From Turneriella parva DSM 21527 (GTDB lineage Bacteria; Spirochaetota; Leptospiria; Turneriellales; Turneriellaceae): a DNA stretch of 64,000 nucleotides. Where the stretch lies: positions 1,178,001-1,242,000 of the forward strand of contig NC_018020.1 of assembly GCF_000266885.1 (NCBI RefSeq), read 5' to 3'. A model generated the notes under the pieces. That model was not told the DNA's origin. It was given only the letters and a program-made list of their open reading frames with translations, and ran no database searches. Both the position numbers and the translations under genes were made by a program. Shown here one piece after another: positions 1 through 64,000 of this stretch; within the stretch, counting starts at the first letter, position 1; every line of letters starts with the position of its first letter.

Positions 1-1995
1 TTTTTGGGCAAAGCTTTCGGCAGTGAAGAAAATCCTACCCACATACCGATTGTGGCATCGGCCGGCACCAACTACCCGGTCGAAGTGAAGTACCACAACG
101 AGCAGCTCGATTCGGGTAACAGGGCAATGGCGCATGCGTGTGCGCGCAAAGCAATCGAAGTGCATGCAAAGCATGAGGGGGATTTTCTTCTCTTCTTGCC
201 GGGTACTGCCGAAATATTTGCGGCCACCGAATTCATCGAAGACCGTAGCCTGAAAAATACCGTTGTCCTGCCCCTTTATGGCGAACTCACAGCGCAAGAA
301 CAAGACCGGGTGCTCGAGCCGCCAAAGCCGAACGAACGCCGCATCATCGTCGCAACCCCGATTGCCGAATCGAGCCTGACATTAGAGGGATTAACCGTCG
401 TCATCGACAGCGGCCTCGTCAGGCAGCCGGCTCTCGACCCTGGCACGGGTCTGTCTTATCTCGAGACAGTACCCATCACGCAAGACTCTGCCGTGCAGCG
501 CGCCGGCCGTGCGGGCCGTCTCGGGCCCGGCACCTGCTACCGCATGTACACCGAAGCCGACTTTCGCCGCCGCCCCAAAACGCGCGCACCTGAAATTCTG
601 CGCACCGACCTCGCCGAAGCCAGCCTGCGCACACTCGCTTTTGGTTCGCCGCTGAAGTCACTTATGCTGCCCGACATGCCATCGACCGCGATGCTCGCGC
701 AGGCGGAGCGTCTGCTCAGCGACCTCGGCCTCATCGACAGAGCAGGCAAACTCACCACACTCGGCAAAAGCGCCTCTGCACTGCCTCTACATCCCCGCCT
801 CGCCACGATGCTCGCCGCCTCACCTTCTGAAGATACAGCTCTCCTGGCAGCGATGCTCTCTGAACGCGATGCGATGCGTGTTACCGGGGCGATGGCGACC
901 GATCTCGAAATTCGTTTTCAATCGCTGCAAAGGTTCATCGAAACCGGCGAGGTACCTGCGGGGGCAGATCGAAGGGGATTGGAAGCAATCGCGCGGGTTT
1001 TTAAGCAATTGCGACACTCTGGCCCTTGGGGCCAGAGTGTCGCAAATGCACTACTTTTTGCATACCCTGATCGCGTCGCTATGCGACGCGATCAGGGATC
1101 ATTTCTCATGCGCAACGGTCGTGGTGTTTACACAGAAAAGGGAGACTGGCTCGCCGAATCGGAGTTCATCGTTGCGGTCGATGTTAGCGGTGCGGAAAAA
1201 AATGCGAAGCTGCGCCTGGGACTTTCTGTTTCACGCGAGCAGGTCATGGAGCATTTTGCAGCTGCGATCGAAAAGCGTAACGAAATACGTGAAGTTGCGG
1301 GCAAGCCGCGCGCGTATGAGCAGGCCTGCCTCGGGGCGATTGTGCTTGTCGAAAAAGAGACAGCGCTGCCCGAGGGATTTGCCGAAAAGCTCGTTTTGCA
1401 GAAATTACGCGAAGGTGACTTCTGGGGCTTTCTGGGTGACGAGTCACGCTCACTCATTGCGCGCATTGAACTCATGCGCTCCTTTGGAGCTGATTTGCCT
1501 GAAAGCTCGCCCGAGCTCTTGCAGGGCACGCTCGACCTATGGTTGGCACCGTTTATTGCAGGTGCCCGGACGCTCGCCGATGTGAGCGATAACAAGATAG
1601 CCGAAGCACTGCTGGCGCGCTTAAGCTACCAACAACAAAAGTTGCTCGAAGATAACTTACCGGCCAGGCTGGTCGTGCCCAGCGGTTCGGCGCACCGCAT
1701 TCGCTACGAAGACGGCAAGGCAATCGTCGCCGTGCGCATTCAGGAAGTTTTTGGTCTCGCGACACAGCCGATGCTGGCAGGCGGAAAATTAGCGGTTACG
1801 TTCGAGTTACTCTCGCCAGGTCGGCAGCCGATTGCAGTCACAAAAAACCTGCCAGAACTTTGGAAATCCACCTATGCCGACATACGCAAAGAGATGCGTG
1901 GCCAGTACCCCAAACACTTCTGGCCCGAAGACCCGCTGTCGATGCAGGGCACGACGGGTACGAAGAAGGCGTTTGATCGGAAGAATTCTCTATGA
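1..1995 (+). CDS. hrpB: ATP-dependent RNA helicase HrpB, C-terminal part (5' truncated by window edge)
   Basis: The frame is open at base 1, so the N-terminal DEAH domain lies outside the window. What remains is the second RecA-like domain and the HrpB-specific C-terminus. Helicase motifs are visible: FLPG near residue 65, the ATPIAESSLT segment near 118-128, and motif VI QRAGRAGR near 166-173. A helical HA2-type region follows. The last 130 residues carry the HrpB C-terminal domain, with a YEDG...AVRIQEVFGL segment and a closing PKHFWPEDP. HrpB proteins are DEAH-box ATPases of about 800 residues whose cellular role is poorly defined. The stop codon overlaps by 6 bases the stop of the convergent membrane gene. 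Two perfect hairpins lie inside the coding region (listed separately). Confidence 0.93.
   Translation, partial: FLGKAFGSEENPTHIPIVASAGTNYPVEVKYHNEQLDSGNRAMAHACARKAIEVHAKHEGDFLLFLPGTAEIFAATEFIEDRSLKNTVVLPLYGELTAQEQDRVLEPPKPNERRIIVATPIAESSLTLEGLTVVIDSGLVRQPALDPGTGLSYLETVPITQDSAVQRAGRAGRLGPGTCYRMYTEADFRRRPKTRAPEILRTDLAEASLRTLAFGSPLKSLMLPDMPSTAMLAQAERLLSDLGLIDRAGKLTTLGKSASALPLHPRLATMLAASPSEDTALLAAMLSERDAMRVTGAMATDLEIRFQSLQRFIETGEVPAGADRRGLEAIARVFKQLRHSGPWGQSVANALLFAYPDRVAMRRDQGSFLMRNGRGVYTEKGDWLAESEFIVAVDVSGAEKNAKLRLGLSVSREQVMEHFAAAIEKRNEIREVAGKPRAYEQACLGAIVLVEKETALPEGFAEKLVLQKLREGDFWGFLGDESRSLIARIELMRSFGADLPESSPELLQGTLDLWLAPFIAGARTLADVSDNKIAEALLARLSYQQQKLLEDNLPARLVVPSGSAHRIRYEDGKAIVAVRIQEVFGLATQPMLAGGKLAVTFELLSPGRQPIAVTKNLPELWKSTYADIRKEMRGQYPKHFWPEDPLSMQGTTGTKKAFDRKNSL
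1009..1045. repeat. Perfect 17-bp hairpin with 3-nt loop inside hrpB
   Basis: Arms 1009-1025 and 1029-1045 are exact reverse complements around the loop TTG. The sequence is in frame and encodes part of the HrpB linker before the conserved AYPDR segment. It lies 20 bases before a second perfect hairpin. It has no T-tract and lies well inside the gene, so it is not a terminator for hrpB. Confidence 0.9.
1065..1097. repeat. Perfect 15-bp hairpin with 3-nt loop inside hrpB
   Basis: Arms 1065-1079 and 1083-1097 are exact reverse complements around the loop TAT. It encodes the conserved HrpB segment PDRVAMRRDQG, so it is part of the native protein and not an inserted piece. A perfect stem of this length within conserved coding sequence is unexpected. 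Confidence 0.9.
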
Positions 1996-3093
1996 TTGCA
2001 GCTGCCTGAATATCTGCCGCTGGCAGAGCCAATGTGATAGAGAATACACCAGCTGCAAAGTGACGAGCAGATACAATCTGAACTGAATTTTCTGCCACCA
2101 TTCGTCCCGCGAGTAAGAGAGCTCTAGTTCAGGGGAAAGTTCAACGAGTTCTTGCCCGCGACGCAATTGCGCCTGGCTTGGCGCACGTGGGGCCGCTGCC
2201 TGCGGAAAATGCTGCTTCACCGCTGCGTCAACCATCTGCACGAAGCCACCCTTGCATGATTTACCAACAATGCACCGGGAAACCTGAAAGATCATCGGAA
2301 ATCTTTCTTTTGGATACTGCGAAGGAAGATAGACCCACAAAGGCCAGGTCTGTATCGCGCCATAATCGAGCTCGCGATCAGTCAATGCCGCATATTCGAG
2401 CGTATACGCATCATCACCTGAGCCGATAGTGTGTCGGGTCACAAACTGCAGGCGCATCCCTGCACCCGAGATCCGCACATATTCGGGGTGCGAGGAATCG
2501 AGTAACGGTTGAACAGAATTCAGATCTGCGATGATTCCTTTTCTATTTATTTCGTCCAGTTGCTCAGTGCGGTACGCCCACTGCCGTGTGCCGTGGACAA
2601 ACCAGAAGCCGGCAACCAGACTCAACAGCAGGGCGATCGCCCGCCACAGTGATACCTGGTGGTACGCTTTACTCCATTTACCGCCCGGCGCCCGAAAACG
2701 GTCTGAGAACTCCAACACTGGCATCTGCGTTAAGTAGAGCGTCACGATAAGAGAAGCATAGAGCAGAATCGTGATACCCCAGTTTGAGAAGACCAAAAGG
2801 GCGATTACCGGAATCAAAAACAAAAAATTCAGAACTTTGTTATGGCGGTCGCGACCGAAGAAGCGCCACCAGAGAACAAACAGCGTGAACGCTCCCGAAG
2901 CGACCGCGAATATTGTCCAGCGTACCCGGTGTGCAAGTTCTGCAGATGCCTCGTTGGTGATGACTGCATACAAGAATGCGGTGGAGTAATAATGCAGCAA
3001 GGCAGCCCCGGCAAAGAACAACAAGACGAGTAAGCTCAATACCAGATTGACCACCGTGGCTGGTCTATTGTTCAACTTATCTTTCTGTCTCAT
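1990..3093 (-). CDS. Multi-pass membrane protein of unknown function
   Basis: I do not recognise a family. From the ATG at 3093 the product is 367 residues. About five hydrophobic segments fill the first 180 residues, a soluble region of roughly 170 residues follows, and one more hydrophobic segment lies near the C-terminus. The soluble part has two cysteines in the segment SRCIVGKSC and probably faces the periplasm. The open frame extends 18 codons upstream to a TTG, but that extension reads through a GC-rich palindrome, so I prefer the internal ATG. The gene is convergent with hrpB and their stop codons overlap. Confidence 0.6.
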   Translation of the reverse strand: MRQKDKLNNRPATVVNLVLSLLVLLFFAGAALLHYYSTAFLYAVITNEASAELAHRVRWTIFAVASGAFTLFVLWWRFFGRDRHNKVLNFLFLIPVIALLVFSNWGITILLYASLIVTLYLTQMPVLEFSDRFRAPGGKWSKAYHQVSLWRAIALLLSLVAGFWFVHGTRQWAYRTEQLDEINRKGIIADLNSVQPLLDSSHPEYVRISGAGMRLQFVTRHTIGSGDDAYTLEYAALTDRELDYGAIQTWPLWVYLPSQYPKERFPMIFQVSRCIVGKSCKGGFVQMVDAAVKQHFPQAAAPRAPSQAQLRRGQELVELSPELELSYSRDEWWQKIQFRLYLLVTLQLVYSLSHWLCQRQIFRQLQS

Positions 3094-3222
3094 GCTCAAT
3101 GACCAAACCCCGCCGGCTACGCCGGGCATAAACCCGTTTACAGACAAAATCTACATTCATACTGTGCGCAGTGCTTTTTGGTCTGTACTCATGTAGCAGA
3201 CGGTACAGAACCTATTCACGGG

Positions 3223-4569
3223 TCAACTGCGTTTGCGGCGCCTGGGCTTTGGTCTGTGCATTCTTTCGCGCGCCATCTTTTTCACCTGCGCGGCAAATTG
3301 CGGAAATTCGCCGAGCACTACCTGGAAGCTGTCTTTGTCGAGCGTGTACAGGTCACAGTATTCGACAGCACGCACCGAGGCATTGCGAGGTTGCGCGAGC
3401 AATAATGCGATTTCGCCGAAGTAACCACCCTCGCCGATGGTCGCATAAACCTGGTTAGTCCTCTCAGACAGCACTTCGACGCTGCCGCGGCTGATGAAGT
3501 ACATGTTATGGCCAATTTCCCCTTCACGAAAGATAAAGTCTCCCGGGGTAAACATCGCGGGTGTCAGTTTCATGACTATCTCTTTGATAAAAGCGTCTGA
3601 AGCTCCCTTGAAGATGGGCACCTTCTCGATGACATCGGCATGAATGTGCATCGCCAGCTCTTTCTGCAGCGCGCTGGGTAAATCTTTCAGAATGAGGTTT
3701 TCGTCGTAGCCGCGCCGGCTTTCCCACATGTAACGGTAGTAATGGCGCAGCTTCTGCCGCAGTGCAATGGGAATGTCCCGGTACTCAAGAAACAGGTTGA
3801 GGCGGTTGATTTTTTCCTGGTACTTCGAGCGCGCAATGTCGAGGTTGGCCAGCAGGCTTGCAATGTTACCGATCATGTAGCCGAACATGCCCACGCCGAT
3901 AATTTCGATCACGATGGTATACGCGATTTGCGGCACATTCAGCGGCGTGATGTCGCCATAGCCGATGGTTGCAAAGGTGGTGATCACCCAATAAAAGGCG
4001 CGCAGATAATTTTCAGGTGCCGAATAGTCGGGGCGAATGTTGCCGAGTACTATCCAGCCGCAGGCTGCCCAGTGCGCAACCATGAGTATCCACAGCAGAA
4101 GTATACCCAGGCGTATAACACTGGGATTAAAAAAATCCGCATGGCGCCAGCGATTGACCAACTCTTTCAGGTGCAGCAGGCGCACGAGTCGCAAGAGACG
4201 CAGCGCAGGGGCGAGATCGAAATGCAGACCGAAGAGGTGCACCGGTAGCGACACCGATAATAATTCAAAGGGCACTATCGACAGCAGATCGATGATGAAC
4301 CATGTCTTGAGGTAGTGGCGCCGAATTGCCGCCCGGTCGGTGACGATTTCACCGCGGTCAAAATAGGCGGTGTTGAAATGCAGCACCAGATCGATCAAAA
4401 AGAAGACGGTCAGAAACAGACCCGAATACCAGAAAAAGAAATTTTCTTTGAGCGAATAGACAAGCTCAAGGGGCCCGAGAATTGCCAGAGAGAGAGTTGC
4501 AAAGAAGAGCAGTAGATCCCACAGGGTGCGTGCCCACGAATCAGGTAAAAGCACGCCGCGGTGAAACAT
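3223..4569 (-). CDS. Cyclic-nucleotide-gated potassium-type channel (SthK/LliK-like)
   Basis: This 448-residue protein has the full plan of a six-helix channel with a cytoplasmic cNMP-binding domain. A voltage-sensor-like S4 with repeated arginines (RLLRLVRLLHL) spans about 124-134. The pore helix and selectivity filter TIGYGD lie at 201-206, a potassium-type filter. A C-linker follows, and a cNMP-binding domain fills about 315-435, with the phosphate-binding cassette FGEIAL at 384-389 and PRNASVR at 394-400, including the arginine that holds the cyclic phosphate. The length and order match prokaryotic CNG channels such as SthK from Spirochaeta thermophila. Ligand choice cannot be read with certainty. 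It is a likely effector for the class III cyclase at 16950-18023. Confidence 0.92.
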   Translation of the reverse strand: MFHRGVLLPDSWARTLWDLLLFFATLSLAILGPLELVYSLKENFFFWYSGLFLTVFFLIDLVLHFNTAYFDRGEIVTDRAAIRRHYLKTWFIIDLLSIVPFELLSVSLPVHLFGLHFDLAPALRLLRLVRLLHLKELVNRWRHADFFNPSVIRLGILLLWILMVAHWAACGWIVLGNIRPDYSAPENYLRAFYWVITTFATIGYGDITPLNVPQIAYTIVIEIIGVGMFGYMIGNIASLLANLDIARSKYQEKINRLNLFLEYRDIPIALRQKLRHYYRYMWESRRGYDENLILKDLPSALQKELAMHIHADVIEKVPIFKGASDAFIKEIVMKLTPAMFTPGDFIFREGEIGHNMYFISRGSVEVLSERTNQVYATIGEGGYFGEIALLLAQPRNASVRAVEYCDLYTLDKDSFQVVLGEFPQFAAQVKKMARERMHRPKPRRRKRS

Positions 4570-4609
4570 TGCGGCTTAAACCCGTGCGGCCGCTCAGGTG
4601 TGCAAGCGC

Positions 4610-5020
4610 TTAAACGTGCACCACGACTGAAGCAGTAGCGCGTTTCGGCAGATGGGGATTTTTTGCCCAGACTGACTTTAACAGCGACTGCTTCTCTTTT
4701 TCAGGCAGCTGCACATCAAAAATTTTGCCGGTCTCGGCGATAACGACATGGTCGTGCTCTTCGGTATTCGAGTCGTAGAGCAGCACATCGCTGCGTGCCC
4801 GCACCGTTTTCAAAAGACCATGCTCGACGAACAAATTCAGCACATTGAACACCGTAGCCCGCGAGACACGCGTAAACTCGGCGTTCACTTCTTTAAAGAT
4901 CTCTTCGGCCGTAAAATGCCGGTGCACACCGAGCACGTGGCGCGCGATTTCGAGCTTCTGCAGCGACACCCTCAGGCCACGGTCTTTCAGAAACTTTGCT
5001 ATGTCTGCCGGCTTTTTCAT
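4610..5020 (-). CDS. Fur/PerR-family metal- or peroxide-responsive repressor
   Basis: The protein has 136 residues, typical for the family. The N-terminal winged helix includes a LRVSLQKLEIARHVL helix and the recognition segment SRATVFNVLNLFVEHGL. The C-terminal dimerisation part has the metal-binding segment EEHDHVV, matching the HxH motif of Fur/PerR regulatory sites. It contains no cysteine at all, so it lacks the CxxC structural zinc site found in most members. It sits downstream of two minus-strand genes with a gap of 46 bases and may be transcribed with them or from its own promoter. PerR-like or Fur-like identity cannot be separated from sequence alone. Confidence 0.85.
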   Translation of the reverse strand: MKKPADIAKFLKDRGLRVSLQKLEIARHVLGVHRHFTAEEIFKEVNAEFTRVSRATVFNVLNLFVEHGLLKTVRARSDVLLYDSNTEEHDHVVIAETGKIFDVQLPEKEKQSLLKSVWAKNPHLPKRATASVVVHV

Positions 5021-5066
5021 GGCTCTCTCTTTTGAATATAGTCATGAGTTTAGAGTTCGTCTATTT

Positions 5067-6011
5067 TTAGATAGGGCGAATCAGGTCTTGGGCAGCCTCT
5101 GCCCAATCGCGAAAATCGAAGTTAAACCCCGCATCGAGCAGCCGGCCCGGCACTACGCGGCGGCTCTTCAGCAGCAGCTCGGTGTCGGTGCGCAGCACCC
5201 ATGCGCCGATCTCGGCCATCCATTTGGTTGCCGGCAACCCGATGGGCACCCGCGCAGCGCGGCGCAGCAGGCGCATGAACTCAGCTTGCGGCAGCGGCGC
5301 AGGGGAGGTAAAATTGATCGCACCCGAGAGCTTTTCATTTTCAATTACGAAGCGCACCGCGCGGCAAAAATCTCTGTAGTGAATCCATGAAACGTATTGC
5401 CGGCCACCGCCAATCGCACCGCCAAGGCCAAAGCGCGTCATGTTCAAGAGCACCTCGAACACACCCTTTTCGCTCGAGGCGCCACGCGGCGCCATCACCA
5501 TCGCCGTGCGCATCGCCACCTTGCGCGTTTTCGGCACGACCGCACGGGCCTGCTCAGCCTCCCAGTTTTTGGCGATCTCAACGCTGTACGCCCAATAAGA
5601 TGGCACACCCGGTTCATTGCCGCCGATCACCCCCGTTGCTTCATCGTTTGCTTCGCCCAACGTATGCCTGTAAATGGTTGCAGTGCTCATTTGCAGCCAT
5701 ATCTTGGGGGGATTTCTAACGTACTGAATCGCGTAACCCACGGCGCGCGTCGAATCGACGCGCGAATCCATCATCTGCTGCAGATTTTCTTTCGTATAGC
5801 GGCAATTGACTGTTCTGCCTGCAAGATTGATGACCACATCGGCGCCGTCGAGCGCGCTCACCCAATCACCTTGCGTTTTTGCATCCCAATAGATTTCACC
5901 GGGTGCCTTAGGTTTGCGCGTCAGTACCACCACCTCATCGCCCGTGCGCTCAAAGTCTGCGCGCAACACCTGCCCGAGTTGGCCTGTTCCACCGGGTATG
6001 ACGATTTTCAT
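5067..6011 (-). CDS. TIGR01777-family NAD(P)-dependent epimerase (YfcH/SDR39U1-like)
   Basis: This is an atypical short-chain dehydrogenase of 314 residues. The N-terminal Rossmann motif reads GGTGQLGQVL, with a downstream NLAGRTVNCRY segment typical of TIGR01777. The middle has the STATIYR and YWAYSVEIAKNWE catalytic-region segments, and the C-terminus is a DUF1731 domain ending in LLDAGFNFDF. The substrate is unknown for the family. Its ATG overlaps the TGA of the upstream envelope gene (ATGA at 6008-6011), so the two are translationally coupled. Confidence 0.88.
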   Translation of the reverse strand: MKIVIPGGTGQLGQVLRADFERTGDEVVVLTRKPKAPGEIYWDAKTQGDWVSALDGADVVINLAGRTVNCRYTKENLQQMMDSRVDSTRAVGYAIQYVRNPPKIWLQMSTATIYRHTLGEANDEATGVIGGNEPGVPSYWAYSVEIAKNWEAEQARAVVPKTRKVAMRTAMVMAPRGASSEKGVFEVLLNMTRFGLGGAIGGGRQYVSWIHYRDFCRAVRFVIENEKLSGAINFTSPAPLPQAEFMRLLRRAARVPIGLPATKWMAEIGAWVLRTDTELLLKSRRVVPGRLLDAGFNFDFRDWAEAAQDLIRPI

Positions 6012-7975
6012 GGCCCCGTCACATCAAAGCTAGTCGTGCATTCGTTCTGCAATAGAGCCGGCGTCGCTGTCGGGGCTGTTGCATAGACCTTCACCGTTTC
6101 AATGGTATCATGCTTCAGATCTGTCCACGATGCGACACCCTGTACCGCCGCCTTATTGAGAGTGCCGTCAGTAGTCGAGAGGTTTCCTGTAACTGCCGAG
6201 ACGCAAAGTGCACCAGCCCTGGGCACAATTTGTATCACAAAATTGAAGTCTTTGTCTACTCTTTGGTTGTTATCCTGCGCATAGATGGACTGTGTTCCCG
6301 GAAAGTCAGAATTGCGAGGCACCGACGCAAACTGAAAGGTCCCTCCACCCCGCAAATGGGTAGCAATGACGGTCATGGGTGAACCTGCATTTTGCTGAAA
6401 TGAATTGTTTGAAGCCAGCAGATTTGATGAAGTTTCCACAACGTCAAAATCTGTTAGGGGTGTTGTTTTGAGTAGAACCGTCTGGTTATCTGCAGTGCTA
6501 CCCTGAATGTTGCTACGCACGTGCGCTTTCACCTGGTATGTCCGGCCGGTGGTTTCGCCATCGGGCACAATAATGTCACCGAAATCTTTGAAGTATACAG
6601 TTTGTCCGACCGAAAAACCCACCGTGTTATTGCTTCCCGGGCCTTCGAGAATGAAGCGAAAATCTGCTGCATCTCCCGTACCAATATTGGTAAATCGAAG
6701 TTCTTTTATCTGCAGAGGATAACCATCTTTAGATCCGTTCTCTTTGACGGTGAACTCGAGAAGAATTTCAGCTGAGCCGATCGTATTATCGATTGAACTC
6801 AAATCAATCGATGCCGCCGTCGCCGTTTTTTCAACCAAGCCCGACTCTATACCCGCGCCCAATCGAGCATTCACCTCTGCCTGCGCACCGCCCGCGAAAT
6901 GAAACACCGTCGCCGAAGGTATAAACACCACAGCCCAGCGCGGGTGCAGCATCCATTTGATGTTCGCACCGGCCTGCGAAAGAAAGTAGAACTGTTCGAG
7001 TGTTTGCTCCGAAACGCTCTGTGCAGCGTTCGTGTCGACGGGCTTGCGGCCGAGCGCAGAGTAGTCAAACAAAAAGTTCGAATAGCCGAAACCGAACCCT
7101 GCAAAGGGTTCGAGACGCAGCGTGCCGAAATTGAACGCATAGCCGAGAGACGGCACGGCTTCGCCGGTTATGAGCCGTGTCGGTACGTCGCTACCGTTAC
7201 GAGTATATGTGCGTCGCGCATAACCCATGTTCAGGCCAAACTGAACGAAGACGGGCAGCTTGCTGCGGCGAGCTAGCAGTTCGGGAATCTGGTGTCGTTG
7301 GTAAGTGAATTCTGCGTTGAAGTGCGCAAATTCTGCACCCGAAACAGTAGTCGAACCCGAAAGATTGCCCGTCTCGGGAGCAAAACCCGCAGCCCGCATG
7401 CCGGCCGAGAATAGAATCGTGCGCTTACCCTTTTCAGGGTCAAAATACCACCCGCCGCTTGCCGCGAGTGTCTGCTGCGAGGGCAGAGCCTCTGACATTT
7501 TCGCGCCAAGGTCTGCGGCAATTTTGTTGAATGCATCGAACATTTTGGCCGACAGAGGGGCTTCGGATTTGAAATTCACGAGTATGCGCCCGGTTTCAAT
7601 TTCATAGAGATTGAGGTTGAGTCGCAATCGGCCATTCGTGACCGAATAGCGCCCGTTCAAAACCAGGTCTTGCCTCAGCCATTCGCCCATCTGCAGCGCC
7701 GCCGATTTCGTGTGCATGTCTTCGTCTTGAATGAGGTTGCCCGCCTGCGTATCTAGAATCGCCTCTTCAGGGGGATGTATAAAGAAATAGCTTTCGGCGA
7801 GTGTCGTGCGTATGGCTTCGGCAAGCGATGGGCCGATATAGGCAAGATCAGCCTGCGCACCTTCGTTCACAGGGTTCAAGACCAATAACCGCTTCACGGT
7901 CGGTGCGGCGTGCAAACTGGCCGAGATCAGCAAGACAAGCACTGAAGCGAGGCGCATTCTGGCAAAAGAAACCAT
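6008..7975 (-). CDS. Large secreted envelope protein: TolB-N-like domain plus predicted beta-barrel and beta-sandwich
   Basis: The 655-residue product starts with a signal peptide (hydrophobic VLVLLISASLHA, cleavage probably after LHA near residue 23). Residues about 25-160 resemble the nucleotide-fold-like domain found at the N-terminus of TolB/FlgO-type lipoproteins. Residues about 165-370 show alternating aromatic strands like an outer-membrane barrel. The remaining 280 residues are Ser/Thr/Gly-rich strands with late cysteines, like a secreted beta-sandwich. No exact family is recognised. It is the first gene of a coupled pair with the epimerase. The region upstream (7976-8085) is a divergent promoter region facing the ATPase gene at 8086. 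Confidence 0.6.
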   Translation of the reverse strand: MVSFARMRLASVLVLLISASLHAAPTVKRLLVLNPVNEGAQADLAYIGPSLAEAIRTTLAESYFFIHPPEEAILDTQAGNLIQDEDMHTKSAALQMGEWLRQDLVLNGRYSVTNGRLRLNLNLYEIETGRILVNFKSEAPLSAKMFDAFNKIAADLGAKMSEALPSQQTLAASGGWYFDPEKGKRTILFSAGMRAAGFAPETGNLSGSTTVSGAEFAHFNAEFTYQRHQIPELLARRSKLPVFVQFGLNMGYARRTYTRNGSDVPTRLITGEAVPSLGYAFNFGTLRLEPFAGFGFGYSNFLFDYSALGRKPVDTNAAQSVSEQTLEQFYFLSQAGANIKWMLHPRWAVVFIPSATVFHFAGGAQAEVNARLGAGIESGLVEKTATAASIDLSSIDNTIGSAEILLEFTVKENGSKDGYPLQIKELRFTNIGTGDAADFRFILEGPGSNNTVGFSVGQTVYFKDFGDIIVPDGETTGRTYQVKAHVRSNIQGSTADNQTVLLKTTPLTDFDVVETSSNLLASNNSFQQNAGSPMTVIATHLRGGGTFQFASVPRNSDFPGTQSIYAQDNNQRVDKDFNFVIQIVPRAGALCVSAVTGNLSTTDGTLNKAAVQGVASWTDLKHDTIETVKVYATAPTATPALLQNECTTSFDVTGP

Positions 7976-8085
7976 CTATCGCCGACGACTGTCAATCAGA
8001 ATCGAGTTTGTGCGTGAGGGCACGGTCGCTTTACAGGCATTCTTTTTTGGTTGACCGCAAGCTACCATGCGTAACTTAGCGGCAG

Positions 8086-8820
8086 ATGCATCGGGGTATC
8101 CTCGAAACTGTTCTGATTGCCGGCATTCACGGCAGCGCCGAAAATCTGAAGCAATGGGTTGAAATGTACCGCAAGCTCGCGGCGCAGCCCCTGCCGGCAA
8201 ATCTGGCCGAGTACCAGGCGTCGCTCGACAAACAGGTTAACCCCATACGCGAGCATGAAACCGTGCAGCTGACCGACGATCTTTTGCAGAAAGAAGTGAT
8301 TCGCCTGTTCGACGCCGGCGCGACAGAGGTCATTTTACCCTACAGCGAATTGCGCTGGCGCAACCAAAGCGACTGGGTGTTTCACAACGATAACGAAGAG
8401 GCTTTTTTCGTGGCCAATGAGCTAAACCTTTCACCGCTGCAATATATCAGATCGCGCGTGCAAAACTTCTGCGATAGCAAAGGCATGATTGCCTCGCACC
8501 GCGACGAGGTGGTCATCTCTGTGACCGAAGCGGCCGAGAACGCAATTAAGTATTCGAACGTACTGCCGGTTTACATTCACCACGGTCTCGACAAAGACGA
8601 ATACTTCATTCGCGCGATCAATTCGGTGACAGACCTGAACCTCAAAGACGAAATCTCGCGGGGCAAGTTCTCAGAAGATGTTTCGCTGATGCGAGGCGTG
8701 CTCGTGATGTCGAAGCTGCTCGATTTTCTCGACATCGTGCGCGACGTCGACCGCCGCCGCGTTGAGTTTATCGGTCGCAAGAAAGTGACGCTGAAAACCG
8801 CAAAACTGGCGTCGGTTTAA
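8086..8820 (+). CDS. ATP-binding protein with GHKL-type (anti-sigma/RsbW-like) ATPase domain
   Basis: The protein has 244 residues. The C-terminal half contains a helix with EAAENAIKYSN at about 147-157, matching the N-box of histidine-kinase-like ATPases in the anti-sigma factor group. The characteristic glycine-rich lid is weak, so catalytic activity is uncertain. The N-terminal 90 residues are not recognised. In partner-switching systems such ATPases bind STAS proteins, and a STAS protein is present in this window at 39902-40228, but no physical link is shown. The stop is followed at once by a perfect hairpin. Confidence 0.6.
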   Translation: MHRGILETVLIAGIHGSAENLKQWVEMYRKLAAQPLPANLAEYQASLDKQVNPIREHETVQLTDDLLQKEVIRLFDAGATEVILPYSELRWRNQSDWVFHNDNEEAFFVANELNLSPLQYIRSRVQNFCDSKGMIASHRDEVVISVTEAAENAIKYSNVLPVYIHHGLDKDEYFIRAINSVTDLNLKDEISRGKFSEDVSLMRGVLVMSKLLDFLDIVRDVDRRRVEFIGRKKVTLKTAKLASV

Positions 8821-8822
8821 AT

Positions 8823-8857
8823 ACGTAATACTTTCGCCGTTGGCGAAAGTATTACGT
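8823..8857. terminator. Perfect 16-bp hairpin between convergent genes, likely bidirectional terminator
   Basis: Arms 8823-8838 and 8842-8857 are exact complements around the loop GTT. The stop codon of the minus-strand aldehyde dehydrogenase gene (TAA, 8852-8854) lies inside the right arm. There is no long T-run, so intrinsic termination is possible but not proved. Confidence 0.6.
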
Positions 8858-9751
8858 TCCTATGGGATGCCAAATGGTTTTGTACTCTTGAAAGTCAGTG
8901 ATGTAATCGAGCTTCTGCCCTGCATCGCCGTAAAGGTCTTCGGCTGATTTCCATGCCTTTGTACGAATGCGTTTCAGGTTTTCGGTCGCGGCTTTTTCTG
9001 TCTCGATGCGCAGCTCGTTTGAGATGCCGGCGAGGTCGAGCGCGTTGACGTCCATGTGCTGCGCGAGGCCCGGCAAAAGTTCTTTCGCGTAACCGGTCAG
9101 CACATTCACCACACCATGTGTGAGGTCAGATGTCGCCAGCACTTCGGTCATGCTCACGACCACCGCAGGGTTCTCTTCTGAGCAAATCGAAATGACGCTG
9201 TTACCCCCGGCTATGATCGGAGCGATTTGCGAAATAAAACCCAGCACCGGCGCAAACGCAGGCGCTACAGATACAACGACGCCCATCGGTTCGGGTATCG
9301 TAAAATCAAAATATGACCCTGCCACGGGGTTGTGGTTGCCGGCAAGCTGCTGAAACTTGTCGCACCAGCCAGAATACCAGACGAGACGATCAATCGCCGC
9401 ATCGACCTCTTTCGATGCTGCTGCAGCCGAGACACCCGAAACAAGTTTTAGCTCTGAGCTGATTTCGGTCGAACGCGACTCGAGCATTTCTGCCATTCGG
9501 TAGAGAATTTGCCCGCGGTTAAACGCAGTCTTTTTAGACCAGCTGCCGAAAGCCTTGCGCGCCACCTCGACTGCATTGCGCGCATCTTTGCGGCTCGCCT
9601 GCGCAATGTTGGCATAAAACTTACCGGTTTCTTTGGCGGTCAGTGTAAAAGTACGGCCAGATTCAGAACGGGGAAAATCCCCCCCTATAAAAAGTTTCTT
9701 GGTTTTGGCGACCGAAAGGCGCATGTGGGTTTCTTCGGCTACTTCAGGCAT
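8852..9751 (-). CDS. Truncated aldehyde dehydrogenase-like protein lacking the catalytic domain
   Basis: From the ATG at 9751 the product is 299 residues, against about 480 for a complete aldehyde dehydrogenase. The N-terminal NAD-binding part is clear: a KLFIGGDFPRSESGRTF opening, the PEPMGVVVSVAP segment, and SEENPAVVV, which replaces the usual KPSE. After the segment with HMDVNALDLAG the sequence passes directly into a C-terminal tail with DFQEYKTIWHPIG. The usual catalytic cysteine and glutamate region is missing. Short partners of this kind occur beside full-length enzymes in other bacteria, as far as I recall, but no full-length copy is in the window. The open frame upstream of 9751 overlaps the CAP gene and is unlikely to be translated. 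Confidence 0.75.
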   Translation of the reverse strand: MPEVAEETHMRLSVAKTKKLFIGGDFPRSESGRTFTLTAKETGKFYANIAQASRKDARNAVEVARKAFGSWSKKTAFNRGQILYRMAEMLESRSTEISSELKLVSGVSAAAASKEVDAAIDRLVWYSGWCDKFQQLAGNHNPVAGSYFDFTIPEPMGVVVSVAPAFAPVLGFISQIAPIIAGGNSVISICSEENPAVVVSMTEVLATSDLTHGVVNVLTGYAKELLPGLAQHMDVNALDLAGISNELRIETEKAATENLKRIRTKAWKSAEDLYGDAGQKLDYITDFQEYKTIWHPIGT

Positions 9752-9785
9752 GGGTGTACGTGCGCCGACCTGTCGATGCGTCAAA

Positions 9786-10430
9786 TCATTTGCAGAGCGC
9801 AGCCGGGCCTGCGGGGTCAGCCGCGTTACCAAACCACGCAACGGCGTAGCCGCCGTAAATACCGACGCCGAATGCCTGCCATGGCTGCCGCCACATGCCC
9901 GCGTTGATGATGACCTGATTATGTCCGCTCGACCGCTGCCAGAGTGAAAGCGCGCCTTCGGCAGTGATCGACGAACCCGAGCTGCCCGCCGAAACTTCAA
10001 AGCCATTGCCCTGGTACTGCGTCAATTCGCGCGGCTTTTTCCACATGCAGGCGGCCTGGCGGTGGTCTGATGTATAGCAACACCCTGTCCATTTGCCGCC
10101 TGACGACCAGCTGTGCATGTTGCACGAACCGCTCGCCGGCCGCCTGATCGCCAGATCTGCAGCGTGCGTTCGCGCTACAGTTGTCAGCGAAACCGTCGCC
10201 GCGACTGCGGGCAAACCCTTGCTGCGCCGGTAGCTGTTGATCGCGTCGACGAGTTTCTTCTCTTCTGGTGTCATGCAGGCCAAGTTCGGTTGCGTTGAAC
10301 CGGGTCTCGAAGGTGAAGCCTGCGGTAATTCTTTGCCCGTTCGTCTGTACGATGGCTGGCTAACCTGCGCAAAGATCGCAGAGGCGGCAATCACCGAAAC
10401 CATTATTGCTTTTGTGTGGATAAAGTTCAT
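9786..10430 (-). CDS. Secreted CAP (SCP/PR1-like) domain protein
   Basis: The protein has 214 residues with an N-terminal signal peptide (IMVSVIAASAIFAQ). A Pro/Ser-rich linker to about residue 50 precedes a CAP domain. CAP features seen are the helix with LVDAINSYRRSKGLPAV, HAADLA, the CNMHSWSS segment, the GHNQVIINAGMW segment and the final GGYAVAWFG strand. Six or more cysteines in the mature part would form disulfides outside the cytoplasm. Bacterial CAP proteins are of mostly unknown function. It is followed by the truncated aldehyde dehydrogenase and preceded by another secreted protein on the same strand. Confidence 0.85.
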   Translation of the reverse strand: MNFIHTKAIMVSVIAASAIFAQVSQPSYRRTGKELPQASPSRPGSTQPNLACMTPEEKKLVDAINSYRRSKGLPAVAATVSLTTVARTHAADLAIRRPASGSCNMHSWSSGGKWTGCCYTSDHRQAACMWKKPRELTQYQGNGFEVSAGSSGSSITAEGALSLWQRSSGHNQVIINAGMWRQPWQAFGVGIYGGYAVAWFGNAADPAGPAALCK

Positions 10431-10451
10431 CTTTGCATCAACCTCGCCTGT

Positions 10452-11054
10452 TCAAAGCTTTTTCACCGCGGTTATGATTTTGACCTTAAGGTACTCTTTG
10501 CGCGCAAAGAAAAGAACCTCTTTCTCGACGAACGAAAATTCATAGCGTGCAGTTTTTTCGGCAGTGGTCTTCAGCAACTGGTGCGAATTTTCGAAGTTGA
10601 GAATCCAATACAGCGTGGTGGTCTTGCCGTTGGCATCTTCTACCGTGAGCCGTGTATAGGTCGTCGTTGTGGTCTCGGTAATTCGACCTGACACTGTGCC
10701 TTCGAATGCGCCTTCTGAATCACCGGTAAACTTCGCGAGCGTGTCAGGACAGACAGACGCAGCCTCAACGGCAAACAGGTAGCCGAGACGCGTACCATGA
10801 TCGGTGTCGCCGATTTTTTCCATGTCGATATTTTTTTCTGTCTTGAGATATTTTTCAAAGCCTTTGGCGCTTTTGATGACGCAGAGACCAAGCTGCACAT
10901 TGCGCTGCTCTGAATTCTTGAGCTTAGAGGTATCGAGCGCTTCAATGCACTGGCACGACCGTTCGGTGATTGCCCGCAGCGGCTCGATGTGAGTTTCGGC
11001 GCTGAGCGAATAAATACACAAAACCAGCAAACTGATCGCGACTGAGATTCTCAT
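10452..11054 (-). CDS. Small secreted protein of unknown function
   Basis: Starting at the ATG at 11054 (MRISVAIS), the product is 200 residues with a signal peptide ending near YSLSA. The mature part has conserved-looking cysteines (CQCIEAL early, then single cysteines in the middle) and a C-terminal half rich in Thr with predicted strands. No family is recognised. An ATG five codons upstream is also possible. It lies 21 bases upstream of the CAP gene on the same strand, so the two secreted proteins may be co-transcribed. Confidence 0.6.
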   Translation of the reverse strand: MRISVAISLLVLCIYSLSAETHIEPLRAITERSCQCIEALDTSKLKNSEQRNVQLGLCVIKSAKGFEKYLKTEKNIDMEKIGDTDHGTRLGYLFAVEAASVCPDTLAKFTGDSEGAFEGTVSGRITETTTTTYTRLTVEDANGKTTTLYWILNFENSHQLLKTTAEKTARYEFSFVEKEVLFFARKEYLKVKIITAVKKL

Positions 11055-11134
11055 AGCAGCAGTTGGCAAACGCGTTTAGGCGCGTCAAGTATGCTACGTG
11101 CACTGACCGACACTCGCGCTATCACGGGCGTCGT

Positions 11135-12520
11135 TCAATAATCTACAGCAACGCCTTCGAGCACCGCGAACGACTGAAACACGGTCTCTGAAAACGTCGG
11201 GTGCGGAAATATAGCGTTCAGAAAATCATCGGCCAGAAGTTCAGAGCCCATCGCGAGCGAGACCTGGCCGATAAGTTCGGCTGCGTTCTCACCGACAATC
11301 TGCGCGCCCAAAATTTCTCCGGTTGCTGCATCGGTGAAGACGCGGCTAAAGCCGCTTTGCTCTGCAGCCGCGAGCGCCATGCCCGAGGCAATCCACGGAA
11401 ACTCGCCGGTCTTGAAGGCACGCTTGCTGTCGCTGAGTTGTTTCTCGTTCATGCCAATCGTCGCAACCTGCGGTGAAGTATAAATACACCCGGGTATCTC
11501 ACCGAGAGCATGTGGTTTTTTACCGGCGATCAGTTCGGCAACATAGACACCCTGGTGTGCCGCTCGGTGCGCGAGCAGTTTTCCCGGGGTTGCGTCGCCG
11601 ATTGCATAGATGCTCTGAGCCTTCGTTCGCAGGTTCGCGTCGATTGCCACAAACCTGCGATCGTCGAGAATACCCATCGTCTCGACACCGAGGTTCTCGG
11701 TATTCGGCTGCACGCCGATCGCAACGAGTGCCGCTTCGGCCTCGACCTTCAGCTCTTTGCCGTCGCTGCCTTTCAGAACAAACTGCACGGCAGTGTTTGT
11801 TTCAGTGCTCGAGAGAATCTGCGCACCTTCAAATATCTGCATACCGCGCTGCTCAAGGGCTTTTCTTAGGTGCGATGCAACCTTGAGGTCGTCGTTCGGC
11901 AGAATGTGCGGCGCCATTTCGATCAGCGTGACCTTGCTGCCGAGGCACTGGTAAAAATCGGCGAACTCGAGCCCGATCGCACCACCACCAATCACGACGA
12001 GAGTTTTCGGCAGCTCTTTCTGCACGAGCGCATCGCGGTATTGCCACACACGTTTCGAAAACGGCAGCTGCGGCAGCGCGCGGGCTCGGGCGCCGACTGC
12101 AATGCACGCATGTTTGAAAGTGACGTCGCGCTTTTCTGAACCCTGCGTCACCCTGAGCTGCGTTGACGAAGTAAATGCCGCACTGCCTTCGATCAGCGTA
12201 ACACCGTATTTCTTAAAGAGAGATTTGATGCCGTTTTGCAGGCGGTTTGCGACTGCACGTGAACGCTCAATGATTTCGGGCAGGTTGCCCTCGACGGTAC
12301 CCGTGACCTTGAGGCCAAGCTTGCCCGAATGCAGTTTATGCAACAGGTGTGCCGAAGAGAGCAACGCTTTTGTGGGTATGCACCCCCAGTTGAGGCAGAC
12401 ACCACCTGCGCTTTCTTTTTCGACTACGGCAGTTTTTAGACCGAGCTGCGCCGCGCGAATTGCAGAGCTATATCCGCCCGGGCCCGCGCCAATTACCACA
12501 TAGTCGAAGTTTTCAGCCAT
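11135..12520 (-). CDS. lpdA: Dihydrolipoyl dehydrogenase (E3)
   Basis: This flavoenzyme reoxidises dihydrolipoyl groups of 2-oxoacid dehydrogenase complexes with NAD+. The chosen ATG (12520) gives 461 residues, starting just before the FAD-binding GAGPGGYSSAI. The redox-active disulfide motif GGVCLNWGCIPTKAL follows near residue 40. An NAD-binding GGGAIGLEFADF lies mid-protein, AIGDATPG marks the second FAD contact, and the C-terminal HPTFSE carries the catalytic histidine and glutamate. The open frame continues 27 codons upstream, but that stretch overlaps the divergent PAP2 gene and lacks the fold. No E1 or E2 genes are nearby. Confidence 0.95.
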   Translation of the reverse strand: MAENFDYVVIGAGPGGYSSAIRAAQLGLKTAVVEKESAGGVCLNWGCIPTKALLSSAHLLHKLHSGKLGLKVTGTVEGNLPEIIERSRAVANRLQNGIKSLFKKYGVTLIEGSAAFTSSTQLRVTQGSEKRDVTFKHACIAVGARARALPQLPFSKRVWQYRDALVQKELPKTLVVIGGGAIGLEFADFYQCLGSKVTLIEMAPHILPNDDLKVASHLRKALEQRGMQIFEGAQILSSTETNTAVQFVLKGSDGKELKVEAEAALVAIGVQPNTENLGVETMGILDDRRFVAIDANLRTKAQSIYAIGDATPGKLLAHRAAHQGVYVAELIAGKKPHALGEIPGCIYTSPQVATIGMNEKQLSDSKRAFKTGEFPWIASGMALAAAEQSGFSRVFTDAATGEILGAQIVGENAAELIGQVSLAMGSELLADDFLNAIFPHPTFSETVFQSFAVLEGVAVDY

Positions 12521-12578
12521 GCAACATTCGGCAAATGCCTTGCGCGCAGACAAGTGACTTTGCATTTGCCGGGAAACC

Positions 12579-13109
12579 ATGTTTCTGATCGATCTCGACA
12601 AACGTGTATTTGAATACCTGACGTTATGGGCAAACCCGCCGTGGCTATCGGCAGTCTGTGAAAAACTTGGCGATTGGTCGACCTACACGATACCCGCGAT
12701 CACTTTCTGCGCGCTCTATTACTGGCTAAACAGCCCGCGGTTTCTGCGCTTTTTGCTCGTGCTGATTGTCATTCTTGTGGCGAGCGAGGCGACTGCCCAG
12801 CTCATCAAGCACCTCGTCGCGCGCCCCAGACCCGCGATCGAATGGCTGATTTATGTCGACCCGAAGGCTCTCAGCTTTCCCTCGGCGCACGCCGTGAACA
12901 CGATGGCACTTGCTTTTTTGCTCTCGCGCTGGTTCGAAAAGAGCATTCTCTGGTATCTGCCGATTCCCGTTATCATCGGCGCCTCACGCGTTCTGGCAAA
13001 CTACCACTACCCGCTCGATGTCATAGGGGGATGGATAATCGGATACTCAGTTGCCGCCGTGTTTTGGGGGCTCCTTGCAAAAATCTGGTCACGCCGCCCC
13101 GCGGCATGA
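12579..13109 (+). CDS. PAP2-family membrane phosphatase
   Basis: The protein has 176 residues with about five transmembrane segments. All three phosphatase motifs are visible: KHLVARPRP near 83-91, PSAHAVN near 104-110 (PSAH in place of the common PSGH), and SRVLANYHYPLDVIGG near 138-153, with the catalytic histidine and aspartate. Relatives dephosphorylate undecaprenyl pyrophosphate, phosphatidic acid or phosphatidylglycerophosphate; the substrate here is open. The gene is divergent from lpdA. Its stop codon lies inside a strong hairpin terminator. Confidence 0.88.
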   Translation: MFLIDLDKRVFEYLTLWANPPWLSAVCEKLGDWSTYTIPAITFCALYYWLNSPRFLRFLLVLIVILVASEATAQLIKHLVARPRPAIEWLIYVDPKALSFPSAHAVNTMALAFLLSRWFEKSILWYLPIPVIIGASRVLANYHYPLDVIGGWIIGYSVAAVFWGLLAKIWSRRPAA

Positions 13110-13122
13110 CCAGATTTTTGCA
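13076..13122 (+). terminator. Strong hairpin terminator overlapping the PAP2 stop codon
   Basis: Arms 13076-13091 and 13107-13122 are exact complements. After one mismatch they continue with a 5-bp inner stem around the loop CCC. The TGA stop is the first triplet of the right arm. The right arm contains five T bases. The last codons of the gene therefore form half of the terminator. Confidence 0.75.
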
Positions 13123-13273
13123 TTTTGCTTTACACCATGTGCGCCGCACAAAACTTGTGCACAGAAACACTGCACCGCAAGATGTAGTGGAATTAAAAGT
13201 GGTAACCGAGGGAGCGGCACGAAGGGACATTCGTGTCCGCCGCCCCCAGATACGTGTACCAAAGGAGCTTAAA

Positions 13274-13597
13274 ATGGAACAAGGTGTAAATAAAGTCGTC
13301 AGCTTCGGTATCGGAGCATTTGAATCAGCACGCACTAGCGCTGAATCGCTTCTCAAGAACCTCGAAGTTGAAATCAACGCGCTGATCGCTTCAGGCGAGT
13401 CAGTACAATCAGAAAATGCTGTGAAAGTGCGCAGCGCAGTGACCAACGCATCGGCGAAGATCTCGACGCTCGTTGACCAGGCAAAGGCACAGTACACAGA
13501 CCTGAGCGCAAAAGCGCAAAAGGCAATTGCTGACCTGCAGGCAAAGGCAAGCGAACTCGCTGCTAAGCTCCCAGGTTCAAAACAAGAAGCCGCCTAA
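13274..13597 (+). CDS. Phasin-like small coiled-coil protein
   Basis: The product has 107 residues starting at an ATG preceded by AAAGGAGCTTAAA, an excellent ribosome-binding site. The long open frame that extends upstream into the PAP2 gene is not real. The sequence is almost entirely helical and rich in Ala, Lys, Glu and Ser, with a central AKISTLVDQAKAQYTDL helix and an AAKLP ending. This composition and length fit the phasin or phasin-related group, which coats polyhydroxyalkanoate granules, but the resemblance is compositional and no granule genes are nearby. The stop codon is within a perfect hairpin. Confidence 0.65.
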   Translation: MEQGVNKVVSFGIGAFESARTSAESLLKNLEVEINALIASGESVQSENAVKVRSAVTNASAKISTLVDQAKAQYTDLSAKAQKAIADLQAKASELAAKLPGSKQEAA

Positions 13598-13626
13598 TCT
13601 ATTCCCAACGGGGAATAGATTAGGCG
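13591..13626. repeat. Perfect 16-bp hairpin over the phasin-like stop codon
   Basis: Arms 13591-13606 and 13611-13626 are exact complements around the loop AACG. The TAA stop (13595-13597) is inside the left arm. No T-tract follows directly; a larger branched palindrome starts at the same base where this one ends. Confidence 0.85.
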
Positions 13627-13737
13627 GGCAGGCCGCCGGATCCCAAAAAGCGGAAAGCAGCGGAGCGCTTTAGCAGTCGTTTGGCTCTGCAAACGACGAG
13701 GCTTTTCGCTTTTTGGGAATCAATCCGGCGCCTGCCC
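13626..13737. repeat. Branched 112-bp palindrome (element A)
   Basis: The outer arms 13626-13640 and 13724-13737 pair with one bulged base. The next stem, 13641-13652 with 13707-13718, includes a CCCAAAAAGCG run. A central 8-bp hairpin, 13676-13683 with 13690-13697, closes the structure. No coding sequence is seen. The flanks do not show obvious target duplications. It could be a mobile palindromic element or an RNA structure. Confidence 0.75.
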
Positions 13738-13744
13738 AAGAATT

Positions 13745-13772
13745 AAAAAAAGCCGCGAAAGCGGCTTTTTTT
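13745..13772. terminator. Bidirectional intrinsic terminator
   Basis: A 12-bp stem with a GAAA tetraloop has an A7 run on the left and a T7 run on the right. It is correctly placed to stop transcription of the phasin-like gene from the left and of the cheX gene from the right; the cheX stop codon is at 13771-13773. Confidence 0.9.
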
Positions 13773-14232
13773 ACGTTAGACCAATTATTAAATTCGCTGC
13801 ATGACCCTTCCAGGTCATGGGAATCACCAGCGTCGGCTCAGCCAAAACAAACTTAAACTCTTCGGGCTCACCGACAACAACCGTCGGCACTGAAATATCA
13901 AAACCACTGCCAAAATGCGTGCGCGCATTGCCCGAAATCGTGTTCGCCATTTCTGCGATCATGGGTATCAGGTCTTCGTCGCTTTCGGCTGTGCTGCCCA
14001 AAACGACCTGCACTAAATCTTCAACCACGGGTTTTTCGCAGGTGATTACGAGGCCACCGCGGTGGCTACCTGAAATACCGATGTGGCCCGAATAGGCCAG
14101 CAAAGGATGCTTCTGCGACTTTGCGTCAAGATTGTAAGGCACCCCAAATTCAGGCTTGGGAGCACCCAAAGATGTGAAATATTCAGAGGTTGAACTCAAG
14201 AGCGCAGAGATATCGCTGTCGCTCAGGCGCAT
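13771..14232 (-). CDS. CheX-family protein (second of a tandem pair)
   Basis: The protein has 153 residues and shows the CheC/CheX/FliY fold signatures: an EMANTISGNARTHFG segment near residue 92-106, followed by strands with FDISVPTVVVGEP. CheX of Thermotoga and Borrelia is a CheY-P phosphatase; its catalytic ExxN signature fits EMAN here. The N-terminal 50 residues hold a YSGHIGISGSHRGGL strand pair that is shared with its neighbour. It ends 5 bases before the start side of the paralogue at 14238 and is the last gene of a CheY-CheX-CheX cluster. Confidence 0.82.
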   Translation of the reverse strand: MRLSDSDISALLSSTSEYFTSLGAPKPEFGVPYNLDAKSQKHPLLAYSGHIGISGSHRGGLVITCEKPVVEDLVQVVLGSTAESDEDLIPMIAEMANTISGNARTHFGSGFDISVPTVVVGEPEEFKFVLAEPTLVIPMTWKGHAANLIIGLT

Positions 14233-14237
14233 TGCGG

Positions 14238-14684
14238 TTAATCTATCCCCACTACGAGATATGCCTGAAAACCTTTCCAGTTAATCGGCAGCACGACGAC
14301 GGGTGTGCGCAAGACGATGCGAAAGTTTGACGGCTTGCCCTTAAAGATTGTTGGTACAGAAATATTGAAGTCAGAACCAAACGAAGTTCGCGCGTTACCG
14401 CCAATCGTATTGGCTATTTCGCCGATCATGTCAAAGATCGACTGGTCGTCGACTTCATCGGTTAAAAGAATCTTGCGGGTAATTTCGGCGAGCATCTCGC
14501 GCGGGCAGGTGATGTATAACCCGCCCCGGCGGTTGCCCGAAATGCCAATGTGGCCCGAATAGTCGAGCAGCAGCTGCTCGGGGCCTTTCGTGTAAGGGAT
14601 ACCCAGTTCGGCTTTTTCACCGGTGACCTCAGCGAAGTAAGAGATCGTACCGTTGATAAAAACCTGTATTTCTTCTTGCTTCAT
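14238..14684 (-). CDS. CheX-family protein (first of a tandem pair)
   Basis: The protein has 148 residues and is a clear paralogue of the next gene, sharing DYSGHIGISGNRRGGL and GEIANTIGGNARTSFG. The ExxN catalytic signature is present as EIAN. The function expected from the family is dephosphorylation of a CheY-type response regulator. The gene for such a regulator ends 3 bases upstream, so the partner is probably the adjacent protein. The two paralogues may form a heterodimer or act on different receivers. Confidence 0.82.
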   Translation of the reverse strand: MKQEEIQVFINGTISYFAEVTGEKAELGIPYTKGPEQLLLDYSGHIGISGNRRGGLYITCPREMLAEITRKILLTDEVDDQSIFDMIGEIANTIGGNARTSFGSDFNISVPTIFKGKPSNFRIVLRTPVVVLPINWKGFQAYLVVGID

Positions 14685-14687
14685 TTA

Positions 14688-15047
14688 TCAGTCGGCGACT
14701 ACCTGATCGAATGCCTCTTTGATGCTCTCGGGCGTAAACGGTTTGCCGAGAAAACTGCGTGCGCCTTTCTTGAGCGCTTCGAGTGCAGTTGCTTCATCTT
14801 TGAGCGCCGAAACAACCATGACCTTCACGTCAGGCTTGATCTTCAGTAGTTCTTCAAGGCACTGTAGCCCATCCATTTCGGGCATGGTGATGTCGAGAGT
14901 CACGACATCGGGCAGCGTGGTCTTGAAGAGCTCAACTGCCTGTTTGCCGTCACCGGCAGTGCCAACAATCTCGATACCCGCGCCGGCAAGATATTTCTCG
15001 ATCGCTTTGCGCATGATACTCGAGTCATCAACAATCATCAGCTTCAT
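14688..15047 (-). CDS. cheY: Single-domain CheY-like response regulator
   Basis: The ATG at 15047 follows AAGGTGAGCCT, a good ribosome-binding site, and gives a receiver of 119 residues. Key positions are present: the acidic pair in VDDSS near residues 6-8, the phosphoacceptor in LDITMPEMDG near 52, the VVSA threonine/serine switch position and the lysine in GKPF near 104. There is no output domain. It heads a three-gene cluster with two CheX proteins. The longer open frame upstream to 15215 is not receiver-like and is unlikely to be translated. Confidence 0.92.
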   Translation of the reverse strand: MKLMIVDDSSIMRKAIEKYLAGAGIEIVGTAGDGKQAVELFKTTLPDVVTLDITMPEMDGLQCLEELLKIKPDVKVMVVSALKDEATALEALKKGARSFLGKPFTPESIKEAFDQVVAD

Positions 15048-15215
15048 AGGCTCACCTTGAGGCTTTGCCAGTGCCGTCACGTGTTTTTCACCAACCAGGT
15101 GCACCGGGCGCATAAATGAGGATCGATAACCGTGAACAATCATGAACGGCATCTCGAGACATAACGCAGGCGCAACAGGTTCTTGCCACCGTGTACGGGT
15201 CTGTTCGTCTGTCAC

Positions 15216-15779
15216 ATGGCAGAGAGCAACGATAAAGAATTTTTCGGTCCGCTATACCCCCTGATCGGCGTTTGGCAGGGCGACAACGGCATGGATGTCT
15301 CACCAGAACCCGACGGAGAAGAGATGTCGCCCTATTTTGAGACGATCACCATCGCGCCAGTCGGCGATGCTACCAACGCCGAAGAGCAGACCCTTGTGTG
15401 TGTGTCTTATACGCAGGTGGTGAGCCGCAAATCGACCGGCCAGGTTTTTCACCACCAGATCGGCTACTTCTACTTTGAAAAGAAAACCGGCGAGGTGCTG
15501 TATTCACTCACCATACCCCGTGCAGTGTCTGTGCTGGCAAAGGGCAAGGCAACGGTATCGGGCAGCAAGACAGAGATCAGCGTGCATGCCGACGCAGCCG
15601 ACAAGAACTATGGCATTCTTGAATCCTCATTTATGAGCGCCAAGGCTTCGACCCGCGCGTTCGACATGAAACTTAACGTCGATGGCGACACCATGAGCTA
15701 TTCGATGACAACCAGCGTCGACATCTATGGCAAAAAGAGTTTCGCACACACAGACGAGAACTCACTCAAGCGCAAGTGA
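15216..15779 (+). CDS. Nitrobindin-like (FABP-like, heme-binding) beta-barrel protein
   Basis: From the ATG at 15216 the product is 187 residues without a signal peptide. The opening LYPLIGVWQGDNGMD resembles the start of nitrobindin/THAP4-type barrels, and the rest is a series of strands with HHQIGYFYFEKKTGEV in the middle. A late histidine (SFAHTDEN) is at about the place where these proteins have the heme ligand, but I cannot align it with certainty. Family members bind heme and react with nitric oxide or peroxynitrite. Heme binding here is inferred. Confidence 0.6.
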   Translation: MAESNDKEFFGPLYPLIGVWQGDNGMDVSPEPDGEEMSPYFETITIAPVGDATNAEEQTLVCVSYTQVVSRKSTGQVFHHQIGYFYFEKKTGEVLYSLTIPRAVSVLAKGKATVSGSKTEISVHADAADKNYGILESSFMSAKASTRAFDMKLNVDGDTMSYSMTTSVDIYGKKSFAHTDENSLKRK

Positions 15780-15793
15780 TTTGCGCGGGCTCA

Positions 15794-16005
15794 GTGACAA
15801 GGCGGGAACTCGCGAAGCATAACACGCAAGGCGCATTTTCTTGGCTATGCGAATTGCGATGCCGCCAAGGGCGGCAAATCAGCGCAAATTCGGGCGGCTT
15901 TGCGCCCCTCGCATAGCGAATCGCTTCGATTCGCGGAGGAATTTGCTTTGATTAGCAGTTCGCATGGGCAAGAAAATGCGCGTCAGCGAGTTCCCGCCTG
16001 GTCAC
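15794..16005. repeat. Branched 212-bp palindrome (element B), MITE-like
   Basis: The outer arms 15794-15813 and 15986-16005 match in 19 of 20 positions as inverted repeats. A second pair, 15831-15853 with 15959-15981, matches in 21 of 23. Between them lie short perfect hairpins, for example 15861-15875 (GCCGCC/GGCGGC) and 15916-15934 (GCGAATCG/CGATTCGC, 3-nt loop). No open frame of note is inside. Terminal inverted repeats and size fit a miniature inverted-repeat element, but direct flanking repeats are not evident. It fills most of the 473-base gap between the nitrobindin-like and yceI genes. Confidence 0.75.
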
Positions 16006-16045
16006 CTAAATATCCTGCTGCCTGTCGCAACATTTTTCGCCACAT

Positions 16046-16059
16046 CTCATTGCAATGAG
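16046..16059. promoter_or_regulatory. Perfect 14-bp palindrome, possible operator
   Basis: CTCATTGCAATGAG is a perfect palindrome lying 194 bases before the yceI start. Its size is like that of a dimeric repressor site. No matching copy was noticed elsewhere in the window and no regulator can be assigned. Confidence 0.25.
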
Positions 16060-16186
16060 TACATTGCCAGTGTCTGTAGCAGCGCATGAATTTTGGTTTT
16101 ATTTGGGGAGCTTTGACAATCCTCAGCTAATGCAAAAACTCATGCAGGCCTCAGACAAAGCGTACGTGCTGTCGGGAGAGTCGTGA
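16055..16186 (+). CDS. Candidate 43-residue small protein
   Basis: An ATG-to-TGA frame of 43 residues lies in the gap before yceI. Its composition looks protein-like, with the segments HEFWFYLGSFDNPQ and LMQKLMQASDKAYVL and few repeated or low-complexity stretches. There is no clear Shine-Dalgarno sequence, and the start lies inside a perfect 14-bp palindrome (16046-16059). No homologue is known to me. It may be a remnant of a longer gene. Confidence 0.3.
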   Translation: MSTLPVSVAAHEFWFYLGSFDNPQLMQKLMQASDKAYVLSGES

Positions 16187-16252
16187 ACTGCTGCATTGCA
16201 GGCAAGGCGATGATTTGGTCAGCCGGCGCAATTAACATTTAAGAGGCTAACT

Positions 16253-16879
16253 ATGAAAAAATCAATGACAGTCGCAGCTTTGGCTGCGGCAGCAATGCTG
16301 TTTACGGCTTGCGAAAAACCACCTGTTGCGCAAGCAGCGCCTGCGACGCCGGTGTTCACTCCTGCGAAACCAGACGGTAAAGAATTCAAGATCGATGTTG
16401 CAGCGAGCAAAATCGAGTGGATCGGTACAAAAGTCACCGGCAAACACAACGGTACGATCAACCTGAAATCAGGTTCAGTGTTCGTAAAAGATGGCGCGGT
16501 CGTAGCCGGCAAATTTACCGCTGACATGGCGTCACTCGACGACAAAGACCTTTCAGGTGAATACCATGACAAACTTAACAAGCACCTCAAGAGCGACGAG
16601 TTCTTTGACGTAGAAAAGTTTCCAGAAGGTGTTTTTGAAATCAGCTCAGTGGAAAAATCAGCGAATGGCTCTACTGTTAAAGGCAACCTGACGCTGAAAG
16701 GTGTCACTCACGGCGTGACCTTCGACGCAGATATCGTCACTGAAAAGAACGCGCCCAAAGCGGCTAAGGCAACTTTCAACATCGATCGCAAAAAATGGGG
16801 TATCGTTTATCCCGGTAAGCCAGACGACCTGATCTCTGACACGATCAACCTGACTCTCGATCTGAAGATTAAGAAATAA
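16253..16879 (+). CDS. YceI-family lipoprotein
   Basis: The protein has 208 residues. A lipoprotein signal peptide ends in LFTAC, with the lipidated cysteine near residue 20, followed by a Pro/Ala-rich linker. The YceI domain, a lipocalin-like barrel that binds isoprenoid-type ligands in characterised members, fills residues 45-208. It shows the SKIEWIGTKVTGKHNG opening, KHLKSDEFFDVEKFP and the late GNLTLKGVTHGVTF strand. The ATG is preceded by AAGAGGCTAACT. It lies alone, with a hairpin and T-run after its stop. Confidence 0.92.
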   Translation: MKKSMTVAALAAAAMLFTACEKPPVAQAAPATPVFTPAKPDGKEFKIDVAASKIEWIGTKVTGKHNGTINLKSGSVFVKDGAVVAGKFTADMASLDDKDLSGEYHDKLNKHLKSDEFFDVEKFPEGVFEISSVEKSANGSTVKGNLTLKGVTHGVTFDADIVTEKNAPKAAKATFNIDRKKWGIVYPGKPDDLISDTINLTLDLKIKK

Positions 16880-16922
16880 GGGTTCGGCCGCCGGCGACAG
16901 CCGGCGAGCCTGCCGATTCTAC

Positions 16923-16957
16923 TCTGCGCGCCTGTCTGCGCGCAGATTCTTATCTTT
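16923..16957 (+). terminator. Hairpin terminator after yceI
   Basis: TCTGCGCGC at 16923-16931 pairs with GCGCGCAGA at 16938-16946, and a TTCTTATCTTTTT stretch follows to about 16957. It separates yceI from the convergent cyclase gene that ends at 16950. Confidence 0.65.
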
Positions 16958-18023
16958 TTACCAGTTCGTCGAGAGAATAAATTTCAATCTCTTGCAGTTT
17001 ACCGCGAACACCTGAATGTGCGACCTTGCGGCATTTAATGAGATTTCCCAGGCGGTGGCGCGTGTTGCCATCAATCAGAATATCGACACCCGCTTCTTTG
17101 GTCATTGATTCTAAACGGCTCGCGAGATTAACCGGGTCACCCAGAACTGTATATTCCATACGGCGCACTGAACCGATATTGCCCGCAAATACTTTGCCGG
17201 TGGCGATTCCCATGCCGACCCGAATCGGCTCTTTTATGTAATCGGGGCGCACGTCGTTAAAGGTCGCCAGATGATTACGAATCTGCAGCGCACATTTCGC
17301 CGCGTTCAGCACGTCGTGTTCGCTCGGTACCGGGCAGCCGAAAGTCGACATGATACCGTCACCGAGCAGTTTGTTCACCGAACCATGGTTGCCATAGACG
17401 AGATCCATGATGTCGGTAAAGAACTCGCTCAAGAACTCGGCGAAAATCTGTGGCTCGAGGTTTTCGGCAATCGTGGTCGAACGGCGCACGTCAAAGAACA
17501 TGATCGTTGCTTCTTGGTGTTTGCCGCTGAGGCTGTTGGCGTGTTCGTCTTGTAGAATGCCTTCGACGATGTCTTCAGAGAAATACTTAGTGAGCAACTT
17601 GCGGTCATTCTTGAGCCGCTGTTTCATCCACTCGAGTTCGAGTTTGGCGCGCTTTAGCTCAACCAGATTACCCAGGCGGTGTGCAAGTTCAGTATTGCCT
17701 GTATCGGTGCGCACTACATCGTCGTACTGTGCCGCATCGACATCGGCGTCGCCGCCGCTCAGCAGCACAAGCGTCGAACCGAACTGGCGGCTTGCCTGCT
17801 TCACCTGTTCGAGCTTTTCGCCTGCGCCGGCAAACTCAGCAGAGACAAAAATCATGTCGGGCTTACCAGACAGAACGGCTGCCACCGCATTTTCTATGCC
17901 ATCGACAGTAACCAGCTCGAAATCACCAGCGGGAAGATTCGGCTGAATGATAGACGATTCTTTTTTGCTGCTCTCAACCAGCAGAATTTTCGACTTAACA
18001 GGCGTGTGTGCAGATTCATTCAT
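16950..18023 (-). CDS. Class III adenylate/guanylate cyclase with N-terminal pseudo-receiver
   Basis: The protein has 357 residues. Residues 10-120 have the pattern of a response-regulator receiver, but the acidic pocket reads LVESS and the phosphoacceptor position reads FVSAEF, with Ser61 where aspartate is expected. A coiled linker follows (about 120-160). The cyclase domain, 170-350, has both metal aspartates (MFFDVRRST at Asp178, LLGDGIM at Asp222) and the YTVLGDPVNLASRLE segment. It should make cAMP or cGMP. The gene starts 2 bases after the stop of the CheA-like kinase gene and ends the operon that begins at 21266. Confidence 0.9.
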   Translation of the reverse strand: MNESAHTPVKSKILLVESSKKESSIIQPNLPAGDFELVTVDGIENAVAAVLSGKPDMIFVSAEFAGAGEKLEQVKQASRQFGSTLVLLSGGDADVDAAQYDDVVRTDTGNTELAHRLGNLVELKRAKLELEWMKQRLKNDRKLLTKYFSEDIVEGILQDEHANSLSGKHQEATIMFFDVRRSTTIAENLEPQIFAEFLSEFFTDIMDLVYGNHGSVNKLLGDGIMSTFGCPVPSEHDVLNAAKCALQIRNHLATFNDVRPDYIKEPIRVGMGIATGKVFAGNIGSVRRMEYTVLGDPVNLASRLESMTKEAGVDILIDGNTRHRLGNLIKCRKVAHSGVRGKLQEIEIYSLDELVKR

Positions 18024-18025
18024 GT

Positions 18026-20608
18026 TTATTTTCCCGATGCTGGCAATAAAATCTTGAATTCACAGAATTTGCCTGCTTCAAAACTGAGTTCAATTTTGCC
18101 GCCGATCGAATCGACTTTTTCTTTGATGATATCCATACCGATGCCCCGGCCGGCGTTCATCGTCGTGCTGTCGGCGGTGCTGATTCCCGGTATAAAGATA
18201 ACACCGGCGACGGTGCCGGCATCCCACGAGGCGACGTCTGCAGCCGTGTACTTGCCCGACTCAATGGCCTTCTTGCGCAGTTTATCAATCTGCAATCCGC
18301 GACCATCGTCTTTGAAAAAGAGTTCGGTGCCTGTCGCTGATTTGCGCGTGCCGATTTCGATGCGACCAGTTTCGCTCTTGCCCGCAGCTTTTCTGTCTGC
18401 CGGCAGTTCAAGCCCGTGCGTCATCGAATTGCGTGTCAGCTGAATGAGAATATCTTTCAGCAGCTTTCGGTGCTGTGCCGGCACGTGGTCTGGGTCGAAC
18501 TTATCATGTGTAAGTTCGGCCTGCTTGCCGAGCTCGGTACTGAGTTTCTGCACGTTCGATTCCACCGCGCGCACCAGCAGATCGACGTTCTTTTTTTCAC
18601 CCGTGAAAGTTGCCTGAAACTGCGTGATTCGCTGTATAAGCGACTTCACTTCGCGCAGAGTCTCGATCATTTCATTGAGTTTCAGCACGAGCGGCAAGAA
18701 GTCCTGGCCGCCGAGGTCTTCTTTCTGTTGAAGCTCCCCCACTTTTTCTTCGTACTCATGCGCCTTGCCGGCGAAGAACTTGAGGTTCAGAATCGAAGCA
18801 TTGCCCTTGATCGTGTGCATTGCCCGGTAGATGATCGCCAGCTTCTCGGCCAAAGGCTGCTGCGCGCCGCCGGGTTTCAGCGTATCGTTGATCAGCGCGA
18901 TGTCTTCTTCCATGTCTGAAATAAATTCGCTGAGCATGCGCGGTTCGACGTGCAAAATACCAAACAGCATTTCCATTTGGCCGGCGTTTTTCTCTTCTGT
19001 CTCTTTCAGTTTTCTATCGAGCAACACCTGTTTGGTGACGTCGGTGACGGCGGCCATGAGGTGCATGATCTTGCCGTCTGCCATAATGCGCTTGAACTTG
19101 AACTGCAAAAACTTTTGCTGCGCCGGGCCGCTGGTAGAAGTAAAGTTCATCTCTGTTTCACGCAGCGGGTTGATGTTCGCCATCACCGCCTCTTTGATCT
19201 CGGGCTTGAACATGAGCTCGAGGTAATCGGTGGTCTTCTTGATAGACCCCTCAGGCAGCGCCTTTTTCAGAATCGCCAGAATGTCTTTGCCCGCAAGGTC
19301 GCTTGAAGCAAGCATCTCTTCGAGTGCTTTCGAATGCTGGCTGCCGATGCGGTATTCATTGCCTTCTTTCTGAACCAGAAAAAGCCCCTGGCCAACCGTC
19401 TGCATAATGCGGTCGGTTTCACCCTTCGCTTCGGTTAAGGCGCTGTTTGCCTGCGACAACTCAGCCGTACGCTCGCGCACCTTGTCTTCGAGAGTTTCGG
19501 CGTAGTCCTTGAGTTCTTGCTGCGCATCACGGAATGCAATACGCAACGAATCGAACATTTCAGAGAGAAAACCGATTTCGTCTTGCGAAGTGGCATTGAT
19601 CTTGTGCTCAAGATTGCCCTGTTTTACCTGCTCGACGTCTTTCACGAGCAGGTTCACCGACCGAGTGAGGCCGCGAGAGAAAAAGACAGCCATGCCGATC
19701 GCAAAAATCAAACCGCCAATGCCTGTGATGATAATGATGAACTCGATGCGGTAGAGCAGCGCGAGCTGTTTATCTTTAGAAGACGCTATCAGGTAGCCGC
19801 CTTCGGGCACGTTTTCAATCGCCCCGACAATGGCGAGGTACGATTCGCCGCCAATGCTGAGTGAAAAAGTCTGAGAATGTTTGGTTTTGCCTTCACCGCC
19901 GTCTTGCGGCAGGTTCGCCTTGATATCAGCCATGGCTTTTTCGATATCGGGAATCTGCTCTTTCGAGAATGCAGAAGCGACAACCTTGTCTTTGTTAAAG
20001 AAGGTAATCTGGTTGCGGCTGAGTTCGTCTATCTTGTACGCAAACTTGTCGCTGACTACATTGCCCGCGAGCAAGACAGCATCTGAACCCAAGAGAGGCA
20101 GACCGACGAGCTGGTAGAGCTTCTCATTCTCGCTCCACATACCGAGGTAGCGGCCGTTTTCGACAGTCTTCTGCAACAGGTCTTGATAGTCAGCAGGCAC
20201 GGCTTTGCCTGCCAGTTCAGGGTGTACGCTGTCGATGAGTACGCGGCCAGTGAAACTGACGACCATCAGAAAGTCAAAATCCGTGACTTTTTTAAATCCG
20301 GCTGATACTTTGGCTGAAGTAGCCGGTGCGCCCCGCAGATCGCGCTGAAAGGTCGGGCTCTGAATGAAAAACTGCGTACGCGAAAGCACCTGCTCGAGGC
20401 GCGCGTCATTGAGTTCAATGTACGCAGTCGCCGCAGCATCGAGCTGCGTCAGAATATTCTTCTCAACCTGGCGACGAACGCCCTGGTCGATGAAGAGCAG
20501 CGAAACCGACGAAAGAATCAGAACGATCGTGACGATCGCAATGAGAATCTTTCGGCTGAGGCTCGCCTGCGAGAGCCCCTGCAAGAAAGAACTAATATTC
20601 TTTGTCAT
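18026..20608 (-). CDS. Membrane-bound CheA-like histidine kinase with periplasmic sensor, HAMP and Hpt domains
   Basis: The 860-residue protein has transmembrane segments at about 20-42 and 286-310 enclosing a periplasmic Cache-like sensor. HAMP follows (about 311-365), then a coiled coil, a PAS-like region (395-530) and an Hpt domain with the phosphorylatable His598 in AMHTIKGNAS. The ATPase domain is CheA-type: TRNSMTHG at 725-732, DDGRGL at 767-772 and GRGIGMD at 820-826. It ends there and lacks the CheW-like P5 domain. It overlaps the upstream cupredoxin gene by 17 bases, and its receiver partner is not obvious because the cyclase downstream has no phosphoacceptor aspartate. Confidence 0.88.
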   Translation of the reverse strand: MTKNISSFLQGLSQASLSRKILIAIVTIVLILSSVSLLFIDQGVRRQVEKNILTQLDAAATAYIELNDARLEQVLSRTQFFIQSPTFQRDLRGAPATSAKVSAGFKKVTDFDFLMVVSFTGRVLIDSVHPELAGKAVPADYQDLLQKTVENGRYLGMWSENEKLYQLVGLPLLGSDAVLLAGNVVSDKFAYKIDELSRNQITFFNKDKVVASAFSKEQIPDIEKAMADIKANLPQDGGEGKTKHSQTFSLSIGGESYLAIVGAIENVPEGGYLIASSKDKQLALLYRIEFIIIITGIGGLIFAIGMAVFFSRGLTRSVNLLVKDVEQVKQGNLEHKINATSQDEIGFLSEMFDSLRIAFRDAQQELKDYAETLEDKVRERTAELSQANSALTEAKGETDRIMQTVGQGLFLVQKEGNEYRIGSQHSKALEEMLASSDLAGKDILAILKKALPEGSIKKTTDYLELMFKPEIKEAVMANINPLRETEMNFTSTSGPAQQKFLQFKFKRIMADGKIMHLMAAVTDVTKQVLLDRKLKETEEKNAGQMEMLFGILHVEPRMLSEFISDMEEDIALINDTLKPGGAQQPLAEKLAIIYRAMHTIKGNASILNLKFFAGKAHEYEEKVGELQQKEDLGGQDFLPLVLKLNEMIETLREVKSLIQRITQFQATFTGEKKNVDLLVRAVESNVQKLSTELGKQAELTHDKFDPDHVPAQHRKLLKDILIQLTRNSMTHGLELPADRKAAGKSETGRIEIGTRKSATGTELFFKDDGRGLQIDKLRKKAIESGKYTAADVASWDAGTVAGVIFIPGISTADSTTMNAGRGIGMDIIKEKVDSIGGKIELSFEAGKFCEFKILLPASGK

Positions 20609-21266
20609 ACGCGCGGCCGTACTTGTTCTTGTGCTTTATGCTAAAGACGCTTTCTTCAACTTCGAAGTTGATGTTAATCGTCTTGCCATCGACGATGGCA
20701 ATGCCGCGCTTTTCTGATGCTCCCGATGGCTGCCACGCGACGAACGTGTACTTGCCGGCGGGAATGTTGCTGATTTTGAACTTACCGTCTTTGCCCGTCT
20801 TGGCAAAGTAGGGGTTTGGCACGACAAGCACGTCGGCCACCATATTGGAGTGAATGTTGCAATAGATGCGAACCGCGCCTGTTTTCTGAAAGCGCACATT
20901 CTTCGATTTGCCCGTGCCATAATAATCGAGGTCGAATTTATATTCAGGGGTCGGAGAAAAAACGTTGTGGTTAAACGGGTCTTCGTTCGGAAACTCAACC
21001 ACACCACCGCTCACAATCGGCAACACGCGCGGCGAAAACTGTTTTCCCTTTTGCACGATTTTCTCTTTGCCATTGGGGTTCGGCTGCTGCAGCTCTTCGA
21101 GAAAGATTACCACGTTTGAAGCGTCGCCCTTCGCCCCCTGCTTGCCGAAAAGGCCCTTGGTTTTGACGATCACAGTGCCTTCGATGCTGCCGCCTGCGTG
21201 CAGCATGCCGCCAGTCAGCAAAAATGAGGATAGCATAAGAATCGGTGTCAGCTTCGTGTTAAACAT
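20592..21266 (-). CDS. Secreted cupredoxin-like (plastocyanin/methylamine-utilisation-type) protein
   Basis: The protein has 224 residues with a signal peptide ending near MLHAGG. A cupredoxin fold covers about 28-150. The likely copper ligands are the histidine in FNHNVFS and the cysteine, histidine and methionine in IYCNIHSNM, spaced as in type 1 copper sites. A C-terminal domain of about 70 residues with FKISNIPAGKYTF is a carboxypeptidase-regulatory-like (Ig) fold. It is the first gene of a three-gene operon with a sensor kinase and a cyclase, so it may present copper or redox state to the kinase. That role is inferred from position only. Confidence 0.85.
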   Translation of the reverse strand: MFNTKLTPILMLSSFLLTGGMLHAGGSIEGTVIVKTKGLFGKQGAKGDASNVVIFLEELQQPNPNGKEKIVQKGKQFSPRVLPIVSGGVVEFPNEDPFNHNVFSPTPEYKFDLDYYGTGKSKNVRFQKTGAVRIYCNIHSNMVADVLVVPNPYFAKTGKDGKFKISNIPAGKYTFVAWQPSGASEKRGIAIVDGKTININFEVEESVFSIKHKNKYGRAYDKEY

Positions 21267-21414
21267 GGGCCCTCCAAGGCGAAACGATTGGACACCTTGG
21301 TTATCTGCATTCGGGGTTACAATCTTTTTTCTGCCAAGTTGAGCCTCTGCGAGCTGATGCGAATCTCGCTGAGGCCCGGGCTTGATTTGTATACAGTTGC
21401 CCGTATATGCGGGT

Positions 21415-22125
21415 CTATTTCGGCTTGGCTTTCTTTTTCGCGACCTTCGCCGTGGGCTTCGCCTTTTTGGTGGGTTTCTTCGCCACTTTCTTGACCGCCT
21501 TTTTGGGCTTAGGCTTCGTCGCCTTCTTCACCGCAGCTTTCTTAGGCACCGCTTTGGCAGCAGGCCTTGTCTGTGGCGGCAGTTCGACGCTCACAACTTC
21601 GAGATGGTATTCCCGTTCGGCAGCATCGTCGATCATCGGGTGCTGGTAGACGAGCGCACCTTCAAGCAAAATTGAGCGTTCTTTATTGAAGCTCGACATC
21701 TGCCTGAATAGCATTTTGATACCGGTGTCGGTAAATTTGTCAGCAAGTTTCGCAAAAGCCTCAGCCGCGTCTTGCGTCTCTTGCAGCGCCAGGCGAAGAG
21801 CTTCAAATTCGCTGCCTTGTGTACTTTGCTTGAGATTGCGGTCGAGCTTGCGAATCAGCCGCTGAATAGCGGTTGCATGAAACTTGTGTACCTGGCCCAG
21901 ATGCTTGAGGTTGGGTAGATCACTGCTACCCGAGTATTTCTTGTAGATACTTTCAATGAGCTTAATATGCTCAACGCTATCTTCGGCAAGGTCGAAAAAG
22001 AAATTCTTCACCGGCCCCGCGGCAAGCTCGTCATGCGTCTTCATGCAGAAATCAAAGAAATCTTTCTCGTGCTGAATTCCCGCAGCAACGGCTTCAAGAA
22101 AACTGGTATTTTTTACAGCAGACAT
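21415..22125 (-). CDS. Ferritin-like four-helix protein with histone-H1-like Lys/Ala-rich tail
   Basis: From the ATG at 22125 the product is 236 residues. Residues 1-165 are helical and resemble rubrerythrin/ferritin-like bundles, with acidic and histidine residues in segments such as HEKDFFDF and EDSVEHIKLIESIYKKY. After VVSVELPP the last 60 residues are nearly all Lys, Ala, Pro and Val, in repeats like KKAAVKKATKPKPKK, as in histone H1-like and HupB tails. Such tails bind DNA or polyanions. A Dps-like DNA-protecting role is one reading; a chromatin role is another. Metal binding is not certain because the full ExxH pairs are not evident. Confidence 0.65.
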   Translation of the reverse strand: MSAVKNTSFLEAVAAGIQHEKDFFDFCMKTHDELAAGPVKNFFFDLAEDSVEHIKLIESIYKKYSGSSDLPNLKHLGQVHKFHATAIQRLIRKLDRNLKQSTQGSEFEALRLALQETQDAAEAFAKLADKFTDTGIKMLFRQMSSFNKERSILLEGALVYQHPMIDDAAEREYHLEVVSVELPPQTRPAAKAVPKKAAVKKATKPKPKKAVKKVAKKPTKKAKPTAKVAKKKAKPK

Positions 22126-22194
22126 AATACCCCCTTCGGTCTGGTAGACGGCCCACCTCAAACATCAGGGTGCGGATTGTCAGCTAATTTTCCG

Positions 22195-22231
22195 AAAACC
22201 CATAAGTCCGCAGAGCGGACTTATGGGTTTT
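22195..22231 (-). terminator. Perfect 17-bp hairpin terminator after the lipoprotein gene
   Basis: Arms 22195-22211 and 22215-22231 are exact complements around AGA. On the minus strand the stem ends in a run of four T. It follows the stop of the lipoprotein gene and precedes the ferritin-like gene. Confidence 0.8.
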
Positions 22232-22238
22232 TGGTTCT

Positions 22239-22916
22239 TTAATAGCAGGCAGTACCCTTGCTGTTTATGGTATAATTTCTGCAAACAGCTGACGACGTTG
22301 TCACACCGTCTGCATCCTGAACATCATTGCACGGCGCAGCAGATGCGCAGTTGGCCCCCGTTCCGCCGGTGGCACCATTCGTCTGCGTGCGCGTTGTATC
22401 GTCGTAAGATGCGGTAATGCTGCGCCCAGTACAAACCCCGCCTGTATTAAAGGCAAAGGTTCCGGTTGTCTGGCGGTTATTTGCATCCCACGCTGTGTAG
22501 CTATACGTTGCAGTGTACGTGCCGCCAACGACTCCAATTGAGGTCAGCTGGTTAGAACCATTGTAGTTGAAGTTGAGTGTCTGCTGAAAAGTGGCATTGG
22601 CGCTGACAATCGCCATTGAGCTTATTCGCCTGCGATTAAACACTGAAACCGGAGTCGCAGCTTCATCGACGAAGGCCTGCAGGCTCGGATAGGTATAGGT
22701 GATCTGCTCCGCGCCGCCATTGGTGCAGGTGAGCGTTGTCGAACCATTAAACGTACAGGTATAGGTAATCGTTGCTGTCGTATCTGTCATGCTCGTCGGG
22801 TATTTGCGGCAGGTTTGGCTGGTTGTAGAGCCACCCGTCTGTGTGCCGCCGTCTCCCGACTGGGCACATGCGCTCAATAATAGGGCTGTTGCCAGCCAAA
22901 GTGTTTTCGTTTTCAT
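22239..22916 (-). CDS. Putative lipoprotein of unknown function
   Basis: Starting at the ATG at 22916 the product is 225 residues with a lipoprotein signal ending in LLLSAC. The mature part is rich in Thr, Ser, Asn and Gly with many predicted strands and several cysteines, including a pair near CRKYP and a cluster near the C-terminus. This is typical of fast-evolving surface lipoproteins. No family is recognised. An alternative start 14 codons upstream is possible but would put charged residues before the signal. It is separated from its neighbour by a strong hairpin. Confidence 0.6.
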   Translation of the reverse strand: MKTKTLWLATALLLSACAQSGDGGTQTGGSTTSQTCRKYPTSMTDTTATITYTCTFNGSTTLTCTNGGAEQITYTYPSLQAFVDEAATPVSVFNRRRISSMAIVSANATFQQTLNFNYNGSNQLTSIGVVGGTYTATYSYTAWDANNRQTTGTFAFNTGGVCTGRSITASYDDTTRTQTNGATGGTGANCASAAPCNDVQDADGVTTSSAVCRNYTINSKGTACY

Positions 22917-23019
22917 ACCGATTCTTAACCTATATCGATTCAAATGTCCATAGGGCATCTTGCCCTATGCCGGGGCGATAAAAGCATTTTCGCACCGCCG
23001 TTGACTCCCGCGCTGGCGT

Positions 23020-24717
23020 ATGATTCAGAGTAACTACTTCGCCGACAATGCAGACCTGCAGCAGCACTTCAGCGAGCTCGTCGATTGGCACGACATCATC
23101 AGCACGTATGAGAATGGCTTTGTCGACGCGGCCGAGTACCAGAAGACTAAAAATCCTCGTTATGAAATGGCGCCTGCATCTGACGACGAGGCGCTGCAGT
23201 ACTATACCGAAATATTGAACTCGTGTGGCGAAATCGCCGGTATGCATGTTTCGCAGGCGGCGCAGGCGATTGATCGCGAGGGGCTTAAATTCGAGGGCGG
23301 CAACGTCGTGCACCCGCAAAAGATGATGGACGTGATTCAAAAATACCGCGATGCCGGATTACCCCCGATCGCGTTTCGGCGTAAGTATGGCGGCCTTGGG
23401 CTGCCGGGCGTTGTCAAGGCAATGGCGTCTGAACTCATGTACCGTGCCGACACCTCGACCACGATTGCGATGGGCTCGATGGGTCTCGCGGGCATTCTCG
23501 AAAAGCATGCCTCTGAAGAAGCGAAAGAAAAATGGATTCCGAAAATGATCGCCGAGAACTACTGCGTCGCGATGGGGCTATCAGAACCCGACTTCGGCTC
23601 TGACCTGCCTTCGGTGCGCACCAAGGCGGTGCAGCGCGACGGCAAGTGGTACCTCACCGGCACCAAACGCTTTCAAACCGTCGCGTGTGGCCTCAACGGC
23701 GGCCCCGCGATTATGCTCGCGCTCGCGCGCACGGGTGAAGGTTCGTCGGGCGCGCGCGGCCTTTCGTTCTTTATCGTTGAACGCAAAGACTACAAGATTA
23801 CCGGCATCGAAAAAAAACTCGGCCTCAAAGCTTCGGCGACGTGTGAGGTAGCACTCGAAGATGCTCCCGGCGAACTCGTCGGCCAAGAAGGTTATGGCCT
23901 CGTGCGCTATGTTATCGGCATGCTGAACGGCGCGCGCATGGGCATCGCCTCGCAGGGCGTGGGCCTCGCGCAGGCGGCTCTCATGGAAGCGAAAAAATAT
24001 GCTGCCGAGCGCATACAGTTCGGCAAGCCGATTGCAGAGATTCCCGCTGTGGCACGGCTCATCAGCCGCATCGAACGCGAGGTTGCCGCGATGCGCTGCC
24101 TCATGATCGAAGGGGCGACGATCGTCGACCGCTACCAGTGCGCCGAGTTTCATAACAAGGTCACCGAAGACTCGAAGTTCTGGGAAAAAATCGCGAACAC
24201 GATCACTCCTATTTCAAAGTATTACAATTCTGAAATGTGCAATGACCTCGTCGACGACGCGCTGCAGGTTTTCGGTGGCTCGGGTTATACCGAAGACTAC
24301 GACCTCGCGCGCCTTTACCGCGATGCGCGCATCACCAATATCTACGATGGCACGACGCAAATTCAGGTGAACGCGGCAATAGGTGGAGTGATCGCCGGCA
24401 TGGCACCGAGCGGCCAGTGGCGGTCATACCTCGACAGCCTCACAAAACTCATTGGCAAAAACGACACAATCGCCGAAATACGCACAAAATTTGAAGACGT
24501 GGTCACAGCCTGGCGCTCATTCGAAGACCGCGATCTTAAAGAGGGAATGTCATTCGAAGTCGTCGAATCAGCCGCGCGGCTGGTGAACAGCCTTTTGCTC
24601 GAAAAAGCCACCCTGCGCGCGAGCAACAAGGCCGAACGCGCGCGCCTTAACGCAGCCTACCACACCGACTCGCTGGCGATTGTGACGGGTAATTTGATTC
24701 GGTTGAAGGCAAGTTGA
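23020..24717 (+). CDS. Acyl-CoA dehydrogenase family protein (long type)
   Basis: The protein has 565 residues, longer than the usual 380-400 because of N- and C-terminal extensions, as in the FadE5/DmdC-like group. The FAD-binding middle strand domain shows MGLSEPDFGSDL and TGTKRFQTV. The C-terminal helical domain has IQFGKPIAE, DALQVFGGSGYTEDY and RITNIYDGTTQIQ. In this last motif aspartate stands where many family members have the catalytic glutamate (YEGT). It probably oxidises an acyl-CoA with electron transfer to ETF. The gene stands alone and is followed directly by a REP-like palindrome. Confidence 0.88.
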   Translation: MIQSNYFADNADLQQHFSELVDWHDIISTYENGFVDAAEYQKTKNPRYEMAPASDDEALQYYTEILNSCGEIAGMHVSQAAQAIDREGLKFEGGNVVHPQKMMDVIQKYRDAGLPPIAFRRKYGGLGLPGVVKAMASELMYRADTSTTIAMGSMGLAGILEKHASEEAKEKWIPKMIAENYCVAMGLSEPDFGSDLPSVRTKAVQRDGKWYLTGTKRFQTVACGLNGGPAIMLALARTGEGSSGARGLSFFIVERKDYKITGIEKKLGLKASATCEVALEDAPGELVGQEGYGLVRYVIGMLNGARMGIASQGVGLAQAALMEAKKYAAERIQFGKPIAEIPAVARLISRIEREVAAMRCLMIEGATIVDRYQCAEFHNKVTEDSKFWEKIANTITPISKYYNSEMCNDLVDDALQVFGGSGYTEDYDLARLYRDARITNIYDGTTQIQVNAAIGGVIAGMAPSGQWRSYLDSLTKLIGKNDTIAEIRTKFEDVVTAWRSFEDRDLKEGMSFEVVESAARLVNSLLLEKATLRASNKAERARLNAAYHTDSLAIVTGNLIRLKAS

Positions 24718-24720
24718 GGC

Positions 24721-24770
24721 CCTCACCCCCAGCCCCTCTCTTTGAAAGAGAGGAGGTTGGGGGGGGTGAG
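24721..24770. repeat. REP-like palindrome, CCTCACCCCC family
   Basis: A long imperfect hairpin starts with CTCACCCCCAGCCCCTCTC and ends with the matching GGTTGGGGGGGGTGAG, closed by a TTTGAAA apex. It lies 3 bases after the acyl-CoA dehydrogenase stop. The same type of sequence recurs at 26107-26167 and 27582-27664. Sequences beginning CCTCACCCC are common interspersed palindromes in many bacteria. Confidence 0.75.
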
Positions 24771-24806
24771 TTAGGAGCTAGCGCCTCGCTAAGGCGAGAC
24801 TTCGCC

Positions 24807-25139
24807 TCACTGAGTGGTAGTTGTGAGGCTACGCAGTAGCTCATCTGCCAGGTTTCGTCTGCCGTCAATTACCATAAGTATTCTGACTTCGTTTTCGCTG
24901 ATACGATAGATAATACGCCAGGGCTTATAGAAAATCTCCCGCACATCGACCACACCGAGCGATAGCAGTTCTGGAACTTTTCGCCCTCGTTCAGGTGCTG
25001 TTTCCAGAGAATCCGCTTGAGCCAGTAAAGCCTCAAAAATTTTCTCTGAGACAGCAGATTCCCTGTCGATTAAATGCTGAATTAAGAGTTCAAAATCTGC
25101 CCGGGCTCCGGCGGCCCAGACTACTTTGAATTTCTTCAT
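24807..25139 (-). CDS. RelE/ParE-family toxin
   Basis: The protein has 110 residues. The family pattern is clear: WAAGARADFELLIQHL at the N-terminus, LETAPERGRKVPEL in the middle, and VREIFYKPWRIIYRISENEVRI with the typical IDGRR near the end. RelE members cut mRNA on the ribosome and ParE members poison gyrase; sequence alone does not decide which. The ATG overlaps the antitoxin stop (ATGA at 25136-25139), giving antitoxin-first coupling. The pair sits in a region full of REP-like repeats. Confidence 0.88.
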   Translation of the reverse strand: MKKFKVVWAAGARADFELLIQHLIDRESAVSEKIFEALLAQADSLETAPERGRKVPELLSLGVVDVREIFYKPWRIIYRISENEVRILMVIDGRRNLADELLRSLTTTTQ

Positions 25140-25423
25140 CTCTTTGCTTTGAGTTTACGAAAATATTCCCGAAAATGCTTCTTGGCCTCTTCATGAGGAA
25201 TGCCGCCGCTTTCTTCAATGTCGCGTTCACGCAGCGCCACCAGCTTCAGCATCGCCATGGTATCTTGCTGCTGTTGGTAGGTTTCAATATCAGTCAGCAC
25301 CGCCTTTGCCTCGCCGTTCTGCGTGATGATGATCGGCCTGTGGTTCTCTGCCATTTTCTCAATAATCTCTGCCGCGTGGGCTTTTACATACGATATCGGT
25401 TTGATGTCTTCGGCGAGGTTCAT
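25136..25423 (-). CDS. Phd/YefM-family antitoxin
   Basis: The protein has 95 residues. The N-terminal DNA-binding domain has IKPISYVKAHAAEII, then NHRPIIITQNGEAKAVLTDIETY, the signature of Phd/YefM antitoxins. The C-terminal part is charged and probably disordered until it binds the toxin. Such proteins also repress their own promoter. No specific operator could be pinned down in the 60 bases upstream. Confidence 0.88.
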   Translation of the reverse strand: MNLAEDIKPISYVKAHAAEIIEKMAENHRPIIITQNGEAKAVLTDIETYQQQQDTMAMLKLVALRERDIEESGGIPHEEAKKHFREYFRKLKAKR

Positions 25424-25485
25424 GCCATAAGACTAAATTTGGTTTTTATTCTGTCAACTTGATTTCGGGCAAAACTCCATCACCG

Positions 25486-25597
25486 CGTACCCTGAGGCGC
25501 TCGAAGGGTACGGGAAGGCGCTTGGTTCGAGCACCTCGCCACGGTGAGATAACCTCGAACCGAACGTTCGCCCCCTTCGAGCACCTCAGGGGGCGAA
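25486..25597. repeat. Three successive hairpins sharing an 11-nt loop sequence (BIME-like)
   Basis: Hairpin 1 has stems 25486-25493 and 25505-25512. Hairpin 2 has stems 25524-25531 and 25554-25561. Hairpin 3 has stems 25567-25576 and 25588-25597. The stems differ in sequence, but TCGAGCACCTC or its close inverse appears in or at the loop of each (25494-25504 inverted, 25527-25537, 25577-25587). This resembles interspersed palindromes of the CCTGAGxxCTCGAAGG kind. No gene is seen between the antitoxin and 25635. Confidence 0.75.
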
Positions 25598-25634
25598 AAG
25601 TAACTCTTCGCAGCGATGGCCATTCGCTTGAGCT

Positions 25635-26055
25635 CTATTTTGCGATGTTCGTTACTTGAGAGTTCGTTGGGCAGACTATTTTGCAGAAAAGCTCCTGAAC
25701 GGGCGAATTACCTTTGGTCATGGCCACCATAATAACCAAGCCGGTGCCGATGACTAGTGATCGGTAAATCTTGGGGTACCGGTCTTCTTGCCCTTCACCT
25801 GAATTTCCCATTGCCCAGTTTTTGCGAATCCAGCGTAACGGTGTCTTTTCAACAATTCTCCGTTCCTGTTTTCTCAATGTTTCAATAGTTCGCTGCTTAG
25901 ATCGGAGAACGACATACGTAAGGCTGCACACCGAGAGAGACAAGATTAAAACTACTGACCAGCTGAATACGTCCTTGGTTTCCTTGAATGTAGCATAAAT
26001 CCCGATCTGTGCTATTATGGCATAGTACGTATTTCTGGTCTTTTTTGTGGGCCAT
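25635..26055 (-). pseudogene. Small membrane protein gene with apparent frameshift in a T6 tract
   Basis: A good start exists at 26055: GAGGATTAT then ATG, reading MAHKK. After the homopolymer 26041-26046 (A6 on the coding strand) this frame is lost. The protein-like frame, with RNTYYAIIAQIGIYATF and a transmembrane helix WSVVLILSLSV, continues from the next frame to the stop at 25635. Removing one A joins the two into about 140 residues. The downstream frame alone has no ATG near its start (a TTG at 25943 is the first candidate). It may be a real lesion, a phase-variable tract or a sequencing error. The stretch looks more A+T-rich than its neighbours. Function is unknown. Confidence 0.45.
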
Positions 26056-26106
26056 ATAATCCTCGCCTATGGAAATGCGCGACGGCCAAGCAGCCGGCCT
26101 TCAAAC

Positions 26107-26222
26107 CTCCCCCTCTCTTTTCATGACCCGCTTCGGGTCTCCGTCTTCGGTGAGAGGGGGTCGGAGGGTGAGTTCACCCCCACGAGTTTCGCCGTGGGGA
26201 GTTACGCCTGCCTGCGGCAGGC
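26107..26222. repeat. Cluster of three REP-like hairpins
   Basis: An outer hairpin of the CCTCCCCCTCTC type spans 26107-26167 with an inner GACCCGCTTCGGGTC stem. It is followed by a CCCCACG/CGTGGGG hairpin (26178-26199) and a perfect GCCTGCC-TGC-GGCAGGC hairpin (26206-26222) that ends 4 bases before the stop codon of the peroxidase gene. The last may help terminate that minus-strand gene. Confidence 0.7.
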
Positions 26223-26226
26223 TTTT

Positions 26227-27687
26227 CTACCAGCTTGCTATCGTCGGTGCAGTGTTGCTCGTCAGGGTAGAAGACAGCGCTTCGCCTTCGAGTGCCTTCA
26301 GAAAATTCACCAAATCTTCCATCTCTTCATTCGTCATACGACGAGTTGTAAGAATTGGGTCTTTGGTGCCAGGAAAGCTACCCGCATTGCCAGCGAAATT
26401 GTAGAAATTTACGACATCCCATAGACTGGTGAAAGTACCATTATGAAAATATGGCGGCGTCTTGTTGACACTGCGCAAAGTAGGTGTTTTGAATTTGCCG
26501 ACATCGGAAGTTTTCGCGCTAAGGCCCGAAACGCGGTTCGTGGTAGAGCTATCGTTGAAAGCCGTTGAAGTATTGAAAGCACCGTTATCGGCTGAATCCA
26601 AGAGTTTTGTCACTCCAGTAAACCGCCCCTGATCATTGCTGCCTGAATAGCCGCCGACCTGCGGCACGCCAAGGTTGTGAAAACTGCCGTCGCTAAAATT
26701 AGGTCCGCTGTGGCAGCGTATACAATTACCCTTACCAATAAATATCTTTAGACCTCGTTTTTGCGAGACAGTCATCGCATTTTCATTGCCTTCAGCCCAT
26801 TGGTCGAAGGCTGAATTTTTCGAAACGAGCAAGTGCTCGTACGCACCGATGGCTTTGCCAAAGTTAGCGAAAATTCTGTCTACGTGAACGCGATTGGCAG
26901 CAAAGCCAACTGCTTCGTAAAGCGTCTTGCCATATCCATTGGCGCTCGAAGGTGCAGCTAAGCTGCCGCAAACCGTTGCAGTTGCAGTCGCGCCCGCAGC
27001 TCCAGGGAACACTGTATTGTGCTGGGTAAAGTAATTTCCCGTGGGAGCAGTATTAGCATTACATATTATGTAAGCCACCCCATAACGGTGGAAATTGTGT
27101 GGATTGCCCTCAATTGCCGGCCGAGCTATTGACCAAACTGAATCAGTTGAACCATCCCAAAGGCTGTACGAATTAAACGAAGCGTTCAAGACTGTCGGCG
27201 CATTTCTGCTGGTAAAATTTGCCCCAAGGGAAACGTCATTTGGCTTAGTTGCACTGTCTGCCCAACCAAAGTTTGGATCGTGGCATGCCGCGCAATTAAT
27301 CCGGCGCTCCTGCCCAGCAGAATAGTTTATCGGGGATGTTGTCCGATTACCCTGAATAAGAATCGCACCAGAAAACTGAGTATCCCAAAAGAATTGCTGC
27401 CCCAAGGTCGCCGCTGCAGGCGTATTTACATAGGCATTACTCGCCTCTCCCGCTGGGGCCTGATAAATCAGCGTCTTAATAATCGCAATTTCGGTGTCTG
27501 AGAACAGAGCGTCTTTGTCTTCTTGCGCGCAGGAGGCAGCACTCAAAGTGAAAGCTAACGCCATCAAGAAGAATACTCTGTGTCCCCCTCCCGACCTCCC
27601 CCGCTTGCGGGGGAGGAGATTTTTCCCCTCCCCGCATGCGGGGAGGGGTGAGGGGTGGGGACTACAGAGAAATTTGTTAGTAAACAT
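26227..27687 (-). CDS. Di-heme cytochrome c peroxidase/MauG-family protein
   Basis: Two CxxCH heme motifs, CAACH at residues 132-136 and CIRCH at 322-326, flank the typical di-heme peroxidase core, with RNAPTVLNASF after the first heme and FKTPTLRSVNKTPPYFHNG after the second. Members reduce hydrogen peroxide in the periplasm or modify proteins. The 5' end is odd. The ATG at 27687 has a good ribosome-binding site (AAGGGGGATAACT), but residues 8-36 are encoded by a REP-like palindrome pair. The hydrophobic FFLMALAFTL and lipobox SAASC follow only after it. A start at 27564 would avoid the repeat but lacks a ribosome-binding site. Confidence 0.88.
   Translation of the reverse strand: MFTNKFLCSPHPSPLPACGEGKNLLPRKRGRSGGGHRVFFLMALAFTLSAASCAQEDKDALFSDTEIAIIKTLIYQAPAGEASNAYVNTPAAATLGQQFFWDTQFSGAILIQGNRTTSPINYSAGQERRINCAACHDPNFGWADSATKPNDVSLGANFTSRNAPTVLNASFNSYSLWDGSTDSVWSIARPAIEGNPHNFHRYGVAYIICNANTAPTGNYFTQHNTVFPGAAGATATATVCGSLAAPSSANGYGKTLYEAVGFAANRVHVDRIFANFGKAIGAYEHLLVSKNSAFDQWAEGNENAMTVSQKRGLKIFIGKGNCIRCHSGPNFSDGSFHNLGVPQVGGYSGSNDQGRFTGVTKLLDSADNGAFNTSTAFNDSSTTNRVSGLSAKTSDVGKFKTPTLRSVNKTPPYFHNGTFTSLWDVVNFYNFAGNAGSFPGTKDPILTTRRMTNEEMEDLVNFLKALEGEALSSTLTSNTAPTIASW
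27582..27664. repeat. REP-like palindrome pair inside the 5' end of the peroxidase gene
   Basis: Two hairpins, CCTCCCCCGC-TT-GCGGGGGAGG and CCCCTCCCCGCATGCGGGGAGGGG, are framed by CCCCCTC and GAGGGGTGGGG sequences. The pair is of the same family as 24721-24770. Read on the minus strand it adds 29 codons in frame. Confidence 0.85.
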
Positions 27688-27702
27688 AGTTATCCCCCTT
27701 TT

Positions 27703-29187
27703 TCAAAACTTCGCCACCAGCGATGACGTGAAGATGTTGTTGTCGAATGCATATTTGCTAATGTAGCCGACTTCGAGATTCCATGAGTATTCGGCCTTGA
27801 AGATGATGCTCTCGGTGATGTCGATGCGCACGCCCGGAGTGAATTGGGCGACGTCGACGATGAAGACGTATTTGGGGTCGATTTCGTCGGCCTTGCGGCG
27901 GCTGAAACGTGCGTAGATGCCGACTGTGTTCATGTCAAAAAGGCCCGGGAAAGAATACATGCCTTCGACGTACCACGCTTCGGCGATGTAGTTCTTGGTT
28001 TCGTTGATGCCACCGCCGTCGGTGTTGACCTTGAACCACTGGCCGCGAATCTGCAGCGCGTTCCAGGCGATCTGAAAGTCGGGGCCGAAATCCCATTGTT
28101 TGGGGGTGTTCGAGATCTGGCCGTCTTGCGGGCCATACGAACCCGAAGCGCCGATTTCGAGCAGAGTCACGGGGCCGAAGGCAAAGTCATAACTCAGGCG
28201 GCCCGAGTAGGTTTTGCCCGAATTCGATTCGACGCCCTCGAAGATACGCGTGTCGTTGGTGAATGAGTTGCCGTTGGTGACGCCGACGTTCCAGATGAAG
28301 CGTTTGTCGAAGTGTTTGCCGCGCACTTTAACGCCGATCGGGTTGCCGTTCATGTAGCGGCCAACGAGCGTCGGCGTGACTGTCCAGCGGTCGGGCGCAC
28401 GGCGCCAGCGGTATTCGATACCGGTGATGCCGATGAATTTACCGGCGGTAATGGTGATGTCGTACTGGTCGAGAGGCTTATAGTCGAGAAACGCCATGTC
28501 GAGATTGACGAAGCTGCCCATGCCGGTCTGGTTCTGCACCACCGGCTGGCGCGGTAAAAATTCGGTCGAAACCTGCAGGCGCACCTTGTCGTTGAGCTCG
28601 GCGATAAGGTCGACCGTCGCACTATTGATTGCACCCATCGGGTGGCCCTTGCCCTGCATGCCGTCAAAGGCGAGCGGAAAGTTGCCCGCTTCACCGAGGT
28701 CATGCGCTTCATGGCGCGTGTTCATATAGGTTGAAGCCGGGTCGCCGACGAAGACCGCCGTTTTGTCGGCATATTGCTGAAAGTTGTTACCGACGTCTTT
28801 TGCATAGCCGACACCCTTGTTCTGCGCGAACGCAAAACCCATGTCGACAAACCCGGTAATCAGCAGGGTGGGAGCTCCCTTTGCGGCGCCAGGCGCCTCG
28901 CCTTCGGCGACAACTCCCGTGCCGCTGCCCGGTATAATTTCTTCAGAACCCGAACCCGACGAGACAACGGCCGCAGAGCCTGCGGCAGCGGCCGGTTCTT
29001 CGCTGCCCTCATCGCTCTCGCTCTCGGCAGCCGCAGGGGCGTTTGCCACCTTGCGCTCAACCTTACGGGGTTTTGCGCGCCCTTTTCGGCGGCGCGCCGC
29101 CTCGACGTCAAAACTGCCTAGCACGACAAACGCCGCGATGAGCAGACTCAGAAATTTTACATAACGGTGAACGAGCAGTTGAAGCAT
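27703..29187 (-). CDS. Outer-membrane beta-barrel protein
   Basis: From the ATG at 29187 the product is 494 residues. A signal peptide (FLSLLIAAFVVLGSFDVEA) is followed by a basic RRRKGRAKPRK stretch and a low-complexity Ala/Ser/Gly/Glu linker to about residue 110. The rest has the alternating pattern and aromatic girdles of a porin-like barrel, from LLITGFVDMGFAFA to the C-terminal SSLVAKF, which ends in phenylalanine as barrel proteins do. Its ATG overlaps the upstream TAA (TAATG at 29185-29189), coupling it to the electron-transfer operon. The transported substrate is unknown. Confidence 0.75.
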   Translation of the reverse strand: MLQLLVHRYVKFLSLLIAAFVVLGSFDVEAARRRKGRAKPRKVERKVANAPAAAESESDEGSEEPAAAAGSAAVVSSGSGSEEIIPGSGTGVVAEGEAPGAAKGAPTLLITGFVDMGFAFAQNKGVGYAKDVGNNFQQYADKTAVFVGDPASTYMNTRHEAHDLGEAGNFPLAFDGMQGKGHPMGAINSATVDLIAELNDKVRLQVSTEFLPRQPVVQNQTGMGSFVNLDMAFLDYKPLDQYDITITAGKFIGITGIEYRWRRAPDRWTVTPTLVGRYMNGNPIGVKVRGKHFDKRFIWNVGVTNGNSFTNDTRIFEGVESNSGKTYSGRLSYDFAFGPVTLLEIGASGSYGPQDGQISNTPKQWDFGPDFQIAWNALQIRGQWFKVNTDGGGINETKNYIAEAWYVEGMYSFPGLFDMNTVGIYARFSRRKADEIDPKYVFIVDVAQFTPGVRIDITESIIFKAEYSWNLEVGYISKYAFDNNIFTSSLVAKF

Positions 29188-29750
29188 TAGCTGGCTTGGG
29201 GCCTCTTTACAGTATCGACGAAGATATACGCACACATTACCGTGATCGACAGCGACAGCAGCGCCCCGCTGAATCTCAGCATCAGCGCGAACGCCTCTTT
29301 ATGCATAAAGAACAGGCCAAAGGTGTGGAGCACGACCGAGAACGCGAGCAGCACGCCCCAGAGAATCTTGGCGCGCTCAGAAGCAGTGCTCATAAGAAAT
29401 AGAACTATCAGCGTGAAGTAAACAAGGCTTTGGCCGTTGAGGTGTGTGTGGCCCAATTTGAAGTTTTCATAGATGAACCAATCTTGTGGTTTCACCTTGA
29501 CCGCTTCTGAATCGGCCTCGATGACAACGCCGCTCGATTCACCGTCATCGGGCTTCACGATTGCGGGTGTTACGGGCGCAGCAGCGGGGGCGGATTCAGC
29601 TTTTTTCTGAATGCCTTTATCGGTAACAAGCCCGTGGTGCCACGAACTCAGCGCGAGCGCAACAACGAGTATTGAGCCCATGAGCATCGTGTAGATCGCG
29701 ATCAACGCCCGTGCGGACACGGGAAATTTGCGTATGTTTGGCCAATTCAT
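29187..29750 (-). CDS. Small membrane protein of unknown function in the electron-transfer operon
   Basis: The protein has 187 residues. A first transmembrane helix (residues about 15-38) is followed by a periplasmic loop of 60 residues, and then three closely spaced helices. The first of these begins with LGHTHLNGQSLVYF, whose paired histidines at the membrane edge could bind a metal or heme, as in other membrane electron carriers. That is a guess from position. No family is recognised. It is coupled to the downstream barrel gene and separated by a hairpin from the upstream polyferredoxin gene. Confidence 0.55.
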   Translation of the reverse strand: MNWPNIRKFPVSARALIAIYTMLMGSILVVALALSSWHHGLVTDKGIQKKAESAPAAAPVTPAIVKPDDGESSGVVIEADSEAVKVKPQDWFIYENFKLGHTHLNGQSLVYFTLIVLFLMSTASERAKILWGVLLAFSVVLHTFGLFFMHKEAFALMLRFSGALLSLSITVMCAYIFVDTVKRPQAS

Positions 29751-29801
29751 AATTGGCGCAGCCAACCTGCTCGGCCTGTGGGGACAAGAACTTTTCTTTG
29801 G

Positions 29802-29838
29802 GAATCCTGAAACGGCGCTGCGCGCCGTTTCAGGATTC
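29802..29838. terminator. Perfect 17-bp hairpin over the polyferredoxin stop codon
   Basis: Arms 29802-29818 and 29822-29838 are exact complements around TGC. The TGA stop of the minus-strand gene (29830-29832) is inside the right arm. There is no T-tract, so it may attenuate or process the operon transcript rather than end it. Confidence 0.6.
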
Positions 29839-31251
29839 TCCCTTCGATACCTTGGATAGTATATTGATCTCTGCAGGGCTCAGATCTTCTATGCGCTTGC
29901 CACGCACAAGATCTTTGAGGCGGTCATAAGATTGCGCCAGACGCGAGCGAAGCGCCGAAGCCAGGGTTTCTTCTGTGTGGTCTTCTTGCGAGCGGCCGAT
30001 ATTTTTCATGAGCCAGACCGTCGTTGCAACGACGATCAGCGTGTTAACGGTTGTCTGCAGCCATGGTGGCATGAGCGCGATATTCGGGCGGCCTGCGAAG
30101 AGGTAAAACGTGTTGATCGTCACCCAGGCACAGACCATAAACATATGGTGCCGAACTTTGTCGTCTGAAACCGAGGGGTCGAGCTTGCGGGCAACACGGC
30201 GATAGATCGCTTCAATGCCGCACCACAGGGCATATGCCCCCAGAACAGCGAGCCCCATGGCGAGCGGTGCAGCGATAATCTTGGGTATCGGCACAGCATA
30301 ACCATTGAACCAGAACCCCGGATTCATGAGCTGGTTCAGCTGAGCGTTTTCTTCGTGCGTCCAGGCGCCGGTGAAGTAGTAATCCCAACCGCCGCTATAA
30401 AGATAATAATAGACGTAAAACATCAGCACCATACCGAAATAGCCATAATAAGTGAAACGGCTGCCGGGGCGCTTATAGATTTCCCAGTAGCTGCGCTCGA
30501 GGTCGACGTCTGGGCAGGCTGTGATGCACGAGACGCAGACGCTCTGGTCACCATCTTTACCGGGTGTGCGGCACATCGACTGCGTGACCGGCAGTTTGGG
30601 TGCATGCGCAGGCGTTTCGAGAATGCCACGCGGCATCGTGTAGATGCGCTGCATCGGCGCTATCGGGCAGAGGTAGTTGCACCAGGTCTTGCCGCCATAG
30701 AAGAGGCCGGTAATAATTGCTGCAGTGATGATTCCAATAAAGAAGAAGGCGAATACCGCGCGATCAGAGTTGATGAACAGCAGGCGGGCCGTTACCCCGC
30801 TGCTCAGAAAGACAAACTGCAGGGGCAGGTGCCAGCGCGCGAGCCATGAATCTTGCGAGATCGTCATGGGTTTGCGCTCGACCCGGCCCGTCTGGCGGTT
30901 AAACGTCTTGCGCATGAACTGCAGGCCCAGGTAATAGGGTATGCGCGAAGACAACGACAGCGGGCAGATTCGCCGCCACGCTTCGTGGCCGAAAACCATG
31001 AGAAAGAGCGGCACGCACGGCAGAATCATTGTCCAGAACATGCGCGCACCCATCGCGTAGGGCTTCTGCTCGAGCACTACACCCTGCACTCTGACTTCTT
31101 TATTGCTCAGCGCAAACGGCGTGCCGCTGTCGGGCTGCGTCAGTACCGGCGTCACCGGATCCCAAAAGAGCGAAACTATCAGCACTATCCAAGCGATAAA
31201 CAGAATCAGGCGCACGGTGACCATGCGGCGTTCAGGGGCTTTCGCAAACAT
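29830..31251 (-). CDS. NapH/NosR-like membrane polyferredoxin
   Basis: From the ATG at 31251 the product is 473 residues with about seven transmembrane helices. Cysteine motifs typical of NapH, NosR and CcoG relatives are present: RRICPLSL near residue 95, GGKTWCNYLCPIAP near 195, and CVSCITACPDVD near 240, giving at least one cytoplasmic-side 4Fe-4S centre. Such proteins pass electrons from a cytoplasmic donor across the membrane. The ATG shares its A with the TGA stop of the reductase gene upstream (TGATG), so the two are made together. The open frame upstream of 31251 is a shadow of the reductase. Confidence 0.82.
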   Translation of the reverse strand: MFAKAPERRMVTVRLILFIAWIVLIVSLFWDPVTPVLTQPDSGTPFALSNKEVRVQGVVLEQKPYAMGARMFWTMILPCVPLFLMVFGHEAWRRICPLSLSSRIPYYLGLQFMRKTFNRQTGRVERKPMTISQDSWLARWHLPLQFVFLSSGVTARLLFINSDRAVFAFFFIGIITAAIITGLFYGGKTWCNYLCPIAPMQRIYTMPRGILETPAHAPKLPVTQSMCRTPGKDGDQSVCVSCITACPDVDLERSYWEIYKRPGSRFTYYGYFGMVLMFYVYYYLYSGGWDYYFTGAWTHEENAQLNQLMNPGFWFNGYAVPIPKIIAAPLAMGLAVLGAYALWCGIEAIYRRVARKLDPSVSDDKVRHHMFMVCAWVTINTFYLFAGRPNIALMPPWLQTTVNTLIVVATTVWLMKNIGRSQEDHTEETLASALRSRLAQSYDRLKDLVRGKRIEDLSPAEINILSKVSKGES

Positions 31252-33011
31252 CAGACCTCGATCTCCACGTAGGTTTTTGCGCGCGACACGCAGGTGAGAA
31301 TGAAGCCGGCTTCGCGGTCGGCATCTGAAAGGCCCGAGGTCTCGTCGCATTCGACCTCGCCCTTGATTTTCATTGCGCGACAGGTGCCGCAGGTGCCGGC
31401 GCGGCACGATGAAGGTATCTCGACGCCCACCTCTTCGGCGAGGTCGAGAATGGGAATATCCATATCACCGCCGAAGATTTCGAGACCGGCTAGCGAAAAG
31501 TGAACCGTAGCCCCGGCGGCTGTTTCGGCAGGGCGTGGTTGCACTGCGGGTGCCGCAGTGCCAGTAGCTGCGGGCGCGGCTTTCGCGGCAGCAGCGGCCT
31601 TCGCCGCAGGGGGAGCTCCGAAACTTTCTTGCCTGAACCGCTCTTTAATGGGAAAACCCTGCCTTTCGAGCAGCAGCTTCGCATGTTTCATGAATGAATC
31701 GGGGCCGCAGGTAAAGACCATGCGGTCGTGCAGATCAGGTGCAATCTGCTTCAGATGCTCTTCACTGAGGCGACCCTTCATGCCCGGCCATTCTTGCGGC
31801 AGGTGCGGCGAAGTAAAAGCCGCCACGTATTTGAACTTACGGTTGGCTGAGGTGAACATCATCATGTCTTCGGTGAAGACTGCATCTTCAGGCTCGCGTA
31901 TGCCGTGATAAAATATTACATCGGGGTAAACACCGGTATCGTGCCACCAGCGCGCCATCGACAGCATCGGTGTCACACCGCTGCCCGCGGCGAGAAACAG
32001 ATATTTGTCGGTAGTGGTGTCGAAACAGTGAAATTTGCCGCCGGGCGGTTTCATGGTGACGGTGTCACCAAGGTTCAGGTGATCGTGCAGGTAGTTCGAT
32101 ACGAGCCCGCCCTTCACACGCTTCACCGAAATTTCAATTAGATGAGGGCGCGAGGGGCTCGACGAAATGGTATAAGACCTTAAGACGCGCTTACCTTCGA
32201 TGTTGAGCTCAAGAGTCACGAACTGGCCGGGCTTGTAGAAAAACAGCGTCGGCTCTTCGGCCATAAACTGGAAGCTTTTGAAATCGTGGCTGCGGTCGAC
32301 GATGCCAATGCAGCGCATCGCCTTTGGACCTTTTGTCCAGAATTGCAGCTTTTCAGGGCTGACGGCATCGTGCTCAGAAAACGGCACGAGTTTCATTACC
32401 GAAAAGGCTGTTTCTGCCGCCGGGGCCGGGGCCGCGGCCGATACCGAAGGGCCAACGACAACCTCAGCCACGGGCGTGTGGGTTACCTCAGGTGGCTTTT
32501 CGGTCTTGGGCAATTCGATGTGCGCCGCGGCAGGCGCAGTCACCGAGTCTGCTGGCGCGGGTTCGGCCGCTGGCCTCTCGGCAAAAAACCGCGACTCACG
32601 GTACAGGTTTTGAATCGCGGGTAAAACGCCATCATTGCCGTGGACAAGATCAATGAGCAGGTTGTGCATCTTTTGCACTGCTTTGCGTTTGCGTGTGGGC
32701 GCGGCCGCGAAGGTGGCGTCGAGAATCGATTTCACCCATTCGCGCGCCGGCGCATCGAGCTGGTGCGATAAGAGGCTGAGCTCGGTCGCCGGCACCGGGC
32801 CATGCTTCAGGTAGTCGCGCCAGTTCTTGGTATAGTGGTCGTGCAGCCCGATGCGCGCCGCTTCAACCTCTGCCGCTGCCTGAGTTTTTTCGAGCGAGTT
32901 GAAGAAAGCTTCGGCTTCGTGTGCCGTGATTTCTTGAACGACGTCGCACTGCCATGTGAAACACGAGAATGCCGCGAGAGCGATCTTTGTCTGTTCTGCC
33001 ACTTCTGCCAT
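31251..33011 (-). CDS. FAD/NAD(P)-dependent reductase with C-terminal 2Fe-2S ferredoxin domain
   Basis: The 586-residue protein starts at the ATG at 33011. Residues 1-150 are a helical domain I cannot name. A Pro/Ala linker of 60 residues follows. The ferredoxin-reductase core has RSYTISSSPSRP for FAD and LFLAAGSGVTPMLS for NAD(P), then VFTCGPDSF. A second Ala/Pro linker leads to a plant-type 2Fe-2S domain with SCRAGTCGTCRAMK and a later cysteine in ILTCVSRA. This layout is like flavodoxin-reductase/hybrid-cluster-reductase proteins. It is the first gene of the operon and probably feeds NAD(P)H electrons to the polyferredoxin. Confidence 0.88.
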   Translation of the reverse strand: MAEVAEQTKIALAAFSCFTWQCDVVQEITAHEAEAFFNSLEKTQAAAEVEAARIGLHDHYTKNWRDYLKHGPVPATELSLLSHQLDAPAREWVKSILDATFAAAPTRKRKAVQKMHNLLIDLVHGNDGVLPAIQNLYRESRFFAERPAAEPAPADSVTAPAAAHIELPKTEKPPEVTHTPVAEVVVGPSVSAAAPAPAAETAFSVMKLVPFSEHDAVSPEKLQFWTKGPKAMRCIGIVDRSHDFKSFQFMAEEPTLFFYKPGQFVTLELNIEGKRVLRSYTISSSPSRPHLIEISVKRVKGGLVSNYLHDHLNLGDTVTMKPPGGKFHCFDTTTDKYLFLAAGSGVTPMLSMARWWHDTGVYPDVIFYHGIREPEDAVFTEDMMMFTSANRKFKYVAAFTSPHLPQEWPGMKGRLSEEHLKQIAPDLHDRMVFTCGPDSFMKHAKLLLERQGFPIKERFRQESFGAPPAAKAAAAAKAAPAATGTAAPAVQPRPAETAAGATVHFSLAGLEIFGGDMDIPILDLAEEVGVEIPSSCRAGTCGTCRAMKIKGEVECDETSGLSDADREAGFILTCVSRAKTYVEIEV

Positions 33012-33230
33012 GCGTCGGGTTCGTCTCGGGTCGCGAACCAGCAACCCAATTGATTACGTCTCTCATGCAGGCACGATTGCCGGACATCGTGTCAATGGCG
33101 AAAAGCTGAACAGTTGCCAACGCTGGGCTGCGCGGCAGGCCACCGGGTTGCTATGCCAGTAACCCGTGAAACAATAAAAGGTTGCGAAGCCGAGCAAATT
33201 AGGGCAATAGGCCATCGGCATAGGAGACAT

Positions 33231-34175
33231 ATGAACCCCGACAACAACTTACGTTTCTCTTTTAGCGGCAAAGGTGGCGAACTTTTCGTTCTGCTCATCA
33301 AGAATCTATTTCTGACTCTTATTACCCTGGGGGTATATAACTTCTGGGGGCGCGTGAACCTGCAGCGCTATTTTTTCGAAAGCACATCGGTGGCCGGCGG
33401 CCGTTTCGGCTGGCATGCGACCGGTAAAGAGCGCTTCATCGCTTTTCTCAAAGCCTCATTGATTTTCGCGGCGATCATCGGCGTCAATACGCTGCTCGTG
33501 CAGATTTCACCTTACCTCGGCATCATCTTGCCGCTCGCCTTCTTGCTGCTGTTGCCCGCAATCATCGTCGCACAGTTTCGCTATCGCCTTTCGCGCACCT
33601 CGTTCAACCAGATTCGCTTTCGCTTCACAGGCAAGGCCGGCAACCTGGCTGCGATTACGCTCAAAGGTGGATTACTAACGATCATCACCTTTGGCATCTA
33701 TGGCGCATGGCTCGCCGCAGACGTGCGCAAATTTCTCTACCGCCACACAACCATCGGCACCTCGTCGCTCGACTACGACGGCACAGGCGGAGCAATCTTC
33801 GGCCTGTACGTCAAAGGCATTCTTTTGACCATCGTCACCTTCGGTATCTACGTGAGCTGGTTCAAAGCCGAAGTTGCCAACTACCACACGAACCACACGA
33901 TCTTTCAGGGCAACCACATGAAAGGTGTTATCGACGGCGCCGAAATTTTTGTCGCCAATTTGCTCGGGCAGATATTCACCTTTCTGACCCTCGGCATCTT
34001 CATACCATGGTGGATCATTCGCTTGCAAAAGGTCATGATTCAGGGCATGCAGCTGACGGCTGAACCTGACTACACGGCGATGCAGGCACAATTCGATTCA
34101 GGCGCCAATGCTCTCGCCGAGGGCATCGCCGACGCTGCGTCTCTGCTCGACAACATAGCGGATTTCTTAACGTGA
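33231..34175 (+). CDS. DUF898 (YjgN-like) membrane protein
   Basis: The ATG at 33231 follows TAGGAGACAT, a strong ribosome-binding site. The product is 314 residues. The family repeat FSFSGKGGELFVLLIKNLFLTL appears near the start and again as FRFTGKAGNLAAITLKGGLLTI and YDGTGGAIFGLYVKGILLTI; each copy is followed by a GVYNFWGR-type or GIYxxW segment. This triple repeat with embedded helices is typical of YjgN. It is joined to the M48 peptidase by a GTGA overlap, a pairing commonly seen for this family. The function is not known. Confidence 0.9.
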   Translation: MNPDNNLRFSFSGKGGELFVLLIKNLFLTLITLGVYNFWGRVNLQRYFFESTSVAGGRFGWHATGKERFIAFLKASLIFAAIIGVNTLLVQISPYLGIILPLAFLLLLPAIIVAQFRYRLSRTSFNQIRFRFTGKAGNLAAITLKGGLLTIITFGIYGAWLAADVRKFLYRHTTIGTSSLDYDGTGGAIFGLYVKGILLTIVTFGIYVSWFKAEVANYHTNHTIFQGNHMKGVIDGAEIFVANLLGQIFTFLTLGIFIPWWIIRLQKVMIQGMQLTAEPDYTAMQAQFDSGANALAEGIADAASLLDNIADFLT

Positions 34176-35365
34176 TACACCAGACCAGCGCCCGCTACCT
34201 CGACGGGTTAGACCCGCGGCCGCGCACCGGGCGCCTGGTCTACGACGAAGCGCACCGCGAACTGCATTTTTATGAAGCGGCCGAAACCGGTGAGCGCTTC
34301 GTCTGCTCTATCGATAAGAACCAATCGATAGACATACGCTCACGCGGGGGCGAACAGATCATCGAGTGGCGGCCCAAGACCAACCACACGAGCGCGATGC
34401 TCATTGTCACCGATCTGGCGTTTACGCGACTGATACGCGACCGCTTTCTCGCGCACAAAAACGTGTTTTGGCGCTATGCGACCTTGGTTTGGTCTGAGTC
34501 ACTCGGCAAGGTCGCTCTCGCACTCGTCGCCGCAGTTTTCGCCACAGGTCTCGCGACCTGGTATTTCATGGAGCACAGCTTCAAACTAATACCCGTTTCG
34601 TGGGACAAAAAAGTCGGCGACCAGGCAGCACCGGGCCTCAAAGAATTCGGCGAGATCTGCGAATCAAAACAGACGATCGCCGACTTCAAACGGGTTCTCC
34701 CTTACCTGACTGAAAAAGACACGCCGCACGAATTTGAAATTCAGATTCTGAAGACTCCGGTTGAAAACGCCTTTGCGCTGCCGGGCGGCAAGATTACCTT
34801 CTTCTCGCAAACCATAAAAAAAGCGCAGACGAATGCAGAGTTGGTTGGCATTCTCGCACACGAGGTCGGCCACGTCGAACGCCGCCACGGCATGCAGCAG
34901 CTCAGCCAGTATATGACCCTAAGGGTTATTCTCGCCTTAGCCTTCGGCATGGCCGATGAGACCACAACGCTCGCGATGGCTGCCGATGCAGGTGCGATTC
35001 TCTTTTTGCTGAAGAACTCGCGCGACCACGAGCGTGACGCCGATGCGTACGCCGCCGAAAAGCTGGCAGCCGCCGGCATTTCGAGCAAGGGCATTCGCGG
35101 CTTCTTTGAGCGCATCAACAAAGAACACAAGGCACAGATGTCGAAGGTGCCCGACTTTATTCTGACCCACCCTCAAGACCAGGATAGAATTCAGTTCTTT
35201 GAACGCTACGAAAAGAAACACGCGGCAAAATTCAGAAAGGCAAACGCCAACCTGCCCGAATCGATTAAGGTTTGGCTGAGAAGTAAGCCCCAGCTTTCAG
35301 CCGCGTGCATACCACCCGAGAAAGAGACCGCAAAAGACGTCGACGACGAAGATCGCGACGAATAA
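34172..35365 (+). CDS. M48-family membrane metallopeptidase
   Basis: The protein has 397 residues and a GTG start that overlaps the DUF898 stop. Residues 1-110 form a cytoplasmic region, a transmembrane helix lies at about 110-130, and the peptidase domain follows in the periplasm. The zinc motif HEVGH is near 231-235, with the third ligand in the HERDADAYA segment near 289. Relatives include BepA- and LoiP-type outer-membrane quality-control proteases. The last 40 residues are charged and end in an Asp/Glu run. A large palindrome starts 6 bases after the stop. Confidence 0.9.
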   Translation: MIHQTSARYLDGLDPRPRTGRLVYDEAHRELHFYEAAETGERFVCSIDKNQSIDIRSRGGEQIIEWRPKTNHTSAMLIVTDLAFTRLIRDRFLAHKNVFWRYATLVWSESLGKVALALVAAVFATGLATWYFMEHSFKLIPVSWDKKVGDQAAPGLKEFGEICESKQTIADFKRVLPYLTEKDTPHEFEIQILKTPVENAFALPGGKITFFSQTIKKAQTNAELVGILAHEVGHVERRHGMQQLSQYMTLRVILALAFGMADETTTLAMAADAGAILFLLKNSRDHERDADAYAAEKLAAAGISSKGIRGFFERINKEHKAQMSKVPDFILTHPQDQDRIQFFERYEKKHAAKFRKANANLPESIKVWLRSKPQLSAACIPPEKETAKDVDDEDRDE

Positions 35366-35370
35366 AAAAT

Positions 35371-35523
35371 CCCCCGGGGAGTGTCAAAAAAGTCGCTGTC
35401 CAGGCGAAAACGCTGCATTTGCCTGCGGCAAATACACGCGAATCGGCCTATTCAGGCGGGTTTCCGCCAGAACGCCGCGCCTGCGCAGCGCGGTTCGCAA
35501 CTTTTTTGACACTCCCCAGGGGG
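35371..35523. repeat. Branched 153-bp palindrome (element C)
   Basis: The outer arms 35371-35393 and 35500-35523 pair over 22 positions with one bulge and include GGGGAGTGTCAAAAAAGT. Inside are short perfect hairpins: ATTTGCC-TGC-GGCAAAT, GGCGG-GTTT-CCGCC and CCGCGC-CTGCGCA-GCGCGG. It occupies half of the 312-base gap between the M48 and hydrolase genes; the rest of the gap holds nothing I recognise. Confidence 0.75.
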
Positions 35524-35677
35524 AAATGTTTCAGTGAGACAACATGAAGGTGCCGGAGCACCGTTCTGCCTTCTACTCAGCAAACACCGTGCCACACCTG
35601 CTTGATCCGCGCTTTGCGCGAACGCCAGCGCATACTTTGCACTCGACGCTTTGTTTTCAGATGAAGATGCGCGTGGT

Positions 35678-36595
35678 ATGCAGACCGAAACCGAAGATTT
35701 ATCCACGCGCCTGACCAAGCAGCTCGTCGGTGCGGCGACGAGGTTTGCGTTCAATGAAAGCCTGCCCGCGCCGCTCTTGCGCAAGGTAATCGACCAGATC
35801 GGAATCATTTCGCCCCCTGCGCCGGGCTGCGACCTGGCCATGGGCAGCATCGACGGCATCGATTACGATTTCTGGACGCCGAAAAATGCAACACCGGGCA
35901 GAATTCTTCTTTATAGCCATGGTGGTGGCTATGTGATGTTTTCGCACAAGAGCCACCGCAGTCTCGCGTCGAGACTTGCGGTTGAATTTTCGGCGCAGGC
36001 AATCGTCTATAATTACCGGCTCGCACCGGAGCATCCGTTTCCGGCGGCGATCGACGACGCACTCACCGTTTATGAGCACGTGCTGAAGCTGGGCTACGAC
36101 CCAAAGAACATTATTCTCGCCGGTGATTCAGCCGGCGGAGGTATCACGTTCGCGCTGATGCTGGCCGCGCGCGACAAGGGTCTGCCACTTCCAGGGCTCG
36201 CGATTGGCCTTTCGCCCTGGGTTGATATGACGCTCTCGGGTGTCAGTATGCGCGATAACCCGCCGACCGATGTGATGCTACAACCCGAAGACATTCGGGG
36301 CTTTATTGCTAAGTACCTCGCCGGTGGTGACCCAAAGCATGCCTATGCTTCACCTCTTTTCGGCGACCTGCGGGGATTACCCCCCGTCATGTTACAGGCA
36401 GCCGGTGACGAAGTCTTGCGTGACGATTCTGTGATGCTGGCAGCCGCGCTGCGTGCAGCGGGTGTGGCAGTTGAGCTCGATGTCTGGCCGGGCCTCTTTC
36501 ACGTATTCGAGTTTGCCTGGCGCTTTCTGCCGCAGAGCAATGAAGCAATCGTCAAGATGGGAGATTTTGTGCGCCGCCACTTTTCAAGGTCTTAG
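35678..36595 (+). CDS. Alpha/beta hydrolase fold-3 (HSL-like) esterase
   Basis: The ATG at 35678 gives 305 residues. A TTG nine codons upstream is the only other in-frame start seen. Hormone-sensitive-lipase features are the oxyanion motif HGGGY near 82, the nucleophile elbow GDSAGG near 151, the DEVLRDD segment with the catalytic aspartate near 248, and HVFEF with the histidine near 278. Such enzymes cleave short or medium-chain esters. No signal peptide is seen. The stop codon is inside a perfect hairpin. Confidence 0.9.
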   Translation: MQTETEDLSTRLTKQLVGAATRFAFNESLPAPLLRKVIDQIGIISPPAPGCDLAMGSIDGIDYDFWTPKNATPGRILLYSHGGGYVMFSHKSHRSLASRLAVEFSAQAIVYNYRLAPEHPFPAAIDDALTVYEHVLKLGYDPKNIILAGDSAGGGITFALMLAARDKGLPLPGLAIGLSPWVDMTLSGVSMRDNPPTDVMLQPEDIRGFIAKYLAGGDPKHAYASPLFGDLRGLPPVMLQAAGDEVLRDDSVMLAAALRAAGVAVELDVWPGLFHVFEFAWRFLPQSNEAIVKMGDFVRRHFSRS

Positions 36596-36622
36596 TCGCC
36601 TGCTAGCGCAGGCGACTAAGAC
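36589..36622. terminator. Perfect 15-bp hairpin over the hydrolase stop codon
   Basis: Arms 36589-36603 and 36608-36622 are exact complements around TAGC. The TAG stop (36593-36595) lies inside the left arm. There is no T-run, so its effect on termination is uncertain. Confidence 0.6.
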
Positions 36623-36641
36623 ATCATACCCTGTCTGAATT

Positions 36642-37781
36642 TTGCTTGTGCCGTTACTGGTTGTTTGGGTTGCGTGTCCGGTGCAGGAACATTCGGCACT
36701 CACACAGCCCGATACATTTATCGAGCATTATGAGCGCAAGATTCATAGCCAGAAGCAGCTGATTGAGCTTTCTAAGGCACTCAACTCAAACCTCGACCTG
36801 CGTTCGCTGATCGATTCGATTCTGAATATCAGCATCGCCCAAAGCCGCTGCCTGCAGGCCGGCATTTACCTCGTACCCGAGATCGATCACCATGGGCTGG
36901 TGCTCGATGAAAACTTTGTCGGCTTTGAAGTCGCCGACCCATCGGCGTTTGCCATACCCTACAAGAGTGACATCGTCAAACTGCTGTCTGAATACCCGAC
37001 GCTGCTCACGCTCTCTGAGATCAAGAATATCGCCGCCGCCACAGAGCATTCGAGCCTTGCGCAGGTGAGCTACACGGCCGCCATTACGCAGTTTTCAAAG
37101 CTGAACGCCGAGCTGCTGCTGGTGCCTCTGAAAGCAAAAGGCCGAATCAACGGTATTCTCGTCATGGGTCCAAAGTCTGACGGCGAAACCTACCTTGCTG
37201 AAGAAAAAGCTTTCTTGTCTGATTTAGCGTCGCTGGCGGCGATTGCGGTCGAAAATGCGCGACTCTACGAACTGGCAACGGTCGACATGATGACGAAGCT
37301 CAAGATTCACCATTTTTTTCAAACTCGCCTGCGCGAAGAAATTGAAAACTCGCGCGATACCGGTGAGCCGGTGTGCCTGCTGCTGACCGACATCGACCAT
37401 TTCAAGAAGTTCAACGACACGTATGGCCACCAGATCGGCGACCTGGTTTTGAAGGAGGTCGCGAAAGTTCTCATTAACACCGCCAAAGGCAAAGATGTCG
37501 CGGCGCGCTACGGCGGCGAAGAGTTTGCACTGATTGCTCCGGCAAGAAACATAGAATCTGCGCGTGCCATTGCAGAAAAATACCGCGAGAAGATTGAGAA
37601 GCTGTCGGTGAAAAACCCTTCGAACAAAGGTGAAAAGACCCTCAAAGTGACAGTGTCAGTCGGTGTGGCGATGTTCAACCCCGAAACCGACAGCGAAAAC
37701 AAGCATCTGATCGAGCGTGCAGACCAGGCGCTCTACGCAGCGAAGCATGGCGGTCGAAACCGGGTAGAAGTGAAAGCCTAG
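36642..37781 (+). CDS. Diguanylate cyclase with GAF sensor domain
   Basis: Up to 379 residues. A helix (EHYERKIHSQKQLIELSKALNS) leads into a GAF domain (about 45-205). The GGDEF domain follows with TDIDHFKKFNDTYGHQIGD and the active-site RYGGEEFAL near 291-299. The product-binding RxxD I-site is replaced by KGKD. It should make c-di-GMP. The start is uncertain: the track start is a TTG at 36642, a GTG two codons later and another at codon 15 are also possible, and none has a clear ribosome-binding site. The second diguanylate cyclase gene follows 59 bases later. Confidence 0.85.
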   Translation: MLVPLLVVWVACPVQEHSALTQPDTFIEHYERKIHSQKQLIELSKALNSNLDLRSLIDSILNISIAQSRCLQAGIYLVPEIDHHGLVLDENFVGFEVADPSAFAIPYKSDIVKLLSEYPTLLTLSEIKNIAAATEHSSLAQVSYTAAITQFSKLNAELLLVPLKAKGRINGILVMGPKSDGETYLAEEKAFLSDLASLAAIAVENARLYELATVDMMTKLKIHHFFQTRLREEIENSRDTGEPVCLLLTDIDHFKKFNDTYGHQIGDLVLKEVAKVLINTAKGKDVAARYGGEEFALIAPARNIESARAIAEKYREKIEKLSVKNPSNKGEKTLKVTVSVGVAMFNPETDSENKHLIERADQALYAAKHGGRNRVEVKA

Positions 37782-37840
37782 CTCGCTTACATAAATATCA
37801 AGATAAATCAATCTGTTCGCAGAGTTCGATTGACTGCCGC

Positions 37841-38662
37841 ATGAGAGCGAAGAGAACCACAGATGTTCTGCTGGCCCTGGCACTCTGGGTCGCCATCAGC
37901 GCGATCGATAATCAGGTAACGTATGAAATTGGCCTTTCGATTTTTTATTTGATTCCCATTTCGTTTGCCGTTTATCGCCTCGGGTTCGCGGCCGGCTTAA
38001 CTGTATCTGTTTTGAGCAGTCTTTCATGGTACTTCAATGATCTGGGTACCGGGCACACCTATTCAAACCCGCTGATGCCGCTTTGGAACGCCTTGATGCG
38101 TTACGGTTATTTCGTTCTGCATTCATACTTTTTATCGCGCTACAGTCTGCTTCTTAAAAAATCGCAGCAGCAGGCTTATACCGATAGTCTCACGAATGCA
38201 AGAAATTCGCGTTATCTGATCGAACAGATACGCCGCGACCACGACCATGCGGCTGCCCAAAATAAACCGCTGACACTCGCGTATATCGATCTCGATAATT
38301 TCAAGGCTGTGAACGACACGAAAGGCCATGCCGAAGGTGACCTGGTTCTGCAGACTCTCGCGAATTGTACCATGGCGCTTATGGGCGAGAAAGATACTTT
38401 CGGCCGCATGGGCGGCGACGAATTTGTGCTCATTTTGCCCGGCTACACTTTTGATGAGGCGAATACTCTGCTGACCAGATTAAGATCTGCAGTTCACGCA
38501 GAATTCGCAGCACACAACTGGCCGGTTTCACTCAGCGTAGGAGCAATTACATATACAGAACTCGGCCGCCTCGCCGATCGGCTGCTGCAAGATGTGGATA
38601 GCCTCATGTACGCGGTCAAAAAATCGGGCAAAGACGCTCTGCGCCACGAACCAAGACCTTAA
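37841..38662 (+). CDS. Membrane-bound diguanylate cyclase
   Basis: The protein has 273 residues. Three to four transmembrane segments fill residues 8-100 with short loops, so little is exposed outside. The GGDEF domain has TDSLTNARNSRYL, YIDLDNFKAVNDTKGHAEGD and the active-site RMGGDEFVLI near 187-196. An RxxD inhibitory site is absent (GEKD). It makes c-di-GMP, which the PilZ protein at 50101 could read. A 59-bp tandem repeat array starts soon after its stop. Confidence 0.88.
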   Translation: MRAKRTTDVLLALALWVAISAIDNQVTYEIGLSIFYLIPISFAVYRLGFAAGLTVSVLSSLSWYFNDLGTGHTYSNPLMPLWNALMRYGYFVLHSYFLSRYSLLLKKSQQQAYTDSLTNARNSRYLIEQIRRDHDHAAAQNKPLTLAYIDLDNFKAVNDTKGHAEGDLVLQTLANCTMALMGEKDTFGRMGGDEFVLILPGYTFDEANTLLTRLRSAVHAEFAAHNWPVSLSVGAITYTELGRLADRLLQDVDSLMYAVKKSGKDALRHEPRP

Positions 38663-38670
38663 GGCGCTTT

Positions 38671-38975
38671 CCATGCCTTATGTCCGCGACCTAGATGCCA
38701 TCCGTGGCAGTCGCGGACTTACAGGCATCCATGCCTTTTAGTCCACGACCTAGATGCCATCCGTGGCAGTCGCGGACTTACAGGCATCCATGCCTTTTAG
38801 TCCACGACCAAGATGCCATCCGTGGCAGTCGCGGACTTACAGGCATCCATGCCTTTTAGTCCACGACAAAGAAGCCATCCGTGGCAGTCGCGGACTTACA
38901 GGCATCCATGCCTTTTAGTCCACGACAAAGAAGCCATCCGTGGCAGTCGCGGACTCGGAGGCATCCATGCCTTTG
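38671..38975. repeat. Tandem array of about five 59-bp units
   Basis: Units start at 38682, 38741, 38800, 38859 and 38918, each 59 bases, and differ at only a few positions. Each contains a nested hairpin (GTCCNCGAC ... TGCCA-TCCG-TGGCA ... GTCGCGGAC) and a second palindrome AGGCAT-CC-ATGCCT. Because 59 is not a multiple of three and stops occur in several frames, it is not a coding repeat. It fills the gap of 348 bases between the diguanylate cyclase and the dehydratase gene and leaves nothing else there. Confidence 0.9.
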
Positions 38976-39010
38976 ACTTGACGCCCGATTTTCAATTGCG
39001 ACTTGAGCGT

Positions 39011-39463
39011 ATGGCTGAACTCAGCAAAGACATCGTTGGCCGCAAGATGGAGCCCTTCACATTTACCGTTGAACGCGGTAAGGTGAAAGAGTTTCTGCAG
39101 GCGATCGGCGAAACCAACGCAATTTATCACGACGTGAACGCGGCGAAAGCTGCTGGTTACACTGACACTCCGGTGCCACTCACCTTTCAGACGGCCTTCA
39201 CCTTTTGGGGCTATGGCGACAAATTCTGGAGCGATCTTGACTCGTTCGGCATCGACACAAAGCGCCTTCTGCACATGAAAGAAGAGTACACCTACCTTGA
39301 GCCTATTTATCCGGGTACAACGGTCAGCTGCCAGGTTGAAGTGATCGACGTGAAGGTCGGTAAAATGAACATGGTGACCTTCAAGAACACGTACAGCGAC
39401 GGCAAAGGCAAAGTTTTCATCGAAGCCGAGATGGCGATTGTGATCCGCCCGGAGGGTATGTAA
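39011..39463 (+). CDS. HadA-like dehydratase subunit (FAS1-like, MaoC-type N-terminal domain)
   Basis: From the ATG at 39011 the product is 150 residues; the open frame upstream runs through the tandem repeat and is not coding. The segment PFTFTVERGKVKEFLQAIGETN followed by PVPLTFQTAFTF is typical of the non-catalytic partner of two-part (R)-specific 3-hydroxyacyl dehydratases such as mycobacterial HadA. The catalytic subunit follows one base later. The pair probably dehydrates 3-hydroxyacyl chains in fatty-acid synthesis or breakdown. Confidence 0.85.
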   Translation: MAELSKDIVGRKMEPFTFTVERGKVKEFLQAIGETNAIYHDVNAAKAAGYTDTPVPLTFQTAFTFWGYGDKFWSDLDSFGIDTKRLLHMKEEYTYLEPIYPGTTVSCQVEVIDVKVGKMNMVTFKNTYSDGKGKVFIEAEMAIVIRPEGM

Positions 39464-39464
39464 T

Positions 39465-39884
39465 ATGACTAAAATCCAATTCTCAGCCTGGACCGAAGGT
39501 CAGGATATTCCCGAGCTGCGCGTCGGCCCCATCAAACAGATGGATCTCGTGCGTTACGCTGGCGCATCGGGTGACTTTAACCCCATTCACAACGACGTTG
39601 AGTTTGCCAAATCGGCAGGCCTGCCGGGTACAATTGCGCACGGTATGTATATTATGGCGCTCATGGGCCGGCAGGTGACCAACTGGGCACCCCCTACACA
39701 GGTGAAGTTTTTTGGCGTCAAATTCAAGGGCATGAGCCTGCCCGGTGAAACAATGGTATTCACCGGCAAAATCAAGAAGAAGAAAGAAGAAAACGGTGAA
39801 AAGCTGCTGATGGTGTCGCTTTCAGCTGCCAATGATAAAGGCGAAGTAAAAGTCAGCGGTGATTTGACCGTAAAAGCAGAATAA
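39465..39884 (+). CDS. HadB-like MaoC dehydratase subunit
   Basis: The protein has 139 residues. The hydratase-2 signature is complete: YAGASGDFNPIHND with the catalytic aspartate and histidine near 35-45, followed by SAGLPGTIAHGMY. It begins one base after the stop of the HadA-like gene. With it, it should form the heterodimeric 3-hydroxyacyl dehydratase. The STAS gene follows after 17 bases and may belong to the same transcript. Confidence 0.9.
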   Translation: MTKIQFSAWTEGQDIPELRVGPIKQMDLVRYAGASGDFNPIHNDVEFAKSAGLPGTIAHGMYIMALMGRQVTNWAPPTQVKFFGVKFKGMSLPGETMVFTGKIKKKKEENGEKLLMVSLSAANDKGEVKVSGDLTVKAE

Positions 39885-39901
39885 GGTACGTCTAAACAAC
39901 C

Positions 39902-40228
39902 ATGGATATAGCATTTGCAGATGTAGGCAGCCACAAAGTGGTTCGGGTGATGGGCGACGTTGACCTCTACAATGTCGGAGACCTTAAGCGTGCAGTCTTT
40001 GAACTGATTGACGAAGGTGAAGTCGAGTCGCTCATCATCGACATGGCAAGCGTCAACTACATCGACTCGTCTGGAGTCGGCGCCCTAGTTGCCGCACAAA
40101 AGAAAATGAAAACTCAGGGCGGCAAATTCGGTTTGCTCGCCCTCACCGAAGACGTTCTGAATATTCTTAAGCTCGCAACTCTCGACCAGTTCTTTAAGAT
40201 CTACGAATCTGAAGCGGCGCTTCCGTAA
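39902..40228 (+). CDS. STAS-domain anti-sigma factor antagonist
   Basis: The protein has 108 residues made of a single STAS domain. The phosphorylation-site region reads NYIDSSGVGALVAAQ, with the conserved serine near 57-58. Such proteins switch an RsbW-like kinase between partners. A GHKL-type ATPase that could act as the kinase is encoded at 8086-8820. No sigma-factor gene is in the window. A hairpin with a short T-run follows. Confidence 0.88.
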   Translation: MDIAFADVGSHKVVRVMGDVDLYNVGDLKRAVFELIDEGEVESLIIDMASVNYIDSSGVGALVAAQKKMKTQGGKFGLLALTEDVLNILKLATLDQFFKIYESEAALP

Positions 40229-40234
40229 CCAATA

Positions 40235-40262
40235 CCCTCTGTGCATTCGCACAGGGGCTCTT
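40235..40262 (+). terminator. Probable intrinsic terminator after the STAS gene
   Basis: A stem of nine pairs (CCTCTGTGC with GCACAGGGG, one G-T pair) around ATTC is followed by CTCTTT. It separates the STAS gene from the ddl operon. Confidence 0.6.
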
Positions 40263-40290
40263 TAAGAGATTATACACTTTGGGTGATTTC

Positions 40291-41361
40291 ATGAAAACTG
40301 TTGCCTTAATCTATGGCGGTGAATCGGGCGAACACGATGTGTCGTGCGTCTCAGCCGCATACCTCGAAGAGACGATCACGGCAGCGGGCTACACCACGAT
40401 ACCCATCTACATTTCGCGCAAAGGCGAATGGCATCGCCAGCCGCGCGTTGCCAAAATTGCGTCGGATAACCGGCACAACCCCAGCTCGCTCTTGCAGAAA
40501 GACGGCCGGGTTGTTCTGCGATCGGCTGAAGAAGAAGTCGGCATCGACTTTGCTTTCCCGATAGTGCATGGCACGGCGGGCGAAGACGGCGCACTGCAGG
40601 GCTTCTTCGAAGTTCTCGGCCTACCCTATGCAGGCTCGGGTGTCGCGACATCTGCGGTCTGTATGGATAAAGCGCTGATGCGTGCGCTCTTTGCAGTCAA
40701 CAAGATTCCGCAGGTCGAATATTTCGTGATCGCAGACGCCGAGTCTGCCGAAAGCGAAAAGATTCATGCGAGAATTGAATCCTCAATTGGTTACCCGGTA
40801 TTCATCAAGCCGTGCAACATGGGCAGCTCGGTCGGTGTTCACAAAGTCTCTGGCCGAGAAGCACTCGCCAAAGCGATTGCGGATGCAGCGCGTTTTGACG
40901 ACCATTTGCTGTGCGAACAGGGTTTACCTGTGCGCGAGCTTGAAATTGCGATTGCGGGCAATTTTCCCGACTACCTGATCTCGGGGGTAGGCGAGATCAA
41001 GGTAAATCATGAATTCTATTCATACGAGGCGAAATATATTGACCCGAATGGCGCAGACCTTTTTCTCGAAGCGCCGATAGAACCTGCGCTGCGCGAAGAA
41101 ATTCAGCGATTGGCAAAGGGTGCGTACGCAGCGGTGCGTGGTGACGGTTTTGCGCGCATCGATTTCTTTCTGCACAAAGAGACCGGCAAACTCTTTCTCA
41201 ATGAGATCAACACGCTGCCCGGCTTTACCCCGATCAGTATGTTTCCGCAACTTTTTAAAGCGGCGGGTGTTGACGGCCCGGCAATCACACGCAAGATAAT
41301 CGAATGGGGTAAAGCCCGCTGCGATCGGCTGAAACGCCTGCGTGCAGCCAGCCGTGCCTGA
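40291..41361 (+). CDS. ddl: D-alanine--D-alanine ligase
   Basis: The product is 356 residues from the ATG at 40291; a TTG four codons upstream is less likely. Family features are YGGESGEHDVSCVSA at the N-terminus, PIVHGTAGEDGALQGFFE, the ATP-grasp segment PVFIKPCNMGSSVGV near 170-185 and the C-terminal FLNEINTLPGFTP. It makes the D-Ala-D-Ala dipeptide for peptidoglycan in the cytoplasm. It opens a tightly packed run of six genes ending with the dihydrouridine synthase gene. Confidence 0.96.
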   Translation: MKTVALIYGGESGEHDVSCVSAAYLEETITAAGYTTIPIYISRKGEWHRQPRVAKIASDNRHNPSSLLQKDGRVVLRSAEEEVGIDFAFPIVHGTAGEDGALQGFFEVLGLPYAGSGVATSAVCMDKALMRALFAVNKIPQVEYFVIADAESAESEKIHARIESSIGYPVFIKPCNMGSSVGVHKVSGREALAKAIADAARFDDHLLCEQGLPVRELEIAIAGNFPDYLISGVGEIKVNHEFYSYEAKYIDPNGADLFLEAPIEPALREEIQRLAKGAYAAVRGDGFARIDFFLHKETGKLFLNEINTLPGFTPISMFPQLFKAAGVDGPAITRKIIEWGKARCDRLKRLRAASRA

Positions 41362-41678
41362 TGCGCCGGTTTACTCTCTCTTATCATTACTTTGCCCAGC
41401 GCGACCTGCGCAACCACCTCGAACTATTTCTCGATGTCGCCGATACAGCACCGCTCGAAACATGGCGATACTTTCGCGACAAAGAGGCGCGCCGAACCGA
41501 CGGGCGCAGAAGATTCGTGTCAGCCCCAGAGCACCGCCGTGTTTATCTCGACTTCGCGGGCAAGGTGTCAGAAGACAGAGGCAAACTCAGAATAGTAAGA
41601 AGGGGCTTTTTTGTTGACCGAAGGACAGGACGTCCGTGGTCATCGGAGCGCATGGATGCTATCTTGGTAACTTTATGA
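41361..41678 (+). CDS. Small protein resembling LigD 3'-phosphoesterase-like (DNA polymerase ligase N) domain
   Basis: The protein has 105 residues. The segments YHYFAQRDLRNHLELFLDV, ETWRYF and EHRRVYLDFAGKVSEDRGKL follow the order seen in stand-alone relatives of the LigD phosphoesterase domain, which have a histidine-rich start, a TWR motif and a YLDYEGxVSxxRG motif. It is shorter than LigD domains, and several metal-ligand histidines seem to be missing, so activity is uncertain. Its ATG shares one base with the ddl stop (TGATG), and its own stop overlaps the next start. Confidence 0.4.
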   Translation: MRRFTLSYHYFAQRDLRNHLELFLDVADTAPLETWRYFRDKEARRTDGRRRFVSAPEHRRVYLDFAGKVSEDRGKLRIVRRGFFVDRRTGRPWSSERMDAILVTL

Positions 41679-42070
41679 GCGAATTGCGCATACCTGACAT
41701 TCCACTGCCGCGCCCGTTTTTGCGCGTGCTGAGCGATGAAGTGGTCACACGCGACGACGTTGAGAAAGTTAAACGTAGCATGCAGCAGACGATTGACCTG
41801 TTGCAGACCGACCTGAAGCGTGAGCGCGAGCTGGTGAAGACGCTCGAAAAGTCGGGCGAGGTATTGAACGAAATTCTGTCATCGCCCGATTTTCGTGCGC
41901 TCAGCCACAAAGCACCGGCGGCCATCACCGCAGGCGGTGCGACGGCTACGGGCGCGACGAGCGCACAGATCGACGAAGGGCCGGTCGAATATATCGACGT
42001 CGTCGAAATTGAACTTACCGATGCAATCGTCTCTGATGCCGATATTCCAGCACAGGTTAAGAAGGATTAA
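41675..42070 (+). CDS. Small coiled-coil protein of unknown function
   Basis: From the ATG at 41675 (ATGA overlap with the previous stop) the product is 131 residues. Residues 25-70 form a charged helix (DDVEKVKRSMQQTIDLLQTD) that is likely a coiled coil. An Ala/Gly/Thr-rich linker and an acidic tail follow. No family is recognised. The overlap on both sides means it is made together with the phosphoesterase-like and envelope proteins. Confidence 0.6.
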   Translation: MSELRIPDIPLPRPFLRVLSDEVVTRDDVEKVKRSMQQTIDLLQTDLKRERELVKTLEKSGEVLNEILSSPDFRALSHKAPAAITAGGATATGATSAQIDEGPVEYIDVVEIELTDAIVSDADIPAQVKKD

Positions 42071-42074
42071 CCCT

Positions 42075-42791
42075 TTGCTGCGCCTTGTACTTTGCCTGTT
42101 GCTTGTTGCCGTTACCGCGCTCAATGCACAGACCGCAATTCTTGACCCGGCGCCCGAAGAGCAGCAAGAAGACGGGTACCTGGCGCTTGAAGGCGGTATC
42201 GGCTACAACACATACCCCAATTCTGAATACTTTCGCGCGCCGCTGTTTTTCACCGGTGGGTCTGCAAGACGTGAGATATCCACACGCTTATTGCTGCTGG
42301 GTGATATGCTGCACGCAGGTGAACTTTTCGAGGGGCGATTTTCTGGCAACAAACCGGGCGGCGTCTACCATTATAGCTTTGGTCAGCTTGATGTAGATTA
42401 CCTCAACTGGTACGGACGAATCTGGGCGGTGGGACTCGGCGGCGGGCTGGGGCACCAGGGTTTCGTGATCGAGGGTGCCGAAAAAACAGCCCATGTATTC
42501 ACCGGCAGGCTGCGCGTGCAGGGCTTCATTTTTTGGACAGAATACCTCGCGACGCAGGGCGTCATCACTGCCCCGATTGCGATCTACCAGTCGGCAACCG
42601 ACAGGTTTGGGCTGTGGCATGGCGAACTGAACGTGCTGTTCGATTTTAAAGGGCGGGTGCGCAACCCCGAGCCGCAGTCGTTTATGTTTTCTGCGTCGCT
42701 GCTTTATGATTATATTAAATTCAACCACGACCTGCGTGCGTACGCGCAGCACGAGCTGACACCGATGCTCAAAGTCATGATTATCTACTGA
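42075..42791 (+). CDS. Predicted outer-membrane or secreted beta-strand protein (TTG start)
   Basis: A TTG at 42075 preceded by AAGGATTAACCC gives 238 residues with a clean signal peptide (LRLVLCLLLVAVTALNA). The mature part has alternating aromatic strands such as YLALEGGIGYNTYP and GLGGGLGHQGFVI, and ends in MIIY, which suggests an outer-membrane barrel. The frame upstream of the TTG overlaps the previous gene and lacks sense. The stop overlaps the pyrF start (TGATG). Confidence 0.65.
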   Translation: MLRLVLCLLLVAVTALNAQTAILDPAPEEQQEDGYLALEGGIGYNTYPNSEYFRAPLFFTGGSARREISTRLLLLGDMLHAGELFEGRFSGNKPGGVYHYSFGQLDVDYLNWYGRIWAVGLGGGLGHQGFVIEGAEKTAHVFTGRLRVQGFIFWTEYLATQGVITAPIAIYQSATDRFGLWHGELNVLFDFKGRVRNPEPQSFMFSASLLYDYIKFNHDLRAYAQHELTPMLKVMIIY

Positions 42792-43498
42792 TGAAAAAGC
42801 CCGCAGAAGCCCTCATTGTCGCACTGGATTTTAGCTCAGCCGCAGAGGCGCTGAAACTTGTCGACGCACTCGGCGAGAGTGTCGTGTTTTATAAAGTAGG
42901 CATGCAGCTCTATTTTGCGGCAGGTAACAGCATCATTACCGAACTTCAAAAACGAAACAAGCTCATCTTTCTTGATTTAAAGATTAACGATATTCCCGAA
43001 ACGGTTGGCAAGGCTGTTGACTCGCTTGTGAGCCTCGGCGTCAGATACCTGACTCTCTTCACGCAGGCGACGCAAATTGAGGCCGCAGCTGCGATCTTGA
43101 AGGCTCGTGGCTCTGATCTCAAATTACTGAATGTCACCGTGCTGACCAGCCAGGCGAGCACGTTTGCCGAAGTCGATGCGCGGGCCCGTCTCTCGCTGGC
43201 CGCCGGCGCACATGGCCTCATCTGTTCGGGACTTGAAGCTGCAGAGCTGCGCCGCAACCACGGGCAAGAGCCGATTCTGGTGACGCCCGGCATCAGGCTC
43301 GCTGAAAAAGCGAATGAGCCGAATGAGCGCGTGGCGTCTGGGTCTCGCAAAGACGATCAGGTACGCATTGTGACACCGGGCGACGCCATTCGCGGCGGTG
43401 CGACCAATATCGTGGTGGGTCGCCCCATCACGCAGGCGCAAAACCCTCGCGCAGTTGCGCAGGCAATTCTCGCTGAAATTGAAGGCGCATTAGGTTAG
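42791..43498 (+). CDS. pyrF: Orotidine 5'-phosphate decarboxylase
   Basis: The 235-residue protein catalyses the last step of UMP synthesis. The active-site signature FLDLKINDIPETV is near 59-71. The opening LIVALDF, the lysine in FYKVGMQLY, and the C-terminal VTPGIR and IVVGRPIT phosphate-binding segments are present. Its length fits the family. It is coupled to the preceding envelope gene and precedes the dihydrouridine synthase gene by 6 bases. Confidence 0.96.
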   Translation: MKKPAEALIVALDFSSAAEALKLVDALGESVVFYKVGMQLYFAAGNSIITELQKRNKLIFLDLKINDIPETVGKAVDSLVSLGVRYLTLFTQATQIEAAAAILKARGSDLKLLNVTVLTSQASTFAEVDARARLSLAAGAHGLICSGLEAAELRRNHGQEPILVTPGIRLAEKANEPNERVASGSRKDDQVRIVTPGDAIRGGATNIVVGRPITQAQNPRAVAQAILAEIEGALG

Positions 43499-43504
43499 AC
43501 GGGC

Positions 43505-44464
43505 ATGGCGTTTAAAACCCTCATTGACCGTATTGGCAAGTCAAAGGTCGTCTTGTCGCCGATGGTCGGTTATTCTGACTCGCCTTACCGCCGGCTCTGC
43601 CGCAGCGAAGGCTCAGCATTCAGTATCACCGAGTTTGTTTCGACCGAGCATTTGTTTCGCTCTAACCCACGCGCCATCAGCCTTTTTCGCTATGAAGAAT
43701 CTGAGCGCCCGATTGTTTTTCAGATCTTCGGCAATAATCCCGAGATTATTGTGCGGGGAGTTTCGCGCGTTCTGAATCTGAACCCCGACGGCATTGATTT
43801 GAACATGGGCTGTTCGGTGCGCAACGTCTCGAACAGCGGCTCGGGCGCAGGGCTCTTGAAGTGCCTCGATAAATCGCGCGAGATCATTCGCCGGCTCGTG
43901 GCCGAGACTGGCCTGCCCATCTCGGCGAAAATTCGCCTCGGGTGGAACCACGACTCGCTTAACTATATGGAAACGACCGCAATGCTCGAAAGTGAAGGCG
44001 TGTGGGCGATTGCCGTGCATGGCAGAACGCGGCAGATGGCATACACCGGCAAAGCCGAATGGGACCGCATCGGCGAAATTGCCAGCGCACGCAAAATACC
44101 GATCTTTGGCAACGGCGATGTCACCAGCTACGCCGATGCGATGGCTAAGGTCGAGAAGTATGGTGTCGCCGGCGTTTACATTGGCCGCGGTTCTTTTGGC
44201 AATCCCTGGCTGTTTTCAGGGCGTGACCGTAGCCAACTCACCTACCACGAGCGGTTGCCCGTGATTTTGCAGCATATGGATTACATGGGCGATTTCTACG
44301 GCGACGGCCTCGCCGCAGTGTTGATGCGCAAACAACTGCACCAGTATCTGAAAGATTTGCCGCTGTGGGTAGAGATCAAAGCCGAAATGTTCAGCGGCAA
44401 ATCGGCAGCGGCGCTCAGATCAACGCTGCTGCGTATGAGCGAGCGCGCTGAGCTGGTGGCGTAG
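43505..44464 (+). CDS. tRNA-dihydrouridine synthase
   Basis: The 319-residue FMN enzyme reduces uridines in tRNA. The TIM-barrel N-terminus has LSPMVGYSDSPYRRLCR. The active-site segment is DLNMGCSVRNVSNSGSGAGLL, with the conserved cysteine that protonates the base. HGRTRQMAYTGKAEWD and IPIFGNGDVTSYADA bind FMN and phosphate. It is likely a DusB-type enzyme, although the subtype is not certain. It ends 4 bases before the convergent rsh stop. Confidence 0.92.
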   Translation: MAFKTLIDRIGKSKVVLSPMVGYSDSPYRRLCRSEGSAFSITEFVSTEHLFRSNPRAISLFRYEESERPIVFQIFGNNPEIIVRGVSRVLNLNPDGIDLNMGCSVRNVSNSGSGAGLLKCLDKSREIIRRLVAETGLPISAKIRLGWNHDSLNYMETTAMLESEGVWAIAVHGRTRQMAYTGKAEWDRIGEIASARKIPIFGNGDVTSYADAMAKVEKYGVAGVYIGRGSFGNPWLFSGRDRSQLTYHERLPVILQHMDYMGDFYGDGLAAVLMRKQLHQYLKDLPLWVEIKAEMFSGKSAAALRSTLLRMSERAELVA

Positions 44465-44468
44465 AAGA

Positions 44469-46508
44469 TTACGCGCTGACTTCGACTGCATCTTCAACGC
44501 CTTCAACTGTTTTCATCTCTTTCAGAATATTCATCAGATGCTCGTCTGAATCGACTTCGATCACAAAACGGTCATTAATGTGCCCCACCTGAGAGGTCGT
44601 TGCGTTCGCTTCGATGATGTTGGCGCCGCTCTGCGCCAGCTGCTTCACGATATCGAGAAATATTTGCGCCCGGTCAAGGCCCCTGATTTCAATCGAAGCC
44701 TGCCGCCCTGTCGAATGGCCGACCCATTTGAGCGGTATCAGCCGCTCTGCCTGTTCGGGGTTCTCGCTCAGGTGCGTGAGAGAGGGACATCCTTTCTTGT
44801 GCACTGAGATAACACCGAGGCGCGAAATAAAGCCGGCGATGTTGTCGGGCGGCGACGGATTGCAGCACTGCGCGTATTTCACTTCGAGCTGCGTTTCGCC
44901 CTGCCAGTCTATCTTTTTCAGGTTCGGCTGCGCGATAACCGTCGCGCCGAGTTTTTCGCTGCGTGCCGGGCGCGGGCCCTTCGGTTCTGGCTGCGCCTTT
45001 TTCTCGTTCTCGACCAATTTTTCGGCAACGCTCGTATCGGTCTTGCGAAAGAAGGCTTTCAGTTTTGCCCGCGCGTTCGGGGTCTTGAGGTAGTTGAGCC
45101 AGTTGAGCGATGGCTTCACGCTGCTATTGGTGATGATTTCTATCTGGTCGCCGTTCTTGAGCGGAGTGCGAATGCTCACGAGACGGTCGCCGATTTTCGC
45201 GCCTGCGCACCTGAGACCGATGTCGGTATGAATACGAAAGGCAAAATCGAGCACAGTCGAGTTCTCGGGCATCGTGAAGATTTTGCCCTTGGGTGAAATA
45301 ACATAAACCTCATTCGCCTGGCTGAGGTTAGATACGAGTTCTTGATAAAAATCACCCGAGTCGGCCTCATCGTCTGAGATGGCCATGTTCTGCAGATCGA
45401 GAAATTGCGTTTCAAAGGTTTTCTGGTCGCCCGGCTTTTCTTTGTACGCCCAGTGCGATGCGATACCAAACTCAGACACCCGGTGCATTTTCCAGGTGCG
45501 TATCTGCACTTCGACGGGTTGGCCGCCGGGTCCGATGACAGTGGTGTGGAGGCTCTGGTAACCGTTCGATTTTGGCACAGAGATATAGTCTTTGAATCTG
45601 CCGGGAAACGGTGTCCACAGCGTGTGCACGAGGCCGAGCACCGTATAGCAGTCGGGCACCTCGTTGACGAGCACGCGTACGCCGGTGAGGTCATAGATGT
45701 CTTCGAAAAATTTTTTCTGTTCGATCATTTTGTTGTAGATCGAATAGAAGTGCTTCGACCGCCCTTCGACGGTGGCCTTGATTTTTGACTCTTTCAGGTG
45801 CTGGGTGAGAAGCGACATGACCATTGCCACCCGCCCGTCGCGCTGCCCTTTTTTCTCGGCGATCTTGTCTTTAATGAGCGCGTAGGTAGTGCGATCGAGG
45901 TGATAGAGCGCCAGGTCTTCGAGCTCTGACTTTATCTTGTAAATACCCAGACGGCCCGCGAGAGGCGCATAGATCTCGAGTACCTCGCGTGCAATCTGCA
46001 TACCCTTGTTCGTTGAGTGAAAGCCGAGCGTGCGCATGTTGTGCAGCTTGTCGGCGAGCTTGATCAAGATGACGCGGCTGTCGCGTATCGTCGCCATGAT
46101 CATCTTGCGGATATTGATCGCCTGCTTGTTCTCGGCAGTCTGGGTCTTCAGAACCGATATTTTGGTGACCGATTCGACAAGATAGGTGATAGTCTCGCCG
46201 AACTCTTGCCGCATATATTCGGGCTTGATGAAGGTATCTTCAAGAACGTCGTGCAAGAGGCCCGCACAGACGACCTCATGGTCGAGGCCTAAATCGGCCA
46301 GGGTATGCGCGACCGCCAACGGGTGAATTATGTACGGTTCGCCCGACAGCCGCTTTTGAAATTTGTGCGCGTCTTCGGCGAGCAGGTATGCCTTCTTGAT
46401 GAGCGCTTTCTGGGCGCGCGTGACATACGAAGGCATATGCGCGAGCAGCGTATTCAGGGTCTGCCCTTCTTGCGCGGGCTGGCTGCGTAATAAAGAAGGC
46501 ATTGCCAT
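44469..46508 (-). CDS. Bifunctional (p)ppGpp synthetase/hydrolase, RelA/SpoT type
   Basis: The protein has 679 residues with all four domains in order. The HD hydrolase domain carries HDVLED at 86-91. The synthetase domain has GRSKHFYSIYNKM, RFKDYISVPKSNGYQSLHTTV and VEVQIRTWKMH. A TGS domain starts at VYVISPKGKIFTMP, and an ACT domain lies at the end after the CCNPSPPDNIAGF zinc-finger-like segment. Both active sites appear intact, so it should make and degrade the alarmone. It is convergent with the dihydrouridine synthase gene. Confidence 0.95.
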   Translation of the reverse strand: MAMPSLLRSQPAQEGQTLNTLLAHMPSYVTRAQKALIKKAYLLAEDAHKFQKRLSGEPYIIHPLAVAHTLADLGLDHEVVCAGLLHDVLEDTFIKPEYMRQEFGETITYLVESVTKISVLKTQTAENKQAINIRKMIMATIRDSRVILIKLADKLHNMRTLGFHSTNKGMQIAREVLEIYAPLAGRLGIYKIKSELEDLALYHLDRTTYALIKDKIAEKKGQRDGRVAMVMSLLTQHLKESKIKATVEGRSKHFYSIYNKMIEQKKFFEDIYDLTGVRVLVNEVPDCYTVLGLVHTLWTPFPGRFKDYISVPKSNGYQSLHTTVIGPGGQPVEVQIRTWKMHRVSEFGIASHWAYKEKPGDQKTFETQFLDLQNMAISDDEADSGDFYQELVSNLSQANEVYVISPKGKIFTMPENSTVLDFAFRIHTDIGLRCAGAKIGDRLVSIRTPLKNGDQIEIITNSSVKPSLNWLNYLKTPNARAKLKAFFRKTDTSVAEKLVENEKKAQPEPKGPRPARSEKLGATVIAQPNLKKIDWQGETQLEVKYAQCCNPSPPDNIAGFISRLGVISVHKKGCPSLTHLSENPEQAERLIPLKWVGHSTGRQASIEIRGLDRAQIFLDIVKQLAQSGANIIEANATTSQVGHINDRFVIEVDSDEHLMNILKEMKTVEGVEDAVEVSA

Positions 46509-46614
46509 TGGTTAGATTATACGTGTTTCAAGGTGGCGGCTGCAACAAAAATCGCGTTTACCCATAAGGATTTAGACCGATACTGGTGATAGCGCCCCGG
46601 GTGGGCGTCTGGTC

Positions 46615-48168
46615 ATGCTTTACTTTGCCGTATTGGGAATTCTTATGCTGCTCGCGCTTCTGGCGTGGCTCTTGACCCTGCGCAAAAGCAATCCGTTTCA
46701 TATCGTGCAAAAACTGATGGAAGAAGGCCAGTACGACGAAGCGGTGCTAAAGCTCACTGCGATGTCTGAAGATATCGACCTGGCCCCCCGCAGTTATATC
46801 TACCTGGCAGAATGCCATGAGCAGCTTGGGGCGCGCGACCTGGCCCGTACCTGCTACAAAAAGGCAATCGACGCCGGGGCATTCGACGACAAAGACCGCG
46901 AAATCGAGATCTACAAAAAGATTGGTGAAATTTACCGTTCTGAAAACGACACCGAAGGTTTTTTTGAGGTTTGTCTGGAAATATTGCGCCTGAACCCGGG
47001 TGACGAGCTCGCCAACCAAGAGGTCGGCATGATCGCGCTGGGCGACGGTCATTATAGCGTGGCCGAAATCTACCTCAAGGCCGCAATGGCACACAGCGAC
47101 GACCCGCAGCTTGTGCTCGCCTATGCCGTCACGCTCTGGCAAATGGGAGAATGCGACGAAGCCGTTGCGCACGTCGAAAAACTTTTAGCCGACGCCGGAG
47201 AAGAGCACATCTACCGCCTCATGTACGTGACCATGGCGACATTCGGTGTGCACCTGGCGCGCGGGCGGCAGACGGCCCTGAAGCTGATTGCCGATACGCA
47301 AGATGACAGTGTTAAAGAACTGCTCTACAATATTTACCTCTACCAGTGCTATCAGGGCAAAGCTCTGCGTGAAGCGCTCGACTTTTTGAAGCGGCAAAAC
47401 GAGTCGAACAGTTTGCCCGCAGACCGTCGCCGGGAGTATCAGTACCTGCTGTTAATTCTGTACCTAAACGAAGAGATGTTTCTCGAAGCTTCGCGCCTTT
47501 ACCGCGACCTCGCTGAAATCGACGATGAGTACCGCGACCTTAAACACCTCAGGGTGTTCATCGACCAGATCGATCTGAATCCCCATGCCGAGAATTTGAA
47601 GCCGTTCAAGCAAATACTCAAAGACAACTTTGAGCCGCTGCTGATGCCCGATCTGACTTATGCGATTTCAGGCTTTCGCAAGAATCGCGGCCTGGCGATC
47701 ACGAAGTTCTTTGACCTGAGTGGCGATCGGCCTCAGCTACGCATCGAATACGATGTTATGACCGCCGAGAAGAGCGCAGATCTTTTCATGCAGATGATGC
47801 CTGAAGAGTTTCAAAAGTTTGTTTTGTACATCATCACAAATCTCGAATACAATGAACCCGTTAAAGAATCTTCGGGTGAAAAAGATCTTGTCTTGTATTC
47901 GGCGATCTCGTCAAAGAGCAAATCGATTCGGGCGCTGTTTGCGTTCTACCGGCTCAGAACGGGCTCGCACATCAGCGACATTTCATTGCGCAATCTTCAG
48001 AATAAAATGCAGTCGCTTAAGGCAGACAAAACCTATATTATATCGAGCGCGCAGCTCACAGAAGGCGCCGCTGCTCTGATCTTGAAAGAATCGTCACTAA
48101 AGCAATTCGATGCCGAGCATCTCGCCGAATGGCTGCACGACTATTTCAAATCGACGCGCCGGCACTAA
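46615..48168 (+). CDS. Membrane-anchored TPR protein with degenerate Mrr-like nuclease domain
   Basis: The protein has 517 residues. A single transmembrane helix (residues 2-22) is followed by helical repeats to about 330, including the clear TPR segments LAPRSYIYLAECHEQLGARD and PQLVLAYAVTLWQMGECDEA. The last 170 residues follow the order of Mrr-type restriction endonuclease-like domains: MMPEEFQKFVLYII, then GEKDLVLYS, then TYIISSAQLTEGAAALI. The second half of the catalytic motif, normally QxK, reads FYRLR, so nuclease activity is doubtful. It stands alone between rsh and the ABC exporter. Confidence 0.6.
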   Translation: MLYFAVLGILMLLALLAWLLTLRKSNPFHIVQKLMEEGQYDEAVLKLTAMSEDIDLAPRSYIYLAECHEQLGARDLARTCYKKAIDAGAFDDKDREIEIYKKIGEIYRSENDTEGFFEVCLEILRLNPGDELANQEVGMIALGDGHYSVAEIYLKAAMAHSDDPQLVLAYAVTLWQMGECDEAVAHVEKLLADAGEEHIYRLMYVTMATFGVHLARGRQTALKLIADTQDDSVKELLYNIYLYQCYQGKALREALDFLKRQNESNSLPADRRREYQYLLLILYLNEEMFLEASRLYRDLAEIDDEYRDLKHLRVFIDQIDLNPHAENLKPFKQILKDNFEPLLMPDLTYAISGFRKNRGLAITKFFDLSGDRPQLRIEYDVMTAEKSADLFMQMMPEEFQKFVLYIITNLEYNEPVKESSGEKDLVLYSAISSKSKSIRALFAFYRLRTGSHISDISLRNLQNKMQSLKADKTYIISSAQLTEGAAALILKESSLKQFDAEHLAEWLHDYFKSTRRH

Positions 48169-48237
48169 CGGGTTACTGTTTCAAGAACCCTTGAGCAATC
48201 GACCGCAACCGAAAAAGTGAAATGCAGCAAAGCCGCT

Positions 48238-50058
48238 TTATTGTGCGCGCCACAGGGCCCGGTAGGTTTTAGAATTCTTGAGCAGCGTACGGTGGCTACC
48301 CATCGCCTCGATGCCGCCGTTACCCAGCACGATGATCGAATCGGCATGCGCGACGGTGCTCAGGCGGTGCGTGATCAGCAAGACGATGCGCTTACGGCTG
48401 AGCGCGCGCAGATGAGAACGAATGCGCTGCTCACTGATGGTATCAAGGTGCGCCGTCGCCTCGTCGAGCACCAGAATCGGGGCCTTGCGCGCGAGAGCCC
48501 GCGCGAGCGTCAACCGGTGGCGCTGCCCACCCGAAAGTTTGAACCCTCGTTCGCCGATCAGCGTATCGAGCCCCTGGGGTAATTCTTGCACGAAGCCATC
48601 GGCGTCTGCCGCCTTGAGCGCCAGACGAAGGTCTGCCTGGGAGAAAAATTCGTCACGCCCGAACAGGTTATCGCGCACAGTGCCGTCGAAAAGTATCGCA
48701 TCTTGTGTGACGATGGCGATGAGCCGCCGGTAGTCAGCGAGCTCGAACTCGGTCACATTCACACCATTCAACAGAATTTCACCCTGTTGCGGCGAATAGA
48801 AACGGCAAAGCAGGTCGATCAAAGTTGTTTTGCCAATGCCGCTCTCGCCCACGATCGCATAAATTCGCGACGGCTGTAATGAAAGCGTGACGTTTTTCAG
48901 AACGGGATTTCCCTCACGGTAAGAGAACGTGATATTTTCGAAATCCACCTTGCGGATTGAGTTCGGTACTGTGCGATGCCCCGTATCGGATTCTTTATCG
49001 AGTTTCAACATGTCTAGCACCCTGTCGAGAGATGCCATCGACTTCTGAATCTGGCTCAGCGAAAAGACCATGCGCCAAACCGGGTACAGCAGCATACCGC
49101 TGTACATCTGAAATGCTACGAGGTCACCCACGCTCGTTTCGCCGCGTAAAAAATAAATGCCGCCAAATACCATAATCAGCAGCGAGGTAATCGGTATCAA
49201 GAAGTTCCAGATTCCGTCGACCGCCGATTCGCGTATGGCCGCAAAGATGTTTTTGCGAAACATGAGGTCTTGCGTGAGGTTATAGCGCCGCTGCTCGGCG
49301 GCCTGCATTTCGAAGGCTTTCACGGCGCGAATGCCGGCGAAAACTTCGCTCGTGCGTGCGTCTTGCGCCGAACGGTCGTTACTGACTGAGCGGTAGACAG
49401 GGCGAACTTTCAGAATGTAGATGAGGCTAATATAGATCAGCGGCGGTATAAAACCCGAAGCCACGAGCGCCAGAGGCAAATGCCAATAAACGAGAATCGC
49501 AAAAGTAATGACGATGCGCAGAAACGCCACGCCCGGCGAAATTACCGCCATCTGCAGAATACCCGTCAGGTTTTCTGCGTCGCTCGTGAGCCGCGAAACA
49601 ATACCACCGGTCTTGAGCTCATGAATCTGGCCCAGCGGTAAGTGCATTAAGTGCCTGAAGAGGCGCAGACGCAGCCGGCGCACAAACCTGCCGTTCACCA
49701 GAACAGTATAGAAGCGCCGCCAAAAGTCGATTGCCTGCGCCGAAACGAGCATGAAAAGCAAAGCAGCGCCAATCGTCAGCAACAGAGTTTTCTTTTCACC
49801 AGCGCTGAGCTGCGCATTCATCAGCACCCCATCGAGAATATGCCGGGTCGTCACTGGCACCGCAAGGTACAGCAGTTCGGTCGCGCAGGCTGCGGCGAAA
49901 ATTATCGCGAACGGGCGCCTGTAATCTGCCATGAGATCGAGGTAAGCGCGCAGATTGGCTCGCGACGCCTGCTTGTTTTCGAGCTTCTTGGCAGTGGTCT
50001 GCTTGTGGGTGTCATCGAGAAACTGGCGAAAGAGCCAGCGAGAAGAAACGAGGGCCAT
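48238..50058 (-). CDS. ABC exporter half-transporter (permease-ATPase fusion)
   Basis: From the ATG at 50058 the product is 606 residues, typical of MsbA-type half-transporters that act as homodimers. Six transmembrane helices fill residues 45-310, with the LYLAVPVTTRHILDGVL opening and a LTSDAENL coupling segment. The ATPase has Walker A GESGIGKTT, the LSGGQRHRL signature, Walker B ILVLDEATAHLD and the switch histidine in LLITHRLS. It may export lipid or drug-like compounds; the substrate cannot be read. A ten-codon upstream extension is possible. Confidence 0.93.
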   Translation of the reverse strand: MALVSSRWLFRQFLDDTHKQTTAKKLENKQASRANLRAYLDLMADYRRPFAIIFAAACATELLYLAVPVTTRHILDGVLMNAQLSAGEKKTLLLTIGAALLFMLVSAQAIDFWRRFYTVLVNGRFVRRLRLRLFRHLMHLPLGQIHELKTGGIVSRLTSDAENLTGILQMAVISPGVAFLRIVITFAILVYWHLPLALVASGFIPPLIYISLIYILKVRPVYRSVSNDRSAQDARTSEVFAGIRAVKAFEMQAAEQRRYNLTQDLMFRKNIFAAIRESAVDGIWNFLIPITSLLIMVFGGIYFLRGETSVGDLVAFQMYSGMLLYPVWRMVFSLSQIQKSMASLDRVLDMLKLDKESDTGHRTVPNSIRKVDFENITFSYREGNPVLKNVTLSLQPSRIYAIVGESGIGKTTLIDLLCRFYSPQQGEILLNGVNVTEFELADYRRLIAIVTQDAILFDGTVRDNLFGRDEFFSQADLRLALKAADADGFVQELPQGLDTLIGERGFKLSGGQRHRLTLARALARKAPILVLDEATAHLDTISEQRIRSHLRALSRKRIVLLITHRLSTVAHADSIIVLGNGGIEAMGSHRTLLKNSKTYRALWRAQ

Positions 50059-50100
50059 GTGCAGAGAAAATACTCCGCCGATGGACATACGACAAATAAT

Positions 50101-50724
50101 CTACAGCGGCTCGAGGCCCGGGTTTTTCTGCAGCTCTTCGGCGACGAACTTCTCAACGCGCTTTGTCGATTCATTCGAAAGTGTCGTGAACAAGACTCCG
50201 CAGGTGTAGCGCCGTTCTTCGGTTGTTTCGCGCGTGCACCAGCGCACCAGCCCCTGGCAAATGAAGCGCAGAGATTTTCCCGGCAGGTAAACGTTTACGC
50301 TGATGAGTGTGTTCTTCGGCAGTTGCCTGTCAGTTATCATGCGCAGACCAATAGGACTTAGGTCTGTTATCACGGCTTCATACCTGCCGGGTTCTGTCCA
50401 CACGTTGTAGCCGATGACTGCATCGAGTTTGAGCCTCTGGCCCTTGCGAATGACGCTCTTATACAGCTTCGTGGGCTTCAAGATGCGAATCAGGTTGCCC
50501 TGCCGCGCAGCTTCGACCTGCGAATCGAAACGAAAGCGAAAGTTTGACATGGTGAAGTCGACCCTGACGGGTTCGGAGAGGGGCGCATTCAGAAAGTCTT
50601 CATCAACGCGCACCGTCAGGTGGGTGTCGCCGAGGTTTTCGAGCACTCCCTGATAGCGATTACCCTCGGGATTATCGTCGATGGGCATTATCTGCAAAGC
50701 AAGACTCTGGCGCAGTATAGACAT
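50101..50724 (-). CDS. PilZ-domain c-di-GMP receptor, YcgR-like
   Basis: The ATG at 50724 follows AAGGAGGATT, an almost ideal ribosome-binding site, giving 207 residues. The N-terminal 90 residues are a strand-rich YcgR-type domain. The PilZ domain starts at about 95 and has the c-di-GMP signatures RKGQR and DLSPIG in the right order. It could relay the output of the two diguanylate cyclases in the window, perhaps to flagella or the envelope. The frame extends upstream, but that part lies beyond the ribosome-binding site. Confidence 0.88.
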   Translation of the reverse strand: MSILRQSLALQIMPIDDNPEGNRYQGVLENLGDTHLTVRVDEDFLNAPLSEPVRVDFTMSNFRFRFDSQVEAARQGNLIRILKPTKLYKSVIRKGQRLKLDAVIGYNVWTEPGRYEAVITDLSPIGLRMITDRQLPKNTLISVNVYLPGKSLRFICQGLVRWCTRETTEERRYTCGVLFTTLSNESTKRVEKFVAEELQKNPGLEPL

Positions 50725-50871
50725 AATCCTCCTTGGGGAACAGCTACCGTGAACCTGAAGAGCGACACCGTCAACCGGATTTTGCACTTGACCCTCTGCA
50801 CTCAAAGCGATGTTTGCGGCAGGGAAAAGTTGGTGCTTGCTTAAAGCAATCCACAAAAATTAAGATACTTT

Positions 50872-53016
50872 ATGGAACCTCTCAAAGAGCTTTCGCATGT
50901 CGTCACAGAATTGCCGCGTGGCGGTTACCTGGTACAAACGCCGGGCGGTTATTTTCAATTTGGCGCTCCGCCTGAAACCATCAAAGATACGATGTTTTTA
51001 CCCGAAGGGGTGCCGACGGTATTCGTTCTGCCGAAGCACTTTTTCAACTGGCGCAAAGGCATAAGCGTCGCCGAACTCGAGTTTCCGATCTACTACAATT
51101 TCTTTCTGAAGAAGCGTAAAACCATTCTCATCTGTAACGAAGAGCAGTTCTTGCGCTTCAAGACTGTTTTTAACGAAGCGGTGTTCGGGCCCAAAGATCT
51201 CGATGTCTCTCGCGACTACGTCGAAGGGCTTGAAGTGCCGGCGCTCAAGCGTGAGATGAAATTTTTCAGCAGCACCTTCAAATTTGCCGACATGGTGGGC
51301 TTTGGCATTTTCAACGAAAAACGCCGCTTCACTTATAAGGGCGTTACCGTCAGCCAAGATGCTGATGATAACTTTCAGGTATCGAGCGGCAGCAAGCACA
51401 TCGCCGATATTCCCGGCAAGATTGAATTCAAAACCATTTACCGAATCGGCGAGCGTCTGCATGAGCCTTTCGTACCCCCATTATTCGGGGTCACCTGCCT
51501 CGGCCCGAGCCATGGATTTGACCCAAGCGAGAACACTTCGGGTTTCACAATTTGGCTGAACCATAGCGGCATCATGATCGACCCGCCGGTCAACACGACC
51601 GAGTGGCTTGAAGATTCGAACGTGAACCCGAAATTTATCGACAGTATTATTCTGACGCACTGCCATGCCGATCACGACGCGGGTACATTTCAAAAGATTC
51701 TCGAAGAAGGCAAGATTACCATTTACACGACCGAAACGGTCATGGGCAGCTTTCTCAAAAAATACTCAGCTCTCGCGAATATCGACGAAAGTTATATGCG
51801 GCGTTTGTTTGACTTTAAACCGGTAAAAGTCGGCCAACCATTTTTTATTCACGGTGGGCGTTTCGAGATTTTTTACACGTTGCACTCGATACCGGCGATT
51901 GGGTTTACTCTGAAGTTTCAAGACCAGTCATTCGTGTATTCGTCTGATCACAATAATGATCCGGTGATTCACGAGCAGCTTCGCGAAAAGCAGATAATCA
52001 GCGAATCGCGCTATAATGCCCTTAGAAACTTTCCGTGGCACAGCAACGTCATTTACCATGAATCGGGCATTGCTCCCCTGCACACGCCCATCGCTCACCT
52101 TGATTCTTTGCCCGACGATGTGAAGAAGCGCATTGTCGTCTACCATATTAGCGAGAAAGATTTTCCGAAACAGACGCATCTGACACTCGCAAAATTCGGT
52201 ATTGAGAATACTCTCTACTTTAATGCGGCTGCACCTGAGAATGTGAAGGCTTCTCAGATTCTTGGCACACTGAAACAACTCGACTTCTTTGAAGACATGC
52301 CGATTTCGCGCGCACAAGAATTCATTGACATTGTTCAGATAGAGCGGTACAAAAAGGGTGATCTGATCATTCAACAAGGCACCAGCGGAGACCGCTTCTA
52401 CATCATCTATTTCGGTTCGGTTTCGGTACGCACTCAAGACCTGCAATCGCGCAAGATCTATGGCGCTTATGACTATTTCGGTGAAGTCGCGCTGGTAACC
52501 AACCAGCTGCGCACGGCTGACGTTGTGGCTGAAACCGAAGTCACACTTTTCACCGTCGAAAAAGACAAGTTCTTGAATTTCATTTCAGGTTCAGAGTTTG
52601 AGAAGATTTTGCTCAAACTCGCCAAGGTGCGTGACGCCGAAACCTGGAACGTCATCTCACAGAGCCGGCAGCTGAATTTTCTCACTTCGACGCAGAAAAC
52701 CTGGCTCGAGTCGATGCTGATTCCCGTCGAGTTTACCGAAAAGGGCCCGATTTACCCCGAAGGTGTGCCGCCACAATACTTCTACATCATACGCTCCGGT
52801 GAGGTGACGCTCACCAACAACGGCGTAGAAGAAGGGCTGCTGACGCGGGGCGATGTTATTGTGCATAGTGAACTTCTCAAAACCGGTCGCGAGAATTTTC
52901 AATACGGTTTCATCAACAAGAGTGAAGCTTCGCTCTATGCCGTTTCACGCGAAGATGCGCTCAAGTTTTTCGACCGCAACCCCGGCGTAAAAATGAAACT
53001 GCAGTACGAGTTCTAG
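50872..53016 (+). CDS. Metallo-beta-lactamase-fold protein fused to two cNMP-binding-type domains
   Basis: The protein has 714 residues. Residues 1-200 are an unrecognised N-terminal region. A metallo-hydrolase domain spans about 205-450, with HCHADHD at 263-269 and further ligands in LHSIP and SSDHNND, so two metals can be bound. A cNMP-binding domain follows (about 475-590), with FGEVAL at 536-541 and LRTAD at 546-550. A second one (about 600-714) lacks that cassette and is probably degenerate. Relatives with this fold hydrolyse phosphodiesters, so a cyclic-nucleotide-controlled hydrolase is likely. It opens a six-gene operon. Confidence 0.85.
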   Translation: MEPLKELSHVVTELPRGGYLVQTPGGYFQFGAPPETIKDTMFLPEGVPTVFVLPKHFFNWRKGISVAELEFPIYYNFFLKKRKTILICNEEQFLRFKTVFNEAVFGPKDLDVSRDYVEGLEVPALKREMKFFSSTFKFADMVGFGIFNEKRRFTYKGVTVSQDADDNFQVSSGSKHIADIPGKIEFKTIYRIGERLHEPFVPPLFGVTCLGPSHGFDPSENTSGFTIWLNHSGIMIDPPVNTTEWLEDSNVNPKFIDSIILTHCHADHDAGTFQKILEEGKITIYTTETVMGSFLKKYSALANIDESYMRRLFDFKPVKVGQPFFIHGGRFEIFYTLHSIPAIGFTLKFQDQSFVYSSDHNNDPVIHEQLREKQIISESRYNALRNFPWHSNVIYHESGIAPLHTPIAHLDSLPDDVKKRIVVYHISEKDFPKQTHLTLAKFGIENTLYFNAAAPENVKASQILGTLKQLDFFEDMPISRAQEFIDIVQIERYKKGDLIIQQGTSGDRFYIIYFGSVSVRTQDLQSRKIYGAYDYFGEVALVTNQLRTADVVAETEVTLFTVEKDKFLNFISGSEFEKILLKLAKVRDAETWNVISQSRQLNFLTSTQKTWLESMLIPVEFTEKGPIYPEGVPPQYFYIIRSGEVTLTNNGVEEGLLTRGDVIVHSELLKTGRENFQYGFINKSEASLYAVSREDALKFFDRNPGVKMKLQYEF

Positions 53017-53017
53017 C

Positions 53018-53449
53018 ATGGCCGCACAGCCGCCACGCGGCATATCGACCCCGAAGTTTCCGTTTCACACGACGCAATCAGAGTTGCGTATTCTCGGTGA
53101 GCTTCTGGCCATCGTCGCTCTGAGAGGCAATAACGCCGCTGAATGGCAAAATGAGGATTTCTTAACCTCACGCAACATCACGACTGCGGCCATCTGCATC
53201 GAAGCTCTCAGAGAGACACTTTTCCCTGAAGAAACAAAACTGCGCAAGAAGCGCGCTGAATTTCTTAGGCCACTCAATGGGTCACCGCTGCGGGCGCACT
53301 TTGACCAGTCACTCGAGACAGCGGTGATTACTTTGCACGCGCAGGTACAGAACAAGGTCGAATATGAGAATCTTTTGAAGCGTCTTCAGGCCTTCAACTT
53401 TGATGAGTGGCAGAACCTTTGTGACGACGAGCGCATCGATGCAGATTGA
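53018..53449 (+). CDS. Small protein of unknown function in the MBL/SPL operon
   Basis: The 143-residue product starts one base after the stop of the MBL-cNMP gene. It is mainly helical, with ELRILGELLAIVALRGNN near the N-terminus and a Leu/Arg/Lys-rich amphipathic middle. No family is recognised. Its 3' end overlaps the start of the radical SAM gene by 11 bases. It could be a helper of either neighbour, but nothing in the sequence shows it. Confidence 0.55.
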   Translation: MAAQPPRGISTPKFPFHTTQSELRILGELLAIVALRGNNAAEWQNEDFLTSRNITTAAICIEALRETLFPEETKLRKKRAEFLRPLNGSPLRAHFDQSLETAVITLHAQVQNKVEYENLLKRLQAFNFDEWQNLCDDERIDAD

Positions 53450-54443
53450 CACCCTATACCTTGAGAAAGGTGCGCGGGACTACGCCGCGGCAGCCCGAAT
53501 CGTTGAAAAACTGAATCCTCAAAAAATCGAAGAGATCGAAGACTACCAGACGATTTTCTCGAAACGCAGGACACCCTACCTGTCGAAGCGCGACACCCGT
53601 AACGTCTTTGTCGCGGTCAAACGCGGCGCACTTGTGAAAGAAGCGCCCGCAGCCTACGGTTACGGCAGCGATGACTTGCACTACTATTATATTCATGCAT
53701 ACAATTGTGTCTATGAATGTGAGTACTGTTACCTGCAGGGTTACTTCAGCTCGCCCGACCTCGTGCTGTTCGTGAACCATGATGAGATCATCAGAGATAT
53801 GCGGGCGATCGCCGCCGCAAGCGCCGCTCAACGGGTCTGGTTTCATGCCGGCGAGTTCAGCGATTCGCTCGCGCTTTCGCACATCACCGCAGAGCTCGCC
53901 GACTACTGGCAGTTCTTTTCAGAAACCCCCAACGCCTATCTGGAGCTTCGCACCAAATCGATCAATCTGACGGCGATGCGCCAGTTAAAACCGATCAATA
54001 ACGCGGTGGTCAGCTTCTCTCTCTCGACGCACACGCAGGCCGCCCGCCACGACCGTGATGCACCTACCGCCTCTCAACGCCTTGCCGCGATGCAGCGCCT
54101 GAAAGAACTCGGGTTTCGGCTCGGCGTGCATTTTGACCCCCTGATCTACGCACCCGATTTTGGGTCTAATTTCGAGGCAATCGTGTGTGACCTCTCTGAA
54201 AGAGTGGGCTTTGCAGGTATCGATTACATCTCGCTCGGTGTCGTGCGTTTCGCTAAAGATGTCTACCGTGAAGCAAAGGAAAATTACCCGGCTTCAGACA
54301 TTTTCGCGCGAAATTTTATTCAGGGCACCGACCACAAAATGCGCTACGTACGCCCGCTGCGCCTGCAAATGCTCGAACTGGGCCGCGAGATTCTGAAAAA
54401 GCATGGTTGCCCTGAAGATAAGATTTACTTTTGCATGGAATGA
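53439..54443 (+). CDS. Spore photoproduct lyase-family radical SAM protein
   Basis: From the ATG at 53439 the product is 334 residues. The radical SAM cluster motif is CVYECEYC, with cysteines at about 90, 94 and 97. This CxxxCxxC in the context YNCVYECEYCYLQGYF and the later HYYYIHAYN and SFSLSTHTQAARHD segments match SplB-like proteins. True SplB repairs spore DNA, but no sporulation genes are here, so this is probably a family member with another substrate. Its stop overlaps the ubiX start (ATGA). Confidence 0.85.
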   Translation: MQIDTLYLEKGARDYAAAARIVEKLNPQKIEEIEDYQTIFSKRRTPYLSKRDTRNVFVAVKRGALVKEAPAAYGYGSDDLHYYYIHAYNCVYECEYCYLQGYFSSPDLVLFVNHDEIIRDMRAIAAASAAQRVWFHAGEFSDSLALSHITAELADYWQFFSETPNAYLELRTKSINLTAMRQLKPINNAVVSFSLSTHTQAARHDRDAPTASQRLAAMQRLKELGFRLGVHFDPLIYAPDFGSNFEAIVCDLSERVGFAGIDYISLGVVRFAKDVYREAKENYPASDIFARNFIQGTDHKMRYVRPLRLQMLELGREILKKHGCPEDKIYFCME

Positions 54444-55075
54444 GCGCCCGACAAATTACCCAGTCAGACACGCAGAATCGTTTTATCATCGGCATCACCG
54501 GTGCGTCAGGCGCTGATTACGCACTGCGACTCATCTGGCGGCTCAGTGCGATCAAAGGCGAAAGCGATGTGATTATCTCGCCGAATTTCTATAAAGTGCT
54601 CGCCAGTGAAGGCGGCATTGACGGCGCCAGCGGTCAAAATCTTCTCGAGATTGCCATGGCCCGCTACGGCAAGACGAGCGACCTGCACGAATTCTCGAAT
54701 CTGGCGTATACGGATATTGGTGCACGCGCTGCCAGCGGTTCGCAAAAATACCGCGCGATGGTGATCGTGCCGTGCAGCATGAAAACGCTCGCAGCTGTCA
54801 CGCATGGCCTAAGCCAGAATCTTATCGAACGCGCGGCAGATGTATCGCTGAAAGAACGGCGAACGCTTATTGTTTGCCCGCGCGAATCGCCGTTGAGTAC
54901 AATTCATCTGCGCAACATGCTCGCGCTCAGCGAGGCGGGTGCAATTGTAATGCCGCTCATGCCTGGATATTACCATAAACCTCAAAACATTACCGACCTC
55001 TATGATTTTATGGTCGACCGTATCATGCAACACCTCGGGCTGAGCGAACGGGCGATCGAACCATGGCAAGGTTGA
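54440..55075 (+). CDS. ubiX: Flavin prenyltransferase UbiX
   Basis: The 211-residue product carries the UbiX signatures: GITGASGADYALRL near 20, the VIVPCSMKTLAAVTHGLS segment near 115, the CPRESPLS segment and MPLMPGYYHKPQ near the end. The enzyme adds a dimethylallyl group to FMN to make the cofactor of UbiD-type decarboxylases. No ubiD gene is in the window. Three alternative ATGs lie just upstream, but the one at 54440 gives the usual ATGA overlap. Confidence 0.92.
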   Translation: MSARQITQSDTQNRFIIGITGASGADYALRLIWRLSAIKGESDVIISPNFYKVLASEGGIDGASGQNLLEIAMARYGKTSDLHEFSNLAYTDIGARAASGSQKYRAMVIVPCSMKTLAAVTHGLSQNLIERAADVSLKERRTLIVCPRESPLSTIHLRNMLALSEAGAIVMPLMPGYYHKPQNITDLYDFMVDRIMQHLGLSERAIEPWQG

Positions 55076-55833
55076 TCGTTTGTCTATTGGCATTTGTGCC
55101 GGCGTTGCACCCGATTGCCGTCGAATACGACCTCGATCGGCCGCTTGAGTCACCTGGCACCTGGCGCTATCACCAAAGTTCACATTTCTATGCGCAACAC
55201 CGGTGCGGTGAATCGCAGCTACAGGCAATTGGCCGGCGCATTCAGAGATTTCTCGAGGCACCAGAAAGGCAGCGCGCGGCAGAATTGGGCCCGGTGCTGC
55301 AGGTGCGACTATATGCCTCTGCAGCCGACTATCGCAAGAACCTGAAATTCTCAAAATACCGTGACGGCCACTATAACCGCCGCCTGGGCATCATAGTCAG
55401 CTACTGCGATGTACCGGCGCACCGCCTGGCAGAGCAAATGACCTTGTACGCACTCGCCGATAAGCCGCTGCGCAAATGGCAGCGGGTTTTTCTTGCTGAG
55501 GTTATTCCTGTTTTGGCCGGGCGCAACCTGCAGAGTGCATTCGACGACGTGGGTAAAGACAAGCCTGCAGCCCTGTTGCCAGTTTTATATTCAAACCACT
55601 GGCCGGGGCGAAGCGAGCGGGCCACTTTAAGACTGCTCGCGATTCACCTCGCCGATCGTCAGCTGCTCGAACCCTTTGTTGAAAGGCTACTTGAAGCGGC
55701 GGCAGCAGATGACACGGGTCTCGAATTGCTCGAAAGCCTGACAGAGGGCAACATTGCGCCGCTGGCCGAGAGCATCGCGGGCGCCGCGGCGGCGAATGGC
55801 AATAAAACTTTACGCAAAGGCCAAACGAAATAA
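55063..55833 (+). CDS. Secreted protein of unknown function
   Basis: The product is 256 residues with a signal peptide (LIVCLLAFVPALHPIA). The ATG overlaps the ubiX 3' end by 13 bases. The core has a HQSSHFYAQHR segment and the helix HRLAEQMTLYALA, in an arrangement a little like peptidase MA-type domains, but no HExxH zinc motif is present, so a catalytic role is doubtful. It lies directly upstream of the pyrophosphatase-like gene (13 bases) and is probably co-translated with it. Confidence 0.55.
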   Translation: MARLIVCLLAFVPALHPIAVEYDLDRPLESPGTWRYHQSSHFYAQHRCGESQLQAIGRRIQRFLEAPERQRAAELGPVLQVRLYASAADYRKNLKFSKYRDGHYNRRLGIIVSYCDVPAHRLAEQMTLYALADKPLRKWQRVFLAEVIPVLAGRNLQSAFDDVGKDKPAALLPVLYSNHWPGRSERATLRLLAIHLADRQLLEPFVERLLEAAAADDTGLELLESLTEGNIAPLAESIAGAAAANGNKTLRKGQTK

Positions 55834-55846
55834 GCGTACTCCCTGA

Positions 55847-57922
55847 ATGTTCGGCTTCATCGTTCTACTCGCTATCGCCTCGGCTTCGGCCATTCTTCTG
55901 CTCTGCATCGCGCAGCTGATACGCGTGCCTGAAAACGGCGTGGCAATGCCCACCGCCGATTCTGGCATGCTCGTTTATCGCCGGCCTCTTTATCGTGCAG
56001 TTGCCGCCGCGGCAGCGGTATTTTCACTCATGCTTGCTGCAGGCTATTACTTCGATTTTGCGCGAAACAAAATTTCAGACTGGAAAATACTTTTGCTCAC
56101 CTCAGGCGGATTTCTGCTTTTTCTGGTGGCGGCAATCGCCAGCGAGTCATTACTCCGGTACATGAAGCGGCGCGTAGTGCAGCTGCAGAAAGAAACCATT
56201 AGCCGTATCTTCAGACAAGTGCTTTACGCTGGCGCACTCATGGGGCTCGGCGCAGTTCTGATGGCGATCGTTTATGCATGGCTGGCGCAGAGCCAGAAAA
56301 ACCAGATGACGCAGCTCTATCTGATACCGGCCTATGCGGGCGCGCTGCTGATGTTCTACCAGCGGTTTCATGTCGCGCTGACTGCCCGCTCGGCCGATTA
56401 CGCGTTTGAACTCATGGCCCGCCAAGAAGCATTACTTCCGCTGGCGGGCGCGTCGAATCCGCTATGGCGGCTGAGGCAGTCTTTTGCCGCCATTAACCGC
56501 TTTCTTTTCTCGCACCTCGAATACCTGGTGCTCGCAGTCGTCGTGCTCACGGTCTCACACCAGATCGAAGCGCAGACGAAACTGCCTTCTAATCTGGGTG
56601 CGACGGTCTCGTTGACAGTGTTTGCGATCGGCGTTATTGCGACAATACCTGCGCTCTTTATAATGCGGGTCAGAGAAAAAACATCACCCGAGACGTTTCT
56701 GTGGAATATCCGCATCGGCTATGTTGCGTCTCTGGGCGTACAGGCAGTCATTACGTATGTCGTGCTCGTTGTATTCGCACAGTTGCACATTAAATTCTTC
56801 TGGATTACATTCATCGGTTCACTGACTGCCCTGCTGCTGAATGTCTATTCTGCCGCCTTCGTCGCAGAAAATCACAAGACAGCACGGGGTCTCATTGCCG
56901 CAGCCGCCAGCTCCGTTTCGACAGTGGTTCACCGTGGTATAGCAGCCGGCATGCGGGGCGCAGCGGTGCCGGCGCTGATTGTCGCCTTCATGATGGGTCT
57001 TGTCTACCTGATGGGTGTTGTCGACGAGAAAGGCGAAGACCGCTTTGTGTACGGCCTGTTTGCCCTTGCTTTGGCGCTCACGTCGATGGTATCGCTCTTC
57101 ACTGTTGCGCAGGCGACTGCTGTCATAACTTCAATCGCTTCGCATTTTATCGCCGAGGCGAAGCTCAATTACCGCAAGGGAGAAATGCACTCGGCGCTTG
57201 AAAAATTCAGAATCTTGCGCAGTATCTCTTTGCCCTCATACGTGCTGCACGGTAAGATCATGCTCTCGGCGCTCGCGATGCTGATTTTTCTCGTGTACAC
57301 ACAGCTTTTGAGCGAAGCAGGCGCCGCCACTCTGTTTAAGCACCTGACGGAAACAGCTACGCTTCTGCTGGGCGGCATTACAACCTATTATCTTTCAGCG
57401 CGCGTCAATGAATTGGTGCTGAATCTCGGGCCCTTGATGGTGCGTGAAACCAGCAGGCAGTTTCGGGAAATGCCCGGGCTCATGGCTGGCGAAGTACCAC
57501 CCGACACGGGGCAACTGCTCACAATTTCGCGCCAGTATCTGACGCGCAAAATTATGCCGCTATTCTTGCTCGCTATGTTTTTGCCTGCAGCTGCCTGTCT
57601 AATGGGTGGCATATATGGATTAACAGGCTACCTGATTGGCTTTGGTTTCTTTACATTTCTCAGCGCCAACAGCTGGCTCACCACCGGTGCAGCCTGGTCG
57701 AGCGCGCGCCACGCGGCCGAGGCCGATGCTCAGGTATCAAGGCACACTGCCCAGCTCGAGGCGTTGACGCAGGCCGATATTGTCGGCGACTCAATGCACG
57801 AGGCGGCAGCCCCGACGCTGGCGGCGGCAGTGCATGTGACGATAATCGCATCGCTCATATTTACACCCGCGACTCTCGAGCTGCACACGCAACTGCGCGA
57901 ATTCGTCAAAACTTTTTTCTGA
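55847..57922 (+). CDS. Membrane-bound pyrophosphatase homologue lacking catalytic motifs
   Basis: The 691-residue, roughly 16-helix protein has the length and motif order of proton- or sodium-pumping pyrophosphatases. RQFREMPGLMAG at 537-548 matches the conserved RQFREIPGI, and the downstream ISRQYLTRKIMP, GAAWSSARH and IVGDSMHEAAAPTL segments line up with family segments. The catalytic residues are gone. The GDNVGD region is replaced near 207-220, DNAKK near 616-621 reads SSARH, and GDxxxDPxKDTAGP near 647-656 reads GDSMHEAAAP. It is unlikely to hydrolyse or pump. A structural, transport or regulatory role is possible. It ends a six-gene operon. Confidence 0.85.
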   Translation: MFGFIVLLAIASASAILLLCIAQLIRVPENGVAMPTADSGMLVYRRPLYRAVAAAAAVFSLMLAAGYYFDFARNKISDWKILLLTSGGFLLFLVAAIASESLLRYMKRRVVQLQKETISRIFRQVLYAGALMGLGAVLMAIVYAWLAQSQKNQMTQLYLIPAYAGALLMFYQRFHVALTARSADYAFELMARQEALLPLAGASNPLWRLRQSFAAINRFLFSHLEYLVLAVVVLTVSHQIEAQTKLPSNLGATVSLTVFAIGVIATIPALFIMRVREKTSPETFLWNIRIGYVASLGVQAVITYVVLVVFAQLHIKFFWITFIGSLTALLLNVYSAAFVAENHKTARGLIAAAASSVSTVVHRGIAAGMRGAAVPALIVAFMMGLVYLMGVVDEKGEDRFVYGLFALALALTSMVSLFTVAQATAVITSIASHFIAEAKLNYRKGEMHSALEKFRILRSISLPSYVLHGKIMLSALAMLIFLVYTQLLSEAGAATLFKHLTETATLLLGGITTYYLSARVNELVLNLGPLMVRETSRQFREMPGLMAGEVPPDTGQLLTISRQYLTRKIMPLFLLAMFLPAAACLMGGIYGLTGYLIGFGFFTFLSANSWLTTGAAWSSARHAAEADAQVSRHTAQLEALTQADIVGDSMHEAAAPTLAAAVHVTIIASLIFTPATLELHTQLREFVKTFF

Positions 57923-57931
57923 AGCGCCCTG

Positions 57932-58588
57932 CTAACCCTGCATAATCTGCAGATTGCTGTGTATATGGCTGCCCGCCAGCGCAGAGCGGCTGGTTTTTAT
58001 TATGTAGGCTGCCAGCGCCTCTGCGGGCGTGGGCTGCACGCTGCTGAGTCCCGGTAATTTGAAAAGCGGAGAAAGCACGCCGGTGACAACACTCGCCAAT
58101 TTTTCGCCTGTGCGGTGTTCTTTGCGGTCACCGATGAGCAGCGAGGGTCTGTAGAGATGCAGCGCAGGCAGGTTCAAGGCCATCAGCTTTTGTTCGACCT
58201 CGCCCTTGACCCGATTATAGAAAATGCCAGATTTGGGTGAAGCACCATGCGCGGTGACGACGTGCAGCGAGCGAGCGCCCAGCGCGAGCGCCTCTGCCGC
58301 GAAGTTTACAACAAAATCGTAATCCACCTGACGAAATGCTGCCTGACTGCCGGCCTTCTTGATGGTCGTACCCAGTGTACAAATTGCAATGGGAGCTGTT
58401 GGTTTCTTTCCAGGCCATACGACAGACGTCGTAAAGCTATGCGGCACGAAATGCAGGTTCGCTGATTCTGGCCCAGGGGCACTGCGGCCGAGGCACCAGA
58501 TCTCAGCCCCACCCTGCGCGATCAGCTGCTTCACCACTTCTGTACCGACGAGGCCTGTGGCGCCCGCGATGATGTAATCTGTTTGCAT
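57932..58588 (-). CDS. NAD(P)-binding Rossmann protein (HTATIP2/YbjT-like atypical SDR)
   Basis: The ATG at 58588, preceded by AGGGGACAG, gives 218 residues. The opening AGATGLVGTEVVKQL binds the nucleotide. ICTLGTTIKKAGS and the VTAHGASPKSGIFYNRVKGEVE segment, with the tyrosine and lysine pair, follow as in the HTATIP2-like group. Substrates are unknown. It lies downstream of the DCC protein gene, with a gap of 29 bases, and probably shares its transcript. Confidence 0.85.
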   Translation of the reverse strand: MQTDYIIAGATGLVGTEVVKQLIAQGGAEIWCLGRSAPGPESANLHFVPHSFTTSVVWPGKKPTAPIAICTLGTTIKKAGSQAAFRQVDYDFVVNFAAEALALGARSLHVVTAHGASPKSGIFYNRVKGEVEQKLMALNLPALHLYRPSLLIGDRKEHRTGEKLASVVTGVLSPLFKLPGLSSVQPTPAEALAAYIIKTSRSALAGSHIHSNLQIMQG

Positions 58589-58617
58589 GTCTGTCCCCTG
58601 GTGATTTTTGCCAATGT

Positions 58618-59004
58618 TCAATCGAGAAAGCGCGCCCGCAATTCGGGTGTCGGCAGATAGCAGGCTTCGCGTTTACCGAACCATCGATAGCGATTGCGCG
58701 CAACGAAGCGATAGAGAGCATTCGCCATGAATGCGGGCACCAGTCGCCCCAGGCTGCCGAAAAATCGCCACGGTTGTTTCAGGTATTCGCTGATGGCGAT
58801 AACAGCTTCGGCTTCGAGGCAGAGGCGCCCCTGCACAGAAAACACGATGCTATCGGGCAGAGCCAAGGTATGAGCAGAATGTTTTTTTTTGAAGGTTTCA
58901 CCCTGCAGAGGCGCGAATTTTACCACGTGGTTTCGTTCATGCCGAATGATAAACTGAACAGCGCCGTTGCAGAGATTGCAGACGCCGTCGAAGAATATTA
59001 TGGG
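58618..59004 (-). CDS. Thiol-disulfide oxidoreductase DCC-family protein with no standard start codon
   Basis: The signature FFDGVCNLCNGAVQFII, with the two cysteines, is encoded upstream of the first standard start (GTG at 58926) in the same frame. The frame is open back to a TGA just before 59046, yet holds no ATG, GTG or TTG ahead of the motif; only CTG (59046), ACG or ATA codons are available. The C-terminal half has KKHSAHTLALPDSIV and a PWRFFGSLGRLVPAF helix, typical of DUF393. The first part overlaps the lysophospholipase 3' end in another frame. The true start is therefore unknown; the coordinate given marks the certain coding part. Confidence 0.7.
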   Translation of the reverse strand, partial: PIIFFDGVCNLCNGAVQFIIRHERNHVVKFAPLQGETFKKKHSAHTLALPDSIVFSVQGRLCLEAEAVIAISEYLKQPWRFFGSLGRLVPAFMANALYRFVARNRYRWFGKREACYLPTPELRARFLD

Positions 59005-59011
59005 CGTCTCG

Positions 59012-59866
59012 TCAGACGTGTTTTTTAATCCACTTGATGATGTCAGAAATCACCTGCTTGCGGTCACCGAGAGGCTCGTTCATTGTCTCGTGGTAGAACC
59101 CCGGGTAAATCTTCAGCGTTTTGTCTTTCGAGCTGAGGCCCTGAAAGAATTCACGACTACCTTCAGCGAGCGCAATACCGTCGGCATCGCCATGGAAAAC
59201 CAGCACAGGCATCGTGATGCGGCTCGCCTCGTGCAAGAGTTGCGTACCGGTCGCGAAGAGATCGACACCCATCTTCATAGATATTTTGCCGTGCACGAGC
59301 GGGTCGTTCACATAGGCCTGCACGACGTTATCGTCGCGTGAAATCAGTTTTACGTCTAGCCCCGCAGGCACCGTCATCGCCGGCGCTAGGCGCGCGAGCA
59401 CCGTACCCACAGCCTTTTTGATTGCCTGAACCGCATCGAGTGCAGGCTTAAAGGCCCCGCTCGAAACTGCCAGGCCGTTCAGTTCTTTTGCAACATCACC
59501 CCTGAGAGCCGCAAGCACCGCAATAAGGCCACCCATTGAATGGCCCAGCAAAATCATCGGCAACTTTCCGTTCTCTTTTCGCGCCTTTTGAATCAGTAAC
59601 GCGAGATCATCGGCATAGACATTAAAGTCGTCGATATGCCCGCGTTTGCCCGGCGTCTTTCCGTGCCCACGTGCATCGAGTGCATAGACCACGGCTTTTT
59701 CTTTTTCAAGCTCAGCCAAAATATTGTTATAACGACCCGAGTGTTCGCCGAAACCGTGCTGTATCACCACGACGAATTTTGGCTTGCTTTTGCCCGGTTT
59801 CCAGGTCTGTGTGTAGAGTTCGAAACCGTCTTGAGGATTTTTAAGAGTCGAAGCCGTCTGCTGCAT
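59012..59866 (-). CDS. Lysophospholipase/monoacylglycerol lipase-like hydrolase
   Basis: From the ATG at 59866 the product is 284 residues. The serine-hydrolase elbow GHSMGG is near 113-118, the oxyanion region reads HGFGEHSGRY near 39, and ARGHGKTPGKRGH is typical of the PldB/MGLL group. The catalytic aspartate and histidine are in HGDADGIA and YPGFYHETMNE. It cleaves acyl chains from lysolipids or monoglycerides in the cytoplasm, as no signal peptide is present. Its end overlaps the DCC reading frame. Confidence 0.9.
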   Translation of the reverse strand: MQQTASTLKNPQDGFELYTQTWKPGKSKPKFVVVIQHGFGEHSGRYNNILAELEKEKAVVYALDARGHGKTPGKRGHIDDFNVYADDLALLIQKARKENGKLPMILLGHSMGGLIAVLAALRGDVAKELNGLAVSSGAFKPALDAVQAIKKAVGTVLARLAPAMTVPAGLDVKLISRDDNVVQAYVNDPLVHGKISMKMGVDLFATGTQLLHEASRITMPVLVFHGDADGIALAEGSREFFQGLSSKDKTLKIYPGFYHETMNEPLGDRKQVISDIIKWIKKHV

Positions 59867-59920
59867 AGGGTTAGGGCCCAACCCCTGAACAGAGGGTAAA
59901 CTTGATTTCGGCCCCGGTGC

Positions 59921-60316
59921 CTATTTAATCAACTTACCTGAAAATACCGTCGGTAAATCGGTAAATCCAATCCACTTGTTAAACCAGAGACGGTAATAGA
60001 CGAAAAACGAGAGAAAATAGAGAGTAATGATGATGGCCATGACGGCCGTCTTGCGGTATTTGAAGGTCTTTCCCAGTTCGACTACATACTTGAGCACCGC
60101 ATTGGTTGCTTCTTCGATATATGAGATCAGAAAATAAAAGAGCGCGACTACCAAGAGCATGCCGAGCAGCGTCACGATAGCCGGCGCCAGGTATTTGTCG
60201 AGGCCCATGATCTGTATGTTGACGATCTGCACCACAATGTCGATCACCAAAAGCGCGAGCACCCGAAACGACACGCGTATCACGCGAACCTGCCACGATT
60301 GATGTCCGTTGCTCAT
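59921..60316 (-). CDS. Small membrane protein of unknown function
   Basis: The protein has 131 residues with three hydrophobic segments (about 17-37, 43-65 and 90-112). Its ATG overlaps the stop of the upstream gene (ATGA at 60313-60316), so the two are made together. No family is recognised. The short loops leave little outside the membrane. Confidence 0.6.
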   Translation of the reverse strand: MSNGHQSWQVRVIRVSFRVLALLVIDIVVQIVNIQIMGLDKYLAPAIVTLLGMLLVVALFYFLISYIEEATNAVLKYVVELGKTFKYRKTAVMAIIITLYFLSFFVYYRLWFNKWIGFTDLPTVFSGKLIK

Positions 60317-61863
60317 TGTTTGCCTGCCGTTGTTGTCTTTTTCGACGACCAGAGAATACGATTTTCCCTTTCGGTCTTTTTCTGCATAATTTTGAAGGTC
60401 TCTTTATCAAGTGCGATACGAATCTGCGTCGCTTCGGGCGATGCAAAAACCTTGAATTTCTGCAGGGCATCGCGCATCGCTGCGTGAGCCTCAGATGAGA
60501 CAAAATCGCCGTTATCGCTGAGCTGGTCGATACTTCGCCACAGGTCAACGGCACGCTTGGCGTTCGGCCACGATGCGGGGTTCATTGGGTCAGAGCTTTC
60601 CCAAAAAACCTTAGCCTTTGCAAACGTCGCATCTTTTGTGCGGTAGCCACCCGGCGTATTTTCGAGCAGGTAATCGAGCACCTCGGTGCGTTTGAGATAG
60701 TAGTGCTGCAGTGCATCGCGCTCGTTTCGAATGCCTTTCTTTTCGGCAAGGGGAATATAACGCTCCACGACCTTCTCCAGGGTCTTCACGCGAATGTTAT
60801 CTTTTTCTTTCGCCGGCAGGGCAGCAATGTGGCGCTTCACTTCGTAGAGCAGCTTCAATGCCCGACCCTGAATCTCATAAATATTCTCAACAGCAAAAAG
60901 AATTTCCGTCGCGTATTTCGTGCCTTTCTTCTTCGACACCACGTCAAGAGCCCTGCGCAAGAATTCTTCTTTGTTCAATGCCTCATGAAAGTAGTCAATC
61001 GCCAGATAAGTCATGTCGGGGTGAAACGACGACGCGACGCGCTGCAAATTCTCATAGTAGAGGTCGCGAATCGCTCGCGGCAAATCACCCTCGTTCGGGT
61101 CGAAATTGCCATAATCTTTCAGAAACCTCTCGAGCTGCTGCTCTTTGGGGTCAGACAACGTTTCGTCGAAGTATTTGCGCCGTGCGCTCTCGTCGAACGC
61201 CAATGCACCTGCAGTGCCTGGCCGGGGGGTGTTGAGCGCGACCTTCGTGCGCTTCTTGTCAGGTATCGACTTGCCTTCGCGCCACAGCCGGTAGTTTTCG
61301 ATTACCTCATTGCGATCGAGCATCTTTTCGAGCTCTTGCGGAGCTTCTTTGATCTCTTCGCGAAACGGTTTGTCGATAGTCTTCAATGTCGGAAAAATAT
61401 CTTTCGCAATGATATTGCGGTAGTCGCGTTTGCGCTTACGGTACTCTTCGGGAACATTCGGGTTAACCGCCGAACCAGAATCGTCTTTGCTGCCATAGCT
61501 GTCGTTCAGCTCTTCGCCTTCTTCGGTGCGATCGAGCTGCTCTTTCCATTTACCGCCGGGTATGCCAAACTCTTGGGCGAAGTCGCCCTGACCATTTTTG
61601 CCAGAGTCAGCCATCGGGCCATTTTGAAATCCACCACCGTCGTCTTTCTGCTCTTGCTGCCCCTGCGACGGGGGCTGCGGCATCATTTGCACGCTCAGTT
61701 GCATCAGCGGCTGGTTGCAGATCGCGAGCTCATTCACGGGCGTGCCCTTGATCGCAAGATGCGTGAACAGCGAAAGGTGCATCAGCGCCGAGAGATAAAG
61801 AAAAAGGGCCCAGCGCTGTCGCTGTACGAATGCCCAAAAGCTGATGAGGATTTCGTTCGTCAT
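60313..61863 (-). CDS. Membrane-anchored protein of unknown function
   Basis: The protein has 516 residues. A transmembrane helix near 18-38 is followed by a Pro/Gln/Gly-rich, probably disordered stretch to about 130. The rest is a long helical, highly charged region with segments such as LERFLKDYGNFDPNEGD and VVSKKKGTKYATEIL. No family is recognised. An open frame of 406 codons on the opposite strand is a shadow. The 156 bases before the start hold no gene. Confidence 0.6.
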   Translation of the reverse strand: MTNEILISFWAFVQRQRWALFLYLSALMHLSLFTHLAIKGTPVNELAICNQPLMQLSVQMMPQPPSQGQQEQKDDGGGFQNGPMADSGKNGQGDFAQEFGIPGGKWKEQLDRTEEGEELNDSYGSKDDSGSAVNPNVPEEYRKRKRDYRNIIAKDIFPTLKTIDKPFREEIKEAPQELEKMLDRNEVIENYRLWREGKSIPDKKRTKVALNTPRPGTAGALAFDESARRKYFDETLSDPKEQQLERFLKDYGNFDPNEGDLPRAIRDLYYENLQRVASSFHPDMTYLAIDYFHEALNKEEFLRRALDVVSKKKGTKYATEILFAVENIYEIQGRALKLLYEVKRHIAALPAKEKDNIRVKTLEKVVERYIPLAEKKGIRNERDALQHYYLKRTEVLDYLLENTPGGYRTKDATFAKAKVFWESSDPMNPASWPNAKRAVDLWRSIDQLSDNGDFVSSEAHAAMRDALQKFKVFASPEATQIRIALDKETFKIMQKKTERENRILWSSKKTTTAGKQ

Positions 61864-62019
61864 TGCGACTTTTCGGCCAAGGCAGTCTTCACTCGCACGT
61901 GCACCGATATCGCTTTGGTTTGAACCCGGCGCGCTGTGTCAACGAGATTGAATGCAGCGCCTGCTGCCGCAAGCGCAAAGCACGCTCAGAAATTATGCCG
62001 AATGCGTGAGCGCCGGTTT

Positions 62020-64000
62020 TCACGGCGTGTACGGGTCAAATAGTGGATCACACACCCCACCAGAACCCGCAGAGGGGGTGTCCACACAATCGAGGTTGAT
62101 ACGGCCCACTCTACCATTAAATACTGAGGTTAGGTACAAGTACGTCCTTTTTGTGTTCTTCGCCGCCGAAGTCACAAGTGCAAGTCCGTGTGGTTGAGCA
62201 TAATAGTCGGGGGGATAATAGCTGACACCCGCATAGGGGTCTGACCCCGGGGCGGATTGCTGGTTTTCCCATGACACTTTACCGTGACCGAGCCATCCAC
62301 AATAAGATTCGCTGCGCGCGGGCGCTGCGCAGTTCGACCCATCGATACGCCATTTGACAATTCGGTTATTGAGGCGGTCAGCCACGTAAAGATAAGTGCC
62401 ATCGCTCGCGACAGCCGAAGGGTTTCTAAAATACTTGTTCGCGCTCTGCCCAATGCCAGTTGGCACAGTCGCCATCGAGTTCCAGGTAGCAGCACCATCA
62501 CCCAGCCAGCCGGTTGACGCGCCAGTCGTTACATTGACGCGCACAATACGGTGATTGCCTTCGTCGGCAATGTAAAGAAACCCGCCCGCCAGCACAATGC
62601 CACGTGGGTCACGAAAAAAGCCTGCTGCGCTGCCGGCATTACCTGGCTGTGGGGTTGTACTGGTTATCCAGCCGTCATTGCCGTTGCCAATGTAGGAGTG
62701 AAAGGCGCCGGTTGTGCGGTCGCGGCGCAGAATTCGGTTCGCTCCGTAATCCACAATGTAAAGATACGTCGCATCAGAGGTGAGACTCCAGGGTAACAGC
62801 ATCATGCGCGGGTTGTCGGTTGCCCCGGCGTTGTAGAGCGTGAGCGGCGTCTGCACCGTGGTTGCATTCTGCCAAAGATCATCGCCGGCCACCCAGGGGT
62901 TCTGGCCATACCCTATCCAGGCGACAAAGTTGCCTGCGCTGTCATATTTGACGATGCGGCGATTACCCGAGTCAGCCACATAGACATTGTGCGCGCTGTC
63001 AGCATGCACGCCCTGCGGCGAATCAAACGTGTGCGCGCAGTGGTTGTTCACGTAGCGATCTGAGTTCGTGCTCCAGGGCGTGCCTGTCGTCGGGCAGCTG
63101 GTCGAGGTGCTGCCGAGGCGGCCCAACGGGTTGCCGTTATCGAGGTTCACCCGCTGCACACTCATGTTGTTGTAGTCGGTAATATAAAGATAGTTGTTCG
63201 GGTACCCGCCGCCAGCAAACGCTGCAATGCCACCCGGGCGATAATAGGCGCCATCTTGATTATTACGCCAGACCGCACCTGTATCGCTCTGCCATTCGAA
63301 ATCGGGTGAAGGCTGCGTGCCATACGAGCTCGAACCAATCCATTTTGTGTGGTTGCGTTTAGAAATCAGCGTTTCGTCAAACGGCCTGCAACTACCCGTC
63401 TTGTTGGGATTGTAAACGAGCACGTGCACGTTATCCCACAATGCGAGACCAAAACCACCACTACCGAACGGCAGAGTCTGGCCTGCATCGTACGTGCGCA
63501 GCGTAATCGTTGTCGGCGGGGTCGCCGAGATCATGCTGTTTTCTGAACGGGTGTTGATAACGTATTTCAGCGGCAGCTCGCCCGCTACCACGCCCGTGGC
63601 ACCGGCAGCATTCGTCGTTGTCTTGTCGCCACCATCGAATCGGTGCCTGAAATAAACATATGAATTCGGTTTCAAACCCACCGAGCCGTCGGCGCACTTA
63701 GGACCTTCAAAGTTAAACGGTATGTTATTTGAGTATTTTGATTTAATCGTCGTGCCGTTAACAGTCGCCGCTGAATTGCCGATCTGCACGTTAGAAAAAC
63801 TGAAACGGGTCTGTGAGGCTGCGCCATTGTTCAGACCCGTTGTCGGGTCAATGGGTATACCCAACAGACTCAGGTAGTGGGTGATGACAAAGTCGCCATA
63901 AAGAGATGAAAACGTCTCGCCGGGTATTCGCGTCTGCAACAGTGTATCAAGCCCATTGATCGTTTGGTCGGTCTGCGTCATGAGCTGCGTCATGAACGTC
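62020..64000 (-). CDS. Large secreted NHL-repeat protein (5' end beyond window edge)
   Basis: The frame is open at base 64000, so the N-terminus is missing; 660 residues are visible. NHL-type repeats with FxxPxGVxxD, VYVADSGNRRIVKYD, LYIVDYGANRILRRD, LYIADEGNHRIVRVN and LYVADRLNNRIVKW form a predicted six-bladed propeller over about residues 260-650. The part before it is Thr/Ser/Asn-rich with predicted strands. Several cysteines suggest that it lies outside the cytoplasm. Such propellers bind proteins or sugars; the ligand is unknown. Confidence 0.8.
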   Translation of the reverse strand, partial: TFMTQLMTQTDQTINGLDTLLQTRIPGETFSSLYGDFVITHYLSLLGIPIDPTTGLNNGAASQTRFSFSNVQIGNSAATVNGTTIKSKYSNNIPFNFEGPKCADGSVGLKPNSYVYFRHRFDGGDKTTTNAAGATGVVAGELPLKYVINTRSENSMISATPPTTITLRTYDAGQTLPFGSGGFGLALWDNVHVLVYNPNKTGSCRPFDETLISKRNHTKWIGSSSYGTQPSPDFEWQSDTGAVWRNNQDGAYYRPGGIAAFAGGGYPNNYLYITDYNNMSVQRVNLDNGNPLGRLGSTSTSCPTTGTPWSTNSDRYVNNHCAHTFDSPQGVHADSAHNVYVADSGNRRIVKYDSAGNFVAWIGYGQNPWVAGDDLWQNATTVQTPLTLYNAGATDNPRMMLLPWSLTSDATYLYIVDYGANRILRRDRTTGAFHSYIGNGNDGWITSTTPQPGNAGSAAGFFRDPRGIVLAGGFLYIADEGNHRIVRVNVTTGASTGWLGDGAATWNSMATVPTGIGQSANKYFRNPSAVASDGTYLYVADRLNNRIVKWRIDGSNCAAPARSESYCGWLGHGKVSWENQQSAPGSDPYAGVSYYPPDYYAQPHGLALVTSAAKNTKRTYLYLTSVFNGRVGRINLDCVDTPSAGSGGVCDPLFDPYTP

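Follow-up and report, generated by a model that had tools for sequence, protein, structure and literature searches.

Redox enzymes of the cell envelope must draw their electrons from the cytosol or from the quinone pool, and only a few wires that make this connection are known. NOX5-type NADPH oxidases combine cytosolic NAD(P)H/FAD chemistry with membrane electron transfer and a ferric-reductase heme domain, and the porin-cytochrome conduits of extracellular electron transfer pair a multiheme cytochrome with a barrel. NapH-like proteins (PF12801) have been reported as modular transmembrane electron carriers (eLife 2021, PMC8238504). Like them, the iron-sulfur membrane protein described here (PFD) is a multi-helix inner-membrane protein with a Fer4_5 motif, of the kind through which an extracytosolic redox protein receives electrons from a donor. 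It is encoded in a 64,000-nucleotide stretch of DNA from the spirochete Turneriella parva DSM 21527 (contig NC_018020.1, positions 1,178,001 to 1,242,000; the window, whose numbering is used throughout), within a group of five minus-strand genes. We consider it slightly more probable than not (about 0.55) that PFD and the adjacent reductase (RED) form a NapH-like exporter of electrons, driven by NAD(P)H, that feeds a periplasmic di-heme enzyme.

The five open reading frames, both start/stop overlaps and the hairpin listed by the first-pass annotation were all recovered from the sequence. The genes make up two units, RED-PFD (unit 1) and SMP-BAR-CCP (unit 2). RED (33011-31251, minus strand, 586 aa) is a FAD/NAD/2Fe-2S reductase whose stop codon overlaps the start of PFD (TGATG). 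It consists of an N-terminal helical domain without a Pfam match followed by FAD-binding, NAD-binding and C-terminal plant-type 2Fe-2S domains (FAD_binding_6, NAD_binding_1 and Fer2), an architecture shared with GbcB-type (NF058606) and other FAD/2Fe-2S oxygenase reductases, and it can be aligned to relatives from other phyla. NF058606 was its top NCBIfam model, but the score (342.6 bits) is below the cut-off of 500, and RED differs from GbcB in the extra N-terminal domain and in having a membrane Fe-S protein as its partner.

PFD (31251-29830, minus strand, 473 aa) matches Fer4_5 at 23.4 bits against a Pfam gathering score of 22, placing it among NapH-like proteins, although several of its relatives score just under that threshold. 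About eight helices are predicted (AF2 model pLDDT, 78). Alignments revealed seven invariant cysteines (96, 191, 195, 227, 239, 242 and 246), all of which fall on the K/R-rich, putatively cytosolic side by a positive-inside charge count, so that the NapH-like arrangement of several transmembrane helices with cytosolic-side Fe-S cysteines is present as a prediction. These residues would suffice for one four-cysteine cluster and perhaps one three-cysteine cluster. The earlier name polyferredoxin overstates a protein with only seven invariant cysteines. Sequence searches found no PFD relatives in the PDB, and fold comparison gave no Foldseek match at E 0.001 and a best VIA-align Z of 4.0; this absence of a match does not argue for a new fold. 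Unlike the flavinylation-associated NapH-like systems, the locus has no FMN-binding domain and no ApbE/FMN-binding gene, as judged from the five genes and a scan of ten flanking ones; PFD also departs from NapH-like systems in its dedicated NAD(P)H/FAD/2Fe-2S reductase, in the sensing tails that its relatives often carry and in its di-heme partners.

Relatives of RED-PFD are patchily distributed, in alphaproteobacterial plasmids, Rhodocyclaceae, SAR324 and cyanobacteria. One plasmid locus, L016, belongs to the bean symbiont Rhizobium etli 8C-3 and has the genes in the divergent arrangement. RED adjoins PFD in all four PFD-positive genomes of the genus; of the 47 loci from elsewhere, 20 show this adjacency, the RED and PFD trees agree in their main groups, and in one cyanobacterium (locus L113) PFD is fused to a C-terminal Fer2 domain. 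A di-heme peroxidase-family gene lies beside PFD at 14 of the 20 RED-positive loci versus none of the 27 RED-negative ones (Fisher p 1.1e-7, with loci treated as independent and kinship ignored); 13 of these neighbors are of the CCP_MauG type and one is a DHOR, and 12 of the 14 associations belong to a single alphaproteobacterial clade. The di-heme families and their arrangements vary between this clade, loci L021 and L038 and Turneriella. No CCP or DHOR neighbor was found at any cyanobacterial locus, at either SAR324 locus or at the tailless rhizobial loci, and in cyanobacteria PFD mostly stands without an adjacent RED or di-heme gene. Outside the genus, cytosolic cNMP, FHA or EF-hand tails are usual on RED-PFD relatives, with FHA as the extra N-terminal domain of cyanobacterial RED, while the Turneriella PFD has no cytosolic sensor tail. 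A weak PFD match in G058 (E 5e-4) was not confirmed by a profile search with a threshold of 1e-10.

The di-heme protein CCP (27687-26227, minus strand, 486 aa), a CCP_MauG family member by Pfam and a predicted lipoprotein, begins 15 nt after BAR and carries CxxCH heme motifs at residues 132 and 322. Its Tyr429 aligns without gaps with position 294 of the MauG chain, opposite the Met of peroxidases; in MauG this residue, Tyr294, is the ligand. CCP shares with MauG/MbnH and di-heme cytochrome c peroxidases the domain and the two CxxCH motifs, with a tyrosine of the MauG type in place of the axial Met that bacterial cytochrome c peroxidases have in the C-terminal heme domain. It is unlike MauG and MbnH in its scores, which are below the cut-offs of both NCBIfam models (132.3 against 443.85 for TIGR03791 and 120 against 363 for MbnH), in its predicted lipid anchor and in its position beside a barrel and SMP. 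At the annotated N terminus, roughly the first 36 codons resemble a dispersed repeat, because parts of them match elsewhere in the genome, and the true start likely precedes the lipoprotein-type signal MALAFTLSAASC.

The other two members of unit 2 were found only in the genus of Turneriella. SMP (29750-29187, minus strand, 187 aa) is a small His-rich membrane protein with four helices predicted from hydropathy and charges and six invariant histidines (38, 39, 101, 103, 142 and 150), mostly on the periplasmic side of the predicted topology. It matched neither a Pfam family nor any PDB sequence, and its AF2 model (pLDDT, 59) returned only noise from Foldseek. Protein searches of 61 genomes gave matches in four, all from the same genus, and none were found among plasmids or viral contigs. 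The "HTH motif" assigned to SMP is a His-Thr-His stretch (GHTHLNG) inside a membrane protein, and a helix-turn-helix reading was discarded. Its stop codon overlaps the start of BAR (TAATG; 29187-27703, minus strand, 494 aa). BAR is predicted to be an outer-membrane barrel; its signal is followed by a basic N-terminal stretch, and the protein ends in Phe. The BBP2 (PF07642) match of BAR, at 21.0 bits, is under the gathering score of 26.2; plasmid and PDB profile searches gave no match, and a weak one was seen in G023 (E 2e-4).

The boundary between the units is marked by an inverted repeat (29802-29838) with a perfect 16-bp stem and a 5-nt loop, whose right arm contains the PFD stop codon. It was rejected as an intrinsic terminator, as both strands lack a T-run and the terminator scan did not list it. 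About 40 nt ahead of the SMP start, the element AAAAGTTCTTG(T/C)CCC (29781-29796, minus strand) is kept in all four PFD-positive genomes, including one with unit 2 elsewhere, and probably serves unit 2 as promoter or operator; TTGACACGA (33087-33095, minus strand), found upstream of RED in the same four genomes, is a possible promoter element of unit 1. Because sigma-70 consensus matches were no more numerous than in shuffled sequence, these assignments are based on conservation only. In G001, a member of the genus, the units are apart and on opposite strands through an inversion of about 16.7 kb. One breakpoint falls between units 1 and 2, and the other corresponds to the intergenic gap between a relA/spoT-like gene (minus strand) and a TPR-Mrr gene (plus strand), the two genes together covering 44469-48168. 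The first-pass annotation had read the genes as one module and had named the separation of its halves in related genomes as what would refute this; G001 shows this separation, and SMP and BAR were seen in this genus only, so that a general five-gene module is not supported. The same separation and the apparent promoter of unit 2 run counter to a mechanism that links the units. Within the genus, SMP tracks PFD in seven of seven genomes (4/4 PFD-positive and 0/3 PFD-negative). No clean empty site was found in PFD-negative G006, where the block to the left of 38.8 kb in the window is non-syntenic.

In the exporter that we propose, electrons from NAD(P)H would enter the FAD of RED, move to its own 2Fe-2S center, as its domains suggest, and then to the Fe-S clusters of PFD at the cytosolic face of the inner membrane, a step to which the fusion, co-inheritance and topology point. 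This order (NAD(P)H, FAD, 2Fe-2S, 4Fe-4S), already put forward earlier, is supported by the adjacency of RED and PFD, their concordant trees and the cyanobacterial PFD-Fer2 fusion. PFD, as a NapH-like protein, would then send electrons toward the periplasm, where the terminal partner in proteobacteria would usually be a di-heme enzyme of the bacterial peroxidase superfamily, judging by the repeated neighborhood. In Turneriella the partner would be supplied as a second unit of SMP, BAR and the MauG-like lipoprotein, in which SMP might act as a His-ligated relay at the periplasmic face, and the di-heme site would activate O2 or H2O2 for oxidation or peroxide reduction in the cell envelope. Both the transmembrane step and the parts played by SMP and BAR are inferred. 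The membrane crossing is the gap in this mechanism, because no redox or metal center was identified at the periplasmic face of PFD. Coupling to a di-heme peroxidase-family protein, in contrast to a general five-gene unit, does recur in other lineages.

A rather unlikely alternative is that the units are neighbors by history only, RED-PFD doing other work (NAD(P)H:quinone reduction, for instance) and SMP-BAR-CCP forming an envelope system of its own. The clean separation by the G001 inversion, the distinct conserved elements upstream of each unit, the absence of both RED and a di-heme neighbor at most cyanobacterial PFDs and the description of NapH as a putative quinone-binding subunit (PMC8238504) fit it, but the recurrence of di-heme genes at RED-PFD in different arrangements in other lineages, and the way SMP follows the presence or absence of PFD, do not. 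NAD(P)H-driven reduction of periplasmic peroxide, with the di-heme protein as a true peroxidase and RED-PFD as its reductase, is a possibility that we regard as less likely than not. In alignments the alphaproteobacterial partner is a canonical bacterial peroxidase, Met ligand included, and it has a probable cytochrome c peroxidase (9qdt) as its top PDB match. Against this stands Tyr429 of the Turneriella protein, as such a tyrosine is used to class proteins as MauG-like in a review of Leptospira oxidants (PMC10294975). Plain peroxide removal is hence less likely than first assumed, because CCP is MauG-like by this residue. Acceptor chemistry, as read from the alignments, is not uniform across the RED-PFD family, since the Turneriella enzyme has the MauG tyrosine and the rhizobial ones do not.

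The MauG-type tyrosine and the short distance between BAR and CCP would also suit a MauG-like enzyme that oxidatively modifies an envelope protein or fatty acid, with BAR as the substrate or its channel. Long-chain fatty acids and alcohols sustain T. parva (PMC3746428), and Pseudomonas di-heme proteins have been linked to fatty-acid oxygenation (PMC4496055), but any such substrate is hypothetical and CCP scores under the MauG and MbnH cut-offs, and we regard this as improbable. Use of the barrel for iron reduction or extracellular electron transfer, also suggested earlier, is very improbable: an electron-export pair does co-occur with a predicted barrel, but BAR has a weak BBP2 match and belongs to a separable unit, and the only c-type cytochrome by Pfam among the five genes is CCP, with two CxxCH motifs. 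Because the cluster lacks the multiheme cytochrome that porin-cytochrome conduits combine with a barrel, extracellular transfer was rejected for it, and neither this nor iron reduction has positive support.

No published description of the RED-PFD family was found in the open-license PMC literature. If the exporter reading is true, RED-PFD, as a small Fe-S wire that depends on NAD(P)H and is scattered horizontally, would add a regulated route and provide a dedicated donor to di-heme peroxidase-family enzymes, whose donors are often unknown. Many relatives bear second-messenger or phospho-recognition domains. More speculatively, and with a good deal of doubt, RED-PFD might represent an undescribed family of Fe-S electron exporters gated by signals, the Fe-S equivalent of NADPH oxidases, in which the cNMP, FHA or EF-hand tails of PFD and the FHA domain of cyanobacterial RED would switch the flow toward di-heme acceptors in several lineages; the tailless Turneriella version would have been reconnected to an envelope oxidase of the MauG type that has its own membrane relay, SMP, and a barrel. 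The comparison with NOX5 is an analogy only: both have NAD(P)H/FAD chemistry and membrane transfer, and EF-hand tails occur on some cyanobacterial PFDs, but the membrane core of RED-PFD is an Fe-S protein of another family, without the ferric-reductase heme domain. SMP and BAR, for their part, represent two well-conserved orphan families tied to the RED-PFD wire.

All encoded on the minus strand, the five genes follow the order RED (an FAD/NAD/2Fe-2S reductase, 33011-31251), PFD (an Fe-S membrane protein, 31251-29830), SMP (a small His-rich membrane protein, 29750-29187), BAR (a predicted outer-membrane barrel, 29187-27703) and CCP (a di-haem protein of the CCP_MauG family, 27687-26227). The window corresponds to C1:1178001-1242000, C1 being a contig of 4,384,015 bases in the two-contig, 4,409,302-base T. 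parva genome, sizes equal to those published for Turneriella parva H(T) (PMC3746428). The gene set, overlaps and hairpin described in the first-pass annotation were all recovered: RED and PFD have TGATG in common and SMP and BAR TAATG (stop/start overlaps), the BAR-CCP gap is 15 nt, and the PFD stop lies inside a hairpin (29802-29838) that is a perfect 16-bp inverted repeat. Its picture of the domains also agreed with ours, apart from four corrections. The supposed polyferredoxin, PFD, is instead a Fer4_5 protein of NapH-like type in which seven Cys are invariant, the "HTH" of SMP reads His-Thr-His, the barrel is backed by a BBP2 match to BAR that is sub-threshold only, and the annotated start of CCP crosses a repeat-like stretch with further matches within the T. 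parva genome. This GC-rich, inverted sequence (27570-27680) falls within the annotated CCP 5' end, and the stretch it encodes also has matches in a congeneric genome, G003.

The positive-inside count places the seven Cys of PFD and its C terminus in the cytosol. Among the six invariant His of SMP, H38, H39, H101 and H150 are in or at the edges of predicted periplasmic loops and H103 and H142 within predicted helices; this invariance alone proves little because the four sequences are ~80% identical. The roles of SMP and BAR, like the substrate, are putative.

PFD was present in four of the seven genomes of the genus (G000 to G003). The five genes form one continuous run in G000 and G002, and a contig end falls within SMP in G003. 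In G001, a TPR-Mrr gene comes after PFD, and SMP-BAR-CCP reads divergently from relA/spoT; in T. parva, relA/spoT and TPR-Mrr are divergent neighbors of each other (44469-48168). Placed on the contigs of G001, the genes of the window fall in an order that fits an inversion of the PFD-to-relA stretch (~29.8 to 46.5 kb in window coordinates), read from three contigs of a 380-contig draft in which PFD is split over two. Taken literally, what the first-pass annotation said would refute its module, namely its two halves lying apart in related genomes, is thus seen in G001, where the breakpoint between PFD and SMP leaves both units, RED-PFD and SMP-BAR-CCP, whole. Since the relA/TPR-Mrr junction is unbroken in G002, G005 and G006, G001 represents the derived state. 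The relA gene on the SMP contig shares 87% identity with T. parva relA, which argues against this contig being a stray one. AAAAGTTCTTG(T/C)CCC occurs ~40 nt before SMP and TTGACACGA upstream of RED in all four PFD-positive genomes, G001 included. SMP was found in 4/4 PFD-positive and 0/3 PFD-negative genomes and BAR in 3/4 (the fourth is cut by a contig end) and 0/3, arguing against a purely accidental pairing, although the count is weak because these genomes may share one ancestral gain.

Outside the genus, the distribution of PFD is patchy. Matches appeared in 4/247 Spirochaetota genomes, all four in the genus, and, in samples that each include a center genome positive beforehand, in 29/244 Cyanobacteriota, 2/52 SAR324, 3/140 Myxococcota and 2/398 Pseudomonadota (this last sample containing a second known positive). 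A single genome_contigs scan provided 25 PFD loci, of which two belong to the genus, and 36 of 72,556 plasmid records carry PFD, 23 of them typed conjugative. In the PFD tree, from which G001 was left out for its split gene, the three Turneriella rows joined an alphaproteobacterial MAG (support 87/88). The likely source is horizontal transfer. The PFD of a contig titled Mycobacterium sp. KBS0706 (L033) groups inside the alphaproteobacteria; the record name may be wrong.

RED was adjacent or nearly so in 20 of the 47 PFD loci with flanking DNA outside the genus, not counting a distant small ferredoxin match (L110) and scoring a PFD-Fer2 fusion (L113) as negative. In 14 of these 20, PFD or RED has a di-haem gene as its neighbor, and no CCP or DHOR neighbor was found in the 27 RED-negative loci (Fisher p 1.1e-7, for loci that are not independent and amount by lineage to at most four associations, Turneriella included). 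Twelve of the 14 are CCP-type genes of a single alphaproteobacterial clade; at L038 the di-haem gene is codirectional after RED, and at L021 it belongs to the DHOR family. The six RED-positive loci with no di-haem neighbor are two from SAR324 and four cyanobacterial. We read RED-PFD as a probable NapH-like exporter of electrons, driven by NAD(P)H and recurrently partnered by a di-haem protein; the anatomy, distribution and neighborhood were observed directly, and the electron flow is inferred. At L015, a DAHL-domain histidine kinase and response regulator (3966-6725), codirectional with the alphaproteobacterial CCP, could possibly sense CCP substrate or redox state. In three RED-negative loci of Myxococcota and deltaproteobacteria, the gene immediately upstream of a distant PFD encodes an uncharacterized Ig-like protein with a single CxxCH and no Pfam match (L040:2055-3797, L042:7815-9782 and L117:7379-9304).

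Over the C-terminal haem domain, CCP residues 395-431 align gap-free with MauG chain positions 260-296, which puts Y429 at position 294; in MauG, Tyr294 serves as the haem ligand. Peroxidases and the alphaproteobacterial neighbors have Met at the equivalent position. A Leptospira review names proteins MauG-like by such a Tyr (PMC10294975). The Turneriella CCP stays under the cut-offs for both MauG and MbnH and is therefore MauG-like rather than MauG.

A Pfam scan of 18 PFD proteins of other organisms detected cNMP_binding in nine, FHA in three (two of them also with cNMP), EF-hands in three, Fer2 in one and none of these in four. In Turneriella, PFD stops at the point at which the tails of its relatives begin, making it a tail-less version that adjoins the separable SMP-BAR-MauG-like unit. 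The RED N terminus is an FHA domain in all four cyanobacterial proteins scanned; in Turneriella RED and in the single rhizobial RED scanned, the N-terminal domain gave no Pfam match. Divergent from RED are DUF898 and M48 peptidase genes (33114-35365), a pair kept beside it in G001 and G002. Two GGDEF-domain genes are found side by side at 36642-38662, and ParE-like toxin and Phd/YefM-like antitoxin genes (24807-25423) lie directly downstream of the cluster.

Follow-up and report, generated by a model that had tools for sequence, protein, structure and literature searches.

The window analysed here, a stretch of 64,000 nucleotides from the Turneriella parva genome (4,409,302 bases in two contigs), contains the gene of a membrane-bound pyrophosphatase (mPPase) homologue that we call P0001. 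The open reading frame lies at positions 55847-57922 on the forward strand, starts with ATG and encodes 691 amino acids without interruption, as a preliminary description made from the letters of the sequence had stated. That description also placed the gene in an overlapping operon. The upstream pairs do overlap by 13 bp (53400-54443 with 54431-55075, and 54431-55075 with 55063-55833), but the P0001 gene, the final member of this co-oriented run, starts 13 bp clear of the ORF before it (55063-55833). A convergent gene (57932-58621, reverse strand) faces it from downstream. The parts of the gene referred to below are listed here, with substitutions written as Vigna residue > P0001 residue; a residue count along the phmmer alignment confirmed the Vigna numbering.

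55847-57922, forward strand: coding sequence of P0001, a probable non-catalytic mPPase homologue of 691 aa, identified by PF03030 and the AF2 fold; stop codon at 57920-57922
56324-56428, forward strand: TM5 active-site remnant, residues 160-194, with R173 (=R242), R181 (=K250), D184 (=D253), E188 (=D257) and E194 (=E263) invariant in eight orthologues
56459-56533, forward strand: loop 5-6 and TM6, residues 205-229, corresponding to DNVGDNVGD minus six residues; D279>R210, D287>S212 (variable), D294>F219
56663-56719, forward strand: residues 273-291, MRVREKTSPETFLWNIRIG, forming cytoplasmic loop 7-8; no other stretch is as conserved in the clade (0.88, against 0.46 in classical mPPases)
56867-57019, forward strand: loop 9-10 and TM10, residues 341-391, ENHKTARGLIAAAASSVSTVVHRGIAAGMRGAA..., TM10 being a dimer-interface helix of known mPPases; conservation above that of classical mPPases
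57038-57316, forward strand: TM11-TM12 region, residues 398-490, in which the equivalents of D500, D507, N534 and K541 are lost (A425, S432, I456, P463)
57455-57478, forward strand: RQFREMPG motif, residues 537-544, in the TM13-14 turn; present in P0001 but not in the active divergent paralogue
57680-57721, forward strand: equivalent of NxGGAWDNAKKYIE, residues 612-625, TTGAAWSSARHAAE; D691>S618, N692>S619, K694>R621 and K695>H622 in 8/8 orthologues
57773-57814, forward strand: equivalent of GDTVGDPxKDTxGP, residues 643-656, ADIVGDSMHEAAAP; D644 and D648 kept, K730>H651 and D731>E652 in 8/8 orthologues

Comparison of the gene contexts of the orthologues revealed no neighbour common to all of them. 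An obligate operon partner was rejected, as the UbiX/SPL genes and the gene for a 256-aa neighbour are not adjacent in three genomes (G062, G220 and G141). Upstream in the window, 53400-54443 (forward strand) encodes a radical SAM protein resembling spore photoproduct lyase (PF20903, 67 bits), and the next gene, overlapping it by 13 bp, encodes a UbiX-like flavoprotein; to our knowledge, spore formation is not known in spirochaetes. The gene at 50872-53016 (forward strand) encodes a fusion of a metallo-beta-lactamase domain with two cyclic-nucleotide-binding domains; its product shares 97% identity with that of the nearest relative, a conservation well above that of the neighbouring genes. A TPR protein encoded at 46615-48168 (forward strand) has a C-terminal match to the Mrr-type restriction endonuclease domain (PF04471, 24.8 bits).

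In a Pfam search P0001 matched PF03030 with 128.8 bits against a cut-off of 29.7 (E 3.6e-37), residues 230-672 aligning to model positions 226-645, and all six clade members scanned matched. This profile search, which the preliminary description had proposed as a check, thus places P0001 in the family. Solved mPPases were matched at E about 1e-12 in phmmer searches. The best score against the NCBIfam mPPase equivalogs, TIGR01104 among them, was 119.8 bits against cut-offs of at least 546, so that the functional-family cut-offs were missed. An AF2 model was built from an alignment of eight sequences, six from the clade and two classical mPPases, and reached pLDDT 79 and pTM 0.85; the classical pair steers the fold, which makes the model no independent evidence of homology, and an earlier run on the six clade sequences alone gave pLDDT 45. 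Classical mPPases, such as the T. maritima Na+-PPase (4av3), the V. radiata H+-PPase (4a01) and the P. aerophilum enzyme (8b37), have about 700 residues and the same helix arrangement, and structural alignments of the P0001 model with them gave Z 33-36 and 3.1-3.4 Å over 625-667 residues at 16-17% identity. The match to 8b37 had Z 36.3, with 639 residues aligned at 3.1 Å. All the solved mPPases listed were good matches and no other chain was, the next unrelated one having Z 7.9. The model therefore shows P0001 fitting the predicted 16-TM mPPase fold over essentially its whole length, in agreement with the colinear family match, RQFREMPG at 537-544 included, that had been noted from the letters.

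The active-site residues were mapped across eight orthologues, seven divergent paralogues and 24 classical mPPases of the phylum. Like classical mPPases, P0001 keeps RQFRExPG and, besides R242, D253 and E263 in TM5, also E698 (E625), D723 (D644) and D727 (D648). Unlike them, it has lost or replaced D279, D283, D287, D507, N534, D691, K694, K730, D731 and K541, as well as D294 and K742 of the gate, and has a six-residue deletion in TM6. The new residue is fixed in 8/8 orthologues at K250>R181, D257>E188, D270>G201, D279>R210, D294>F219, K541>P463 and A537>S459, and likewise at D691>S618, N692>S619, K694>R621, K695>H622, K730>H651 and D731>E652. Lost or variable positions are D283 and N284, which fall within the deletion, D287, D507, N534, N738, K742 and E6.53. 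Thus GDTVGDPxKDT reads ADIVGDSMHEA and DNAKK reads SSARH, and the loss of catalytic residues, as first noted, is common to all eight orthologues. The description of the motifs as replaced by neutral residues goes too far, since TM5 and TM16 keep charges and several changes are K to R or H, or D to E. A charged pocket remains in TM5 and TM16, with some aspartates unchanged and others conservatively swapped.

The published mechanism of mPPases involves a Mg5-PPi cage, water activated by D6.43 and D16.39, and a gate (PMC10897367, PMC5150537). The Asp/Asn/Lys set that binds Mg5-PPi and activates water is not present in the clade: the TM6, TM11, TM12 and TM15 ligands are absent from the orthologues. 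Of the ion gate (R242, D294, K742 and a semi-conserved Glu) only R242 is kept; D294 is Phe, K742 and E6.53 are variable, and E225 of P0001 lies one residue away from 6.57. The possibility that the catalytic aspartates had shifted position, raised at the outset, was excluded: no acidic residue (D or E) occurs in P0001 at residues 195-224 (loop 5-6/TM6) or 596-624 (TM15), acidic substitutes are likewise missing near the TM11 site, and the clade conserves none at the ligand sites of TM11 and TM12. Read through the published mechanism, these losses mean that cage, water activation and gate should be unable to form. Because the catalytic residues of TM6, TM11, TM12 and TM15 and most of the gate are gone, P0001 is very likely a pseudoenzyme of the mPPase fold that neither hydrolyses PPi nor pumps ions.

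Comparison of the gene with its 85%-identical orthologue gave dN/dS values of 0.039 (NG86) and 0.055 (YN00), with dS saturated or near saturation. Active divergent paralogues gave 0.04-0.08, on a par with the P0001 pair. Across eight genomes the frames are intact and dN/dS is 0.04-0.15. Of the 13 former active-site positions present in P0001, ten are invariant in the clade, against 180 of 678 positions elsewhere (Fisher p 2.6e-4), and most of them carry new fixed residues. Because dN/dS is about 0.04-0.06, the gene is under strong purifying selection and not in decay; a functionless relic of a replaced pump, suggested by the long branch of a duplicate in genomes with another mPPase, can be dismissed in view of the intact frames at 49-85% identity and dN/dS of 0.04-0.15 in eight genomes, and of altered residues that are fixed and do not drift. 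The low dN/dS of 0.04-0.06 and the conservation of the altered residues in eight genomes bear out the earlier proposal that the gene is selected for another function. Since the catalytic machinery and gate are lost yet selection is strong, the job of P0001 is presumably something other than PPi pumping.

Conservation per column was compared between the clade and classical mPPases at equal mean identity (0.57). It fell by 0.09 in the catalytic helices and rose by 0.16 in helices 10, 13 and 15 (Mann-Whitney p 1e-7, columns treated as independent). Loops 7-8 and 9-10 rose from 0.46 in classical mPPases to 0.87-0.88 in the clade, about +0.4. Helices 10, 13 and 15 form the dimer interface in known mPPases, and an inter-subunit coupling route runs from E5.71 to R13.62 (PMC10897367). 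E5.71 (E194) is kept in 8/8 orthologues, and R537, at the end of TM13, in seven of the eight; R537 is one of a pair of arginines, either of which may be R13.62. Judged from these columns, constraint has left the catalytic helices for those of the dimer interface and for the cytoplasmic loops 7-8 and 9-10.

Among 393 Spirochaetota genomes searched, orthologues (50-85% identity) were limited to the genus of T. parva, where they occur in 7/7 genomes, and one sister genus of the same family (G220). Beyond them scores fall to 118 bits, and the catalytic motifs are present in the 22 proteins examined next, two of which have one WDNAKK variant each. In all eight genomes with a P0001 orthologue there is another PF03030 gene, of a divergent type. 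Its complete copies score about 590-600 bits, and its product has Lys at the K+ site and every catalytic residue. Another 22 genomes have this divergent type but lack the P0001 gene, making 30 in all. Family members without the P0001 gene have a classical mPPase (G156, G048 and G125) or none (G017 and G090). A further degenerate paralogue was rejected, a weak match in G220 (17 bits, L055) being an RND-like transporter-type ORF when judged by eye.

The T. parva paralogue (G000:C1:1979117-1981573; L065:9118-11577) probably belongs to the divergent Na+-regulated H+-PPases (Luoto et al. 2015, cited in PMC10897367). P0001 belongs to the same fold family as these enzymes, and an active paralogue of this probable type is found in the same genomes. 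The two proteins are opposites: the active-looking paralogue has the catalytic set and K+-site Lys that mark the divergent subfamily and lacks RQFRExPG and E263, whereas P0001, with S459 at the K+ site and the catalytic set lost, keeps both of the latter.

In phylogenetic trees the P0001 clade was monophyletic (support 100/100) on a very long stem of 5-7 changes per site. When the long-branched divergent group was left out, the clade joined the classical mPPases of Leptospirales (support 40/99.9), and with the full set this placement was 0.6 lnL below the best tree (p-AU 0.44). Joining the clade to the divergent group was 5.6 lnL worse (p 0.22) and to the L032 group 4.9 lnL worse (p 0.23), and neither was rejected. 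P0001 most likely descends from a classical mPPase of the Leptospirales line, an origin that these trees support in part. The most economical story would be that the ancestral classical pump became jobless once the divergent pump was present and was then kept for something else, with PPi pumping in this lineage carried by the divergent H+-PPase-type paralogue. Elsewhere in the family, the classical mPPases of G156, G048 and G125 (L059, L060 and L068) fall into two subclades, suggesting that the pump was repeatedly replaced or transferred within the family.

The partly conserved pocket, the loss of the gate, the constant divergent mPPase companion and the shift of constraint to interface helices and cytoplasmic loops, on which the preliminary description was silent, bear on what P0001 may do. 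P0001 appears to retain the membrane fold, the dimer-interface helices (TM10, 13 and 15) and a remodelled, charged cytoplasmic pocket lined by R181, D184, E188, R210, S618, S619, R621, H622, D644, D648, H651 and E652. It would form a dimer, and the pocket may bind a small ligand without Mg, with Arg and His holding what is probably an anion (Pi, PPi or some other phosphate compound). Movements of TM5 and TM13 would be relayed across the dimer interface and reach loops 7-8 and 9-10. The known mPPase topology puts these loops on the cytoplasmic side, and they may serve as an output surface contacting a partner. P0001 would thus probably be a dimeric, non-pumping membrane protein with a sensing or regulatory role. 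We give a probability of roughly 0.45 to the statement as a whole, namely a pseudoenzyme of classical descent that acts not as a pump but as a ligand-binding dimeric sensor or regulator in the membrane. The charged residues could instead be a structural salt-bridge network, which would speak against a ligand pocket. For the broader statement, that one genus-level lineage has put the mPPase fold to a non-pumping use as receptor, regulator or altered transporter, with a pocket rebuilt from the active site, the balance is favourable, and it would be the first known case.

P0001 might also be a repurposed transporter, whose vertical pore would carry a different solute, either passively or with H+ coupling; a divalent metal bound at the D/E/H cluster of TM5, TM15 and TM16 is one example. 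This is favoured by the retained fold and pocket and by the invariance of the acidic and histidine residues D184, E188, H622, D644, D648, H651 and E652, as well as of E225 and R218 of TM6 near the old gate. At gate position D294, however, every orthologue has Phe, and both K742 and E6.53 vary, unlike a selected conduction path; nor was any transport gene found consistently linked to the orthologues. We consider this reading unlikely.

The constant companion raises a different possibility, that P0001 is a regulatory subunit that pairs with the divergent active mPPase of the cell in a heterodimer, an asymmetric pump of which P0001 would be the half that does not hydrolyse. The P0001 gene always occurs with the divergent mPPase (8/8 genomes) and in none of the five family members without it; in mPPase dimers the two subunits differ in function, hydrolysis falling to one while the other is auxiliary (PMC8469034, PMC9408878), and the raised constraint falls on the interface helices of P0001. 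Yet 22 of the 30 genomes with the divergent mPPase have no P0001 orthologue, and the co-occurrence is perhaps a single inherited event. The proteins are also very distant, a P0001 search at E 1e-3 missing the divergent paralogue in its own genome. A co-evolving interface was sought in the active paralogue and none was found: one of 117 columns showed a change specific to genomes with the pseudo-pump (p 0.56). A heterodimer is accordingly doubtful. That P0001 has remained a pyrophosphatase by rearranging its active site is highly improbable: some pocket charges are kept or conservatively swapped, and some pseudoenzymes possibly use migrated catalytic residues (PMC10211241), but the TM6, TM11, TM12 and TM15 ligand sites have no conserved acidic residue at or near them, and nucleophile-activating D287 and coupling K541 (P in 8/8) are lost.

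The preferred reading, a pseudoenzyme with a sensing or regulatory role, has parallels in other families. The trypanosome AdoMetDC prozyme is a catalytically dead paralogue (PMC5201418), and as in such pseudoenzymes the catalytic residues of P0001 are lost while fold and oligomer surfaces are under selection; unlike them, it derives from an integral-membrane ion pump. None of the other known ion pumps is homologous to the mPPases (PMC9408878). In the literature searched, with partial coverage, every described member of the family is a PPi-coupled pump, and we found no description of an mPPase-family pseudoenzyme. The P0001 clade is very likely a pseudoenzyme lineage within a known family, and its hosts are free-living spirochaetes. 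If the assignment is true, a catalytically empty yet selected member would show that the mPPase fold is open to another use. The clade would also offer a natural test of which parts of the dimer serve communication and which serve chemistry, a question central to the debate on functional asymmetry. Annotation by family alone labels P0001 a pyrophosphatase, which calls for caution.

GTDB genome contigs, scanned with 8-residue peptide patterns that reach close relatives only and so do not survey other phyla sensitively, yielded five MAG contigs, all from the same group as the clade. The clade had no match in IMG/VR contigs, and on plasmids only ordinary mPPases were found. Two IMG/VR contigs classed as viral (L070 and L071) carry complete ordinary mPPase genes, one of which adjoins phage-like ORFs as judged by eye; these contigs are probably prophage flanks.
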